Of a stretch of 38,201 nucleotides of DNA, positions 1 to 38,201 are shown in pieces. Position 1 is the stretch's first letter; each line of letters opens with the position of its first letter. Both the position numbers and the translations under genes were made by a program. Below the pieces are notes generated by a model. It had not been told where the DNA came from. It saw only the letters and a program-made list of their open reading frames with translations, and did not search any database. The DNA comes from a virus, in the IMG/VR virus record IMGVR_UViG_3300037537_000832, positions 1 through 38,201 of that record; one strand, given 5' to 3'.

Positions 1-2
1 AT

Positions 3-878
3 GAATTATTAAAACGTGGACATGATGTTGATATGTTTACATTTAATAATGGATTGATAGGAAGTAGATTACCTAATTTAATAACCAATATTTCAAAAAA
101 TAGTAAATATGATTTATTGATATTATCACAGAAAAATATAGTTGATGAGGTTTTGAAATTGAATGTTAGTGGATTTAAAATTTATATTTCTTTGGTAGTT
201 GATGGTCTTGATAAGAAAAAATTCCCTAATGAATCAGGCCTACTTAATGAGATGAATAGAGTAGTGACATTATCTGAAGAATCTCAAAATAAGTTACAAT
301 CAAATGGACTAAAAAGTAGTGTAATTGTTTGTGGAATAGATTGTGATAGGTTTAGACCAATAGAACCAATTAAGAAAGAAAAACCAAGAATACTTTCTGC
401 AGTTAGAGGAGAGTCAGCAAATAAAATGATTAAACTGGCATGTGAAATGTTAGATTTAGAGTTTGTATCATGGATAAAGCCCTGGGATTATACTTCTAAA
501 ACGGAAGATGGTTCGGTTAATGATGTAGAAAAGTGGATAAATAAGTCTGATATAGTTATAGGTTTGGGTAAAGTTGTATACGAAGCAATGGCATGTGGAC
601 GACAACCTATAATTTTTGACGATAGGTGGTATCAAGGAAATTTGGGAGATGGTATAGTTACTCCTGATAATATTGAAAAATTTATGGAGTATAATTGTAG
701 TGGAAGGTATAGTAAAAGAAAATTTGAAGTAGAAGATATTGTGAAAGAGATTAATTTGTATAATCCTACTTATTGGTATAGATTCAGAAAATTTATTTTA
801 GAAAACGTGAACATAGTTAATACTACAAATCAATATCTTGATATATGGAAAGAACATATTGGGGATTACAGAAAATGA
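3..878 (+). CDS. Glycosyltransferase, GT4-like (5' end cut by window edge)
   Basis: Probably transfers a sugar from a nucleotide-sugar donor to a glycan; donor and acceptor unknown. The first ATG in frame is at 33, but the frame is open to base 3 and reads ELLKRGHDVDMFTFNNG, the typical N-terminus of GT4 enzymes (a helix of type LLxxGHxVxxFT), so the true start lies outside the window. A GT4-like hinge (CGIDCDRFRPI, about residues 100-110 counted from ATG 33) and the C-domain motif VVYEAMACGRQPIIF (about 181-195) are visible; the Glu of YEAMA would contact the donor. About 290 residues are present, short for GT4, so the C-domain is compact. Its stop overlaps the next ATG (ATGA at 875-878), so it is probably cotranscribed with the following repeat protein. 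Confidence 0.75.
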   Translation, partial: ELLKRGHDVDMFTFNNGLIGSRLPNLITNISKNSKYDLLILSQKNIVDEVLKLNVSGFKIYISLVVDGLDKKKFPNESGLLNEMNRVVTLSEESQNKLQSNGLKSSVIVCGIDCDRFRPIEPIKKEKPRILSAVRGESANKMIKLACEMLDLEFVSWIKPWDYTSKTEDGSVNDVEKWINKSDIVIGLGKVVYEAMACGRQPIIFDDRWYQGNLGDGIVTPDNIEKFMEYNCSGRYSKRKFEVEDIVKEINLYNPTYWYRFRKFILENVNIVNTTNQYLDIWKEHIGDYRK

Positions 879-2215
879 CAAAATATAAAAAAGTCCCAAA
901 TAACGAAAATGCAATAGAGATTGATGGAAAGGTTGTATTATCATTTGATCCACGATATAAAGAATATTTGAAATGGAAAGATGAAAATCCAGAGTTGGAA
1001 CAGGAGTTGTTAAATGAGGTAGGACAAGAAATAGAAAATAAAAGATTGTATAAGCTTGGTGCCCCGCACAAGGAAGGTAATGTTTGGAAGTGGTATAATG
1101 AAGATGGTAATAAGGTTTTGGAATGTGAAATGGATGGTGATAAGAAAGATGGTGTGGAAATTTTATATTATGATAATGGACAGAAGAAGTCAGAAATAAC
1201 TTATGAAGATGGTAAAAAAATAGGTGAGTATACTCAATGGGATGAAGATGGAAATAAAATAATTGAAGGATTTTATTTAGAGGGAGAAAATCATGGAGAA
1301 AGACGAGCCTATCGAGAAGGTAAAATTAATTTTGTAGAAACTTTTAAAAATGGAAAGTTAAATGGACTAACAGAATATTATACACTTGATGGTAAAAAGG
1401 ATAGAGAGGGAATTTATAAAAATGGAAAAAGAGATGGAAAGTGGATTTTTTATTATGAAAATGGAAATAAAAAATGGGAAGGCCAATTTAAAGATGATGT
1501 TGTAGAAGGAGAGTTGATACAATATTTCGATAATGGAAATATTAAATCAAAAGAAAATTTTTTAAATGGAGTTTTAGATGGAAAATATGAATATTATCAT
1601 GAAAATGGTAAATTAAGACAGAGTGGCTGTATAAAAAATCATATGAAAGATGGGGAGATTATATCACATTGGAAAAATGACACATTACAATCAATTGAAA
1701 CTTATATATTTGGTATTCGTTCAGGACCACAAAAATATTTTTATGACGATGGGCTCGGAACGGTGTCGAGTGAGGGTGTCTATAAAGATAATCTTCGTAT
1801 TGGATTATGGACTTGGTATTGGCCAAATGGTGGAAAGAGGAAAGAAGAACAATATGTTAATAAAACTTTATACAGGATTTCTGAATGGCAAGGTGACGGA
1901 ACGGAGATATCAATTAAAAAATATAATAATGGGTTATTAAATGGTAAAAGTATTCTTTATCATCCAAGTGGAAATCTATCTTCAGTAAAAACCTATAATG
2001 GTGGTGAGCTTCATGGAGAATATATTGATTATCATTTAAATAATAAAGAAAGAGCAAAGGGTAAAATGTATTATGATAAAATGGATGGAAAGTGGACATT
2101 TTGGTATCATAATAAAAAAAAGGAATTAGAATGCGAGTTTGATTTTGGAACAATGATTGGTATTGCTAAAATATATCATGATAATGGTGTATTAAAGAAA
2201 AAGATAAGTTTTTGA
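875..2215 (+). CDS. MORN-variant repeat protein (YwqK-like), long copy
   Basis: Function unknown. After a 60-70 residue N-terminal region (VLSFDPRYKEYLKWKDENPE is typical) the protein is made almost entirely of about 15-16 repeats of roughly 23 residues, pattern W/Y-x-x-Y/W-Y-x-x-N/D-G-x-x-x-x-E-x-x-Y/F-x-x-G-K-x-x-G. This is the MORN_2-type repeat found in proteins often named YwqK family antitoxin. Such repeats form extended beta-hairpin arrays. An ATG exists at 845, but ATG 875 is preferred because it gives MTKYKKVPNNEN, which matches the start of the downstream paralogue, and forms an ATGA overlap with the preceding stop. No toxin gene is recognisable next to it, so the antitoxin label should not be taken literally. 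Confidence 0.8.
   Translation: MTKYKKVPNNENAIEIDGKVVLSFDPRYKEYLKWKDENPELEQELLNEVGQEIENKRLYKLGAPHKEGNVWKWYNEDGNKVLECEMDGDKKDGVEILYYDNGQKKSEITYEDGKKIGEYTQWDEDGNKIIEGFYLEGENHGERRAYREGKINFVETFKNGKLNGLTEYYTLDGKKDREGIYKNGKRDGKWIFYYENGNKKWEGQFKDDVVEGELIQYFDNGNIKSKENFLNGVLDGKYEYYHENGKLRQSGCIKNHMKDGEIISHWKNDTLQSIETYIFGIRSGPQKYFYDDGLGTVSSEGVYKDNLRIGLWTWYWPNGGKRKEEQYVNKTLYRISEWQGDGTEISIKKYNNGLLNGKSILYHPSGNLSSVKTYNGGELHGEYIDYHLNNKERAKGKMYYDKMDGKWTFWYHNKKKELECEFDFGTMIGIAKIYHDNGVLKKKISF
939..982 (+). repeat. Direct repeat A, copy 1 (paralogue N-terminus)
   Basis: A 44-base stretch coding for the LSFDPRYKEYLKWKD region of the long MORN-variant protein. It recurs at 2279-2322 with two mismatches that I can see. 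Such DNA-level identity, inside otherwise diverged paralogues, suggests recent duplication or gene conversion. Confidence 0.75.
2009..2061 (+). repeat. Direct repeat B, copy 1 (paralogue C-terminal repeats)
   Basis: A 53-base stretch coding for LHGEYIDYHLNNKERAKG in the long MORN-variant protein. It recurs at 2785-2837 with only about three mismatches, a possible recombination site between the two genes. Confidence 0.75.
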
Positions 2216-2217
2216 AG

Positions 2218-2991
2218 ATGAAGTATAAAAAAGTTTCAAACAATGAAAATGTCATAGATATTGACGGAAAGATTATATTATCATTTGATCCAAGATATAA
2301 AGAATATTTAAAATGGAAAGATAATAATCCTGAGTTAGAAAAAGAATTGGTAGAAGAATTAAAACAAGATATAAAGAATAAAGAATTATATAATAATGGT
2401 GCACCTCATGTTGTTGATAACCGTAGTATGTGGTATAGAGAAGATGGTACTTTAAAAATTAATGCGGAAATAAAGGATGATAAAAATCACGGAGAATTTA
2501 GTTTATATAGTAAGAGTGGTAAGTTAAAATCAACAGAAACTTTTGTGAATGGAATACTGGATGGAAAATATAAATATTATTATGAAAATGGAAATTTAAG
2601 TCAAAGTGGTTGTATTAAAAATCATAAGAAGGATGGAGAAATTAAATCATATTTGGAAAACGGAAATTTAATATTGATAGAAAAGTTTAAAAATGGTAAA
2701 AAACACGGAAGGGTGAAATCTTATCATCAATATAAAGATTTGTCAGGTAGGAATAATAGAATTGAAACTTACAAAGATGGTAAACTTCATGGAGAATGGA
2801 TTGATTATCATTTAAATAATAAAGAAAGAGCAAAAGGTAATATGTTATATGGTATGATGGAAGGTAAGTGGATATTTTGGTATCACAATGGAAAAAAAGA
2901 ATTAGAATGTGAATTTGATTTTGGAAATCCAGTTGGTAGTGCAAAAATATATCATGATAATGGTGTGTTAAAACAAGAGTTAAAATTGTAA
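2218..2991 (+). CDS. MORN-variant repeat protein (YwqK-like), short paralogue
   Basis: Tandem paralogue of the preceding gene, 257 residues, with the same N-terminal region (MKYKKVSNNENVIDIDGK) followed by about seven or eight MORN_2-like repeats. The ORF is open from a TTG at 2212, but ATG 2218 aligns with the paralogue's start. The first and last repeats are closest to those of the long copy, even at the DNA level, while the middle repeats are fewer. This fits duplication followed by repeat loss or gain. Function unknown. The stop TAA overlaps the next start (TAATG at 2989-2993), so the gene is translationally coupled to the deaminase fusion. Confidence 0.8.
   Translation: MKYKKVSNNENVIDIDGKIILSFDPRYKEYLKWKDNNPELEKELVEELKQDIKNKELYNNGAPHVVDNRSMWYREDGTLKINAEIKDDKNHGEFSLYSKSGKLKSTETFVNGILDGKYKYYYENGNLSQSGCIKNHKKDGEIKSYLENGNLILIEKFKNGKKHGRVKSYHQYKDLSGRNNRIETYKDGKLHGEWIDYHLNNKERAKGNMLYGMMEGKWIFWYHNGKKELECEFDFGNPVGSAKIYHDNGVLKQELKL
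2279..2322 (+). repeat. Direct repeat A, copy 2
   Basis: Second copy of the 939-982 stretch, in the short MORN-variant paralogue. Offset is 1340 bases. Confidence 0.75.
2785..2837 (+). repeat. Direct repeat B, copy 2
   Basis: Second copy of 2009-2061, coding for LHGEWIDYHLNNKERAKG in the short paralogue. Offset is 776 bases, different from that of repeat A because the long copy has extra internal repeats. Confidence 0.75.
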
Positions 2992-4025
2992 TGAATAAAT
3001 TGTTTGAATTGATACGAGATAATGCAGACAGATTTTCACATGATAATACGATAAAGGTTGGAGCAGTAATAGTAGATAGTTCAAAAGAAATAATATCGTG
3101 GGGAGTAAATAATTTTGATTGTGATGATGATGATTTTAATCAAATATCAATGTTAAATAAATCGGTTGATAAGTATTCATTAATAAGACATGCCGAATCT
3201 AATGCAATTGATAAAGCAATAGAATTAGATGTTCCACTTGAAGGTAAAATTATTGTTACTAATCTATTTCCGTGTTTTGATTGTGCTAAAAAAATTGTTG
3301 AAAATAATATTTCTAAAGTTGTTACAATATCTCGTTCACCTGTTGGTTCTTATTATAATGATATACCAATATTAGAATTTCTAAAAAAATATGATGTTCA
3401 GGTGGATCTATATGATAATTATTATAATCCTGTTAAAATGAATTTTGAAGGTTTTATTGAATGGGCACTTGATGTAAAATATCATAAGTATTTTAATGAG
3501 TTTAATTATTATTTGTGGGGTGGTATTATATCATGGCCCAAGAATACGGTAGATATTGATATATTAATATCAAAACGAAATGGAGTTAGGACAAAGTTAA
3601 ATCATCTTGAAAGTATAATTTTTGATTTTAGAAATTCTTGGGATAAGTATGGTATAGTAATAGATCCGTGTTATATGAGAAAACCACAATGGATAGCAGA
3701 TTATCCACGCGACGAAGATATTTTAAGACAAGTAGAAACAAAAACATTGATGATAAATGCATCAGATTCATTTGATGTGAGTGGAGTACCGAAAGATATT
3801 AATTTTAGAAGAATAGGAAAAATGAATTGTTATCTTAGACCTTGTTTTACAGATTGGTGGGAAAATGATGATGAAAAAGATGATTTGATAAAGAGGTGGG
3901 TTTATTTAGATGCAAATTTTGCTAGATTAGTAGACTTACGAAAAATTATAAAATATTATGAGAATAACAATAAAAGAAATATAGAAGATTTTTTGAATAA
4001 GTTCCAAGAATATTCAGGATTTTAA
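2991..4025 (+). CDS. Cytidine/dCMP deaminase-like domain fused to a nucleotidyltransferase-like domain
   Basis: The N-terminal half (about 1-140) has the zinc-dependent deaminase signature: HAE at 67-69 and PCFDC at 94-98, so H67, C95 and C98 would bind zinc and E69 would shuttle the proton. By family it would deaminate a cytosine nucleotide, dCMP being the usual phage substrate. The C-terminal half (about 150-344) contains WGG at 176-178, nine residues, then DID at 188-190, and a later IVID at 222-225. This fits the Pol-beta-type nucleotidyltransferase pattern G-G/S-x(9-13)-D-h-D with a third carboxylate. Phage dCMP deaminases are usually about 150-190 residues, so the extension roughly doubles the protein. 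The stretch DCDDDDFN near 43-50 is acidic. The NTase assignment is pattern-based. Confidence 0.65.
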   Translation: MNKLFELIRDNADRFSHDNTIKVGAVIVDSSKEIISWGVNNFDCDDDDFNQISMLNKSVDKYSLIRHAESNAIDKAIELDVPLEGKIIVTNLFPCFDCAKKIVENNISKVVTISRSPVGSYYNDIPILEFLKKYDVQVDLYDNYYNPVKMNFEGFIEWALDVKYHKYFNEFNYYLWGGIISWPKNTVDIDILISKRNGVRTKLNHLESIIFDFRNSWDKYGIVIDPCYMRKPQWIADYPRDEDILRQVETKTLMINASDSFDVSGVPKDINFRRIGKMNCYLRPCFTDWWENDDEKDDLIKRWVYLDANFARLVDLRKIIKYYENNNKRNIEDFLNKFQEYSGF

Positions 4026-4027
4026 TT

Positions 4028-4696
4028 GTGGAAAAATTATATAATCCATATTTGAAGAAGTCCGTAAGTAGAAACTATATCGAACATACTAAAGGTAAAA
4101 TAACTTTTTCAATAGAAGATATGATTGATGTTTTGAGTGGATGGAAACAGGATACGAGTGATTTTTCTTTGTTAGATATAGGATGTGGAACTGGTAATGT
4201 TAGTAATAATAAATCAATAAAAAGATTTAAGAATTATGTTGGAGTAGAACCTTCAAAAGAATTTTTTGAATATGCAAATAAACATAATAAAAATAATAAT
4301 ACAGAGTTTTATAATTGTTCGGTAGAAAATTTACCATTTGAAGATGAAAGTTTTGATTTTATGATTTCAATTGAAACATGGTATTATATAAAAGATGTTA
4401 ATAAAGCAGCTAAAGAATTGAGTCGAGTTTTAAAAAATAATTCTTATTTTCTTATATATACAAGGAACCCAGATGAAATTAATAATTGGAATCAAATCAA
4501 AAAAGTGATAAGTGAATCTGATGATGATTTAAAAGTTCATTCAGACATAAAAGATTCTTGTGAGTTGGGAGAACATTTTTTCTCCAAATTTTCATTGGAA
4601 CAACTGAAGGATTCTTTTGAAAATGTCAATTTTCAAATAAAAATATCAAAGTATAAATACGATAGAATTATGATACAAGGAGAAAAAAATGATTAG
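4028..4696 (+). CDS. Class I SAM-dependent methyltransferase
   Basis: Small-molecule or glycan methyltransferase of the Methyltransf_11 type; the substrate cannot be read from the sequence. Motif I LLDIGCGTGNV (about 48-58) binds SAM. An acidic residue follows after the second strand (VGVEPS). The motif pair ENLPFEDESFDFMISIE and AAKELSRVLKNNSYFLIY are the usual post-II and post-III regions. At 222 residues it is full length for the family. It starts with GTG at 4028, two bases after the previous stop, with no clear Shine-Dalgarno sequence, so it probably depends on coupling. It overlaps the next gene by eight bases. Confidence 0.8.
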   Translation: MEKLYNPYLKKSVSRNYIEHTKGKITFSIEDMIDVLSGWKQDTSDFSLLDIGCGTGNVSNNKSIKRFKNYVGVEPSKEFFEYANKHNKNNNTEFYNCSVENLPFEDESFDFMISIETWYYIKDVNKAAKELSRVLKNNSYFLIYTRNPDEINNWNQIKKVISESDDDLKVHSDIKDSCELGEHFFSKFSLEQLKDSFENVNFQIKISKYKYDRIMIQGEKND

Positions 4697-5636
4697 TTTT
4701 ATATTACCTTTTTCTACAATAGAAAAGGATAAGTTTCTAAACTTAAATGAAAAGAAAGATTTATGGGAAGAAAATGATTCTGCAAATATAATTTTTTCTA
4801 CAATAAAGACAATCAAAAATATTAATTTACTTAAATGTGATAAGGAAATTTTATTAATAGATAACAGTCATACCTGGCCAGAAGTAGATTTACCGAATGT
4901 TAGGGTAATTAAAGGGTGGCAAGCATTACCAGTAGAGGAACTTGAAAAGATTCCAGAATATATGAATCACAAAGATATTCAAAATAGTTTAGACAATCTT
5001 GGTTGTTTAACTATGTGGGTATCAATGGCCTTTCATTTAGGAGTACAAGAAGCCAAAGGTGATTATATTGTTTTACAACATAATGATACATTTTATCATC
5101 AAGACTGTTTAGATGAAATGATTAAACAGATGAAAGAAGAAGAACTTGAATATATTTCAGTTGATAATAAGAAGATATGGATTTCAACTTATCTATTAAA
5201 TAAAGATTTTTTAGATAAATATATTAAAGAATATTCACAACAACCAGTAGTAATAAGACCGGAAAATGGTGGATATATAAAGACTAAAAAGATTGGATTT
5301 GCAGATGCGTATTTTTTCTTGTGTAAGAGAAAGTTCTTTGATAATTATAATATAGACTGGTACTATGGTGATACGAATCATGGTGCAACTATCTATTGTC
5401 TTTATCATGATTTAAAGTATCTTCATTTAGGACCTTATTATGATAATCCAAATTGGGAAACAGAATCTCTAACAAAAAAAAGGGAAGAATGGAGCAGAAC
5501 TTTACATACATATTACTATAAAGATGAGCCATTTCTCACTCACCTAAAAGGTGGTTTTTCAGAAAATAAAATGTCATCAAAAGATTTTAATGAAGAATTT
5601 AATGAATATTTACAGGAATTAAACAATGCAAAATGA
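4689..5636 (+). CDS. GT-A-like glycosyltransferase
   Basis: Likely inverting GT2-type transferase: an N-terminal Rossmann-like region (MISFILPFSTIEKDK, KEILLIDNSHTWP) is followed by GDYIVLQHNDTFYHQDC, which sits where the metal-binding DXD strand lies in GT-A enzymes. Here the motif reads QHND rather than DXD. A similar QHD stretch occurs in the gene at 34250, so the two may belong to one subfamily. The start is well supported by AAGGAG at 4677-4682, six bases before the ATG, inside the preceding gene. Donor and acceptor are unknown. Confidence 0.55.
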   Translation: MISFILPFSTIEKDKFLNLNEKKDLWEENDSANIIFSTIKTIKNINLLKCDKEILLIDNSHTWPEVDLPNVRVIKGWQALPVEELEKIPEYMNHKDIQNSLDNLGCLTMWVSMAFHLGVQEAKGDYIVLQHNDTFYHQDCLDEMIKQMKEEELEYISVDNKKIWISTYLLNKDFLDKYIKEYSQQPVVIRPENGGYIKTKKIGFADAYFFLCKRKFFDNYNIDWYYGDTNHGATIYCLYHDLKYLHLGPYYDNPNWETESLTKKREEWSRTLHTYYYKDEPFLTHLKGGFSENKMSSKDFNEEFNEYLQELNNAK

Positions 5637-6546
5637 ACACACACTTTGGACTGAAAAATATCGGCCCTCTAATCTTGAAACTTACATAGGGAACGAACAC
5701 CTCAAAAGTAAGGTTCAAGTTTATTTGGCCAGCGGAGATTTACCACATCTTTTACTGTATGGAAAGGCTGGAACTGGTAAAACAACGCTGGCAAAAATAT
5801 TAGTCAATAATATAGAATGTGATTATCTTTATATTAACGCGTCAGATGAGAACAATGTAGAAACCGTAAGGACAAAGGTTAAGAGTTTTGCCTCAACTAT
5901 GGGGTTCAAGGATTATAAGATTATAATACTGGACGAGTGTGATTATATCACACCAAACGCCCAGGCCGCACTTCGTAACCTTATGGAAACATTTAGTAGA
6001 CATTGTAGGTTTGTTTTAACTTGTAATTTCGTAGAGAGAATAATTGACCCGATACAATCTCGGTGTCAATCATTTCAAGTTATTCCACCAGATAGAAAAC
6101 AAGTTGCAATTCATCTTAGTAATATTTTACAGAGTGAAGGTGTAGAAAGTGAAGTTAGTGATATTGCACTTTTAGTGAATAGTGGATATCCCGATATAAG
6201 ACGAGTTATCAATTCTGCACAACAACAATCTATTGATGGTAAACTGGTTATAGATAAACAGAGTATTGTAGAGAATGATTATAAATTAAAGTTATTAAAG
6301 ATATTAGAAACCCAAGATAGAAAAAGTGCATTTAATAACATTCGTCAGTTGATGGCAGATGCAAAGGTTACAGATTATGCAGATTTATTTAGACTACTAT
6401 ATGATGAAGTAGATAGTTATGGTAAGGGACATATCGCCACCTGTATCTTGGTTATAGCAAAATATGAATTAAGTGATGCCCAAGTAGTTGATAAAGAGAT
6501 CAATGCAATGGCAATGATAATAGAAATATTACAAATAATAAAATAA
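5626..6546 (+). CDS. 44: Clamp-loader ATPase subunit (T4 gp44-like, RFC small-subunit family)
   Basis: AAA+ ATPase that would open and load the phage sliding clamp for DNA replication. It starts with WTEKYRPSNLETYIG, the classic RFC/gp44 N-terminus. It has Walker A GKAGTGKTT (46-54), Walker B IIILDECD (to 106), sensor 1 LTCN (131-134) and the SRC arginine-finger motif QSRCQSF (144-150). At 306 residues it matches the family. The start overlaps the previous stop by 11 bases. The matching gp62-like subunit lies at 15131, about 8.6 kb downstream, whereas in T4 the two genes are adjacent. The first half of this gene is visibly richer in GC than the glycan genes just upstream. Confidence 0.92.
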   Translation: MQNEHTLWTEKYRPSNLETYIGNEHLKSKVQVYLASGDLPHLLLYGKAGTGKTTLAKILVNNIECDYLYINASDENNVETVRTKVKSFASTMGFKDYKIIILDECDYITPNAQAALRNLMETFSRHCRFVLTCNFVERIIDPIQSRCQSFQVIPPDRKQVAIHLSNILQSEGVESEVSDIALLVNSGYPDIRRVINSAQQQSIDGKLVIDKQSIVENDYKLKLLKILETQDRKSAFNNIRQLMADAKVTDYADLFRLLYDEVDSYGKGHIATCILVIAKYELSDAQVVDKEINAMAMIIEILQIIK

Positions 6547-6556
6547 AGGAGTCGTA

Positions 6557-6769
6557 ATGTATTATGAAACACAGGTTGTATTTACTGAGGAAATCGATAC
6601 TAAAAATGGAGTTAAGGAAAAGAAAGTCCGACGCAACTATTTAGTAGAATGTGATTCAGTATCAGTAGCAGAAGCTAAGGTAATTGAATTTCTAAAGGAT
6701 TCAGCATTTTTCTTTGAAGTAAAAGTAGCAAAGGAATCTAAGATAGTTGACGTAGTAGAGGCATCATGA
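6557..6769 (+). CDS. Small DUF4494-like protein
   Basis: A 70-residue acidic protein of unknown function. MYYETQVVFTEE, KKVRRNYLVECDSVSVAEAK and FFEVKVAKESKIVDVV resemble the short DUF4494 family, in which a beta strand pair is followed by an AEA helix; the family is mostly reported from Bacteroidota and their phages. It has a strong Shine-Dalgarno AGGAG at 6547-6551. It overlaps the following ClpP-like gene by four bases (ATGA at 6766-6769). Family assignment is from memory of the pattern. Confidence 0.6.
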   Translation: MYYETQVVFTEEIDTKNGVKEKKVRRNYLVECDSVSVAEAKVIEFLKDSAFFFEVKVAKESKIVDVVEAS

Positions 6770-7374
6770 ACGAAAAATATTGGGGTGAAAAGAAACCACC
6801 TACTAAAAAAGGTGCACAACCAAATGATGGTAAACCAGAAAAACATATATCAGTTCATGAAAATAAGATTTATTATTATTCTAATGTAAACAGAGAAAGT
6901 GCAGTAGAATTAAATAAAAAGATAGGTGAGATAGAATCTAAAAGTTTGACATTAGCAAATACTTTAGATATAGATCCACCTGTACTTAAAATATTGATAA
7001 ATTCAGGTGGTGGTTCAATCACTGCCGGCATTTCATCTATGGATACTATGTTGAGATGTAAAATTCCAATCCATACTTATGTAGATGGATTTGCAGCAAG
7101 TGCAGCCACATTTTTGTCAATAGTTGGTAATTATAGATTTATGAGTAGAAATTCTTATATGTTGATTCATCAGTTAAGTAGTAACTTTTGGGGAACATAT
7201 GCTAACTTTGAGGACGAGAAACAGAATCTTGATTTAATGATGAAAACCATTAAAGATGTGTATAAAGAATATACTAAAGTTCCAATGAAGAAACTTGATG
7301 AAATATTAAAACACGATTTACTGTGGGATGCTAAACAATGTTTAGAGTATGGATTAATTGATGAGGTAATTTAA
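6766..7374 (+). CDS. ClpP-like serine protease, copy 1
   Basis: ClpP/crotonase-fold peptidase. The oxyanion-hole strand ILINSGGGSI (76-85) precedes the nucleophile in DGFAASAATF (S112). The histidine is in YMLIHQ (H135) and the aspartate precedes AKQCLEYGLIDEV (D184). All three triad positions align with E. coli ClpP (S97, H122, D171), so it should be active. The first 30 or so residues are Lys/Pro-rich and not part of the fold. Phage ClpP homologues have been proposed as prohead proteases or regulators of host proteolysis. This one lies among replication-type genes, not next to a visible capsid gene. A second copy is at 16668. Confidence 0.88.
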   Translation: MNEKYWGEKKPPTKKGAQPNDGKPEKHISVHENKIYYYSNVNRESAVELNKKIGEIESKSLTLANTLDIDPPVLKILINSGGGSITAGISSMDTMLRCKIPIHTYVDGFAASAATFLSIVGNYRFMSRNSYMLIHQLSSNFWGTYANFEDEKQNLDLMMKTIKDVYKEYTKVPMKKLDEILKHDLLWDAKQCLEYGLIDEVI

Positions 7375-8168
7375 TGAGAGTTTTAGTTATAGGAGATAGT
7401 TGTCAAGATGTATTTGTCTATGGTGATATAGAAAGAATTAGTCCTGAAGCTCCTATTCCAGTATTCGTACCAACTCATACAGAAAAAAATGATGGTATGG
7501 CAAAAAATGTTGCAAATAATGTTGAGTCATTAGATATGAACATTTATACCATAACAAATGTAAATAGTATTGTAAAGAAAAGATATGTAGAAAACCGTTC
7601 AGGTCAAATGGTATTAAGGGTTGATGAACACGATTATTGTGATAGAATAAAAATAAAAAAATTACAAGGTATCACGAACAATAAATTTACATCTTATAGT
7701 TTGACTGGTACTGTAAATAAGATTGATGCAATTATCATATCAGATTATTGTAAAGGATTTTTAGAAGAAAGTGATATAGAACATATTTGTAAATACAATA
7801 AAAATGTATTTGTAGACACTAAAAAGAAACTTGGTGAGTGGATAAGAAATGCAGATTTTATCAAGATAAACGAATTAGAATATAAGAAGAATCATGAATT
7901 ACTGTCAGACGATGGATTCAAGGAAAAACTTATTGTTACATTAGGTAGTAAAGGATGTAGATATAAAGATACGGTATTTAATGTAGAAGAAGTTCCTGTA
8001 AAGGATGTGAGTGGAGCAGGAGATACGTTTATTGCTGGATTAGTTCGTGGTTATTTAGATACAAACAATATAGAGAGTGCAATAGAATTTGCACAAAAAT
8101 GTACAACATATGTAGTTCAACAGCATGGTGTCGCAGCAGTTACATTAAAGGAGTTAGAAAATGGCTAA
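7374..8168 (+). CDS. PfkB-family sugar kinase, HldE N-domain-like
   Basis: Resembles the kinase domain of HldE/RfaE, which phosphorylates D-glycero-D-manno-heptose 7-phosphate on the way to ADP-heptose. The diagnostic N-terminal stretch GDIERISPEAPIPVF (17-31) is present, as is the ATP-binding/catalytic DVSGAGDTF (211-219, catalytic D217). At 264 residues it is shorter than the usual kinase domain (about 310-320), with trimming between the N-terminal motif and residue 70. The nucleotidyltransferase half of HldE is absent. The start is a TAATG overlap with ClpP-1. A GT9/heptosyltransferase-like gene occurs far away at 26223. The real substrate may differ from heptose. Confidence 0.75.
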   Translation: MRVLVIGDSCQDVFVYGDIERISPEAPIPVFVPTHTEKNDGMAKNVANNVESLDMNIYTITNVNSIVKKRYVENRSGQMVLRVDEHDYCDRIKIKKLQGITNNKFTSYSLTGTVNKIDAIIISDYCKGFLEESDIEHICKYNKNVFVDTKKKLGEWIRNADFIKINELEYKKNHELLSDDGFKEKLIVTLGSKGCRYKDTVFNVEEVPVKDVSGAGDTFIAGLVRGYLDTNNIESAIEFAQKCTTYVVQQHGVAAVTLKELENG

Positions 8169-8460
8169 AAGAAAAACACCCCAACAACCGCAAAAAGAAG
8201 TTCAAGTGGATTTGAAAAAGGCAGAGACTATAAAATGTGATGATTGTGGGAATTACCTTTTCATTACAGCACACGTAATTAAAAGGATTTCACCAATTAT
8301 GTCACCAACAGGACAAGAAGCACTTGTACCTGTTCAAGTTTATAGTTGTGGTAATTGTGGTAAAGTCCCAAAGATGTTTATAGAGGGAGCCGGACTTGGT
8401 TTAGAAGAAGTAAATAAACCAAAGGAAGATGCACTTTCACGACCAGACTTGATGGGATAA
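8161..8460 (+). CDS. Small zinc-ribbon protein
   Basis: A 99-residue protein with two CxxC knuckles, C26/C29 (KCDDCG) and C63/C66 (SCGNCG), separated by 33 residues, which would form one zinc ribbon. The N-terminus is Lys/Gln-rich and the C-terminus is acidic. Function unknown; small zinc-ribbon proteins of this kind are common in T4-like phage replication and late-gene regions. It overlaps the kinase gene by eight bases and the next gene starts in its stop codon (TAATG). Confidence 0.7.
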   Translation: MAKRKTPQQPQKEVQVDLKKAETIKCDDCGNYLFITAHVIKRISPIMSPTGQEALVPVQVYSCGNCGKVPKMFIEGAGLGLEEVNKPKEDALSRPDLMG

Positions 8461-9188
8461 TGATTAAAAAACTCTATACCATTGGAGACAGTTGGACATA
8501 TGGAGATGAATTAGAAAGTCCTGAAACAGAATGTTATCCGTATTTGTTATCACAAGAGTTTAATTGTGAACTTATAAATAAGGCAATATGTGGAGGTCCC
8601 AACGATTGGATGTTTAGAAAAACAATAGAATGGGTTTGTAGTCAAGAAAATCTTGATGGTGTTGCTATAATAGTGGGTTGGAGTTCAGTAAATCGTAGGG
8701 AAGAAAATTATAAAATTTATCATGGTGCATATCATGATGATGAAATAGAAAAATTTATTTTTAGTAGGCTGTCAAATAATGAATTAGAACATTATAAGTC
8801 AATTTGTTATATGATTTCTTTACAGGAGTTTTTAAAATCTAAAAATGTGAAGTATTTATTTTATCAGCCGTGGTATGATATACTTGATTGTGAAGAAAAA
8901 TTACTTAGGAGCAGACAACAACAAGAGAGAATGAAATGGTTATTTAAGAATGATGTCAGAGATGATTATGATAAGAGTTGTTATACTGATGAATTAACAA
9001 TTGGTAAAATTATAGAGAAAGTTGATAAAAGATATTTGGCAGGCCCATTGGTAGATGATGTTAAACGAATACTGAGTGGTATTTATGGTAAAAAGAAAGA
9101 TGGTTTAGACCCAAACCATCCCAATAAGAATGACCATAAAGTGATGTGTGAATTTATTAAGGAAAAGTTAATGGAGTTATATTCATGA
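8460..9188 (+). CDS. SGNH/GDSL-like hydrolase, copy 1
   Basis: N-terminal block YTIGDSWTYG (6-15) carries the GDS nucleophile serine (S11). A strand ending in AIIVGWSSVNRRE follows. The C-terminal LDPNHPNKNDH (about 216-226) supplies the D-x-x-H of block V (D217, H220). The family includes esterases and sugar O-acetyl-esterases or acetyltransferases; this one may edit acyl groups on the glycan or handle the aminoacyl product of the gene at 9760, which is speculation. It begins the accessory block between the two core blocks. A paralogue is at 24795. Confidence 0.65.
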   Translation: MIKKLYTIGDSWTYGDELESPETECYPYLLSQEFNCELINKAICGGPNDWMFRKTIEWVCSQENLDGVAIIVGWSSVNRREENYKIYHGAYHDDEIEKFIFSRLSNNELEHYKSICYMISLQEFLKSKNVKYLFYQPWYDILDCEEKLLRSRQQQERMKWLFKNDVRDDYDKSCYTDELTIGKIIEKVDKRYLAGPLVDDVKRILSGIYGKKKDGLDPNHPNKNDHKVMCEFIKEKLMELYS

Positions 9189-9745
9189 TTGACGTTGAAA
9201 ATATTTCGTTAGATATTGCAAATTATTGGACATCAAATGATTTTTTAACAGAGTCCAATAAAAATTGTGGAACTCTTGTTGCATTTGATTGGGTAGATGA
9301 TTATCTAACTGAAATAAATACTAATATTGATTTAGGTGAATTAGAGAGTAAAAATTTTAAATTTGACGAGTTAGTTGAATTTTTAAAGAAGAATAATTTT
9401 ACTTTCGTGTTGGGATTGAGAAATACTGGTTATAGAGATAATCCATCACCAGAGTGGACGGAGAAATTAAAAGAAATATTAAAGTCTAATGAGATGGATT
9501 ATGATGAGTATCTGGTGAATCGTTGGCCATCACTAATTCCAGAATTTGATATTCCAGATAATATTTTTATTTTAAGATATTCTTTTGATCCATACAGTAA
9601 AATAGATAAGTTAGCAGCCTCTTCTTATATATTTAGTGATTTTATGATAAAGAGTGATTGGGAAAAATACTACAAAGATATGGGATCCATAGAAAACAAT
9701 AGAGTTATAGTTTTATGTAGTGATGTAGAAAATTTAGTTTTATAG
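9185..9745 (+). CDS. Hypothetical acidic protein
   Basis: A 186-residue acidic protein that I do not recognise. It starts in an ATGA overlap with the SGNH gene and precedes the synthetase-like fusion by 14 bases. Visible features are an alternation of predicted strands and helices (GTLVAFDWVDDYL, FTFVLGLRNTGYRDNPSPEW, NIFILRYSFDPYSKID, NNRVIVLCSDVENLVL) and no signal peptide or membrane segment. It has no D-S-L/I phosphopantetheine site, so it is not an obvious carrier protein for the neighbouring ligase. The position between two enzymes suggests the same pathway. Confidence 0.6.
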   Translation: MIDVENISLDIANYWTSNDFLTESNKNCGTLVAFDWVDDYLTEINTNIDLGELESKNFKFDELVEFLKKNNFTFVLGLRNTGYRDNPSPEWTEKLKEILKSNEMDYDEYLVNRWPSLIPEFDIPDNIFILRYSFDPYSKIDKLAASSYIFSDFMIKSDWEKYYKDMGSIENNRVIVLCSDVENLVL

Positions 9746-9759
9746 GATACTTTTGTGAA

Positions 9760-11172
9760 ATGATGATAAAGAATAAAGTACCACATCCAGTAATGGTTAA
9801 TCAAGTCGGTAAAGGTTTATTTGTATTAAATGGTAAAATAGTTGATTATTTGGATCAATTAGAAAAGACTATCTATAAAATAGGAGAATTTTTTGATGCT
9901 GAAAAATTATGGATACCATCTCATCTTTCTTTAGAGAATGTAGAGAAAACTGGTTATATAAATGGTTTTGAAAATCAGGCAAGTATGATACATTCCTTTC
10001 ATGGTGATTCAATAGGGATGTGTTCGCCTACAGTATGTTATCATTGTTATAGTATGTTGTCTGATAAAAAATTGAATGGAAATAAGTGTTATACTGCAAC
10101 TGGTAAATGTACTCGTATAGAGGATGAGGGAGATTCTTTAGAACGATTATTTAATTTTACAATGTCAGAAATTATATTTGTTGGGACACAAAATTATTGT
10201 GAGGATAGTTTATGTGATATTGTATATTATGTTAAACAATTCTTGGATGGGATTGGTTTAAAATATAAACTTAAAATAGCTAATGATCCTTTTTTCGGGG
10301 ATAAGTCAGAGTTAAAAAAGAAGGCACAGTATCTATCGGGAGCCAAAATTGAAATGCTTGCGGAAATACCTAATGAGAATAGAAGTATTGCAATAGGTTC
10401 TATAAATTTACATCACAGAAAATTTATTGAAAATTTTGGTATTGATGCTGAATGTACTGCATGTTTTGGTTGGGGTTTAGAAAGATTTATTCATGTATTG
10501 ATGTTACAAAAGGGAGATAAACCTTTATTTGAACTTAAATGGAATTCATTTCAGAGAAATAATAAAAAATTTAAATCTGATATGAGGTTAAATACTATTA
10601 AAAATGATAATGTGTGGTATAGATATAAAGAAGAACATTATTGGGTTGGGGAAAGAGATTTAAATAAATTAGAAGTAGAATATGATGGTTTATTTGGTTT
10701 CGTGGTCATAGATAGTTTAAGTAAATTAAAAAAATATAAATCTCAGATACAAAAAGGTATTGATGGGATGACGAAAGAATTACAAGCTTGGGATGAAATA
10801 TGGGATTATGTAGAGTTGGAAAGAAGAATTACAATTGGAGTTATATTCTATTGTCAGATAGTTGATGATATTGCTGTACACTGGCAATTTCAATGGTTAA
10901 ATAATATATGGATACCGGATCATGGTTGGAATTTGAATGGTATATTACCAAACAAGAGTGCATATGGTGGACATTGGTGGTGTCATCCAAAATATAGGTA
11001 CGTTAGAAATTTAATACCAAGTTTATTTAATAATTATGCTGTTCATTTAAAGAGTATTGAAATAGATAGAGATTTAGGATATATTGATGGTTGGAATTGG
11101 AAGGCCGTGGGGGTTTCTGAAAAACTTGGTTATAGTGGTTCAACTTGGATAGAGGAAGTAAAATGGATATAA
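9760..11172 (+). CDS. Amino-acid:carrier-protein ligase-like (class II aaRS fold) fused to a GNAT-like domain
   Basis: Residues about 50-255 resemble the seryl-tRNA-synthetase-derived amino acid:[carrier protein] ligases, which adenylate glycine or alanine and load it on a carrier protein instead of tRNA. Motif 2 is GKCTRIEDEGDSLERLF plus NFTMSEIIFVG (115-141). Motif 3 is ECTACFGWGLERF (231-243). C93 (in TVCYHCY), E137 and C235 would match the Cys-Glu-Cys zinc site of that family. No tRNA-binding coiled coil is present. The C-terminal 200 residues are not part of the ligase. They end in GYIDGWNWKAVGVSEKLGYS (about 441-460), similar to the last conserved block of GNAT acyltransferases. The protein might activate an amino acid and pass it to an amine or hydroxyl. 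The GNAT call is tentative; the synthetase-fold call is firmer. Confidence 0.65.
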   Translation: MMIKNKVPHPVMVNQVGKGLFVLNGKIVDYLDQLEKTIYKIGEFFDAEKLWIPSHLSLENVEKTGYINGFENQASMIHSFHGDSIGMCSPTVCYHCYSMLSDKKLNGNKCYTATGKCTRIEDEGDSLERLFNFTMSEIIFVGTQNYCEDSLCDIVYYVKQFLDGIGLKYKLKIANDPFFGDKSELKKKAQYLSGAKIEMLAEIPNENRSIAIGSINLHHRKFIENFGIDAECTACFGWGLERFIHVLMLQKGDKPLFELKWNSFQRNNKKFKSDMRLNTIKNDNVWYRYKEEHYWVGERDLNKLEVEYDGLFGFVVIDSLSKLKKYKSQIQKGIDGMTKELQAWDEIWDYVELERRITIGVIFYCQIVDDIAVHWQFQWLNNIWIPDHGWNLNGILPNKSAYGGHWWCHPKYRYVRNLIPSLFNNYAVHLKSIEIDRDLGYIDGWNWKAVGVSEKLGYSGSTWIEEVKWI

Positions 11173-11775
11173 ATGAATAAAATACTGTTATTATTAATGG
11201 TAGATTTATTATTAGCCCAAACTAATTTACAATTACATTATGATGTAGAACGAAAATATAATACTTCAACTTTAGAAATGTTTAAAGTTGATGAGTATGG
11301 TTCAACATTTTGGTTTGTTGATTTTGATTATGAAAATGGTAATTCTGGTATATGGGGCCCTAAAAGTACATCTATGGCTTATTGGGAGTTTACAAGAATT
11401 TTTAGCATAGATAAAGTTGGATTGGGAGTACAATATAATGGTGGATTAAATACTTATGGTAGTTTTGATCCAGTTTGGTTAGTAGGAGTTGAGTATCCCA
11501 TTAACTTAGGTAGTTTAACATTACTTTCAAGTGTATGGATACGAGAAACTGAATTGTATGATACAGGATTTCAATATACTGCAGTTTGGTTTAAACCATT
11601 TACTGATAGGATAACTTTTATGGGATTCTTGGATGTTTGGAATGAAGATGAAACTATTGTTTTGATGACAGAGCCACAAGTGTGGTATAGTTTCGGAAAT
11701 TTAAGTGTTGGGGGAGAGGTAGAGATTAGTCAAAAACAGATATTTCCAACGATTGGTTTAAAGTGGGATTTTTAA
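11173..11775 (+). CDS. Outer-membrane beta-barrel, DUF5020/Tsx-like
   Basis: A signal-peptide-like N-terminus (MNKILLLLMVDLLLA, cleavage likely at about 15-16) is followed by alternating-hydrophobic strands and a C-terminal Phe, both typical of an outer-membrane barrel. NLQLHYDVERK, STLEMFKVDEYGSTFWFVDFDYENG and SMAYWEFTRIF match the DUF5020 pattern. This family is known mostly from Bacteroidota and resembles the nucleoside channel Tsx. At 200 residues it is full length. The gene directly upstream of yhhQ, one base away, suggests a two-membrane import route for a nucleobase-like compound. A phage gene for an outer-membrane protein is unusual. An Asp in the signal h-region (D11) is odd. Confidence 0.75.
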   Translation: MNKILLLLMVDLLLAQTNLQLHYDVERKYNTSTLEMFKVDEYGSTFWFVDFDYENGNSGIWGPKSTSMAYWEFTRIFSIDKVGLGVQYNGGLNTYGSFDPVWLVGVEYPINLGSLTLLSSVWIRETELYDTGFQYTAVWFKPFTDRITFMGFLDVWNEDETIVLMTEPQVWYSFGNLSVGGEVEISQKQIFPTIGLKWDF

Positions 11776-11776
11776 G

Positions 11777-12469
11777 ATGAGTAACGAATTGTTATTTCTA
11801 TTACAAATAATTATTTCTCTTTCTTTTGTTTTGGGGTTTTATAGACTTGGAAAGGAATGGTTAATTTCATATATTGGATTTGCCGTAATTTTATCACAGA
11901 TTTTCGTCAATAAACAATTTGATTTATTTGGTTGGGCCGTAAGTGGTGGCAATGTTATGTATGCTTCTATATTTTTAGCTACAGATTTGTTAAGTGAACA
12001 TTATGGTAAGAGTGAGGCCAAGAGGGCAGTACATATTGGATTGTTTTTATCTATTATGTATTTAATATTATCACAATTTATTATTGCCTATATACCTAAT
12101 TCTGCAGATTGGGGAGCATCTGGTTGGTTAAGTGGGTTATTTTCATTAAGTCCATCCATAGTTTTAGGTAGTTTGTTGGCATATGTATGTGCACAACATA
12201 ATGATATTTTTCTTTTTCATTATTTAAAAGACAAGACTAAAGGAAAACATCTTTGGTTGAGAAATAATGGTAGTACATTTATTAGTCAATTCATAGATAC
12301 AGCAATTTTTATATCATTTGCATTTTGGATATTGCCTAATTTGTTAGGTTATACAGATATGTTATTATCGTATAATATTATGTTTGAGATATTTATTACT
12401 ACATACGTGTTTAAGTTGTGCGTTGGTGCAATAGACACTGTATTTATTTATTTAAGTAAATATATTTAG
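11777..12469 (+). CDS. yhhQ: Queuosine-precursor transporter, YhhQ/VUT family
   Basis: Inner-membrane importer of deazapurines (preQ0/preQ1 in E. coli; queuine in other members). Family marks are VNKQFDLFGWAVSGGNVMYA, the FLATDLLSEHYGKSEAKRA stretch (about 67-87), and KGKHLWLRNNGSTFISQFIDTAIF towards the C-terminus. About six to seven hydrophobic segments are visible. At 230 residues it is normal length. It starts one base after the barrel gene's stop and is followed by a good Shine-Dalgarno for the next gene, so the barrel and transporter form a pair. No queuosine or DpdA-type base-exchange enzyme is in this window; Nmad1 at 17326 is the nearest nucleotide-modification gene. Confidence 0.9.
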   Translation: MSNELLFLLQIIISLSFVLGFYRLGKEWLISYIGFAVILSQIFVNKQFDLFGWAVSGGNVMYASIFLATDLLSEHYGKSEAKRAVHIGLFLSIMYLILSQFIIAYIPNSADWGASGWLSGLFSLSPSIVLGSLLAYVCAQHNDIFLFHYLKDKTKGKHLWLRNNGSTFISQFIDTAIFISFAFWILPNLLGYTDMLLSYNIMFEIFITTYVFKLCVGAIDTVFIYLSKYI

Positions 12470-12476
12470 GAGTATT

Positions 12477-13886
12477 ATGGCAATAAACTATTCATACAGT
12501 TCGGTTAATTTATCAGGACAAGTAACACAAAGTTTAAAGGATGTTAGTCAGTATATTACTGCAAGTGCAGGTGGTTGGCCAGATTATAAAGTTGGGATGA
12601 TTGCTGGATATGATTTTACTATTGAGAGTGGATCTGGTGATACAAAAATATATGAATTTAATACTAACGTTGCATGTTGTTATGATGCTCCGATATCCCC
12701 GAAGATCAATGGATTATCATCTTATTTATCTACACAAGATATTGATACTCTTTATGTTTATGGTATGGAATGGTGGGGTAGTACTAATCCATCTATATCA
12801 TTTTATAATAAATTAAGTTCAAGTGTGGCTGAACATAATATTTCATCTTCGTTAATTTTACAGGATCAAATTCCTGTTGATAATATTTTCCCAGACACAA
12901 GTTGGCAAATTAAATCTGGATCTAATGAGTATACTTTGTTTGTGGGCTCACCATATAGGTATGATGAATTACTACAATTATCAAGTGGGTCTAATAATAA
13001 AATAAATTTTAGAAATATACTTCAGAGATCACCATCTTCATCTTTAATGATTGATGAATTTAATCCCTCCACCTGTACTCCGAATGATATTTATCCTGAT
13101 TACATTATTAAACGACAGCAAAATGATAGAGGATTGTTGAGTGGAAAGATAGATTTTTATTCGTATGAAGATTCAGCTTTTACTACATTAAGTTCGTCAT
13201 ATGAAGATGGTAGTTATTATGATTCTTATCCATATTATGAAAAATACATTGTAGGGAGTGGTAGTGATGATGTAAGTGGTTATTCGTATAATTATGAATA
13301 CAGTCAAATATTTTTACATAGTTATGATGGTATAATAGATTTAGGAGCCGAGCAGTGTTCTCACAGGTTAATCCCATCTTCGAGTAGTGATTTTAGAAAA
13401 TGGGAAATTGTATCTTCAATACAATATCGTCATATAGCAGTAAGTGGTAGTATTATATCTATGTTTGATGGTTCAGAAAAACAAGTACAAGATTTAGTTG
13501 TTGGTGATAATGTGAAGGCCTTGAGTATAAGTGGTTTAAATCCACAAGGTAGTGATTTTGCAACTTGGACTTCCGGTTCGATATCTGGATCAATTACAGG
13601 TTCTCGTGTTATAGATATTGATTCAAAAATTATACCAGCATATTATAATATCAATAACACATATAAATTACCAGATAATTATGGAAGATTTGTAGAGAAA
13701 AGTGGTTCATTATATCAATTTACTCCATCTTCTGAAATTCATTCTAATAATAAGTTTGTAAGTTTATCTGGAGAGGATATTTCTATTACATCAAATACCT
13801 ATGTTATATCTGATGAAACTTATTACGCAGTCGACCTTGGTGGAGATGATTTATTTTATGTAAATGATATTTTGGTTCATTCTTAA
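12477..13886 (+). CDS. Ser/Gly-rich protein with a degenerate C-terminal Hint domain
   Basis: The 469-residue protein is rich in Ser, Gly and Tyr (for example DVSGYSYNYEYSQ), like phage structural or adhesin proteins. The C-terminal 150 residues look like a Hint (Hedgehog/intein) fold. The N block is SGSIISMFDGSEKQVQDLVV plus GDNVKAL (323-349). The C block is TYYAVDLGGDDLFYV plus NDILVHS (to 469). The residue equivalent to catalytic Cys1 is Ser or Gly and the final Asn is Ser, so self-cleavage is doubtful. The N-terminal 320 residues are not recognised; GYDFTIES and KIYEFNTNVACC are striking. Start is supported by AGGAG at 12468-12472. A role on the virion surface is a guess. Confidence 0.65.
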   Translation: MAINYSYSSVNLSGQVTQSLKDVSQYITASAGGWPDYKVGMIAGYDFTIESGSGDTKIYEFNTNVACCYDAPISPKINGLSSYLSTQDIDTLYVYGMEWWGSTNPSISFYNKLSSSVAEHNISSSLILQDQIPVDNIFPDTSWQIKSGSNEYTLFVGSPYRYDELLQLSSGSNNKINFRNILQRSPSSSLMIDEFNPSTCTPNDIYPDYIIKRQQNDRGLLSGKIDFYSYEDSAFTTLSSSYEDGSYYDSYPYYEKYIVGSGSDDVSGYSYNYEYSQIFLHSYDGIIDLGAEQCSHRLIPSSSSDFRKWEIVSSIQYRHIAVSGSIISMFDGSEKQVQDLVVGDNVKALSISGLNPQGSDFATWTSGSISGSITGSRVIDIDSKIIPAYYNINNTYKLPDNYGRFVEKSGSLYQFTPSSEIHSNNKFVSLSGEDISITSNTYVISDETYYAVDLGGDDLFYVNDILVHS

Positions 13887-13902
13887 ATAAAATATAAAGA
13901 TT

Positions 13903-14502
13903 ATGAGTAATAAAATTTTTGTCCTTGGTTACAATAAAACTGGAACTATGAGTTTATCTCAAGCATTACAAATTTTAGGATATAATGTATTACACACGGG
14001 TGAATCCGATGATTTTATAGGGTTTTTAGATAAAATTGGAAATAATTTACATATGCAAAGAGATATATTAAGTGGTATGGATATGTATGATTGTTATATA
14101 GACTATCCTATTTATGAACCTACGGTTTTTAGTCATATTGTAGATGAATATCCAGACGCAAAATATATCAGTTTAACAAAAAATTTAGATGGTTATGTAG
14201 ATTCTGTTTTAAGAGATAAAATAAAAAGAATACAAGAAGGAAATTTTGATAATTGGAATTGGTTAGGAGTTGGTGATGAAGAAGTATTTAGAAATTATCC
14301 AGAATATCAGAAAGAGTGGGTTAAAGGTCGGGCTCAATTTAAACATGACAGTAATGTAAGATTTTTAAATAAAAAAAATATAGATTATTTAGATATGAAT
14401 ATATGTGACGATAAAGATAGTTGGGAAAAATTATGTAAATTTTTAGATAAAGAAACTCCTGATGTTGATTTCCCATATAAAAATAAAGGTATGAAAATGT
14501 GA
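13903..14502 (+). CDS. Sulfotransferase family protein (Sulfotransfer_4-like)
   Basis: Would transfer sulfate from PAPS to a hydroxyl or amine. The phosphosulfate-binding loop is GYNKTGTMSLSQALQILGY (9-27). The second PAPS region is KYISLTKNLDGYVDSVL (about 87-103), with Lys where Arg is usual. The C-terminal WEKLCKFLDKETPDVDFPYKN resembles the conserved end of this family. At 199 residues it is near family length. The stop overlaps the next start (GTGA), so it is paired with the beta-hydroxylase-like gene. The acceptor could be a glycan made by the other genes here. A second, unrelated-looking sulfotransferase is at 37498. Confidence 0.75.
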   Translation: MSNKIFVLGYNKTGTMSLSQALQILGYNVLHTGESDDFIGFLDKIGNNLHMQRDILSGMDMYDCYIDYPIYEPTVFSHIVDEYPDAKYISLTKNLDGYVDSVLRDKIKRIQEGNFDNWNWLGVGDEEVFRNYPEYQKEWVKGRAQFKHDSNVRFLNKKNIDYLDMNICDDKDSWEKLCKFLDKETPDVDFPYKNKGMKM

Positions 14503-15104
14503 AAAAACAGAATAGAATATATGATGTTGATAAATTGATAAAAGACAAAAAATTTGTAGAAGAAAGATTTAAGTATGAAGGTGGGGCATTTGGACATTGT
14601 ATTTCTTTACCTAATAATTTTCAAATATCAAAATCTCATTCAGAACACCATAATAATCTACCATATGCAAACATATTAAATTCTTGTTTATATTTCAAAG
14701 AAATCTTTGATAGTTTTGAAACAGAGATAACTTCATTTAGATTGTTGAGAAGAAAGGCACATTCATCATATGGATTGCATAATGATAAAGATATGGGGAA
14801 TGATATAAAAAGATTTCAGATTCCTATTGTTACAAATAATGATTCTTGGTTATGTGTTGCTCAAGATGATGAAATATCAGAGGGATGGACTGAAGAAAAT
14901 AGTTATACTATGGAAGATTTTGGTAGAAGATTTAAAGGTAGGTATGATTCTTATCAGTTAGAACCAGGAATGATGTATCATTTTGATGTTACTAAAATTC
15001 ATACTTTATTTAACGAGGGTGATACTGATAGAGTTACATTATTGATTGATGTAAAGGTAAATGATTGGTTGCCAGAATTTATTGAAGGGTTTGAGGATTT
15101 TTAA
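14499..15104 (+). CDS. Aspartyl/asparaginyl beta-hydroxylase-like 2OG-Fe(II) oxygenase
   Basis: Cupin-fold dioxygenase using 2-oxoglutarate and iron. The metal ligands are H94 and D96 in YGLHNDKD and H168 in TKIHTLFNEGDTDRVTLLID, with R178 positioned to bind 2-oxoglutarate. The RFQIPIVTNNDS strand is also typical of the Asp/Asn hydroxylase group. Substrate unknown: proline, aspartate or a peptidyl residue in relatives. It begins with GTG at 14499 overlapping the sulfotransferase stop, and no in-frame ATG precedes the conserved region. It closes the accessory block before the gp62-like gene. Confidence 0.75.
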   Translation: MKKQNRIYDVDKLIKDKKFVEERFKYEGGAFGHCISLPNNFQISKSHSEHHNNLPYANILNSCLYFKEIFDSFETEITSFRLLRRKAHSSYGLHNDKDMGNDIKRFQIPIVTNNDSWLCVAQDDEISEGWTEENSYTMEDFGRRFKGRYDSYQLEPGMMYHFDVTKIHTLFNEGDTDRVTLLIDVKVNDWLPEFIEGFEDF

Positions 15105-15130
15105 ACTATTTATTTAAAAGGTTTTAATTT

Positions 15131-15574
15131 ATGAAAAATAAAGGTCTATTCGACCACATTACACACATTACACAGAAACAAACAAAAGGTTATTGGAATT
15201 CTCTAAACGAAACAGAGAAGAAGCAGTGGTCTAACTATATGATACATAGATTTCTATCCATGAAGATGGAATATGTTGATGTAGTAAATGAAATTCAGAG
15301 ATACAATCTTAAACCAAAAGATTTATATAAATTATACACTAATATTCTTCCAAAGAAGAAAGAGTGGTTAAAATATGTTAAAGGAAAAAAGACAATGAAA
15401 TATGAAAAATGGGTAGTAGAAATCGTAGCAAAATATTACGAGTCGAGTCTTTCAGAGGCTAGAGAATATTTGGACGTATTCTATGCTACCGAACAAAATA
15501 AAGCTAATCTCAAAACCATATTACAAAAGTATGGATCAGACCCAAAGGAAATTAAAAAACTAAACCTACCCTAA
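15131..15574 (+). CDS. 62: Clamp-loader small subunit (T4 gp62-like)
   Basis: Partner of the gp44-like ATPase in loading the sliding clamp. The pattern W-S-N-Y-M-I-H-R-F-L-S-M (34-45), followed by a VVNEIQRYNL helix and then KYEKWVVEIVAKYYESSLSE (about 90-109), parallels T4 gp62, which has YSKFMVENALSQ, then a helix with AMN, then YGKWAK and LIIKLLAKRYQV. The KTILQKYGSDPKEIKKL end also fits. At 147 residues it is a little shorter than T4 gp62 (187). It has no ATPase motifs, as expected. Its stop overlaps the start of the methyltransferase gene (TAATG). Confidence 0.78.
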   Translation: MKNKGLFDHITHITQKQTKGYWNSLNETEKKQWSNYMIHRFLSMKMEYVDVVNEIQRYNLKPKDLYKLYTNILPKKKEWLKYVKGKKTMKYEKWVVEIVAKYYESSLSEAREYLDVFYATEQNKANLKTILQKYGSDPKEIKKLNLP

Positions 15575-16659
15575 TGGCAAGAGTAAATTATGAAACTCTC
15601 GGTAAGTTCATTGAGATGGATGAAAGAGACTTAGAGTTTGAAAGGGTTACAAATTCAATGGATGTAGTGGATATAGAATATGGTGTAGATGTCATATTTG
15701 ATTATTACAGGCGTCATGGATTCCCCCACTACACAATTCGTGAAGATGAAAAACACGACCATATGAAAAAACTGAGAAAGTTTGATGTAGATACTCTACT
15801 TAAGGATAATCAGATTGTTCAAACTATGCATTGTCTAAGATTAGCTTGGTCATACTTTCCTTTCTTTTGGGAAATTAAATGTGGTAATTCTATGAAATCA
15901 CCAATGGAAACCTTTTTAAATGATGATAAGTTTAAGGCTACCATTAAAAAGACATGGACTTGGGAACAGAAACATTATAAAGGTGAAAATCCAAATTCTA
16001 TAAGCACCAGGTTTCATGAAAATAGATTAAGACAATCAATTAAGATTTATAGTGGAACCCAATCAGTATCCAACTTTCGTCCAACGGCAGCAAAAGTTAT
16101 CTATGAGAAGTTTGGTGGAGATGGAGTGATATGGGACCCATCAAGTGGTTGGGGAGGTCGACTATTAGGATTTCTTGCAGCATCCAATACCAAACACTAC
16201 ATAGGAACTGAACCATCAACAAGAACTTATGAGGGATTATTGCAGATGAGCAAAGAATTCTCGTATTTAGGAAAAAAAATTGATATATATAAACAAGGGA
16301 GTGAAGATTATCTTCCAAACAAATCATCTCTTGATTTGTGTTTTACTTCACCACCTTATTTCGACACGGAAAAGTATTCCGAAGAGTCCACACAAAGTTA
16401 TAAAAAGTTCCCTACTCAAGACGAGTGGGTAAATGGTTTTTTAAGAAAGACAATAGAGAATTGTTATTACGGATTAAAAGAAGGCGGTTATATGTTAATT
16501 AACATTGCTAATACATCAAAGTATAAATTCATAGAAGATGAAACAATACGAATTTCAAAAGATGTAGGATTCTTACAAGAAGATACATTACAATTAACAT
16601 TATCAAGTGTGATGGGTGCTGGTTATAAATATGAACCAATATTCGTCTTAAAAAAATAG
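15574..16659 (+). CDS. DNA methyltransferase (N6-adenine or N4-cytosine type)
   Basis: SAM-binding motif WDPSSGWGGRLLGF (187-200) is followed by catalytic motif TSPPYFD (258-264), the order of N4mC/N6mA amino-methyltransferases. The region GLKEGGYMLINIAN follows. The N-terminal 180 residues are unrecognised and may recognise the target. Phage enzymes of this kind protect DNA from restriction or mark it for packaging or transcription control. No partner restriction endonuclease is adjacent. The gene lies between two core replication-type genes and overlaps the gp62-like gene by one base. Specificity cannot be read from the sequence. Confidence 0.82.
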   Translation: MARVNYETLGKFIEMDERDLEFERVTNSMDVVDIEYGVDVIFDYYRRHGFPHYTIREDEKHDHMKKLRKFDVDTLLKDNQIVQTMHCLRLAWSYFPFFWEIKCGNSMKSPMETFLNDDKFKATIKKTWTWEQKHYKGENPNSISTRFHENRLRQSIKIYSGTQSVSNFRPTAAKVIYEKFGGDGVIWDPSSGWGGRLLGFLAASNTKHYIGTEPSTRTYEGLLQMSKEFSYLGKKIDIYKQGSEDYLPNKSSLDLCFTSPPYFDTEKYSEESTQSYKKFPTQDEWVNGFLRKTIENCYYGLKEGGYMLINIANTSKYKFIEDETIRISKDVGFLQEDTLQLTLSSVMGAGYKYEPIFVLKK

Positions 16660-16667
16660 GAGAAAGT

Positions 16668-17276
16668 ATGTTAGAACGTGACATGGAAAAGTTATTGAAA
16701 GTACATTATGCGGATATGCCAGGATTGGATACAGAAACACAAATTTTGTTTAAACAGTTAGAATGGGGTATCAATTTGGATAGTAATACTATGTATCTAA
16801 CTTATGAAATAGATACAGACCAGTTATATTCAGTTATGTCAAGATTCGATAATTTTATCCAATATAGTGGTGGAAAGAAAGATGTAAATTTAGTTATTTC
16901 GTCTTATGGTGGTGATGTGTATGCAATGTTAGGAACTATTGATTACTTTAATTCATTACCAGTTAAAGTAAATACTCATTGTATTGGAGCCTGTATGTCT
17001 GCAGCCGCAGTAATATTGGCATGTGGAACAGGTAAAAGAACAATGAGTGAAAACTCAACGGTTATGGTCCACGAAGGTTCAGCATTTGAGGTCGGTAAAA
17101 CTTCAGATGTTATAAAAGGAGCCGACCATATGAAAAAATTACAAACAAATATAAATCGTATTTTAGGTGATGTTACAAAAAAGACACAAAAGTTTTGGGA
17201 AGAAACTTCCAAACAAGATACATATCTAACATCAGAAGAATGTTTAGAATATGGTATTGTAGATAAAATCACTTGA
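16668..17276 (+). CDS. ClpP-like serine protease, copy 2
   Basis: Second ClpP-fold peptidase, 202 residues, clearly diverged from copy 1. Elements are NLVISSYGGDVYAM (about 74-87), the nucleophile in IGACMSAAAVILACG (S111), the histidine in VMVHEGS (H135) and the aspartate in KQDTYLTSEECLEYGIVD (D184). The triad is complete and the spacing is nearly the same as in copy 1 (S112/H135/D184), which would allow a mixed barrel of two subunit types. Start is supported by AGGAG at about 16658-16662. A promoter-like site overlaps its stop. Confidence 0.88.
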   Translation: MLERDMEKLLKVHYADMPGLDTETQILFKQLEWGINLDSNTMYLTYEIDTDQLYSVMSRFDNFIQYSGGKKDVNLVISSYGGDVYAMLGTIDYFNSLPVKVNTHCIGACMSAAAVILACGTGKRTMSENSTVMVHEGSAFEVGKTSDVIKGADHMKKLQTNINRILGDVTKKTQKFWEETSKQDTYLTSEECLEYGIVDKIT

Positions 17277-17301
17277 CTTTTACAATAATTATTCGTAAGA
17301 T
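17273..17301 (+). promoter_or_regulatory. Possible sigma70-type promoter
   Basis: TTGACT at 17273-17278 (five of six to the -35 consensus), a 17-base spacer, then TAAGAT at 17296-17301 (four of six to -10). It lies in the largest gap between genes in the window and about 25 bases before the Nmad1 gene. In AT-rich DNA such matches are common, so only position and spacing give it weight. Confidence 0.35.
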
Positions 17302-17325
17302 CAAGTATGAAATAAGGAGATTATT

Positions 17326-17766
17326 ATGCCGAAGGCAATAAAAGAAGCAAAAACAAAGATAGAATATGAAACGATGAGTGGTAATAAAACTAAAAAAGAA
17401 GTAAATTCTTATTTAACAGGTGACCACGGTGATATTGTTACATTAATGGAACAAGATTGGCCACAAATGACAGCAGAGTTTCGTAGATTACAACGAGAAC
17501 AATATGAATTGTTCTTACATAAACAACACGATTATGGTCCAGGTAACATAAGTGTTGGTTCACAATTACAAACACCCGAAGAAGTGAAATTATCACTTAC
17601 GGGTTTATGGTTCAGAATGAACGATAAATTACAGAGAGTTAAAACTCTTTTGATGGGTGATAGAACAAATGCTGTAAAGGGTGAACCATTAGAAGATGCA
17701 TTTCTTGATGTATCCAACTATGGTATTATGGCAACAATCGTAAAGAATGGAAAGTGGGGTAAATAA
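17326..17766 (+). CDS. DUF1599/Nmad1-like protein (nucleotide-modification associated)
   Basis: KQHDYGPGNIS (about 66-76), then LWFRMNDKLQRVKTLL and EPLEDAFLDVSNYGIM, matches the DUF1599 family, also called Nucleotide modification associated domain 1. It is an all-helical fold found in phages near modified-base genes. The biochemical role is unproven; the helical arrangement recalls MazG/dUTPase-type nucleotide pyrophosphatases. A strong Shine-Dalgarno (AGGAG at 17315-17319, six bases from the ATG) and a promoter-like site precede it. It links this window to DNA-base modification and so is relevant to the YhhQ importer. Confidence 0.78.
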   Translation: MPKAIKEAKTKIEYETMSGNKTKKEVNSYLTGDHGDIVTLMEQDWPQMTAEFRRLQREQYELFLHKQHDYGPGNISVGSQLQTPEEVKLSLTGLWFRMNDKLQRVKTLLMGDRTNAVKGEPLEDAFLDVSNYGIMATIVKNGKWGK

Positions 17767-18101
17767 TGAGTGAATATTCAGGATGTACAGATTTTGTCAC
17801 TTTAGAAGAAGCATATGGTATCATAAAAAATAAGAAAGAATTGGAGAATAAAATGAGAACAGCAAAGTATTTTACAGCCACATGGTGTGGTCCTTGTAAA
17901 GCATTCAAACCAGTAATGAACGAAGTAGCAGGAGAAGGTCATTCAATTCAGTTTGTTGATGTAGACCAGAATAAAGAATTAGCTTCTAAATATGGAGTTC
18001 GTTCAGTACCGACTACGGTAATTGAAGAAAATGGAGTAGAAGTAGATAGATTCGTTGGGGCACTGTCCAAACAATCTGTAATACAAAGATTAAATGGCTA
18101 A
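17766..18101 (+). CDS. Thioredoxin-like protein
   Basis: Dithiol redox protein with the active site TWCGPCK (W40, C41, C44) and the cis-proline loop SVPTTVIEENG. It would reduce ribonucleotide reductase or other phage enzymes. The first 29 residues (from ATG 17766 in a TAATG overlap) are not typical of thioredoxins. An internal ATG at 17853, with GGAG at 17843-17846, gives an 82-residue protein starting MRTAKYFTATWCGPC, a size usual for compact phage thioredoxins. Both starts may be used; the upstream one is reported here. Confidence 0.88.
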   Translation: MSEYSGCTDFVTLEEAYGIIKNKKELENKMRTAKYFTATWCGPCKAFKPVMNEVAGEGHSIQFVDVDQNKELASKYGVRSVPTTVIEENGVEVDRFVGALSKQSVIQRLNG

Positions 18102-18978
18102 AAGAAAATCAATATCATATAGTCAGTTTTCCCAATGGGATAAATGTCCTTATATGTGGAAACTTAATTATGTAGATAGACTATCAGTATTTACTGATAA
18201 TATTTATACTTTATTTGGAACGAGTATGCACGAAGTTCTTCAAAAATATCTAAAGGTGATGTACACTCAGAGTATAAAAGAAGCAGACCAACTTTATTTA
18301 AATGAGATGTTGGAAGATAGATTGAAGATAAATTTTTTAGAAATCGTAAAAGAAAATGGTGGAGTTGAATTTTGTACTAAAAATGATATGATTGAGTTTT
18401 ATGCTGATGGAGTGAAAATAATTGATTTCTTTAAGAAGAAACGAAATCAATATTTTAGTAAGAAGGGATATGAATTAGTTGGTATTGAAACGGAACTTGA
18501 TTATGAAATGGATAAGAACATTAAATTTCGTGGGTTTATTGATTTAATTATTAAAGACAACGTTAGAAACAGAATCAATATTATTGATATTAAGACATCA
18601 ACATATGGTTGGAATAAATATCAAAAAGTAGATAAAAATAAAACAAACCAGTTATTGTTATATAAACAATTCTATTCTAAGCAGTTTGATATGCCATTGG
18701 ATAGAATTGATGTAGAGTTTTTTATAGTAAAACGAAAACTTTATGAAGGAACAGATTTTCCGCAAAAACGAATTCAAACATTTACACCTGCAAATGGAAC
18801 ACCGTCAATCAATAAGGTGAATCGTAGGTTGGGATTGTTCATAGAAGATTGTTTTACAAATGATGGAGAATATCGAACCGACCATATTTATAATAAACTA
18901 CCTTCAAAGAAGAATTGTAGATGGTGCGATTTCAGAGATAAACCAGAGTTATGTGATAAGAATGGAGTAAAAGTATGA
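18094..18978 (+). CDS. Cas4/RecB-like PD-(D/E)XK nuclease with possible Fe-S cluster
   Basis: Members resect or cut DNA ends in recombination and replication. Seen here: a conserved N-terminal SYSQFSQWDKCPYMWKL with C18, H46 in FGTSMHEVL, D150 in FRGFIDLII, D165-x-K167 in NIIDIKTST, and the QxxxY helix NQLLLYKQF (about 185-193). C18 with C275, C278 and C287 (KNCRWCDF, PELC) form the four-cysteine arrangement that holds a 4Fe-4S cluster in Cas4 and AddB. At 294 residues this is the stand-alone form. No CRISPR array is present, so a replication or recombination role is more likely than adaptation. Confidence 0.82.
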   Translation: MAKRKSISYSQFSQWDKCPYMWKLNYVDRLSVFTDNIYTLFGTSMHEVLQKYLKVMYTQSIKEADQLYLNEMLEDRLKINFLEIVKENGGVEFCTKNDMIEFYADGVKIIDFFKKKRNQYFSKKGYELVGIETELDYEMDKNIKFRGFIDLIIKDNVRNRINIIDIKTSTYGWNKYQKVDKNKTNQLLLYKQFYSKQFDMPLDRIDVEFFIVKRKLYEGTDFPQKRIQTFTPANGTPSINKVNRRLGLFIEDCFTNDGEYRTDHIYNKLPSKKNCRWCDFRDKPELCDKNGVKV

Positions 18979-19427
18979 ACGGAGCAATTTATGCACTAAG
19001 ACTAAAACTTTCTGATTTTTTAAATGATCCATTAGAACATTTAGTAGTGGATAAAATTCATGAGATTTATAAAATACAAAATTTTAAACTTCAGTTGTGG
19101 TATGATGAAGGAGAACTAACACCAGCTGATTTAAAATCATTTATAGAAAAGTATGAAAGTTTACTTCATTACAAAACTACAATACGACCAAATAGAAGTC
19201 GTGACTTCGCCCAATTTACTTGGTATAATATTATACATATTGATGATAAAGATCCAAATTATGTTTGGAGATTTCAATATGAACACGATATTGGATGGAG
19301 ACTTAGTGGGGTGTTAAAAGGATTAGAAAAATTTAGTGGCTGTCTAAAGTTTGTTACTTCACCGAAACCATCCAGAGATGACAGACCACCAAAGAGAAAA
19401 CAAAAAAGAAATGACTATGAGGATTAG
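18975..19427 (+). CDS. Hypothetical phage protein
   Basis: A 150-residue protein I do not recognise. The start is an ATGA overlap with the nuclease gene. It has a long amphipathic N-terminal half (ALRLKLSDFLNDPLEHLVVD), a DELT-type helix around LTPADLKSFIEKYESLL, and a tail rich in Lys, Arg and Pro (KPSRDDRPPKRKQKRNDYED) that could contact nucleic acid. No signal peptide, membrane segment or cysteine motif. Position after a nuclease suggests DNA metabolism, without proof. Confidence 0.6.
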   Translation: MNGAIYALRLKLSDFLNDPLEHLVVDKIHEIYKIQNFKLQLWYDEGELTPADLKSFIEKYESLLHYKTTIRPNRSRDFAQFTWYNIIHIDDKDPNYVWRFQYEHDIGWRLSGVLKGLEKFSGCLKFVTSPKPSRDDRPPKRKQKRNDYED

Positions 19428-19429
19428 TA

Positions 19430-19591
19430 ATGAAAGATAAAGTTAAAATAGATAAGATGTTATCTTTAGATAAGGCTAAAAAAGTTAATTATGTATTTGA
19501 ACAAATGGATACTGAAACACAAGAAGCCGTCAAGAGTTTGATTAATCATTTGATGGTAGTAAAAACTAAGAAGGAACATGGAATAGAATGA
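19430..19591 (+). CDS. Small hypothetical protein, 53 aa
   Basis: An open frame between two firmer genes: MKDKVKIDKMLSLDKAKKVN at the start, then an alternating charged helix YVFEQMDTETQEAVKSLINH, ending KKEHGIE. Shine-Dalgarno-like GAGGA at about 19419-19423. The stop overlaps the next start (ATGA at 19588-19591), the same packing seen through the window. It fills a stretch that would otherwise be an unusually large gap of 160 bases. Charged and helical; function unknown. Confidence 0.6.
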   Translation: MKDKVKIDKMLSLDKAKKVNYVFEQMDTETQEAVKSLINHLMVVKTKKEHGIE

Positions 19592-19992
19592 AAAAAGTTG
19601 GCATAGTGGGTGCACGTATATATACGAATAAACTTAAAGTTAAAGAGTTTATTTATAATTTAAAGGAAAAGTTTGGGGATGATGTTGAGATAGTAAGTGG
19701 TGGCCAACAAAATGGGGCGGACGGTTACGCAAAGAAATTCGCATTAGAATTTGATATGAAATATGTAGAGTTTCCACCAATACATTATAATTATAATCAA
19801 CATTGTATCTTGGATAGGGATAATTACGGAAAACCTTACCGTGTTACTAATTATTTTGACAGAAACAAAGAAATAGCAGAATACAGTGATTATATAGTAG
19901 CATTTATTCCAAAAGATTACACTTCAAATGGTACATTGGACACAATTGGTCATGCTGAAAAATTAAATAAAAAAGTAGTTATTTTGGATTGA
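19588..19992 (+). CDS. SLOG-superfamily nucleotide-binding protein (YspA/DUF2493-like)
   Basis: Rossmann-like fold related to DprA and LOG: GIVGARIYTN (5-14), IVSGGQQNGADGYAKKFALE (about 35-54) with the glycine-rich ligand loop, YVEFPP, then DRNKEIAEYSDYIVAFIPKD with an Asn-Lys-Glu helix and TLDTIGHAEKLNKKVVIL. Members are thought to bind nucleotides or their derivatives and appear in nucleotide-signal conflicts and NAD metabolism. At 134 residues it is complete. The ligand is unknown. Confidence 0.78.
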   Translation: MKKVGIVGARIYTNKLKVKEFIYNLKEKFGDDVEIVSGGQQNGADGYAKKFALEFDMKYVEFPPIHYNYNQHCILDRDNYGKPYRVTNYFDRNKEIAEYSDYIVAFIPKDYTSNGTLDTIGHAEKLNKKVVILD

Positions 19993-20030
19993 TATGATAT
20001 TTATGTATATATGTATATATGGAGATTATT
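19993..20030 (+). promoter_or_regulatory. Possible promoter/operator upstream of RHH gene
   Basis: A short gap with overlapping TATGATAT, TATGTATATATG and TATATATGG elements, then GGAG. The alternation of TATGTATA resembles a tandem half-site array that an RHH repressor could bind. A -10-like TATGAT is at the start of the gap but no convincing -35 sequence lies 17 bases upstream. Confidence 0.25.
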
Positions 20031-20228
20031 ATGATAAGTGAAACAAAGCTCACTTCGGTTAAAATCATAGCCGATTTATATAAGAAATTTAAAGTTGTTG
20101 CTTTAAATGAAGAATTTACATTGCAAAAATTAGTAAATAGGTCAATGGACAAGTATTTAACAGATGAAGAATACAAAAAGTCTATTGTAGAGCATGATGG
20201 ATTACAGATTAGTGGTAGTAATTTTTAA
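20031..20228 (+). CDS. Small ribbon-helix-helix protein
   Basis: A 65-residue protein whose LTSVKI strand, ADLYKKFKVVALNEEFT helix and LQKLVNRSMDKYL helix fit the Arc/MetJ ribbon-helix-helix DNA-binding fold. Such phage proteins repress early transcription, often autoregulating. ATG 20031 is preferred over the ATG at 20019 because the latter overlaps the Shine-Dalgarno (GGAG at 20021-20024, six bases before 20031). A 38-base gap with TA-rich alternating sequence lies upstream and could hold its own promoter or operator. Confidence 0.68.
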   Translation: MISETKLTSVKIIADLYKKFKVVALNEEFTLQKLVNRSMDKYLTDEEYKKSIVEHDGLQISGSNF

Positions 20229-20250
20229 ATAATTTACAGGAAAAAGTTAT

Positions 20251-21645
20251 ATGTCAAAAAAGAAAATAATGTTATTGTCAGATGATTTGAGAATGAGTAG
20301 TGGTGTTGGAACGGTTTCAAAGAATTTTGTACTCGGTACACTTGATAAATATGATTGGGTACAAGCTGGTGGTGCTATAAAACATCCCGAAGAAGGTAAA
20401 GTGATTGATATGAATGATTCAGTTCGTGAAGAAACTGGGATAGAAGATGCATATCTTAAAATATATCCAATAAGTGGTTATGGCAATCAAGAATTACTCA
20501 GACAATTAATGAATATAGAAAAACCTGATGCTATCCTACACTACACAGATCCAAGATTTTGGACTTGGTTGTATCAAATGGAACATGAACTTAGACAACA
20601 CATTCCTATTTTTTATTATAATATATGGGATGATTTACCTTATCCAAGATATAATGAGTTCTTTTATGAATCTTGTGATTTGATTATGAATATATCTAAA
20701 CAAACTGTAAATATTGTAAATAATGTTGCAGTAAAGAAACCACGAACAGACTGGGATAACACATATATTCCACATGGTATTCCAGAAGATAAATTCTACC
20801 CAATAGGTGAGTTAGATATACAGAGTTGGAACCAATTACAAGGATTCCGTAGTTCAGTATTACATAATAAAGATAAAGATTTTGTAGTATTTTGGAATAA
20901 CAGAAATATTCGTAGAAAACTACCGAGTGATCTTATAATGGCATATAAAACATTTTGTGATATGTTACCAAAAGAAAAGTCTGATAAATGTGTATTAATT
21001 ATGCATACTCAACCAGTAGACCAAAATGGAACTGATTTACCTGCTGTAGTAGATGAGATATGTCCTAATTATGATGTTATTTTTTCACATAAGAAATTAG
21101 ACGACAAAGAACTCAATTTTTTATACAATATAGCAGATGTTCAAGTTAATATAGCATCCAATGAAGGATTCGGATTGGGAACTGCAGAGGCAGTGATGGC
21201 AGGAACACCTATTATTGTAAATGTAACGGGTGGACTACAAGACCAATGTGGATTTAAGTTAAAGGGGAAACACGTTACATACGAGGATTATTCAAAAGTT
21301 ATATCGTTTCATGATGATAAAAAGTGGAAGAACAATAAAGATTTAACTTGGGGTGAATGGGTAAAACCAGTGTGGCCAGCATGTCGTTCATTACAAGGTT
21401 CAATACCAACACCATATATTTATGACGATAGGTGTAGGTGGGATGATGTAGCAGACAGACTTAAAGAATGGTATGATACACCAAAAGAAGAACGAAAAGA
21501 AGTAGGATTAAAGGGTAGAGAGTGGATGTTACAAGAAGAAATTGGAATGTCTTGTACGAATATGTGTGAACGATTTGTTCACGATATGGACACAGGATTT
21601 GAGAAGTGGACACCACGAAAAAGATTTACACTTTATAAAGCATAA
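20251..21645 (+). CDS. Glycosyltransferase, GT4-type GT-B fold
   Basis: 464 residues with a Rossmann-like N-domain (KIMLLSDDLRMSSGVGTVSK, typical glycine-rich first loop), the linker IPHGIPEDKFYPI (about 173-185) and a C-domain with ASNEGFGLGTAEAVMAGTPI (302-321). The conserved E-x7-E motif there binds the donor nucleotide sugar in GT4. Acceptor unknown. It opens the glycan island and is followed, after a small basic gene, by another GT4 enzyme, so the two may act in sequence. Shine-Dalgarno AGGA precedes ATG 20251. Confidence 0.85.
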   Translation: MSKKKIMLLSDDLRMSSGVGTVSKNFVLGTLDKYDWVQAGGAIKHPEEGKVIDMNDSVREETGIEDAYLKIYPISGYGNQELLRQLMNIEKPDAILHYTDPRFWTWLYQMEHELRQHIPIFYYNIWDDLPYPRYNEFFYESCDLIMNISKQTVNIVNNVAVKKPRTDWDNTYIPHGIPEDKFYPIGELDIQSWNQLQGFRSSVLHNKDKDFVVFWNNRNIRRKLPSDLIMAYKTFCDMLPKEKSDKCVLIMHTQPVDQNGTDLPAVVDEICPNYDVIFSHKKLDDKELNFLYNIADVQVNIASNEGFGLGTAEAVMAGTPIIVNVTGGLQDQCGFKLKGKHVTYEDYSKVISFHDDKKWKNNKDLTWGEWVKPVWPACRSLQGSIPTPYIYDDRCRWDDVADRLKEWYDTPKEERKEVGLKGREWMLQEEIGMSCTNMCERFVHDMDTGFEKWTPRKRFTLYKA

Positions 21646-21655
21646 GGAGAATAAA

Positions 21656-21838
21656 ATGCCAAGAGCAAAGAAGAAAACGACAACAACTAAATATTCAGCG
21701 AAACGAGCAGGAAGACGTGGACCGGCCGAGCGTAGAAAAAATATTGTAGGTAACTTTAGAGGTTCAGAAGATGTTTTTTGGACAAAGGTTGTCAAGGGTT
21801 TTAAAAAGTTGCTATCACCAGCATTCCCAAAACAATAG
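21656..21838 (+). CDS. Small basic protein, 60 aa
   Basis: The sequence is dominated by Lys, Arg and Thr at the start (MPRAKKKTTTTKYSAKRAGR) and by a basic amphipathic segment at the end (TKVVKGFKKLLSPAFPKQ). An in-frame ATG exists at 21542, inside the preceding gene, but ATG 21656 is chosen because AGGAG at 21645-21649 sits six bases before it. It may bind nucleic acid or act as a small virion or scaffold component. No family recognised. It lies between two GT4 genes. Confidence 0.65.
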   Translation: MPRAKKKTTTTKYSAKRAGRRGPAERRKNIVGNFRGSEDVFWTKVVKGFKKLLSPAFPKQ

Positions 21839-21846
21839 AGGTATAA

Positions 21847-23196
21847 ATGAGTTATAAACCATTAGTGTTAGTAACAGCACCCGTAGGAACCAGAAGTGGT
21901 TATGGTTCACATAGCAGAGATATAGTTAGGTCATTAATTGCAATGGATAGATTTGATATAAAAATCTGGCCAGTTCGTTGGGGATCAACTCCACAAAATG
22001 CATTAAGTGAACAAAATCCAGAAGATAAGCCGATTATTGAAAGAATTTTAGATAGTGCAAATATGGAACGACAACCGGACATACATTTTCATATAGTAGT
22101 TCCAAATGAATTCTCAACAACTGGTAAGTATAACATTGGTATTACGGCGGGATTAGAAACTACTATTATACCACCGGAATGGATTGATGGACTAAATCGA
22201 ATGAACTTAAATATAGTTCCTGCCAACTTTGTCAAGGAGAGTGTGAGTAAAAGTGTATTTGATAAGCATAATGAACAAACTAAAGAAAAAATTGGTGAAT
22301 TAAAATGTACTACTCCAATTGAAGTTTTGTTTGAAGGGACAGACACGAATATTTATAAACCAACCAAAGAGTTTTCTAAAGAATTGGTGGATGAACTGAA
22401 GGTAATAAAAGAAGATTTCTGTTTCTTATTTGTAGGACATTGGTTACAGGGCAGTCTTGGAAATGATAGAAAAGACCTCGGCATGTTAATAAAAACATTT
22501 TTGGAAACATTTAAGAATCAAAAGAAACCACCAGCCTTAATTGTTAAAACATCTGGTGCAACTCCTTGTATATTAGATAGAGAAGAAATTATGGGAAAAT
22601 TAGCTGAAATCAAGAATACAGTAAGTGGTGATTTTCCAAATATTTATGTATTACATGGAGATTTACGAGATGAAGAAATGAATGAATTATACAATCATCC
22701 AAAAGTAAAGGCTCATGTTTCATTTACTCACGGAGAGGGATTTGGACGACCATTACTTGAAGCATCTCTTTCAGAAAAACCTGTAATTGCACCAAATTGG
22801 GGTGGCCAAGTAGATTTTCTTAGTAGTTCAAATGCTATATTATTACCTGGTAGCCTTAATGATGTGAAAAAAGAATCGTTTCCAAAGGATATGCATGTAA
22901 AAGAAGCTAAGTGGTTTACAGTAAATTATAATTACGCGTCAAAAATATTAAAAGATGTATTTGATAATTATAGTAAGTATGTGGTAAAAGGAAAGAAACT
23001 TGCAATAGTAAATCAGACTAAATTTTCACTTGATGCAATGACTAAGAAATTTGAAAAAATACTTGATAAACATTTACCAAAGTTTGATGGACCACCAACA
23101 CCAGTAAAGTTGAATCTTCCAAAATTAAAAAAAGTTAGTTCGGTGGTGAAAGATGCACCCAAAATAGAACTTCCAAAATTAAAAAAGGTGAAATGA
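21847..23196 (+). CDS. Glycosyltransferase, GT4-type, with basic repeat tail
   Basis: GT-B enzyme: N-domain VTAPVGTRSGYGSHSRDIVR (9-28), linker EVLFEGTDTNIYKP, C-domain HGEGFGRPLLEASLSEKPVI (295-314). The C-terminal tail after about 415 carries two near-identical LPKLKKV units (NLPKLKKVSS and ELPKLKKVK) in a Pro/Lys-rich linker, a possible interaction or membrane-contact tail not usual in the family. The DNA of the units repeats too (CTTCCAAAATTAAAAAA at 23116 and 23170). Donor and acceptor unknown. Confidence 0.82.
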   Translation: MSYKPLVLVTAPVGTRSGYGSHSRDIVRSLIAMDRFDIKIWPVRWGSTPQNALSEQNPEDKPIIERILDSANMERQPDIHFHIVVPNEFSTTGKYNIGITAGLETTIIPPEWIDGLNRMNLNIVPANFVKESVSKSVFDKHNEQTKEKIGELKCTTPIEVLFEGTDTNIYKPTKEFSKELVDELKVIKEDFCFLFVGHWLQGSLGNDRKDLGMLIKTFLETFKNQKKPPALIVKTSGATPCILDREEIMGKLAEIKNTVSGDFPNIYVLHGDLRDEEMNELYNHPKVKAHVSFTHGEGFGRPLLEASLSEKPVIAPNWGGQVDFLSSSNAILLPGSLNDVKKESFPKDMHVKEAKWFTVNYNYASKILKDVFDNYSKYVVKGKKLAIVNQTKFSLDAMTKKFEKILDKHLPKFDGPPTPVKLNLPKLKKVSSVVKDAPKIELPKLKKVK

Positions 23197-23197
23197 T

Positions 23198-23677
23198 ATG
23201 GAAATAAAAATTGATTGTCCAGGATGTTATGATACAGATTCATGCTTCGAAGATACACAAGAAAAATTCAAATCTTATATGTGTTTTAATTGTGGATTTA
23301 TGAGTAGTTCATATTATACAAAAGATAGTGTGCATGAAATTGAAGGTACATCTCAACTTGTGAAAGAATTAAAATTTTTTGATGATACACGAAAAATATA
23401 TTGGTATCCATCAGTTGTTAATATGGGTAAACTTGGAATAATTTATCCAGAGGGAAGTGTAGAAAATTGGGGATGGAGATTTGCATCAGTAATTCAAGTA
23501 GAACCTGATGAAATAGAATCTTTTCCGATTCCCAATGAAGAAGGAAAGTTTTATACTGAAAAACTTGATGTAACTAATGCAATGGAATTTGGACAATATG
23601 AATTTTTACGGGCCTGTGAGGGAATGGGGATTGTTGGAAACAATTTATCACCAAATAATCCTACAGAAGAAGCATAG
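23198..23677 (+). CDS. Zinc-ribbon-like hypothetical protein
   Basis: 159 residues. An N-terminal zinc ribbon is formed by C7-x2-C10 (DCPGC) and C29-x2-C32 (MCFNC), with an extra C16. The remainder (KIYWYPSVVNMGKLGIIYPE, WGWRFASVIQVEPDE) is acidic and unrecognised. The start is one base after the GT4 stop. The next gene begins with GTG in its stop codon (TAGTG). Zinc ribbons with this kind of acidic body recur in marine T4-like phages, but I know no function. Confidence 0.65.
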   Translation: MEIKIDCPGCYDTDSCFEDTQEKFKSYMCFNCGFMSSSYYTKDSVHEIEGTSQLVKELKFFDDTRKIYWYPSVVNMGKLGIIYPEGSVENWGWRFASVIQVEPDEIESFPIPNEEGKFYTEKLDVTNAMEFGQYEFLRACEGMGIVGNNLSPNNPTEEA

Positions 23678-24153
23678 TGGGATTTTACCAAACTCATAAG
23701 GGATATGTATCTGATAAAACAACAGTTAATTCACAGACTGCCCAACGGGGTCGTATTTATGAGTTAAGATATAAAAGTGAAACATCATCTAAGACTAAGT
23801 ACTTAGTTATGGGTTTAAACATTTACCCGAAGTCAGGTGGAAAGTCCAAACAGCTTTTACATTGTTTAGATTTAGATGAAATTCCAATAGCAGAAGTTAG
23901 GAAACTAATAAAAACGGGTACTACTATAAAAACAAGGGTTGAAGAGGGACTTTCACATCAACGATTAGAGATAGATGGTAGAAACACTGCATATTACGAT
24001 AGTGAATTAAAAAAACTTCAAAAAAGAATTCCTGGTGTTTATAAAACTTTTAAATTGAGTAAGATAACAAGATTTGAACTTACCGATTATGATTTTATAT
24101 CAATAGCAGATACTGCAACTAAAAAGAAGTTTGGGATAGTAGATGAAAATTAG
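23677..24153 (+). CDS. Hypothetical phage protein
   Basis: 158 residues, mixed charge, not recognised. Begins with GTG at 23677 overlapping the previous stop. Predicted secondary structure is beta-rich at the start (GRIYELRYKSETSSKTKYLV) and helical at the end. It contains KTRVEEGLSHQRLEIDGRNT and LTDYDFISIADTATKKKFGI. No motifs of enzymes or membrane segments. It overlaps the next glycosyltransferase by 11 bases. Together with the preceding zinc-ribbon gene it interrupts the run of glycosyltransferases and may be a core phage gene. Confidence 0.6.
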   Translation: MGFYQTHKGYVSDKTTVNSQTAQRGRIYELRYKSETSSKTKYLVMGLNIYPKSGGKSKQLLHCLDLDEIPIAEVRKLIKTGTTIKTRVEEGLSHQRLEIDGRNTAYYDSELKKLQKRIPGVYKTFKLSKITRFELTDYDFISIADTATKKKFGIVDEN

Positions 24154-24802
24154 CTACGGCATTACAGTTCATAATGAAGCAGATGAACTCAATAAGTTAT
24201 TAGAAATATTAGTACATAAGACAGACCCAGAAGATGAAATAGTAATTTGTGTAGATGGTGATGATGATGGAGTTAGGTTCGTATTAGATAGTTGGACCCA
24301 ACAATATGCACATGCAAAGATGATTAAAGTTTATCAGCGAAAGCTTGATGGTGATTTTTCAGCTCAAAAAAATTCGGTTATAGAAGAATGTGATGGTGAT
24401 TATATATTTCATATTGATGCGGATGAATATCCACATGAAACATTATTAGAACAACTCAAACCTATATTAGAAATAAATGATAACGTGGACTTGATTTGGA
24501 TACCAAGAGTTAATACCATTGAGGGTATGGAACAACACCATATACGGAAGTGGGGTTGGAAAGTTTCTGATAAGGGCTGGGTAAACTATCCTGATTATCA
24601 AGCGAGATTTTTTAGAAATGATAAAAGTATACGATGGACTCGACCACTACACGAATTAATTACAGGTTGTAAAACATATGCACATCTACCACCACAGGAA
24701 GAATTATCGTTATATCATCACAAAACAATAGATAAACAAGAACAGCAAAATCTATTTTATAATCAAAATTTTAGTAAAGAGTTAAATGTGAGACATGCAT
24801 AA
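24143..24802 (+). CDS. Glycosyltransferase, GT2 family
   Basis: GT-A enzyme that would use a nucleotide sugar with a divalent metal. N-terminal ISYGITVHNEADELNKLLE (3-21) is the classic first strand and helix, followed by IVICVDGDDDG. The DXD motif is FHIDADEYP (D92, D94). IRWTRPLHELITG and later residues resemble WaaE-type enzymes that act on lipopolysaccharide core. 219 residues, near the shorter end of the family. No membrane segment. Its start overlaps the preceding hypothetical gene by 11 bases. Confidence 0.85.
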   Translation: MKISYGITVHNEADELNKLLEILVHKTDPEDEIVICVDGDDDGVRFVLDSWTQQYAHAKMIKVYQRKLDGDFSAQKNSVIEECDGDYIFHIDADEYPHETLLEQLKPILEINDNVDLIWIPRVNTIEGMEQHHIRKWGWKVSDKGWVNYPDYQARFFRNDKSIRWTRPLHELITGCKTYAHLPPQEELSLYHHKTIDKQEQQNLFYNQNFSKELNVRHA

Positions 24803-25637
24803 AAAATATTTATTATCAAATGGCGATAGTTGGGTACTCGGTAGTATGTTAGATACCGAGTGGATGAGAAAAAAATATTTATCAGAAAGGGGTATTAGAT
24901 ATGATGAGTTTTGTAGTGAGATTGGAGAGGAAGAAGAGTATACTTGGTTGTGTAATAATACTAATTATCACAACGATGCAGGAGAAGCACAGAAAAAAAG
25001 TAGATTTTCCACTGTGGTTAGTGATAAATTAGGATTGGAAGAAATAAATTTGTCTTGGGAAGGCAAATCTAATAAGGCAATAATGAGGACTACTATTGAG
25101 TGGATACTTGATAATAAGGATAAACTTGAAGATACATTTTTTTTAATTGGGTGGACAGCACCAATGAGAGGTGAATCTGTGGATGATAAAAATGACTCGT
25201 ATGGGAGGGATTGGATAGAACAAAAAATAGTGGCTGAACTCGAAACCCTGTACCTTATATTGAATCTACAAAATTATTTTAAAGTAAATAATGTAGAGTA
25301 TATGTTTATAGATTTATTTTCAGACTTATTTTTACCAATGGAATATAATATTCGTGATTCTTCTGACGAAAAGTATCGAAGGTTTTCAACATCTTTGAGT
25401 TTATACGATAGTTTATTAGGAGAACTTGATAAAGATAAATTTTTGAGTCAAAAATCTTTAGTAAAAATAATCGAAGAAAATGTTGATTTGGGTAATATTA
25501 AAGACGGTGAACAATTTGTGGAGTTACCAATTAAAAATAATTATGGTGGAGATACCAAGTTTATGGGTCATCCGACAATATCATCAAGTAAAGTTATAGG
25601 AAATTTAATATATGAGAAAATACTTACCAACAATTAG
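24795..25637 (+). CDS. SGNH-like protein, copy 2 (diverged catalytic end)
   Basis: Shares with the protein at 8460 the N-terminal YLLSNGDSWVLGSML (5-19), the strand ending FFLIGWTAPMRGES and the segment LILNLQNYFKVNNVEYMF. It is longer (280 against 242), mainly through an insertion after the first block (ERGIRYDEFCSEIGEEEEYT). The block V D-x-x-H seen in copy 1 is replaced by KFMGHPTISSSKV, so the histidine has a candidate but the partnering Asp does not. It may be a hydrolase with altered chemistry or a binding protein. It overlaps the GT2 gene by eight bases and the next gene by 26 bases. Confidence 0.58.
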   Translation: MHKKYLLSNGDSWVLGSMLDTEWMRKKYLSERGIRYDEFCSEIGEEEEYTWLCNNTNYHNDAGEAQKKSRFSTVVSDKLGLEEINLSWEGKSNKAIMRTTIEWILDNKDKLEDTFFLIGWTAPMRGESVDDKNDSYGRDWIEQKIVAELETLYLILNLQNYFKVNNVEYMFIDLFSDLFLPMEYNIRDSSDEKYRRFSTSLSLYDSLLGELDKDKFLSQKSLVKIIEENVDLGNIKDGEQFVELPIKNNYGGDTKFMGHPTISSSKVIGNLIYEKILTNN

Positions 25638-26019
25638 TGATTTAATAGATAGACTTTCTATTGTTCAGTTAAAGGAAGTCTTTATACCAGAACACAAAGA
25701 AGAATACGCCCAAGAAATCAAAGATATAGTTCATGATTTAAATGAGTTAGGTTTAAATACAGAATACGATTATAGTAATTTAGGGAAACTTATTAGGGCA
25801 GTTATAGTTTTATCACAGATGAATCTACATATTTGGCATAATGAAACCGAGTATCGAAAAGGTGAAGGTGATGGTAATCTTGGATTGACTCATGGATTAA
25901 ATGGAATTAGAAATACAGCAAAGAATATTATACAAGACCAACTTGGAGATGATGGAAGAAAAGATTATAAAGTAGATTGTATAGCAGCCGAGTTTGATGA
26001 TTGGGAAGTGAGTTGGTAG
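25612..26019 (+). CDS. Conserved hypothetical protein of glycan clusters
   Basis: 135 residues, helical. TISDLIDRLSIVQLKE (7-22) and MNLHIWHNETEYRKGEGDG resemble a small family found beside glycosyltransferases; it recalls DUF4254, with its W-x-x-E-D/E and Arg-rich helix, but I am not certain. It overlaps the SGNH-like gene by 26 bases, more than most neighbours, yet the reading frame is well filled. No catalytic motif can be named. It is followed by a small membrane protein. Confidence 0.55.
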   Translation: MRKYLPTISDLIDRLSIVQLKEVFIPEHKEEYAQEIKDIVHDLNELGLNTEYDYSNLGKLIRAVIVLSQMNLHIWHNETEYRKGEGDGNLGLTHGLNGIRNTAKNIIQDQLGDDGRKDYKVDCIAAEFDDWEVSW

Positions 26020-26226
26020 GTGTTCAGAGAAACTCGTGAAAGGTCAATAAGAAAATCTATTGGTTGGAGAATAGTTGCAATAATTAATAGTTATATTATT
26101 TTATCAATGTATCTTACAGATTCACCTTTATATAATGCCATTCTAATGAATATTACTGGAGCAGTTTTATATTATGTGTATGAGAGGTCATGGAATAATT
26201 CTCACAAAGGAAGGTATTTAGAGTGA
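26020..26226 (+). CDS. Small DUF2061-like membrane protein
   Basis: 68 residues with a GTG start directly after the previous stop. RSIRKSIGWRIVAIINSYII (8-27) and ITGAVLYYVYERSWNNSHKG are the two landmarks of DUF2061, a two-helix inner-membrane family (S-x-x-K-x-x-x-W-R first helix; Y-x-x-E-R-x-W-N after the second). Function unknown; occurs in bacteria near polysaccharide and sulfate genes. The stop overlaps the next gene's GTG. It is one of only two integral inner-membrane proteins I see here, with YhhQ. Confidence 0.75.
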   Translation: MFRETRERSIRKSIGWRIVAIINSYIILSMYLTDSPLYNAILMNITGAVLYYVYERSWNNSHKGRYLE

Positions 26227-27092
26227 TATTTTGGCGAATCGTAGATAATCAATTACATCCAGTTCACGAAACGGACAATCTTGGATTTGAAAAATCAGAA
26301 GGATTACGAATACCAGACGAGTATTTAGATAATCAAGAATTTATGGTTATGAGAACCACACATGGAATTGGTGATTGGGGAATAATATCAGCAATGCCTC
26401 GATTATTGAAAGAGAAGTATCCAAATTCCAAGGCAGTCGTTCCAACTAAAAAACTTCTAAAAAAATTATTTGGTCAAGAACATAATAATGTTCATGTTAT
26501 ATTTGATAATAATCCATTTGTAGATGAGTTTGTTGATGAAATAGATGGTGAGGTATTTCACGACCACTATCGAATATATGATAAAGACAATACTGATATT
26601 CCACTTATTAAACAGGTGTTAGAGTTTTGGCAATTCACAGAAGAAGAAATGAGTGATTCACAACCAGAAATGTATTGGTCAGATGAGGAGAAGATGTTAG
26701 GAGATTCTATCATTCAAGAATATGTTGGTAATAAAGAATTTGGGTGCTTATTAATTTCTGATAGGTTTGGTACACAATATGGTAAACATCATCAAAAAAC
26801 TTATGATAAAGATGTTCAAAATTTTATGAATATACTTACGGAATATCAATTACCATATTTTTATTATACTGCCAACTCCATAGAAGAAACAAAATTTAAT
26901 TGGGTTGATAAAGTATTAGATATGAAATATATTGATTTAAGAATTCAGTTGTATATTAAATCAAAGGCAAAAATTAATTTATCTAATCAATGTGGAACTA
27001 ATCAGATTGTAGTTAGATATTCAAAATGTTTTGAATCACAGAGACAATTTCCGTTGGCACATAATTTCGTAGAAGGGGAAGTTTATTTATGA
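26223..27092 (+). CDS. GT9/heptosyltransferase-like glycosyltransferase
   Basis: THGIGDWGIISAMPRLLKEK (46-65) followed by VVPTKKLLKKLFGQEHNNVH and VIFDNNPFVDEF resembles the N-domain of GT9 enzymes, where GIGD-x-hydrophobic-x-x-P-x-hydrophobic-x-x-L is the signature of ADP-heptose transferases. The C-domain part (IQLYIKSKAKINLSNQCGTN) fits the donor-binding loop loosely. It starts with GTG overlapping the membrane protein's stop. The HldE-like kinase at 7374 gives weak support for a heptose link. 289 residues, shorter than most GT9 (about 340). Confidence 0.55.
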   Translation: MIFWRIVDNQLHPVHETDNLGFEKSEGLRIPDEYLDNQEFMVMRTTHGIGDWGIISAMPRLLKEKYPNSKAVVPTKKLLKKLFGQEHNNVHVIFDNNPFVDEFVDEIDGEVFHDHYRIYDKDNTDIPLIKQVLEFWQFTEEEMSDSQPEMYWSDEEKMLGDSIIQEYVGNKEFGCLLISDRFGTQYGKHHQKTYDKDVQNFMNILTEYQLPYFYYTANSIEETKFNWVDKVLDMKYIDLRIQLYIKSKAKINLSNQCGTNQIVVRYSKCFESQRQFPLAHNFVEGEVYL

Positions 27093-27775
27093 TTACGGTA
27101 GTTCAGAATTTTATTTGTACTAAAGAAAAAAGATTAAATCTTATTCAAAAAGAAGTTCCTAATATGGCAAAGGTCTTTAAAGATTATGACTTTCATATAA
27201 ATTATGGAATAGTTGAAAATTTATTTGAAGTTGCTAGAGCTTATGAAGATAGTGTAGAGAAATTAAATTTTTATAATAATTTGGATCCAAATTGGGGGTT
27301 GGTTACATTGTCGTTGCTGGAAGAAGTTAAAACACCTTATACTCTGATTTTATGTGAAGATTTTGAGTATCGTATTACTTATAGTAGGTGGAGTAGAATG
27401 ATGGAAGAGTTTGTGGAAAGGGATGTAAGTTATATGCCAATAGGTAGATTATGGAAATATACAGAAGAGAAGTATCATGGTGGATACGAATCAGGTAAAG
27501 ATTTATGGTTTTATCCAGCAACAAAGTCACCTGGTTCTTCATTATCAGTTGATGCGATTTATAAGACTGATTTATTAAGGGAAAAATTAATAGAATTACA
27601 AAATTATCCATCAAAAAGATTTCCATTAAATCTTCCACATCATTATGAAGATATATTTCACGAAAATTATAATAATGGTGTTAGGAAATGGGGAAAAGAT
27701 GTTTTATGTGCAATCCCCAAAGAAATTATATTGATGCATGAACAAAACGAAACTGAAACAACATTGAATAAGTAA
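27089..27775 (+). CDS. Putative GT-A-like glycosyltransferase
   Basis: 228 residues. VKTPYTLILCEDFEYRITYS (about 89-108) looks like a GT-A donor-metal strand with EDFE in place of DXD. The N-terminus MITVVQNFICTKEKRLNLIQ resembles the first nucleotide-binding strand and helix. SLLEEVKTPY just before is usual for GT2-like proteins (x-x-x-x-x-A-x-G-x-Y in the canonical form). Otherwise not recognised. It starts in an ATGA overlap with the GT9-like gene, so it is likely cotranscribed with it. The confidence reflects that no full motif set is present. Confidence 0.4.
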   Translation: MITVVQNFICTKEKRLNLIQKEVPNMAKVFKDYDFHINYGIVENLFEVARAYEDSVEKLNFYNNLDPNWGLVTLSLLEEVKTPYTLILCEDFEYRITYSRWSRMMEEFVERDVSYMPIGRLWKYTEEKYHGGYESGKDLWFYPATKSPGSSLSVDAIYKTDLLREKLIELQNYPSKRFPLNLPHHYEDIFHENYNNGVRKWGKDVLCAIPKEIILMHEQNETETTLNK

Positions 27776-27776
27776 T

Positions 27777-28463
27777 ATGAATATAAAATATACATATGAT
27801 ACAAAAAAGTATAGGTTTAGAGAATTAGTATCTGAATTATATCAAGTAGATGAGTTGGAGAAGATACACGAAGATAAATCCGAATGGGTTAGGGATGAGT
27901 ATAAAAGTTTAAATATTCATGACGAGAACACTACTGATTTTCACGAGGCATTTTATAAAAGGTTAAATGATAATTGGACAGAATTATATGATGCTTATGA
28001 TGATTTTATTCATAATGAAATAGTTCCTATTTTAGATGAGAAATTTCATTATCAATATTTACCATCATTTAGAGTTCATTTACCATATAATAATCAGGCA
28101 GTTCATACTTGGCATTCTGATTCTGATTCATTACATAAACATCCAAAGGGTGAAATAAATATTTGGCTACCACTAACAAGGTGTTATGGAACTAATACTA
28201 TGTGGATAGAATCTGAACCATTTAGGTTAGATTTTAGGCCTTTGGAAGGTGTGTATGGAAATTTTTGGGTTAATTATGGGAATATTTGTATACATGGAAA
28301 TAAACCTAATTTAACAAATATAACACGAATAAGTTTTGATTTTAGAATAATTCCAGTTTCTAAATATAATCCTGATCACCCATCAACTTCTGAAACAAGG
28401 TCAACTAAATTTATACTTGGAGAATATTATAAAGAGTTAAAGGGAGAATTAAGATGGAATTAA
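27777..28463 (+). CDS. StrG-like 2OG-Fe(II) oxygenase
   Basis: TWHSDSDSLHKHPKGEINIW (111-130) gives the H113-x-D115 iron ligands. NYGNICIHGNKPNLTNITRI (166-185) gives the third ligand H173 and the 2-oxoglutarate-binding R184. LPLTRCYGTNTMWIESEP matches the StrG type from streptomycin biosynthesis, a phytanoyl-CoA-dioxygenase-like fold that acts on sugar or small-molecule intermediates. 228 residues, typical. It lies with a cupin and an HpcH-like gene in a close three-gene run. A role in oxidising a rare sugar is likely but unproven. Confidence 0.72.
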   Translation: MNIKYTYDTKKYRFRELVSELYQVDELEKIHEDKSEWVRDEYKSLNIHDENTTDFHEAFYKRLNDNWTELYDAYDDFIHNEIVPILDEKFHYQYLPSFRVHLPYNNQAVHTWHSDSDSLHKHPKGEINIWLPLTRCYGTNTMWIESEPFRLDFRPLEGVYGNFWVNYGNICIHGNKPNLTNITRISFDFRIIPVSKYNPDHPSTSETRSTKFILGEYYKELKGELRWN

Positions 28464-28891
28464 TATATTCAAAAGTAAAACCAGATAAGTTATTACATAT
28501 CATTCATAAAGTAGATGAATTCTACACGATAGAAGAAGGTCATAGGCGAGATGTAGTAGGAGAAAAAGAATTTATTCAGTTGTCTGCACTTAACATGGAA
28601 AAAGGTCATACATTCAGACCACACCAACATATTTGGAAACCTGGTGAAGAACAATGTATAGCTCAAGAATCTTGGGTAGTTATTAAGGGCAGTGTTGAAT
28701 GTAATCTTATGGATACAGATGGAGTTACATTATCCAAACCCGTATTAGAAGTTGGTGATTGTTCTGTGACTTTGGGTGGTGGACATACCTATTTAATATT
28801 AGAAGATGATACGTTAGTTTATGAATATAAAACAGGTCCATATAAAGGTATAGAAAACGATAAGGAATTTTTAGATGATACTACTGTCTAA
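28454..28891 (+). CDS. Cupin metalloprotein (WbuC-like)
   Basis: Single-domain cupin of 145 residues: KGHTFRPHQHIWKPGEEQ (50-67), ESWVVIKGSVECNLMD (72-87), and GGGHTYLILEDDTLVYEYKT. Metal ligands would be H57, H59, E72 and H111. The family includes WbuC, encoded in O-antigen clusters, and sugar-acting isomerases or carbonyl-modifying enzymes. The end GPYKGIENDKEF is also conserved in that family. Start supported by GGAGA upstream of 28454. It overlaps the StrG-like gene by ten bases. Confidence 0.72.
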   Translation: MELIYSKVKPDKLLHIIHKVDEFYTIEEGHRRDVVGEKEFIQLSALNMEKGHTFRPHQHIWKPGEEQCIAQESWVVIKGSVECNLMDTDGVTLSKPVLEVGDCSVTLGGGHTYLILEDDTLVYEYKTGPYKGIENDKEFLDDTTV

Positions 28892-29399
28892 TCATTTATT
28901 AACTTTACCAGAGTTTAAAAATATAGAAGATGTTATAGTTAGAATTAACATGGCCCACGTTAAAGATATAAAAGAGTTATATAGGTTTGTTAAAGTAGAT
29001 TATGATATATTTCTTGATTATCCAAAAGGTCGGACTAAACCTCCAGTTCCTACATTAGATATAAATGATGCATTAGAAGTAATGAGTCAATATAAAAATA
29101 TTAAATATTTTGCATCGTCTAATATCGAAGAAGTATCTGAAGTTGATATAATTTGTGATATAATACCAGATACAGTTAGTTTTGTACCAAAGATTGAAAC
29201 TTTACAGGGGGTGTTGAACTTAGAAAAAATATTTAAAAGTGGACGAGTTAAACATATAATGTTAGATTCGGAAGATTTGTTTACGGATATTAAAAATGAT
29301 GTACAACTTTATACTTATTTAATAGAAAGAGTTAGAAATAGTTGTGATAAATATGATATTAAGTTGTTAGAATTATATGGAGTTGTATTTAATGGTTAA
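28875..29399 (+). CDS. HpcH/HpaI aldolase-like protein (short)
   Basis: SFVPKIETLQGVLNLEKIFK (about 112-131) followed by HIMLDSEDLFTDIKNDVQLY resembles the KIET-x-x-G and S-E-D-L-x-x-D strands of the HpcH/citrate-lyase-beta TIM barrel, where the Glu and Asp bind metal. At 174 residues it is well below the usual 250-300, so part of the barrel is missing or replaced; DIFLDYPKGRTKPPVPTLDI looks like an early strand. It overlaps the cupin by 17 bases. If active it would cleave or form a C-C bond with pyruvate or a related keto acid. Confidence 0.5.
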   Translation: MILLSNHLLTLPEFKNIEDVIVRINMAHVKDIKELYRFVKVDYDIFLDYPKGRTKPPVPTLDINDALEVMSQYKNIKYFASSNIEEVSEVDIICDIIPDTVSFVPKIETLQGVLNLEKIFKSGRVKHIMLDSEDLFTDIKNDVQLYTYLIERVRNSCDKYDIKLLELYGVVFNG

Positions 29400-29931
29400 A
29401 TTTAATATAGGTTGTGGGTGGAGAGATTTCGGAAAAGGTTGGATTAATATAGATGGTGGAGATTATGAACATCTTGATTCAAATGATATTTTTATCAAAG
29501 AATATGAGAATAATTCAGCAGATTTAATCTATTCTTCTCATTTTATTGAATATTTAGATCGTGAGGAAGTTATTCCATTATTAGAAAGATGGAAAGATGT
29601 TTTAAAACCAAATGGAGTGATGAGATTGGCAGTTCCTAATTTTGAAGTATATGCAAGGTTATATTCAAATAATGAATACCCATTAGATAGCTTTCTTGGT
29701 GTTCTATATGGTAGAATGCCAATGGGAGATAAGACAATATATCATAAAACTGTATATGATTTTAGAAGTCTTAAAGGATTGTTAGAAGATATAGGAATGA
29801 AAGAAGTAAAAAAATATAATTGGGAAGAAACAGAACATTCAGAATTTGATGACCATTCACAGGCCTATTTACCACATATGGATAAAGAGAATGGAACATC
29901 AATGAGTTTAAATGTAGAGTGTATAAAATAG
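29392..29931 (+). CDS. SAM-dependent methyltransferase-like, copy 1
   Basis: MVKFNIGCGWRDFGKGWINI is motif I of short methyltransferases commonly found in glycan clusters. ADLIYSSHFIEYLDREEVIP and PNGVMRLAVPNFEVYARLYS are the usual later motifs. An earlier ATG at 29377 lies inside the preceding gene; ATG 29392 is preferred because it matches the start of the paralogue at 32765 (MIKLHLGSG). The C-terminus (DHSQAYLPHMDKENGTSMSL) is strongly conserved between the copies. Substrate unknown. Confidence 0.72.
   Translation: MVKFNIGCGWRDFGKGWINIDGGDYEHLDSNDIFIKEYENNSADLIYSSHFIEYLDREEVIPLLERWKDVLKPNGVMRLAVPNFEVYARLYSNNEYPLDSFLGVLYGRMPMGDKTIYHKTVYDFRSLKGLLEDIGMKEVKKYNWEETEHSEFDDHSQAYLPHMDKENGTSMSLNVECIK
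29860..29896 (+). repeat. Direct repeat C, copy 1 (methyltransferase C-terminus)
   Basis: 37 bases coding for QAYLPHMDKENG. It recurs at 33227-33263 with two mismatches, though the rest of the two genes is clearly diverged. Confidence 0.7.
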
Positions 29932-29941
29932 GAGAAAGATA

Positions 29942-30721
29942 ATGGGAAATTATCAAGGACTTAAAAAAGAAGAAACTCGTAGTGAATACGGTAAAGATAT
30001 TCATTATACATCATGGCCAGTAGGAAAGATTCCAAAAGAACTTCAAAGACCTGAACTTGACCAAGTAAAAGAATTGGGATATGATTGGGATGATCCACGA
30101 GATGTAATAGATATGTTTGAAGAAAAGGTTGCCAAGTTTGCTGGTAGTAAGTACGCATGTAGTATTGATTCGTGTTCTAATGGGTTATTTCTTGCAATGA
30201 AATATATGAATGTAGAAGGAACAATTACAATCCCAAAAAGAACTTATGTTTCACCACCAATGCAAATTATACACGCGGGTTGTAAGTTAAAGTTTGAAGA
30301 TAGAGAATGGAGTGGTGTTTATCAATTAAAACCATATAATATTTGGGATGGGGCTACAAGATGGACAAAAGGAATGTATGTTGGAGATGATGCAATACAA
30401 GTTGTATCCTTTCAGATAAAGAAAAGAGTTCCGATTGGTCGTGGTGGTATGATTCTTACTGATAGTAAAGAGGCATATGATTGGTTCAAGTATGCGACTT
30501 ATGATGGTAGAAATCTAAGAGAATATTATATGGATGACAAATTTGCAATGATTGGTTGGCATATGTATATGACACCCGAAGATGCAGCAAGAGGTATAAT
30601 ACTAATGGATTCAGTTCCAGAAGAAAACGAAGATACTGGTGATTCAACTTCATATTCAGATTTATCAGACAGAGAAGTTTTTAAACCACATATTGAAGAA
30701 GAAGTGGGATTTAAAGTATGA
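29942..30721 (+). CDS. DegT/DnrJ-type sugar aminotransferase, compact form
   Basis: PLP enzyme that would add an amino group to a keto-sugar nucleotide. FAGSKYACSIDSCSNGLFLA (66-85) is the phosphate-cup region. NIWDGATRW holds the Asp that contacts the PLP nitrogen (D136). VVSFQIKKRVPIGRGGMIL has the Schiff-base Lys (K161). It lacks most of the middle strand region and the C-terminal small domain (259 against about 370 residues). The start of gmd overlaps its stop (ATGA), which points to GDP-4-keto-6-deoxymannose, giving GDP-perosamine. AGGAG at 29930-29934 supports the start. Confidence 0.72.
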   Translation: MGNYQGLKKEETRSEYGKDIHYTSWPVGKIPKELQRPELDQVKELGYDWDDPRDVIDMFEEKVAKFAGSKYACSIDSCSNGLFLAMKYMNVEGTITIPKRTYVSPPMQIIHAGCKLKFEDREWSGVYQLKPYNIWDGATRWTKGMYVGDDAIQVVSFQIKKRVPIGRGGMILTDSKEAYDWFKYATYDGRNLREYYMDDKFAMIGWHMYMTPEDAARGIILMDSVPEENEDTGDSTSYSDLSDREVFKPHIEEEVGFKV

Positions 30722-31692
30722 AGAAGAAAGCATTTATAACAGGTATTAATGGTCAAGATGGTAGTTATCTTGCAGAGCTATTGGTAGAAAAGGATTATGA
30801 AGTATATGGAATTGTAAGGCGAAACTCTATAGCAGAACATCAAGAAAGTAGGATTGATCATTTGGTTGGAAAAGGAGTTGAGACAGAGTATGGTGATTTA
30901 CTTGATGTTAGTTCTTTAGAGCGATTGATACGGACTATACAACCCGATGAAATCTATAATATAGCAGCCCAAAGTCATGTACGAATCAGTATGGATATTC
31001 CACAATTTACAGTACAGACAAATGCTCTTGGATTATTAAATGTATTGGAGGCCTATAAGAATAATTGTCCAAGTGCAAGATTCTATCAAGCCTCATCATC
31101 AGAGATGTTTGGTCGTTCAGTAGATAAAGATGGATACCAAAGAGAAACCACACCGATGCACCCAACAAGTCCTTATGGATGTACAAAGGTATTTGGATTT
31201 AATATGGTTCAACATTACAGAAACGCTTATAAGTTATTTGCATGTAATGGTATACTATTTAATCACGAATCACCAAGACGAGGTTCTAACTTTGTAACTA
31301 ATAAAGTTGTAAAGGCAGCAGTTGAGATTTCAGTTGGGAAACGAGATAAACTTCCACTTGGTAATTTAGATTCTTTTCGTGATTGGGGACATTCAAAGGA
31401 TTATGTTAGAGCGATGCATATGATTGTAAATCATTATGAACCTGATGATTTTGTATGTGCCACAGGAGTTAGTCGTTCAGTAGGAGATATGTGTGAATAT
31501 GTATTTAATCAATTAGATTTAGATTATAAAGATTATGTAACACAAGACGAGAGATTTATGAGAGCAGAAGAATTGAAATATTTAAGAGGAGATTCTACTA
31601 AATTAAGGACGACCTTTGGATGGGAACCTGAATATACATTTGAAACATTGATGGATGAAATGATTGAACATTGGTTGGAAATTTATAAGTGA
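30718..31692 (+). CDS. gmd: GDP-mannose 4,6-dehydratase
   Basis: Converts GDP-D-mannose to GDP-4-keto-6-deoxy-D-mannose in the cytoplasm, the branch point to fucose, rhamnose and perosamine. Seen: the NADP-binding FITGINGQDGSYLAELL (6-22), VRRNS, NIAAQSHVRIS (81-91), ASSSEMFG (125-132) with the catalytic Ser/Glu, and YGCTK with Y153/K157. FRDWGHSKDYVRAMHMI and ELKYLRGD are also characteristic. At 324 residues it is close to the family's 330-370. It overlaps the aminotransferase upstream and the GT-B-like gene downstream (GTGA), so they form one transcript. No GDP-fucose synthase is next to it. Confidence 0.93.
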   Translation: MKKKAFITGINGQDGSYLAELLVEKDYEVYGIVRRNSIAEHQESRIDHLVGKGVETEYGDLLDVSSLERLIRTIQPDEIYNIAAQSHVRISMDIPQFTVQTNALGLLNVLEAYKNNCPSARFYQASSSEMFGRSVDKDGYQRETTPMHPTSPYGCTKVFGFNMVQHYRNAYKLFACNGILFNHESPRRGSNFVTNKVVKAAVEISVGKRDKLPLGNLDSFRDWGHSKDYVRAMHMIVNHYEPDDFVCATGVSRSVGDMCEYVFNQLDLDYKDYVTQDERFMRAEELKYLRGDSTKLRTTFGWEPEYTFETLMDEMIEHWLEIYK

Positions 31693-32768
31693 AACATATT
31701 TTATTTGTAACTACAATTTATAGGATTGGTGAAAGAGTATTTCCTATAATTCCAAAACTTGCTGAAACATATAAGTTAAGTTTATTAACTTTATATCAGA
31801 TGCATCCTGAAGGACAGTATAAAAATTGGAATGGAACTTATGATATGAGAAATAAGTTTCATATTGAATATGATAAGTATTTTGATAATCATTGGACTGG
31901 GACTGTATATAACAAAGGAATGATTGATGTATCACAATTTGATGCTATTATTCATGATGATTGTAGGGATAGAAGTGGGTTAAATAATTTATATCAAGAC
32001 GCCAAACAGTATGATATTTTGATGTTGGGTAATCAACACGGGGGAAATGATTTTAAACCAAGGACATATCCAATTACTGGTGTAGATAGTAATTTTGATA
32101 AAATGTTTTTTTTTGGTCAAAATGAGTTAGATTATTATAAAGATTTTGTAGATGAGTCAAGATATTTGTTAGGTGGAATTCCATCAAATGATAAATTAAA
32201 GGATTATGAAAGAACTAATGAACATATTTTAGTTATAACTCAATTTTTAGGTAATAATCCAGCGGCATATTATAAGGGATATGAGTTTAATGAAAAATTT
32301 ATAGAATTAGTTGGACTAAAAGAAGTTCAAGAAAAATATGATAAACCAGTATTAGTAAAAGTAAAAAGTAGAGGACACGACGCACCGTCATATAATATAG
32401 ATATTGATTATGTAAATAATTTATTATCCAAATCAGAGATTTATGGTGAAGTGGTATTTGATGTAGAAGATGACAATAAGTTTATTAGTGATTCGGTATG
32501 TGTAGTTGGAGCTGGGAGTACTCTCATGTATAAACCAATTCAAAAAGGAATACCAACGGTTATGATTAGAGGAGCAGGGGAAAGTGACTTCTTTGGAAAT
32601 TTTCCAGGTCTGTTAGAGTTAAACGTAGGTAAAAATAAAATAATTGATGAACTCGATAGACAAGATAAAGATGGTAGAGATAAACATTATTTAGAACATA
32701 TAATGTATGGTTCTTCTGATTATACGGCAGTAGAAAAATACGTTGAAGGAGTTAAAAAGTTAATATGA
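31689..32768 (+). CDS. GT-B-fold transferase, probable
   Basis: 359 residues. VVGAGSTLMYKPIQKGIPTV (about 293-312) resembles the donor-binding loop of CDP-glycerol glycerophosphotransferases and UDP-GlcNAc 2-epimerase-like GT-B proteins. The N-domain starts MKHILFVTTIYRIGERVF and later has LGNQHGG. A poly-acidic loop VEDDNKF is seen. No complete motif set identifies a family. It starts with GTG overlapping the gmd stop, so its role in the same glycan is likely, either as a transferase or an epimerase. Confidence 0.5.
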   Translation: MKHILFVTTIYRIGERVFPIIPKLAETYKLSLLTLYQMHPEGQYKNWNGTYDMRNKFHIEYDKYFDNHWTGTVYNKGMIDVSQFDAIIHDDCRDRSGLNNLYQDAKQYDILMLGNQHGGNDFKPRTYPITGVDSNFDKMFFFGQNELDYYKDFVDESRYLLGGIPSNDKLKDYERTNEHILVITQFLGNNPAAYYKGYEFNEKFIELVGLKEVQEKYDKPVLVKVKSRGHDAPSYNIDIDYVNNLLSKSEIYGEVVFDVEDDNKFISDSVCVVGAGSTLMYKPIQKGIPTVMIRGAGESDFFGNFPGLLELNVGKNKIIDELDRQDKDGRDKHYLEHIMYGSSDYTAVEKYVEGVKKLI

Positions 32769-33298
32769 TTAAATTACATTTAGGATCAGGTGAAAAACAT
32801 ATGGAAGGATATCAAAATGTTGATATTCGTTATTTAAAGGGAGTTGATGTGGTATCGGATATACGATATTTGAGAACATTTAAGGAAAATAGTATTGATG
32901 TTATATATGCTTGTGCTGTTTTAGAACATATTATTAGGTGGGAATATAAAAGTGTTTTACAAAGATGGTATGATATAATAAAACCAGGTGGTGTTTTACG
33001 AATATCTGTACCAAATTTTGAAGCTCTTGCAGAATATTATATGGAACATAAAGATTTGAATTCTTTGATTGGTATGTTATATGGTGGTCAAGATTATGAA
33101 CAAAATTTTCATCATATGACTTGGGATTTCAAAACATTATCACAGGATCTCAAAGATGTAGGATTTAAGTCAATTGATTGGTATGATTGGAGAGATACAG
33201 AACATTCTGATATGGATGATTATAGTCAGGCTTATTTACCACATATGGATAAGGAGAATGGAAAATTAATGCATTTAAATTTGGAGGCTATAAAATGA
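32765..33298 (+). CDS. SAM-dependent methyltransferase-like, copy 2
   Basis: Paralogue of the protein at 29392: MIKLHLGSGEKHMEGYQNVD is motif I, then SIDVIYACAVLEHI and KPGGVLRISVPNFEALAEYY. The ending SQAYLPHMDKENGKLMHLNL repeats copy 1. Overlaps the previous gene (ATGA at 32765-32768) and the epimerase gene after it (ATGA). Substrate unknown; two copies in one island suggest two methylated positions or two sugars. Confidence 0.75.
   Translation: MIKLHLGSGEKHMEGYQNVDIRYLKGVDVVSDIRYLRTFKENSIDVIYACAVLEHIIRWEYKSVLQRWYDIIKPGGVLRISVPNFEALAEYYMEHKDLNSLIGMLYGGQDYEQNFHHMTWDFKTLSQDLKDVGFKSIDWYDWRDTEHSDMDDYSQAYLPHMDKENGKLMHLNLEAIK
33227..33263 (+). repeat. Direct repeat C, copy 2
   Basis: Second copy of 29860-29896, about 3.4 kb downstream, in the methyltransferase paralogue. 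Confidence 0.7.
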
Positions 33299-34248
33299 AA
33301 AAAGCATTAGTTTGTGGAGCTGGTGGATTTATTGGTTCACATTTAGTTAAAAGATTAAAGAGTGAAGGATATTGGGTACGTGGAGTTGATTTAAAATATC
33401 CTGAATTTAGTGAAACGGAAGCGGACGAATTTATTAAAGGTGATTTGAGAAATTTATCTATTGTAGATGTGTGTGTAGATGGTGTGGATGAAATTTATCA
33501 ATTAGCAGCAGATATGGGTGGAGCTGATTTTATTTTTACTGGTGAAAATGATTCGGATATAATACATAATTCAGCGATGGTAAATCTTAATATAGTAGAT
33601 TCTATGAAAAGACACGGAGTGAAAAAAGTATTTTATTCATCATCCGCTTGTATGTATCCTGAAGATCATCAATTAGAAATCGATGTACCTGCATTAAGAG
33701 AAGATATGGCATATCCAGGAAACCCCGACTCAGAATATGGTTGGGAAAAATTATTTAGTGAAAGGTTGTATTTAGCATTTTCAAAAAATTATGAATTTGA
33801 TGTGAGAATAGCAAGATTTCATAATATATTTGGACCAGAGGGGACATATAAAGGTGGTCGGGAGAAAGCTCCAGCCGCATTATGTAGAAAAGTCATTGAA
33901 TCAAACGGAGTAATAGAAGTTTATGGAGATGGAAAACAAACTCGTTCATTTCTTTATATTGAGGAATGTGTTGAAGGAATTAGACGACTAATGGAATCAG
34001 ATTGTAAAGAACCACTTAACATTGGGTCAGATGAAATTATTTCCATTAACGATTTTGCACAAATGATTATAGATATTTCTGAAAAAGAAGTTGTTATAAA
34101 GAATATAGATGTACCACAACTTGGAGTTCGTGGTAGAAATTCAGATAATACTTTGATAAAAGAAGAACTTGGTTGGAGCCCGACACAACCATTAAAAGTT
34201 GGTATTAAAAAAGCATATAGTTGGATTAATAAACAAATAGGAAAATAG
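33295..34248 (+). CDS. gme: GDP-mannose 3,5-epimerase-like
   Basis: Extended SDR enzyme that in plants converts GDP-D-mannose to GDP-L-galactose. The match is strong: NAD-binding CGAGGFIGSHLVKRLKSEGY (7-26), AADMGGADFI (71-80), SSSACMYPE (115-123), DSEYGWEKLFSERL, RFHNIFGPEGTYKGGREKAP (174-193), QTRSFLYIEECVEGI and LGVRGRNSDN. C119, Y148, K152 and K191 align with the catalytic Cys, Tyr, Lys and Lys of plant GME (C145, Y174, K178, K217), at a constant offset. Length (317) is shorter than plant GME (about 375) by the N-terminal extension. It is probably cotranscribed with the methyltransferase upstream. Confidence 0.88.
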   Translation: MKKALVCGAGGFIGSHLVKRLKSEGYWVRGVDLKYPEFSETEADEFIKGDLRNLSIVDVCVDGVDEIYQLAADMGGADFIFTGENDSDIIHNSAMVNLNIVDSMKRHGVKKVFYSSSACMYPEDHQLEIDVPALREDMAYPGNPDSEYGWEKLFSERLYLAFSKNYEFDVRIARFHNIFGPEGTYKGGREKAPAALCRKVIESNGVIEVYGDGKQTRSFLYIEECVEGIRRLMESDCKEPLNIGSDEIISINDFAQMIIDISEKEVVIKNIDVPQLGVRGRNSDNTLIKEELGWSPTQPLKVGIKKAYSWINKQIGK

Positions 34249-34249
34249 A

Positions 34250-35194
34250 ATGGAAAAAATAGGTATATTGTTTACAAGTAGAAACAATTATGAGTTATTA
34301 GATACTTGGTTAAATACAGTTGATATTGAGAATTTTTCTGTTTTGAATATTGATGAAGATTCTGATGCTGATATAAAAGAACAGGGTAAACAAATATGTG
34401 AAAAATATAATGTAGTCTACATGGATAGAGAAGAAAGGGGAATGTTAAATAATCTTGTTACTGCCTCTAACTATTATAAACCAAAAGGTGTTGAGTGGAT
34501 ACTTTGGTTTCAACATGATTGTTATCCATTTACAAACAACTTTTTTACAGAATTAAATAAAACATTATCAAGTGGTAAATACAATGAATTTGGTGTTCTT
34601 GGATTTAACGGTCATCAAGCTAAAGCTTCGATGCATCAATTGAAAATGGGTATTCAAGAATTAGATGTTACTGCACGAGCTCCATTGGAGCCAGGAGATT
34701 ATTGGTATAGAAATAAAAAGTATTGGGGAATGTCTCGTCCTGATTATTCTAATCCTGAATTTAAAAAACCATTTGCAGTAGAATCCGTGGCATGGTATTC
34801 TGCGATGGTTAATATAGATATGTATTTAGAACACATTATACCCACAGATGATCTTCATTTTTTTCATACATGGGATGATATAGCATTTCAATATTTGAAT
34901 AAAAATATTTATAATGTTTGTTTACCGAGTTTTGATGTAATACATGATAAAGATCATAAAGTTTCATTAGGATTCCCCGTTTCTTCAGCATTTAGAAATG
35001 CAGAACATAATGCAGAAAGAGATCATTTATATGGTAAATGGGGACATTTAGAAGTGTGGAAAGAAAGATGGGGATGGGATTACAATGCTAGAGATGAGTT
35101 TGGAAGAGTTGAAGAACAATACAAAGATACTTTACTATCTAAATTTTATAATCATGATCCAGCAAATGGTCCATTGAAAAGTTTTGATTTGTGA
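34250..35194 (+). CDS. GT-A-like glycosyltransferase
   Basis: 314 residues. GILFTSRNNYELLDTWLNTV (4-23) is the first strand and helix of a GT2-like fold. VEWILWFQHDCYPFTNNFF (about 80-98) holds the donor-metal position with QHDC in place of DXD, similar to QHND in the gene at 4689. Later AVESVAWYSAMVNIDMYLEH and HFFHTWDDIAFQYL could supply the acidic catalytic residue. No membrane segment. Starts one base after the gme stop. Donor may be one of the GDP- or CMP-sugars made next to it. Confidence 0.55.
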   Translation: MEKIGILFTSRNNYELLDTWLNTVDIENFSVLNIDEDSDADIKEQGKQICEKYNVVYMDREERGMLNNLVTASNYYKPKGVEWILWFQHDCYPFTNNFFTELNKTLSSGKYNEFGVLGFNGHQAKASMHQLKMGIQELDVTARAPLEPGDYWYRNKKYWGMSRPDYSNPEFKKPFAVESVAWYSAMVNIDMYLEHIIPTDDLHFFHTWDDIAFQYLNKNIYNVCLPSFDVIHDKDHKVSLGFPVSSAFRNAEHNAERDHLYGKWGHLEVWKERWGWDYNARDEFGRVEEQYKDTLLSKFYNHDPANGPLKSFDL

Positions 35195-35220
35195 AAAAAT
35201 ATTTAAGGTGGACTTAAAAA

Positions 35221-35946
35221 ATGTTAAGTTATGATTACACATATAAAGATACGAAAATTGATTTAGTTATAGAAACATACCATCATGATAATCCTATGGC
35301 CATGGGAGACAAAAATACTGTTAGTGTTCTCATGGAGATATGGAATAATTATTTTGAAAATTCCCCAGAGGTAATATTGGATGTTGGGGCATGTGTAGGA
35401 ATATATTCTCTCTTGTTGGATAGAATGATAGAAAATGATAATTGTAAAATTTATGGTTTTGAACCAGTAAAATCTTCTTATGAAACTTTTGTAAAAAATA
35501 TTTATAGAAATAAGGCTGACAATATTATAGCATTAAATTATGGTATATATAATCAGAATACACAATTAGATATTGGATTACCAGACGAGTCGTTCTTTAA
35601 ACAAAAAAACTTATCTACTCGTGATTATCCTGGTAGGTTTAGTGTAAAATGTAGTAGAAATGCAGTGTCGTGTGATTTTAAAAGATTAAAAGAATTTTCA
35701 AATGATTATGATGTTTGGAGTGCAGATATTATTAAAATAGATTGTGAAGGATGTGAAGAAGTGTTTTTAAAAGATAATAAAGAGTTTATATCTAATTCAG
35801 GATTTGTATTTATTGAACAGGCGCCTGAATATACTTCTGAGAAAGAAGTTATTAGAATGTTAGAAGAATATAATTTTCAGAAAGTGTGGAATAGCAGACA
35901 TGACATGGCATTTGTAAATTTAAGTAAGATAAAAGGAGATGAATAG
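35221..35946 (+). CDS. FkbM-family methyltransferase
   Basis: O-methyltransferase using SAM, common in polysaccharide clusters. Motif I VILDVGACVGIYSLLL (51-66), GFEPVKSSYETFVKN (motif II), and the family-specific IIKIDCEGCEEVFLK region (about 169-183). 241 residues, normal. Shine-Dalgarno-like AAGGTGG before ATG 35221. It has a strong AGGAG at its end serving the following NeuA-NeuB gene. Confidence 0.85.
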   Translation: MLSYDYTYKDTKIDLVIETYHHDNPMAMGDKNTVSVLMEIWNNYFENSPEVILDVGACVGIYSLLLDRMIENDNCKIYGFEPVKSSYETFVKNIYRNKADNIIALNYGIYNQNTQLDIGLPDESFFKQKNLSTRDYPGRFSVKCSRNAVSCDFKRLKEFSNDYDVWSADIIKIDCEGCEEVFLKDNKEFISNSGFVFIEQAPEYTSEKEVIRMLEEYNFQKVWNSRHDMAFVNLSKIKGDE

Positions 35947-35947
35947 A

Positions 35948-37516
35948 ATGAATATTTTAGCTGTTATACCAGCAAAAGGAGAATCCAGTAGGTTATTTAA
36001 TAAAAATCTTCAAAAAATAGGAGATAAGACATTAATTGAGTTAGCAGTAGAATACGCTAAGAGTTCAACTTGTGTTACAGAAGTAGTAGTTTCTACCGAT
36101 TCAGAAGATGTAAAACAACTCGTAGACGATCTTAAATTATGTAAGTGTGTTTTGAGAGGAAAAGAACTTTCAGGGGATGCAGATGTTTTTCATGTTTATC
36201 AGCACGCATGGGAAGAAATGGGAAAAGAAGCAGATTATGTTATTGGTTTACAACCAGATAATCCAGATAGAACACTATCTCTTGATTTCGCTCTCGACTA
36301 TGTATTCAATAAAAACTTGGATAATTTTTTCACGGTAGGTAAAGATGGTAAGAAAAATGGAGCTCTTAGAATTTATCGTCCTACAGTAGAACAATTTACT
36401 GAAGAGAGTACTTTGTTAGATGATTGTACTAACATTCATACTAAAGAAGATTTGAATAAGGCTAGAAGTAGAATACTTGTAAATCCAAATCCATTAGGAT
36501 TGGATCCCAATGAAGTTTTTATAACGGCAGAGGCCGCATGTAATCATATGTGTAGTATAGAATTAGCCAAGGCGATGATTGACCACGCGGCAGAAGCAGG
36601 AGTAAATGGAATTAAGTTTCAAACATACAAAGGAGAACGGGTAGTTACAAAGTACGCACCAGCCTTTTGGGGAACTGAAACTATGAAACAAACTGAATAT
36701 TATAAAAGGTTAGATAAATTTAATAAAGAAGATTATGAGTTTTTATTTAAGTATGCATATGACAAAGGTATAATTCCATTTTCAACACCATTTGGAATAG
36801 AAGATGCTATAATGTTGAATGAAATAGGAATGGAAATTTTTAAAATTGCGTCATTTGAAATAGTAAATCTTGAGTTGTTAAAATGCATTGCATCATTTCA
36901 GAAACCAATTATACTTTCTACAGGAGCAGCTACATATAAAGAAATTGATAAAGCAATAGAAGTTATGTTAGGAGAAGGTAATGGTGATATAGCTTTGATG
37001 GCATGTACACTTAGTTATCATACAGAGAATGAAGATGCAAATCTTAAACGAATTCAGACATTAAAAGAAAGGTATCCTAATTTTATGATTGGAATGTCAG
37101 ACCATACTTTACCAGATGAGAATATGGTTATACCAGCAATTTCTGTTGCACTTGGTGCTAGAATAATTGAAAAACATTATACGATGTCGAGGAGTATGAC
37201 AGGTTCAGGACATTATTTTTCGTTAGAACCGAGTGATGTTACTAAAATGGTGAAAAATATTAGGTTGTTTGAAACTGTTTTGGGTGATGGGATACAAGGA
37301 ACTGCTGATAACGAGGTTAGAGCCAAAAAAGGTGGTCGGAAAAGTATAGTAGCTAATATTTATATAAAGAAGGGAAGTACTATAACAAAGGAAATGTTAA
37401 CCTATAAAAGACCTGGGGATGGAATTTCTCCTGACCGAGTTAATGAATTGATTGGTAAAGTAGTACAATTAGATATAGAGGAAGATTTTCAAATTAAATG
37501 GGAAGAAATAAAGTGA
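35948..37516 (+). CDS. Fused CMP-sialate synthetase/sialate synthase (NeuA-NeuB)
   Basis: Two enzymes of nonulosonic acid synthesis in one chain. Residues about 1-170 resemble CMP-Neu5Ac synthetase: NILAVIPAKGESSRLFNKNL at the start, VVVSTDSEDV, and LQPDNPDRT where most enzymes have QPTSPLRT. Residues about 185-450 match NeuB, which condenses an amino-sugar with phosphoenolpyruvate: FITAEAACNHMCSIELAKAM, NGIKFQTYKGERVV, PFSTPFGIEDA, IFKIASFEIVNLELL, PIILSTGAAT, then GMSDHT and EKHYT with the metal-binding histidines. A SAF domain (RKSIVANIYIKKGSTITKEM onwards) ends the protein. ATG 35948 is preferred over 35939 because AGGAG at 35934-35938 is nine bases before it. Product could be sialic, legionaminic or another nonulosonic acid. 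Confidence 0.85.
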   Translation: MNILAVIPAKGESSRLFNKNLQKIGDKTLIELAVEYAKSSTCVTEVVVSTDSEDVKQLVDDLKLCKCVLRGKELSGDADVFHVYQHAWEEMGKEADYVIGLQPDNPDRTLSLDFALDYVFNKNLDNFFTVGKDGKKNGALRIYRPTVEQFTEESTLLDDCTNIHTKEDLNKARSRILVNPNPLGLDPNEVFITAEAACNHMCSIELAKAMIDHAAEAGVNGIKFQTYKGERVVTKYAPAFWGTETMKQTEYYKRLDKFNKEDYEFLFKYAYDKGIIPFSTPFGIEDAIMLNEIGMEIFKIASFEIVNLELLKCIASFQKPIILSTGAATYKEIDKAIEVMLGEGNGDIALMACTLSYHTENEDANLKRIQTLKERYPNFMIGMSDHTLPDENMVIPAISVALGARIIEKHYTMSRSMTGSGHYFSLEPSDVTKMVKNIRLFETVLGDGIQGTADNEVRAKKGGRKSIVANIYIKKGSTITKEMLTYKRPGDGISPDRVNELIGKVVQLDIEEDFQIKWEEIK

Positions 37517-38133
37517 TAAGTAATGAATACAAATGTATTCATGTACATATTCCCAGAACAGCGGGAAGTAGTATCGAGGATGTGTTCTCCAACTCAGGTC
37601 GTGCAGATCACAGATCAATTCACGATTACCGTAAACAATGTGTTAGACATAGCAAATTTGAGAAATATTTTAAATTTACTTTTGTAAGGAATCCTTGGTC
37701 TAAAATGGTATCTCATTTTATACGGTATTGTATTAGTGAGAGATCATCTAAAGGAATTTTTGAGAGTTCGTACCAATCGGAATTTAAAGATTGGATCGGA
37801 CATTTGCCCAAAATTGGTGCACCTAAATTTGACAAAACCAGTAATCAGTTAGGTTGGTTGTGTAACAAAAAATGGAAGGATAATGTGGCACCTAGAAATT
37901 TTAAAATAGATGTAGATTTTGTAGGTAGGTTTGAGAATTTAGAGGAAGATTGGGATTTTATATCTCAGAAGATAAATTTAAATTCAAAGTTATCACATTG
38001 CCGACCAGGTATACTGAATGATGAAAATCTTTATCCAGGGGATTATAGAGAATATTATGATGATGAAACTATTGAAATAGTATGTCAAAGATATAAGGAC
38101 GATATAAATTTTTTTAATTATGAGTTTGAATAA
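37498..38133 (+). CDS. Sulfotransferase, Sulfotransfer_2-like
   Basis: Transfers sulfate from PAPS, probably to a carbohydrate. The phosphosulfate loop is HVHIPRTAGSSIEDVFSNSG (15-34) and the 3'-phosphate site is FTFVRNPWSKMVSHF (about 59-73, Arg and Ser positions intact). VGRFENLEEDWDFI and YREYYDDETIEIVCQRYKDD also fit the family. Starts either at ATG 37498, overlapping NeuA-NeuB by 19 bases, or at GTG 37513 in a GTGA overlap; the GTG resembles the pattern used by its neighbours. 211 residues (206 with the GTG), close to small members. Confidence 0.8.
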   Translation: MGRNKVISNEYKCIHVHIPRTAGSSIEDVFSNSGRADHRSIHDYRKQCVRHSKFEKYFKFTFVRNPWSKMVSHFIRYCISERSSKGIFESSYQSEFKDWIGHLPKIGAPKFDKTSNQLGWLCNKKWKDNVAPRNFKIDVDFVGRFENLEEDWDFISQKINLNSKLSHCRPGILNDENLYPGDYREYYDDETIEIVCQRYKDDINFFNYEFE

Positions 38134-38135
38134 AT

Positions 38136-38201
38136 ATGAGTAAAATATTATTAATAGCAGCACCAAGACCAGATTCAAATCAAACTGCAATGCATATGGG
38201 T
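38136..38201 (+). CDS. Start of an unidentified gene (cut by right edge)
   Basis: An open frame begins at ATG 38136, two bases after the previous stop, and runs off the window: MSKILLIAAPRPDSNQTAMH. A hydrophobic first strand followed by a Pro/Asn loop is compatible with a Rossmann-like N-terminus, including B12-binding radical-SAM proteins. Twenty-two residues do not allow a call. Confidence 0.5.
   Translation, partial: MSKILLIAAPRPDSNQTAMHMG

Follow-up and report, generated by a model that had tools for sequence, protein, structure and literature searches.

Within the window, the 38.2 kb IMG/VR record (38,201 nucleotides) that was analysed here at full length, lies a phage gene (9760–11172, plus strand) whose 470-residue product joins a class II core resembling that of amino acid:[carrier protein] (aa:CP) ligases to a domain predicted to adopt a GNAT fold. 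Sequence comparison and structure prediction identified the two domain types, conserved active-site residues, a conserved gene pair and the cassette position of this pair in a replication block. The ligase-GNAT architecture apparently has not been described before; no published description of such a fusion was found in the open-access literature. We tentatively propose, at a little short of an even chance, that the protein is a two-step aminoacyltransferase in one chain, in which adenylation of an amino acid is followed by formation of a phosphopantetheine thioester and by GNAT-mediated transfer to an amine.

The fused ORF with a ligase and a C-terminal extension, as claimed in the initial annotation, was confirmed at its full 470 residues. 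The ORF is real and conserved and not a product of chance, since homologues with the same fusion were found at 40–56% identity and dN/dS is about 0.07–0.5 across both halves (0.07–0.22 in the ligase half and 0.1–0.5 in the GNAT half). Both halves are under purifying selection. By homology the native start is at 9793. The 11 codons preceding it (9760–9792), which encode residues 1–11 of the window protein, are a deletion scar; comparison of the junction with L003, the nearest relative, by blastn indicates that a deletion relative to L003 brought the 5' end of a second gene into frame with the ligase-GNAT gene. In L003 the same codons begin a different, NTP_transf_2-containing gene that is intact at positions 3471–4823 of that record, and the ligase gene starts at the codon corresponding to window 9793. 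The purine-rich stretch preceding the L003 start is missing in the window, suggesting that the window protein is probably translated from 9760.

The gene is carried by 14 further records: 13 viral contigs found by pattern scans of IMG/VR and a phage-like contig from a Flavobacteriales bin. Wherever the copy is complete, both halves are fused; those in L003 and L016 are truncated by contig ends or by the limits of the flanks analysed, and L016 and L017 encode identical proteins. A first genome scan returned no cellular homologues and a second one returned a single contig, L045 (NZWA01000089.1), from the Flavobacteriales bin. This contig is syntenic with the phages and its proteins are 92–100% identical to theirs, which makes it most likely phage DNA within the bin. 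No other cellular copy was present in 395 genomes of the bin's phylum. The carriers of the fusion are a small group of marine phages, and a marine flavobacterium is our guess for the host. An INPHARED match, L010 (MT835751.1, labelled Bacteriophage sp.), was rejected as a phage relative because its ligase is unfused and has a carrier protein gene next to it. This contig also has transposase-like genes and looks bacterial.

The class II core spans residues 14–262 (9799–10545). The NCBIfam model PRK07080 (amino acid--[acyl-carrier-protein] ligase) matches residues 88–252 with an E-value of 6e-29, and SerRS models are weaker, the better one giving 3e-17. The window protein misses the curated PRK07080 cut-off (100.9 of 357 bits) and is best regarded as a divergent relative of that family rather than an equivalog. 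A sequence match to Bll0957 of Bradyrhizobium (PDB 3mey) has an E-value of 3e-13. In the whole-chain AlphaFold2 model, which is of middling quality (pLDDT 67), residues 15–262 align best with Bll0957 (4h2s; VIA Z 19.7, rmsd 3.2 Å over 221 residues), with type-2 SerRS a close second (Z 18.3). C93, E137 and C235 coincide with the Cys/Glu/Cys zinc-site positions of Bll0957 in the printed alignments and are invariant in 11 family members as well as in the divergent L037. The motif 2 residues R119 and E121 and the motif 3 residue R242 are also present. The Arg that precedes the zinc Glu in most bacterial ligases compared is Ser or Gln in the phage family. No N-terminal tRNA-binding domain was recognised in the fusion chain, because the catalytic core starts at about residue 14 and the remainder is the GNAT part.

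A tree of the core was built from 26 rows, namely phage rows, bacterial aa:CP ligases and two type-2 SerRS. The 13 phage rows form a single clade (support 100/99), and a 100/99 branch splits this clade and the bacterial aa:CP ligases from the two SerRS; nesting of the phage clade inside the aa:CP ligases is weaker (89/85). A SerRS origin of the ligase half was rejected on this basis, with a reservation for L037, which, like L010, is a long branch. L037 alone scores slightly better with a SerRS model (101.7 bits) than with PRK07080 (94.7 bits), and 'aa:CP-ligase-like' is therefore a safer description than 'an aa:CP ligase'. These results agree with the initial annotation, which had proposed an enzyme of aa:CP-ligase type with a C93/E137/C235 zinc site, motifs 2 and 3 and no tRNA-binding arm; the PRK07080 match, the Bll0957 alignments and the tree all support it, and in the tree the ligase half falls outside SerRS.

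A counterpart of the carrier-protein-docking helix of aa:CP ligases is found at residues 176–198 (DPFFGDKSELKKKAQYLSGAKIE; 10285–10353). Wild-type Bll0957 and 4h2w, an engineered ligase retargeted to another carrier protein, differ in a segment that aligns without gaps to residues 181–195 of the window protein. Both the length of the helix and its position between DPFF and K-x-E are the same as in aa:CP ligases. Identity within the phage family is 77% over this region, whereas the ligase domain as a whole has 56% and another helix 37%. Q190 and K196-x-E198 are common to the phage family and the aa:CP ligases and do not occur in the two type-2 SerRS segments. The phage protein thus shares with aa:CP ligases the class II core, the Cys-Glu-Cys zinc site, the lack of a tRNA-binding domain, the docking helix and the Q and K-x-E signature residues; it differs in its GNAT fusion, its phage location, the replaced Arg, its score below the family cut-off and the lack of a carrier gene found nearby.

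Neither a carrier gene (PF00550, PP-binding) nor a phosphopantetheinyl transferase gene (PF01648) was found in the 12–14 viral records searched, all of which are likely fragments, whereas seven of the bacterial aa:CP ligase loci examined have a carrier gene at most two genes away. The lack of a carrier gene nearby, from which the initial annotation had argued for a bypass of the carrier, was thus also observed here, as an absence from fragments. The bypass itself is not supported, since the docking helix is among the best-conserved parts of the protein and FabZ-like or AMP-binding genes, which belong to acyl-thioester chemistry, neighbour the fusion in some relatives. The retained helix and the absence of a carrier gene would be reconciled if the thioester partner were CoA or a carrier of the host. 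The Zn-ribbon protein encoded upstream of the fusion (8161–8460, plus strand) was rejected as a LysW-like amino-group carrier: its matches are weak, it has no conserved C-terminal Glu, and the gene is also present in phages in which the fusion was not detected.

The C-terminal ~200 residues gave no Pfam or PDB sequence match. An AlphaFold2 model of the C-terminal half alone, computed from 11 relatives (pLDDT 82, pTM 0.81), predicts a GNAT fold at about residues 301–470 (10660–11169). The Foldseek top match is a tandem GNAT (E 1e-5), and almost all of the best matches listed are GNATs. In VIA comparisons, where GNAT chains likewise fill the top of the list, the best match is VipF (Z 14.1), and the others include glucosamine N-acetyltransferase (13.3), MshD (12.7), the DUF2156 domain of an LPG synthetase (MprF, 5vrv; 12.6), Sba18 (10.9) and FemX (10.8). 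These predictions bear out the GNAT-like nature first suggested for the extension, and neither of the two results that the initial annotation had named as refuting it, a C-terminal half with no predicted GNAT fold or an N-terminal half grouping with seryl-tRNA synthetases, was obtained. The predicted fold does not choose the donor among acyl-CoA, a carrier and aminoacyl-tRNA, because MprF, which uses aminoacyl-tRNA, scores a similar Z, and the ranges overlap (12.6 for 5vrv and 10.8 for FemX against 14.1 for VipF). The acyl-CoA pyrophosphate loop (R/Q-x-x-G-x-G/A) is not canonical and is replaced by R413-x-x-R416 in all family rows.

The constant partner of the fusion is the gene at 12477–13886 (plus strand). 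In each of the 13 loci with this side visible, a member of its family lies downstream of the fusion, either adjacent to it or separated by a few genes at most, and a scan with the 12477 profile returned 10 loci, each of which has the fusion. The family is Ser/Gly-rich, has a PHROG 'virion structural protein' match and ends in a Hint-like domain (match to 6tmm, E 9e-6). Its N-terminal half contains conserved D, E, N, K, R and E residues, which look catalytic rather than structural, and a D..E.N motif with the spacing found in glutathionylspermidine synthetase-type enzymes. The motif makes a circularly permuted ATP-grasp domain possible, a lead at the motif level; Pfam, PDB profile and hhalign searches gave no significant match for this assignment, the hhalign placement of the motif on YgiC/YjfC/Gss having an E-value of 0.07 and a probability under 1%.

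ORF clustering gave the order of the replication block as polymerase, clamp-like gene, gp44-like clamp loader, Zn-ribbon, fusion, 12477 family and clamp-loader A-like gene. The Zn-ribbon gene borders the pair upstream, and the clamp-loader A-like gene (15131–15574, plus strand), whose product is 28% identical (E 2e-19) to the 'clamp loader A subunit' of Microcystis phage Mel-JY01, borders it downstream. In Mel-JY01 the HolB, Zn-ribbon and clamp loader A genes are adjacent, with neither the fusion nor a 12477 gene. This suggests that the fusion and its partner behave as a cassette for which Mel-JY01 represents the unoccupied site. The replication block of these phages is an insertion place for varied genes. 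Two other neighbours that had been drawn into the system are not supported as members of it. The 9185 gene (9185–9745, plus strand), which has an ExNTN motif like that of the 12477 protein, was rejected as a conserved partner, as it is present only in the window, L003 and L007 (3 of 13 loci in the first comparison). The SGNH gene (8460–9188) is missing at the corresponding place in L003; it and 24795–25637 form a pair of DUF6071/SGNH-like paralogues in the window. PADLOC returned no match for an anti-phage defence role.

Several neighbours hint at the chemistry. A PIG-L deacetylase is encoded near the fusion gene in 3 records, glycosyltransferase family 2 genes occur in 5, a compact AMP-binding ligase is found in 4, and a FabZ-like dehydratase gene lies directly downstream of the fusion in L037; the PIG-L, FabZ and AMP-binding neighbours are each present in a minority of records. 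The window itself has genes of sugar type, encoding a DegT aminotransferase, a NeuB/CTP-transferase fusion, a GDP-mannose dehydratase-like protein and a sulfotransferase. In L017 (7809–8936) the compact AMP-binding domain, of acyl-CoA-synthetase type, is joined to a small GNAT-like domain two genes from the ligase-GNAT fusion, and the two parts are separate genes in L018 (6645–7773), L019 and L023. This is a second pairing of an adenylating enzyme with a GNAT in the same phages. Positions 35939–37516 of the window encode CTP-transferase and NeuB-SAF domains in a single protein, and with the GDP-mannose dehydratase-like and DegT genes nearby the region constitutes a sizeable sugar-modification set.

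From these features we infer each reaction step, the carrier and the acceptor. The zinc-dependent class II core would bind a small amino acid, with glycine or alanine as precedents, and convert it to the aminoacyl-adenylate. The amino acid would then be kept as a thioester on a phosphopantetheine arm docking at helix 176–198; with no carrier found in the phage records, the arm would most likely belong to CoA or to an acyl carrier protein of the host. From there the GNAT domain of the same chain would pass the aminoacyl group to an amine, giving an amide. The acceptor would probably be an amino sugar or some other small molecule from glycan or secondary metabolism, and the linked 12477 protein may carry out a further step. 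The ligase-domain matches and tree, the zinc triad and motif residues that are invariant even in L037, the conserved docking helix, the GNAT fold and the purifying selection on both halves support this mechanism, and the thioester-type (FabZ-like, AMP-binding) and amine or glycan neighbours (PIG-L, glycosyltransferases, DegT, NeuB) were counted in its favour. Against it stand the missing carrier and phosphopantetheinyl transferase genes, although the bacterial aa:CP ligases examined usually adjoin a carrier gene, as well as the non-canonical GNAT loop, the replaced Arg, the missed NCBIfam cut-off and the minority status of the PIG-L, FabZ and AMP-binding neighbours.

Some GNATs, among them SbzC, SbzI and FeeM, are known to accept acyl groups from carriers; SbzB loads a carrier from which SbzC transfers, and SbzL and SbzI act likewise (PMC6331615). 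These pairs from altemicidin/SB-203208 biosynthesis resemble the phage protein in coupling an adenylating enzyme with a GNAT transferase, but they are separate proteins with adenylate-forming enzymes of another type, identified carrier proteins and a known acceptor. In 2010 Aravind and colleagues predicted for aa:CP ligase systems a role in attaching amino acids to amino sugars at the cell surface (PMC2922099). This prediction and the carrier-using GNATs make the proposed route plausible. In its fullest form the route would be peculiar to phages: one chain would charge CoA or an acyl carrier of the host with an amino acid and hand it on to an amine with no tRNA involved, in concert with the linked 12477 protein. 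This form is possible but on balance doubtful.

Other donors and acceptors were weighed against this two-step route. One alternative, which we consider unlikely, has no carrier: either the GNAT domain or the ligase itself would use the adenylate as immediate donor to an amine, in the way that MshC handles cysteine in mycothiol synthesis. Such a reaction would suit a fusion that channels the adenylate, the non-canonical CoA loop, the lack of carrier and phosphopantetheinyl transferase genes and the MshB-type PIG-L deacetylase near the gene in 3 records. However, the docking helix is retained at the same place as one of the most conserved parts, and all records are fragments, so a host carrier could serve. 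The mycothiol parallel could also be taken further, to MshC and MshD combined in one chain: the core would couple an amino acid with an amino sugar, and the product would then be N-acetylated from acetyl-CoA by the GNAT domain. The similarity of the GNAT half to tandem-GNAT MshD and glucosamine N-acetyltransferase and the PIG-L neighbours favour this improbable scheme, yet the acetyl-CoA loop is not conserved and the near-equal score of MprF deprives the fold match of any choice of donor. MshB, MshC and MshD do bring together a PIG-L deacetylase, an aaRS-like ligase and a GNAT, as in three phage relatives, but they are encoded by separate genes, and MshC is a class I enzyme that uses the adenylate directly while MshD uses acetyl-CoA.

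We give a slim chance to a protein acceptor, possibly the 12477 protein or a virion component, with the two genes making an aminoacylated structure. The strict linkage with the 12477 family (13 of 13 loci), its Ser/Gly-rich composition, its Hint-like domain and its virion-protein match are in keeping with this; the catalytic look of its N-terminal residues is not. DNA modification is quite improbable. Here the ligase would make an aminoacyl thioester and the GNAT domain would place the aminoacyl group on a base, resembling Mom of phage Mu, a GNAT-fold enzyme for which an acyl-CoA donor, for example glycyl-CoA, and adenine N6 as target have been reported (PMC7824862). The position beside clamp loader genes inside the replication block and the crystal structure of Bll0957 with CoA (3pzc) fit such a role, but the block accepts varied genes, the neighbours lean to carbohydrate enzymes and Mom is not among the Foldseek and VIA matches listed. 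Mom lacks a ligase fusion and acts on DNA; what it would share with the protein described here is its phage origin, the GNAT fold and the probable use of a thioester of aminoacyl type. A tRNA-dependent transferase, in which a tRNA charged by the core would serve as the donor for the GNAT domain, is very improbable. Class II aaRS-DUF2156 fusions are known (PMC9437257), the GNAT half matches MprF, FemX and Sba18 structures, and fungal ErdS (AspRS-DUF2156) and mycobacterial LysX (LysRS-MprF) likewise fuse a class II activating domain to a GNAT-fold aminoacyltransferase. ErdS and LysX act via aminoacyl-tRNA, however, and the phage chain has no recognised tRNA-binding part, its ligase half stands apart from type-2 SerRS in the tree and its docking helix is that of aa:CP ligases.

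To our knowledge, aa:CP ligases have a known chemistry and few known end products, and a tRNA-free aminoacylation route of the kind proposed has not been described for any virus. With the ligase and its likely transferase in one natural chain and a single gene as constant partner, a sequence of enzyme action suggests itself, and the acceptor can be sought with just two proteins. If true, the two-step route would add tRNA-free aminoacylation to the known phage repertoire.

Three further features of the window were observed. A gene of the queuosine precursor transporter family (11777–12469, E 1e-53) adjoins a DUF5020 gene, two ClpP-family genes (6766–7374 and 16668–17276) occur in this one phage fragment, and two adjoining proteins encoded at 845–2991 are rich in MORN_2 repeats.

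Follow-up and report, generated by a model that had tools for sequence, protein, structure and literature searches.

Why would a phage carry the gene for a putative outer-membrane channel directly ahead of a gene for an inner-membrane transporter of queuosine precursors? The pair lies in IMG/VR record IMGVR_UViG_3300037537_000832, a linear viral sequence of 38,201 bases and therefore a fragment; "the window" below means this whole stretch. The source virus is a marine phage. A T4-type clamp-loader ATPase (5626-6546) backs the phage nature of the window, and its best phage matches are at 48% identity, in an uncultured phage of 484 kb, and at 42%, in Microcystis phage Mel-JY01. The phage collection searched with this ATPase contains no close isolate. 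The features of the locus are as follows.

11173..11775, plus strand: DUF5020-family outer-membrane beta-barrel of 200 aa, a predicted nucleobase/deazapurine channel (Pfam, AlphaFold2, VIA-align, conserved inward positions)
11173..11217, plus strand: signal-peptide-like N-terminus, residues 1-15, cut likely after LLLA (by eye from the translation; helix 3-13 in the model)
11764..11768, plus strand: TGGGA, a likely ribosome-binding site (junctions of the window and of contigs L003-L006)
11777..12469, plus strand: YhhQ/QPTR (Vut_1, COG1738), a predicted inner-membrane queuosine-precursor importer of 230 aa (PF02592, TIGR00697, profile match to E. coli YhhQ)

The two genes are almost contiguous. 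The TAA stop codon of the DUF5020 gene (11773-11775) is followed by a single G and then by the ATG of yhhQ. The TGGGA motif sits within the 3' end of the DUF5020 gene, about 8 bases ahead of this ATG, and is kept in all five phage copies of the junction, which suggests a Shine-Dalgarno-like site and translational coupling of the two genes. A scan of IMG/VR with the window YhhQ returned five further contigs (L002-L006), and in four of them (L003, L004, L005 and L006) the DUF5020 gene likewise ends exactly one base before yhhQ. The identity of this upstream gene is confirmed by Pfam in L003, L004 and L006, and the L005 copy scores 250 bits with our own DUF5020 profile. The barrel proteins of the five contigs differ by up to 40%, and the spacing and the TGGGA are nevertheless maintained. 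Low dN/dS ratios (0.06-0.10 for yhhQ; 0.20-0.29 for DUF5020, with 0.07 for its closest pair) indicate that both genes are under purifying selection, and together with the recurrent one-base spacing they argue that the pair is not a chance arrangement. The remaining contig, L002, has a yhhQ that is 96% identical to that of the window and lacks DUF5020; a GNAT/PP-loop gene occupies its place. No match to a preQ1 riboswitch or other Rfam family occurs near the phage pair, and tRNAs and one Flavo-1 are the only RNA families near the phage pair or the cellular DUF5020 and yhhQ genes.

The module is an accessory one. We fetched 80 related phage loci by way of a neighboring marker gene, and of the 39 that reach 5 kb upstream of this marker only two carry the DUF5020-yhhQ pair, both being the L005 and L006 contigs already found. 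Scanning viral contigs with a single DUF5020 protein, the patterns of which are too degenerate, gave no relative, and scanning them with a DUF5020 alignment gave the same contigs and nothing further. The best DUF5020 match in the phage collection, MT837008, was rejected as a phage copy: it looks like Bacteroidales DNA, with SusC/D genes and an NCS2 permease after DUF5020. It and MT837471 are both gut "Bacteriophage sp." records that look cellular, the latter holding by eye housekeeping enzymes that are apparently ordinary Bacteroidales genes.

Several other genes of the window can be described. The gene directly upstream of the barrel (9760-11172) encodes a class II aminoacyl-tRNA-synthetase-like protein that resembles both archaeal-type SerRS and amino acid:carrier-protein ligase. 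The gene that immediately follows yhhQ in all five contigs (12477-13886 in the window) encodes a protein with a weak virion structural PHROG match, the C-terminal part of which looks Hint-like by eye. There are two different ClpP-type proteases (6766-7374 and 16668-17276) and two adjoining MORN-repeat proteins (845-2215 and 2212-2991). A run of surface-sugar genes extends from 20251 to 38133 and includes glycosyltransferases, a GDP-mannose dehydratase, an epimerase, a DegT aminotransferase and a sulfotransferase, as well as a CTP-transferase/NeuB/SAF fusion at 35939-37516.

The second gene of the pair had been called a clear YhhQ homologue in a preliminary description of this DNA, and profile searches bear this out. 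The protein matches Vut_1 (PF02592) with 157.9 bits against a cut-off of 27.2 (E = 3.1e-46) in Pfam and the queuosine precursor transporter equivalog TIGR00697 with 181.8 bits against 50.95 (E = 1.3e-53) in NCBIfam, and it aligns to an E. coli YhhQ profile with probability 98.6 (E = 1.2e-15). Judged by these matches it is a genuine QPTR member. Its score with the narrower E. coli-type model NF008406 (59 versus 252 bits) falls below the cut-off and so places it outside that subfamily. PreQ0 and preQ1 are 7-deazaguanines, that is, analogues of guanine. E. coli YhhQ is reported to be required for the salvage of both (PMC5372724), and the window protein very likely imports them as well.

The first gene encodes a member of DUF5020 (PF16412; 100 bits versus a cut-off of 36.7, E = 2.1e-28), with residues 18-200 aligned to positions 3-212 of the 212-position profile. 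Sequence searches found no relative with a solved structure for this protein or for YhhQ. An AlphaFold2 model of the barrel was built from 49 sequences, namely those of the window and of the scan loci (mean pLDDT 91.7, pTM 0.82). The model has 13 strand segments and a helix at residues 3-13, and the protein ends in a Phe, as do 44 of the 49 relatives in the alignment. The barrel-like strands, the C-terminal Phe and the one-base distance to yhhQ that were pointed out at the start are thus in agreement with the ORFs, the model and the junction, and the proposed signal peptide fits both the look of the N-terminus and the modeled helix.

Structural comparison with VIA-align ranks Tsx with bound thymidine first (1tlw; Z = 19.3, rmsd 2.3 A, 176 residues aligned at 14% identity), ahead of PcoB (Z = 16.5) and the OMPLA, KdgM and NanC barrels (Z of about 15). 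Foldseek has a different order of its own, in which the VhGalP and KdgM porins lead and Tsx is absent from the top 50. No Pfam Tsx match is obtained up to E = 10, where DUF5020 alone matches, and hhalign gives a probability of 1.1 against the one E. coli Tsx sequence that was compared. According to the model, then, the barrel shares the fold of Tsx but lies outside the Tsx family by sequence; the early reading of a Tsx-like barrel stands for the first of these and not for the second. When the inward face of the strands is assigned by hydropathy rather than from coordinates, most conserved residues turn out to point inward. Conservation reaches 85% or more at 28 inward positions, and at 26 of these the window protein carries the consensus residue. 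The conserved set includes acidic residues (E35, D50, E72, D154, E182 and E184) and aromatic ones (F37, F46, F48, Y70, F152, W156 and W171), which are retained in the phage copy. The protein is likely to be a channel for purine-type bases.

The neighbors of DUF5020 in cellular genomes lead to a similar assignment. We took a census of the best 80 of 476 confirmed DUF5020 loci from one genome scan, a sample that leans to phage-like copies. An NCS2 nucleobase permease is directly adjacent on the same strand in 57 of these 80 loci (on the downstream side alone in 49, on the upstream side alone in 3 and on both in 5), and in none does one occur only at a distance; 21 loci are without an NCS2 neighbor and 2 stop at a contig edge. 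Representative permeases were confirmed with PF00860, and two of them also with TIGR00801. The plain reading of this neighborhood is that DUF5020 forms an outer-membrane channel for purine-type bases. The 21 loci without NCS2 include all 13 census loci from Neomarinimicrobiota (Fidelibacterota); in these, DUF5020 mostly lies behind the gene for a membrane protein of 209 residues with no Pfam match and faces an amidohydrolase. Among 30 further Fidelibacterota DUF5020 loci, four (L227, L230, L241 and L254) have an NCS2 neighbor.

Co-occurrence of DUF5020 and yhhQ in Bacteroidota had been suggested as a check. As neighbors the two genes recur in phages, in four further contigs, but not in cells, where NCS2 is the usual neighbor of DUF5020. 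No yhhQ occurs in the fetched flanks of the best 80 cellular DUF5020 loci. Conversely, none of 30 yhhQ loci, from a search that covered 50 of the 80 census genomes, has DUF5020. These counts rule out the two genes as cellular neighbors, and the coupling is therefore known from phages alone. A base channel with the Tsx fold is thus the probable identity of DUF5020, and the phage would have exchanged its usual inner-membrane partner, NCS2, for YhhQ.

The histories of both genes bear on the identity of the host, for which the preliminary description had pointed to Bacteroidota. In a YhhQ tree that used 10 of the 13 Fidelibacterota copies, the six phage copies cluster as a single clade nested among those of Marinimicrobia (starred sets of 15 and 16 rows). 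The addition of 20 more Fidelibacterota stretches reveals two YhhQ types in this phylum. The phage proteins fall with a type of 17 rows (12 with DUF5020, 1 without and 4 phage; support 92/91, not starred), and the other type has 16 rows, namely 15 genomes without DUF5020 and, from one genome that has DUF5020, its second copy. The DUF5020 tree, built with 12 of the 13 Fidelibacterota loci (L029 was left out), unites the phage clade and all 12 Fidelibacterota rows in a starred set of 21 rows. From these affinities, which point away from Bacteroidota, we infer that the phage infects Marinimicrobia (Fidelibacterota). The gene-tree evidence for this host is good and not decisive, because yhhQ and DUF5020 are cargo genes.

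The presumed hosts have a distinctive genotype for queuosine salvage. The 13 Fidelibacterota genomes behind the DUF5020 census loci all encode YhhQ, TGT and QueA, but full-length QueC is missing from every one of them, with short PP-loop matches in three, and no QueF exceeds the cut-off. Published salvage patterns indicate that preQ1 is the only usable precursor where QueF is absent (PMC5372724, PMC10570037), so genomes with TGT and QueA and without QueC and QueF would need preQ1. Weak PF14489 matches beside the second yhhQ were considered as possible QueF genes and set aside; the one case that was read, in genome G008, is a GTP cyclohydrolase I. In that genome a yhhQ of the second Fidelibacterota type lies between PTPS and GTP cyclohydrolase I genes (L299, G008:C96:50000-52200). 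This position suggests that the second type could serve some other purpose linked to pterins or deazaguanines.

This genotype can be followed across the phylum. Among 120 Fidelibacterota genomes, DUF5020 is present in 43. YhhQ occurs in 38 of these 43 genomes and in 43 of the 77 without DUF5020, whereas full-length QueC occurs in 2 of 43 and 58 of 77, respectively. If only YhhQ-bearing genomes are counted, then QueC is found in 0 of 38 with DUF5020 and in 27 of 43 without. On this gene content, DUF5020-bearing Fidelibacterota are mostly salvagers. The negative link between DUF5020 and QueC also holds in genomes of at least 2.0 Mb (1/35 versus 28/42), and it cannot be created by gene gaps in drafts, but it could be created by kinship. 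A RecA tree was made with 104 of the 120 genomes (9 had no match, and 7 with partial, split or divergent matches were excluded), and on it DUF5020 needs 15 changes, of which 12 are forced. A self-coded Pagel test on this tree favors dependence of DUF5020 on QueC (LR = 35.0, p = 4.5e-7), on YhhQ (p = 0.008) and on the YhhQ-plus, QueC-minus state (p = 5e-5). A stricter test with independent pairs nearly always goes in the same direction, but has too few pairs and is not significant (median p = 0.25-0.5). With phylogeny-aware tests that are mixed in this way, the link between DUF5020 and the salvage genotype is suggestive.

On balance we favor the reading that the pair is a phage-borne, translationally coupled route that imports 7-deazaguanine (preQ1/preQ0) across two membranes and feeds tRNA queuosine (Q) in the host. 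The DUF5020 barrel would pass the base through the outer membrane, and YhhQ would then move it across the inner membrane. A host with TGT and QueA and without QueC and QueF could use imported preQ1 directly. If such a host is unable to make preQ1, then uptake would limit Q, and an additional channel and pump from the phage would raise it. The extra intake would maintain Q in the four tRNAs with GUN anticodons, which read about a fifth of the phage codons. We infer the substrate of the barrel, preQ1 as the cargo, the tRNA destination and the host in this scheme; the barrel and YhhQ quite probably work as one route, and the chance that tRNA Q is the destination seems about even.

Codon usage offers a reason why Q would be useful to the phage, and is not proof of it. 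In 28 ORFs of the window, NAY codons make up 21% of all codons, and 1538 of the 1757 NAY codons (87.5%) are NAU, as follows from the 30% GC content of the phage. Translation at NAU codons is reported to be increased by Q, and to fall without it in experiments with E. coli (PMC10570037). A broader proposal, which we offer tentatively, is that in Bacteroidota and Fidelibacterota DUF5020 might be the outer-membrane channel that has been missing for purine-type bases, and in QueC-less Marinimicrobia for queuosine precursors too. The phage might then have joined the unlinked halves of its host's preQ1 salvage in one operon, and so keep queuosine at the wobble position during NAU-rich translation.

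A different purpose, also considered in the preliminary description, would be modification of the phage DNA: the pair would import preQ0 for an anti-restriction 7-deazaguanine, and the inserting enzyme would lie elsewhere on the genome. The window is only a fragment, and most other yhhQ phages carry adjoining deazaguanine genes (HCTV-1, Vid5, Vibrio 2.275.O, L214 and L217). Their yhhQ lies among or next to QueC, QueD, QueE and FolE in HCTV-1, QueE, GAT-QueC, QueD and FolE in Vid5, and QueF, a queuosine gene and FolE in Vibrio 2.275.O. It is near a gene annotated as queuine tRNA-ribosyltransferase in phiFN37, and by our own reading and model cross-hits it is among FolE/QueD/QueE/QueC genes or DpdA-like ORFs in contigs L213-L217. 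In Roos there are only hypothetical genes, one of which weakly matches our DpdA-like model. However, models for DpdA-like proteins, QueD, FolE and QueF that were built from the genes of these phages, and that gave positive controls, find nothing in the window, the related loci or 17 further pieces, all fragments, which include contigs of 131.8 kb and 91.4 kb. The TGT family is likewise absent from all 46 phage records, though its model may miss DpdA (one DpdA-like L213 ORF has no Pfam match). QueE matches in related phages are at the radical-SAM level only, with at most 24 bits versus 284-374 for the seeds.

A QueC-like gene could speak for the same use, as L005 and L006 have it close to the pair and L002 has it ahead of yhhQ. 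It resembles QueC only in 44-48 C-terminal residues that contain a cysteine motif, and it scores 22.9 bits against a cut-off of 22 in L006, 19.9 bits in L002 and 22.9 against 150.3 with NCBIfam TIGR00364; the case for a true preQ0 synthase is weakened accordingly. The gene is a fusion of GNAT and PP-loop domains of about 390 aa (L002:3456-4622, L005:3826-5028, L006:3829-5028). It is frequent in this phage group independently of yhhQ, with two versions of the N-terminal domain among 14 aligned proteins. An S-adenosylmethionine decarboxylase-like gene lies between it and DUF5020 at 5001-5357 of both L005 and L006. As no DpdA-like, QueD, FolE or QueF gene accompanies the pair in the window or related phage pieces, tRNA queuosine is the simpler use; DNA modification is less likely than this and, by itself, unlikely.

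General purine scavenging, in which DUF5020 passes guanine or hypoxanthine and YhhQ takes up purines for phage DNA synthesis, would suit the NCS2 permeases that usually adjoin DUF5020 in cells. We consider it quite unlikely, since a phage in search of purines could have acquired an NCS2 partner instead, and the partner that it has is a QPTR protein above the equivalog cut-off that groups with the type from DUF5020-bearing, mostly QueC-less Fidelibacterota. It is improbable that the barrel is a functionally unrelated, surface-altering protein (for superinfection exclusion, for example) and a chance cargo neighbor, as the many surface-sugar genes of the window, the L002 yhhQ without a barrel and the porins carried by other phages might suggest, because the one-base spacing and Shine-Dalgarno-like site are kept in five contigs with such divergent barrels, the phage copy keeps the conserved lumen residues, and the family is strongly tied to base permeases in cells.

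The preliminary interpretation is therefore partly supported: its core is right, and its host and purpose need to be changed. The pair recurs in other phages, and TGT and QueA are present in the likely hosts, so the condition that was set to refute it did not arise. For DUF5020, a domain of unknown function, this leads to a testable role as an outer-membrane nucleobase channel. Such a channel would fill a step in queuosine-precursor salvage for which the literature searched describes no protein; we found there no earlier description of DUF5020 as a channel or of an outer-membrane step for Q precursors, and no mention of the outer membrane or Tsx was found in two papers on Q-precursor transporters (PMC5372724 among them). 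The reading would also connect a micronutrient for tRNA modification with phage infection in an ocean phylum that is almost uncultured. If it is true, this is to our knowledge the first phage that supplies transporters for both membranes.

Phage YhhQ itself is already known, and what is new here is phage-borne YhhQ salvage with a predicted outer-membrane partner. The transporter of Pantoea phage Vid5 was called the first detected in a phage (PMC6266253), and YhhQ is described as encoded by some phages without correlation to a group (PMC6884629). Vid5 and these other phages, like the window phage, have their own preQ0/preQ1 transporter. They mostly combine it with deazaguanine synthesis clusters, and no DUF5020 partner is seen near yhhQ in the HCTV-1, Vid5, Vibrio 2.275.O, phiFN37, L213-L217 and Roos stretches, whereas the window phage, in which no such cluster was found, has the putative outer-membrane channel. 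E. coli Tsx has the same barrel fold as the DUF5020 protein by structural match, but is longer (294 aa with its signal versus 200 aa) and has no sequence homology that we could find. The DUF5020 proteins of Bacteroidota and Fidelibacterota belong to the same Pfam family as the phage copy, which keeps their lumen residues; the cellular copies pair with PF00860 permeases, and the phage copies with YhhQ. E. coli YhhQ is of the same QPTR family as the window protein, which differs in being phage-encoded and coupled to a barrel.
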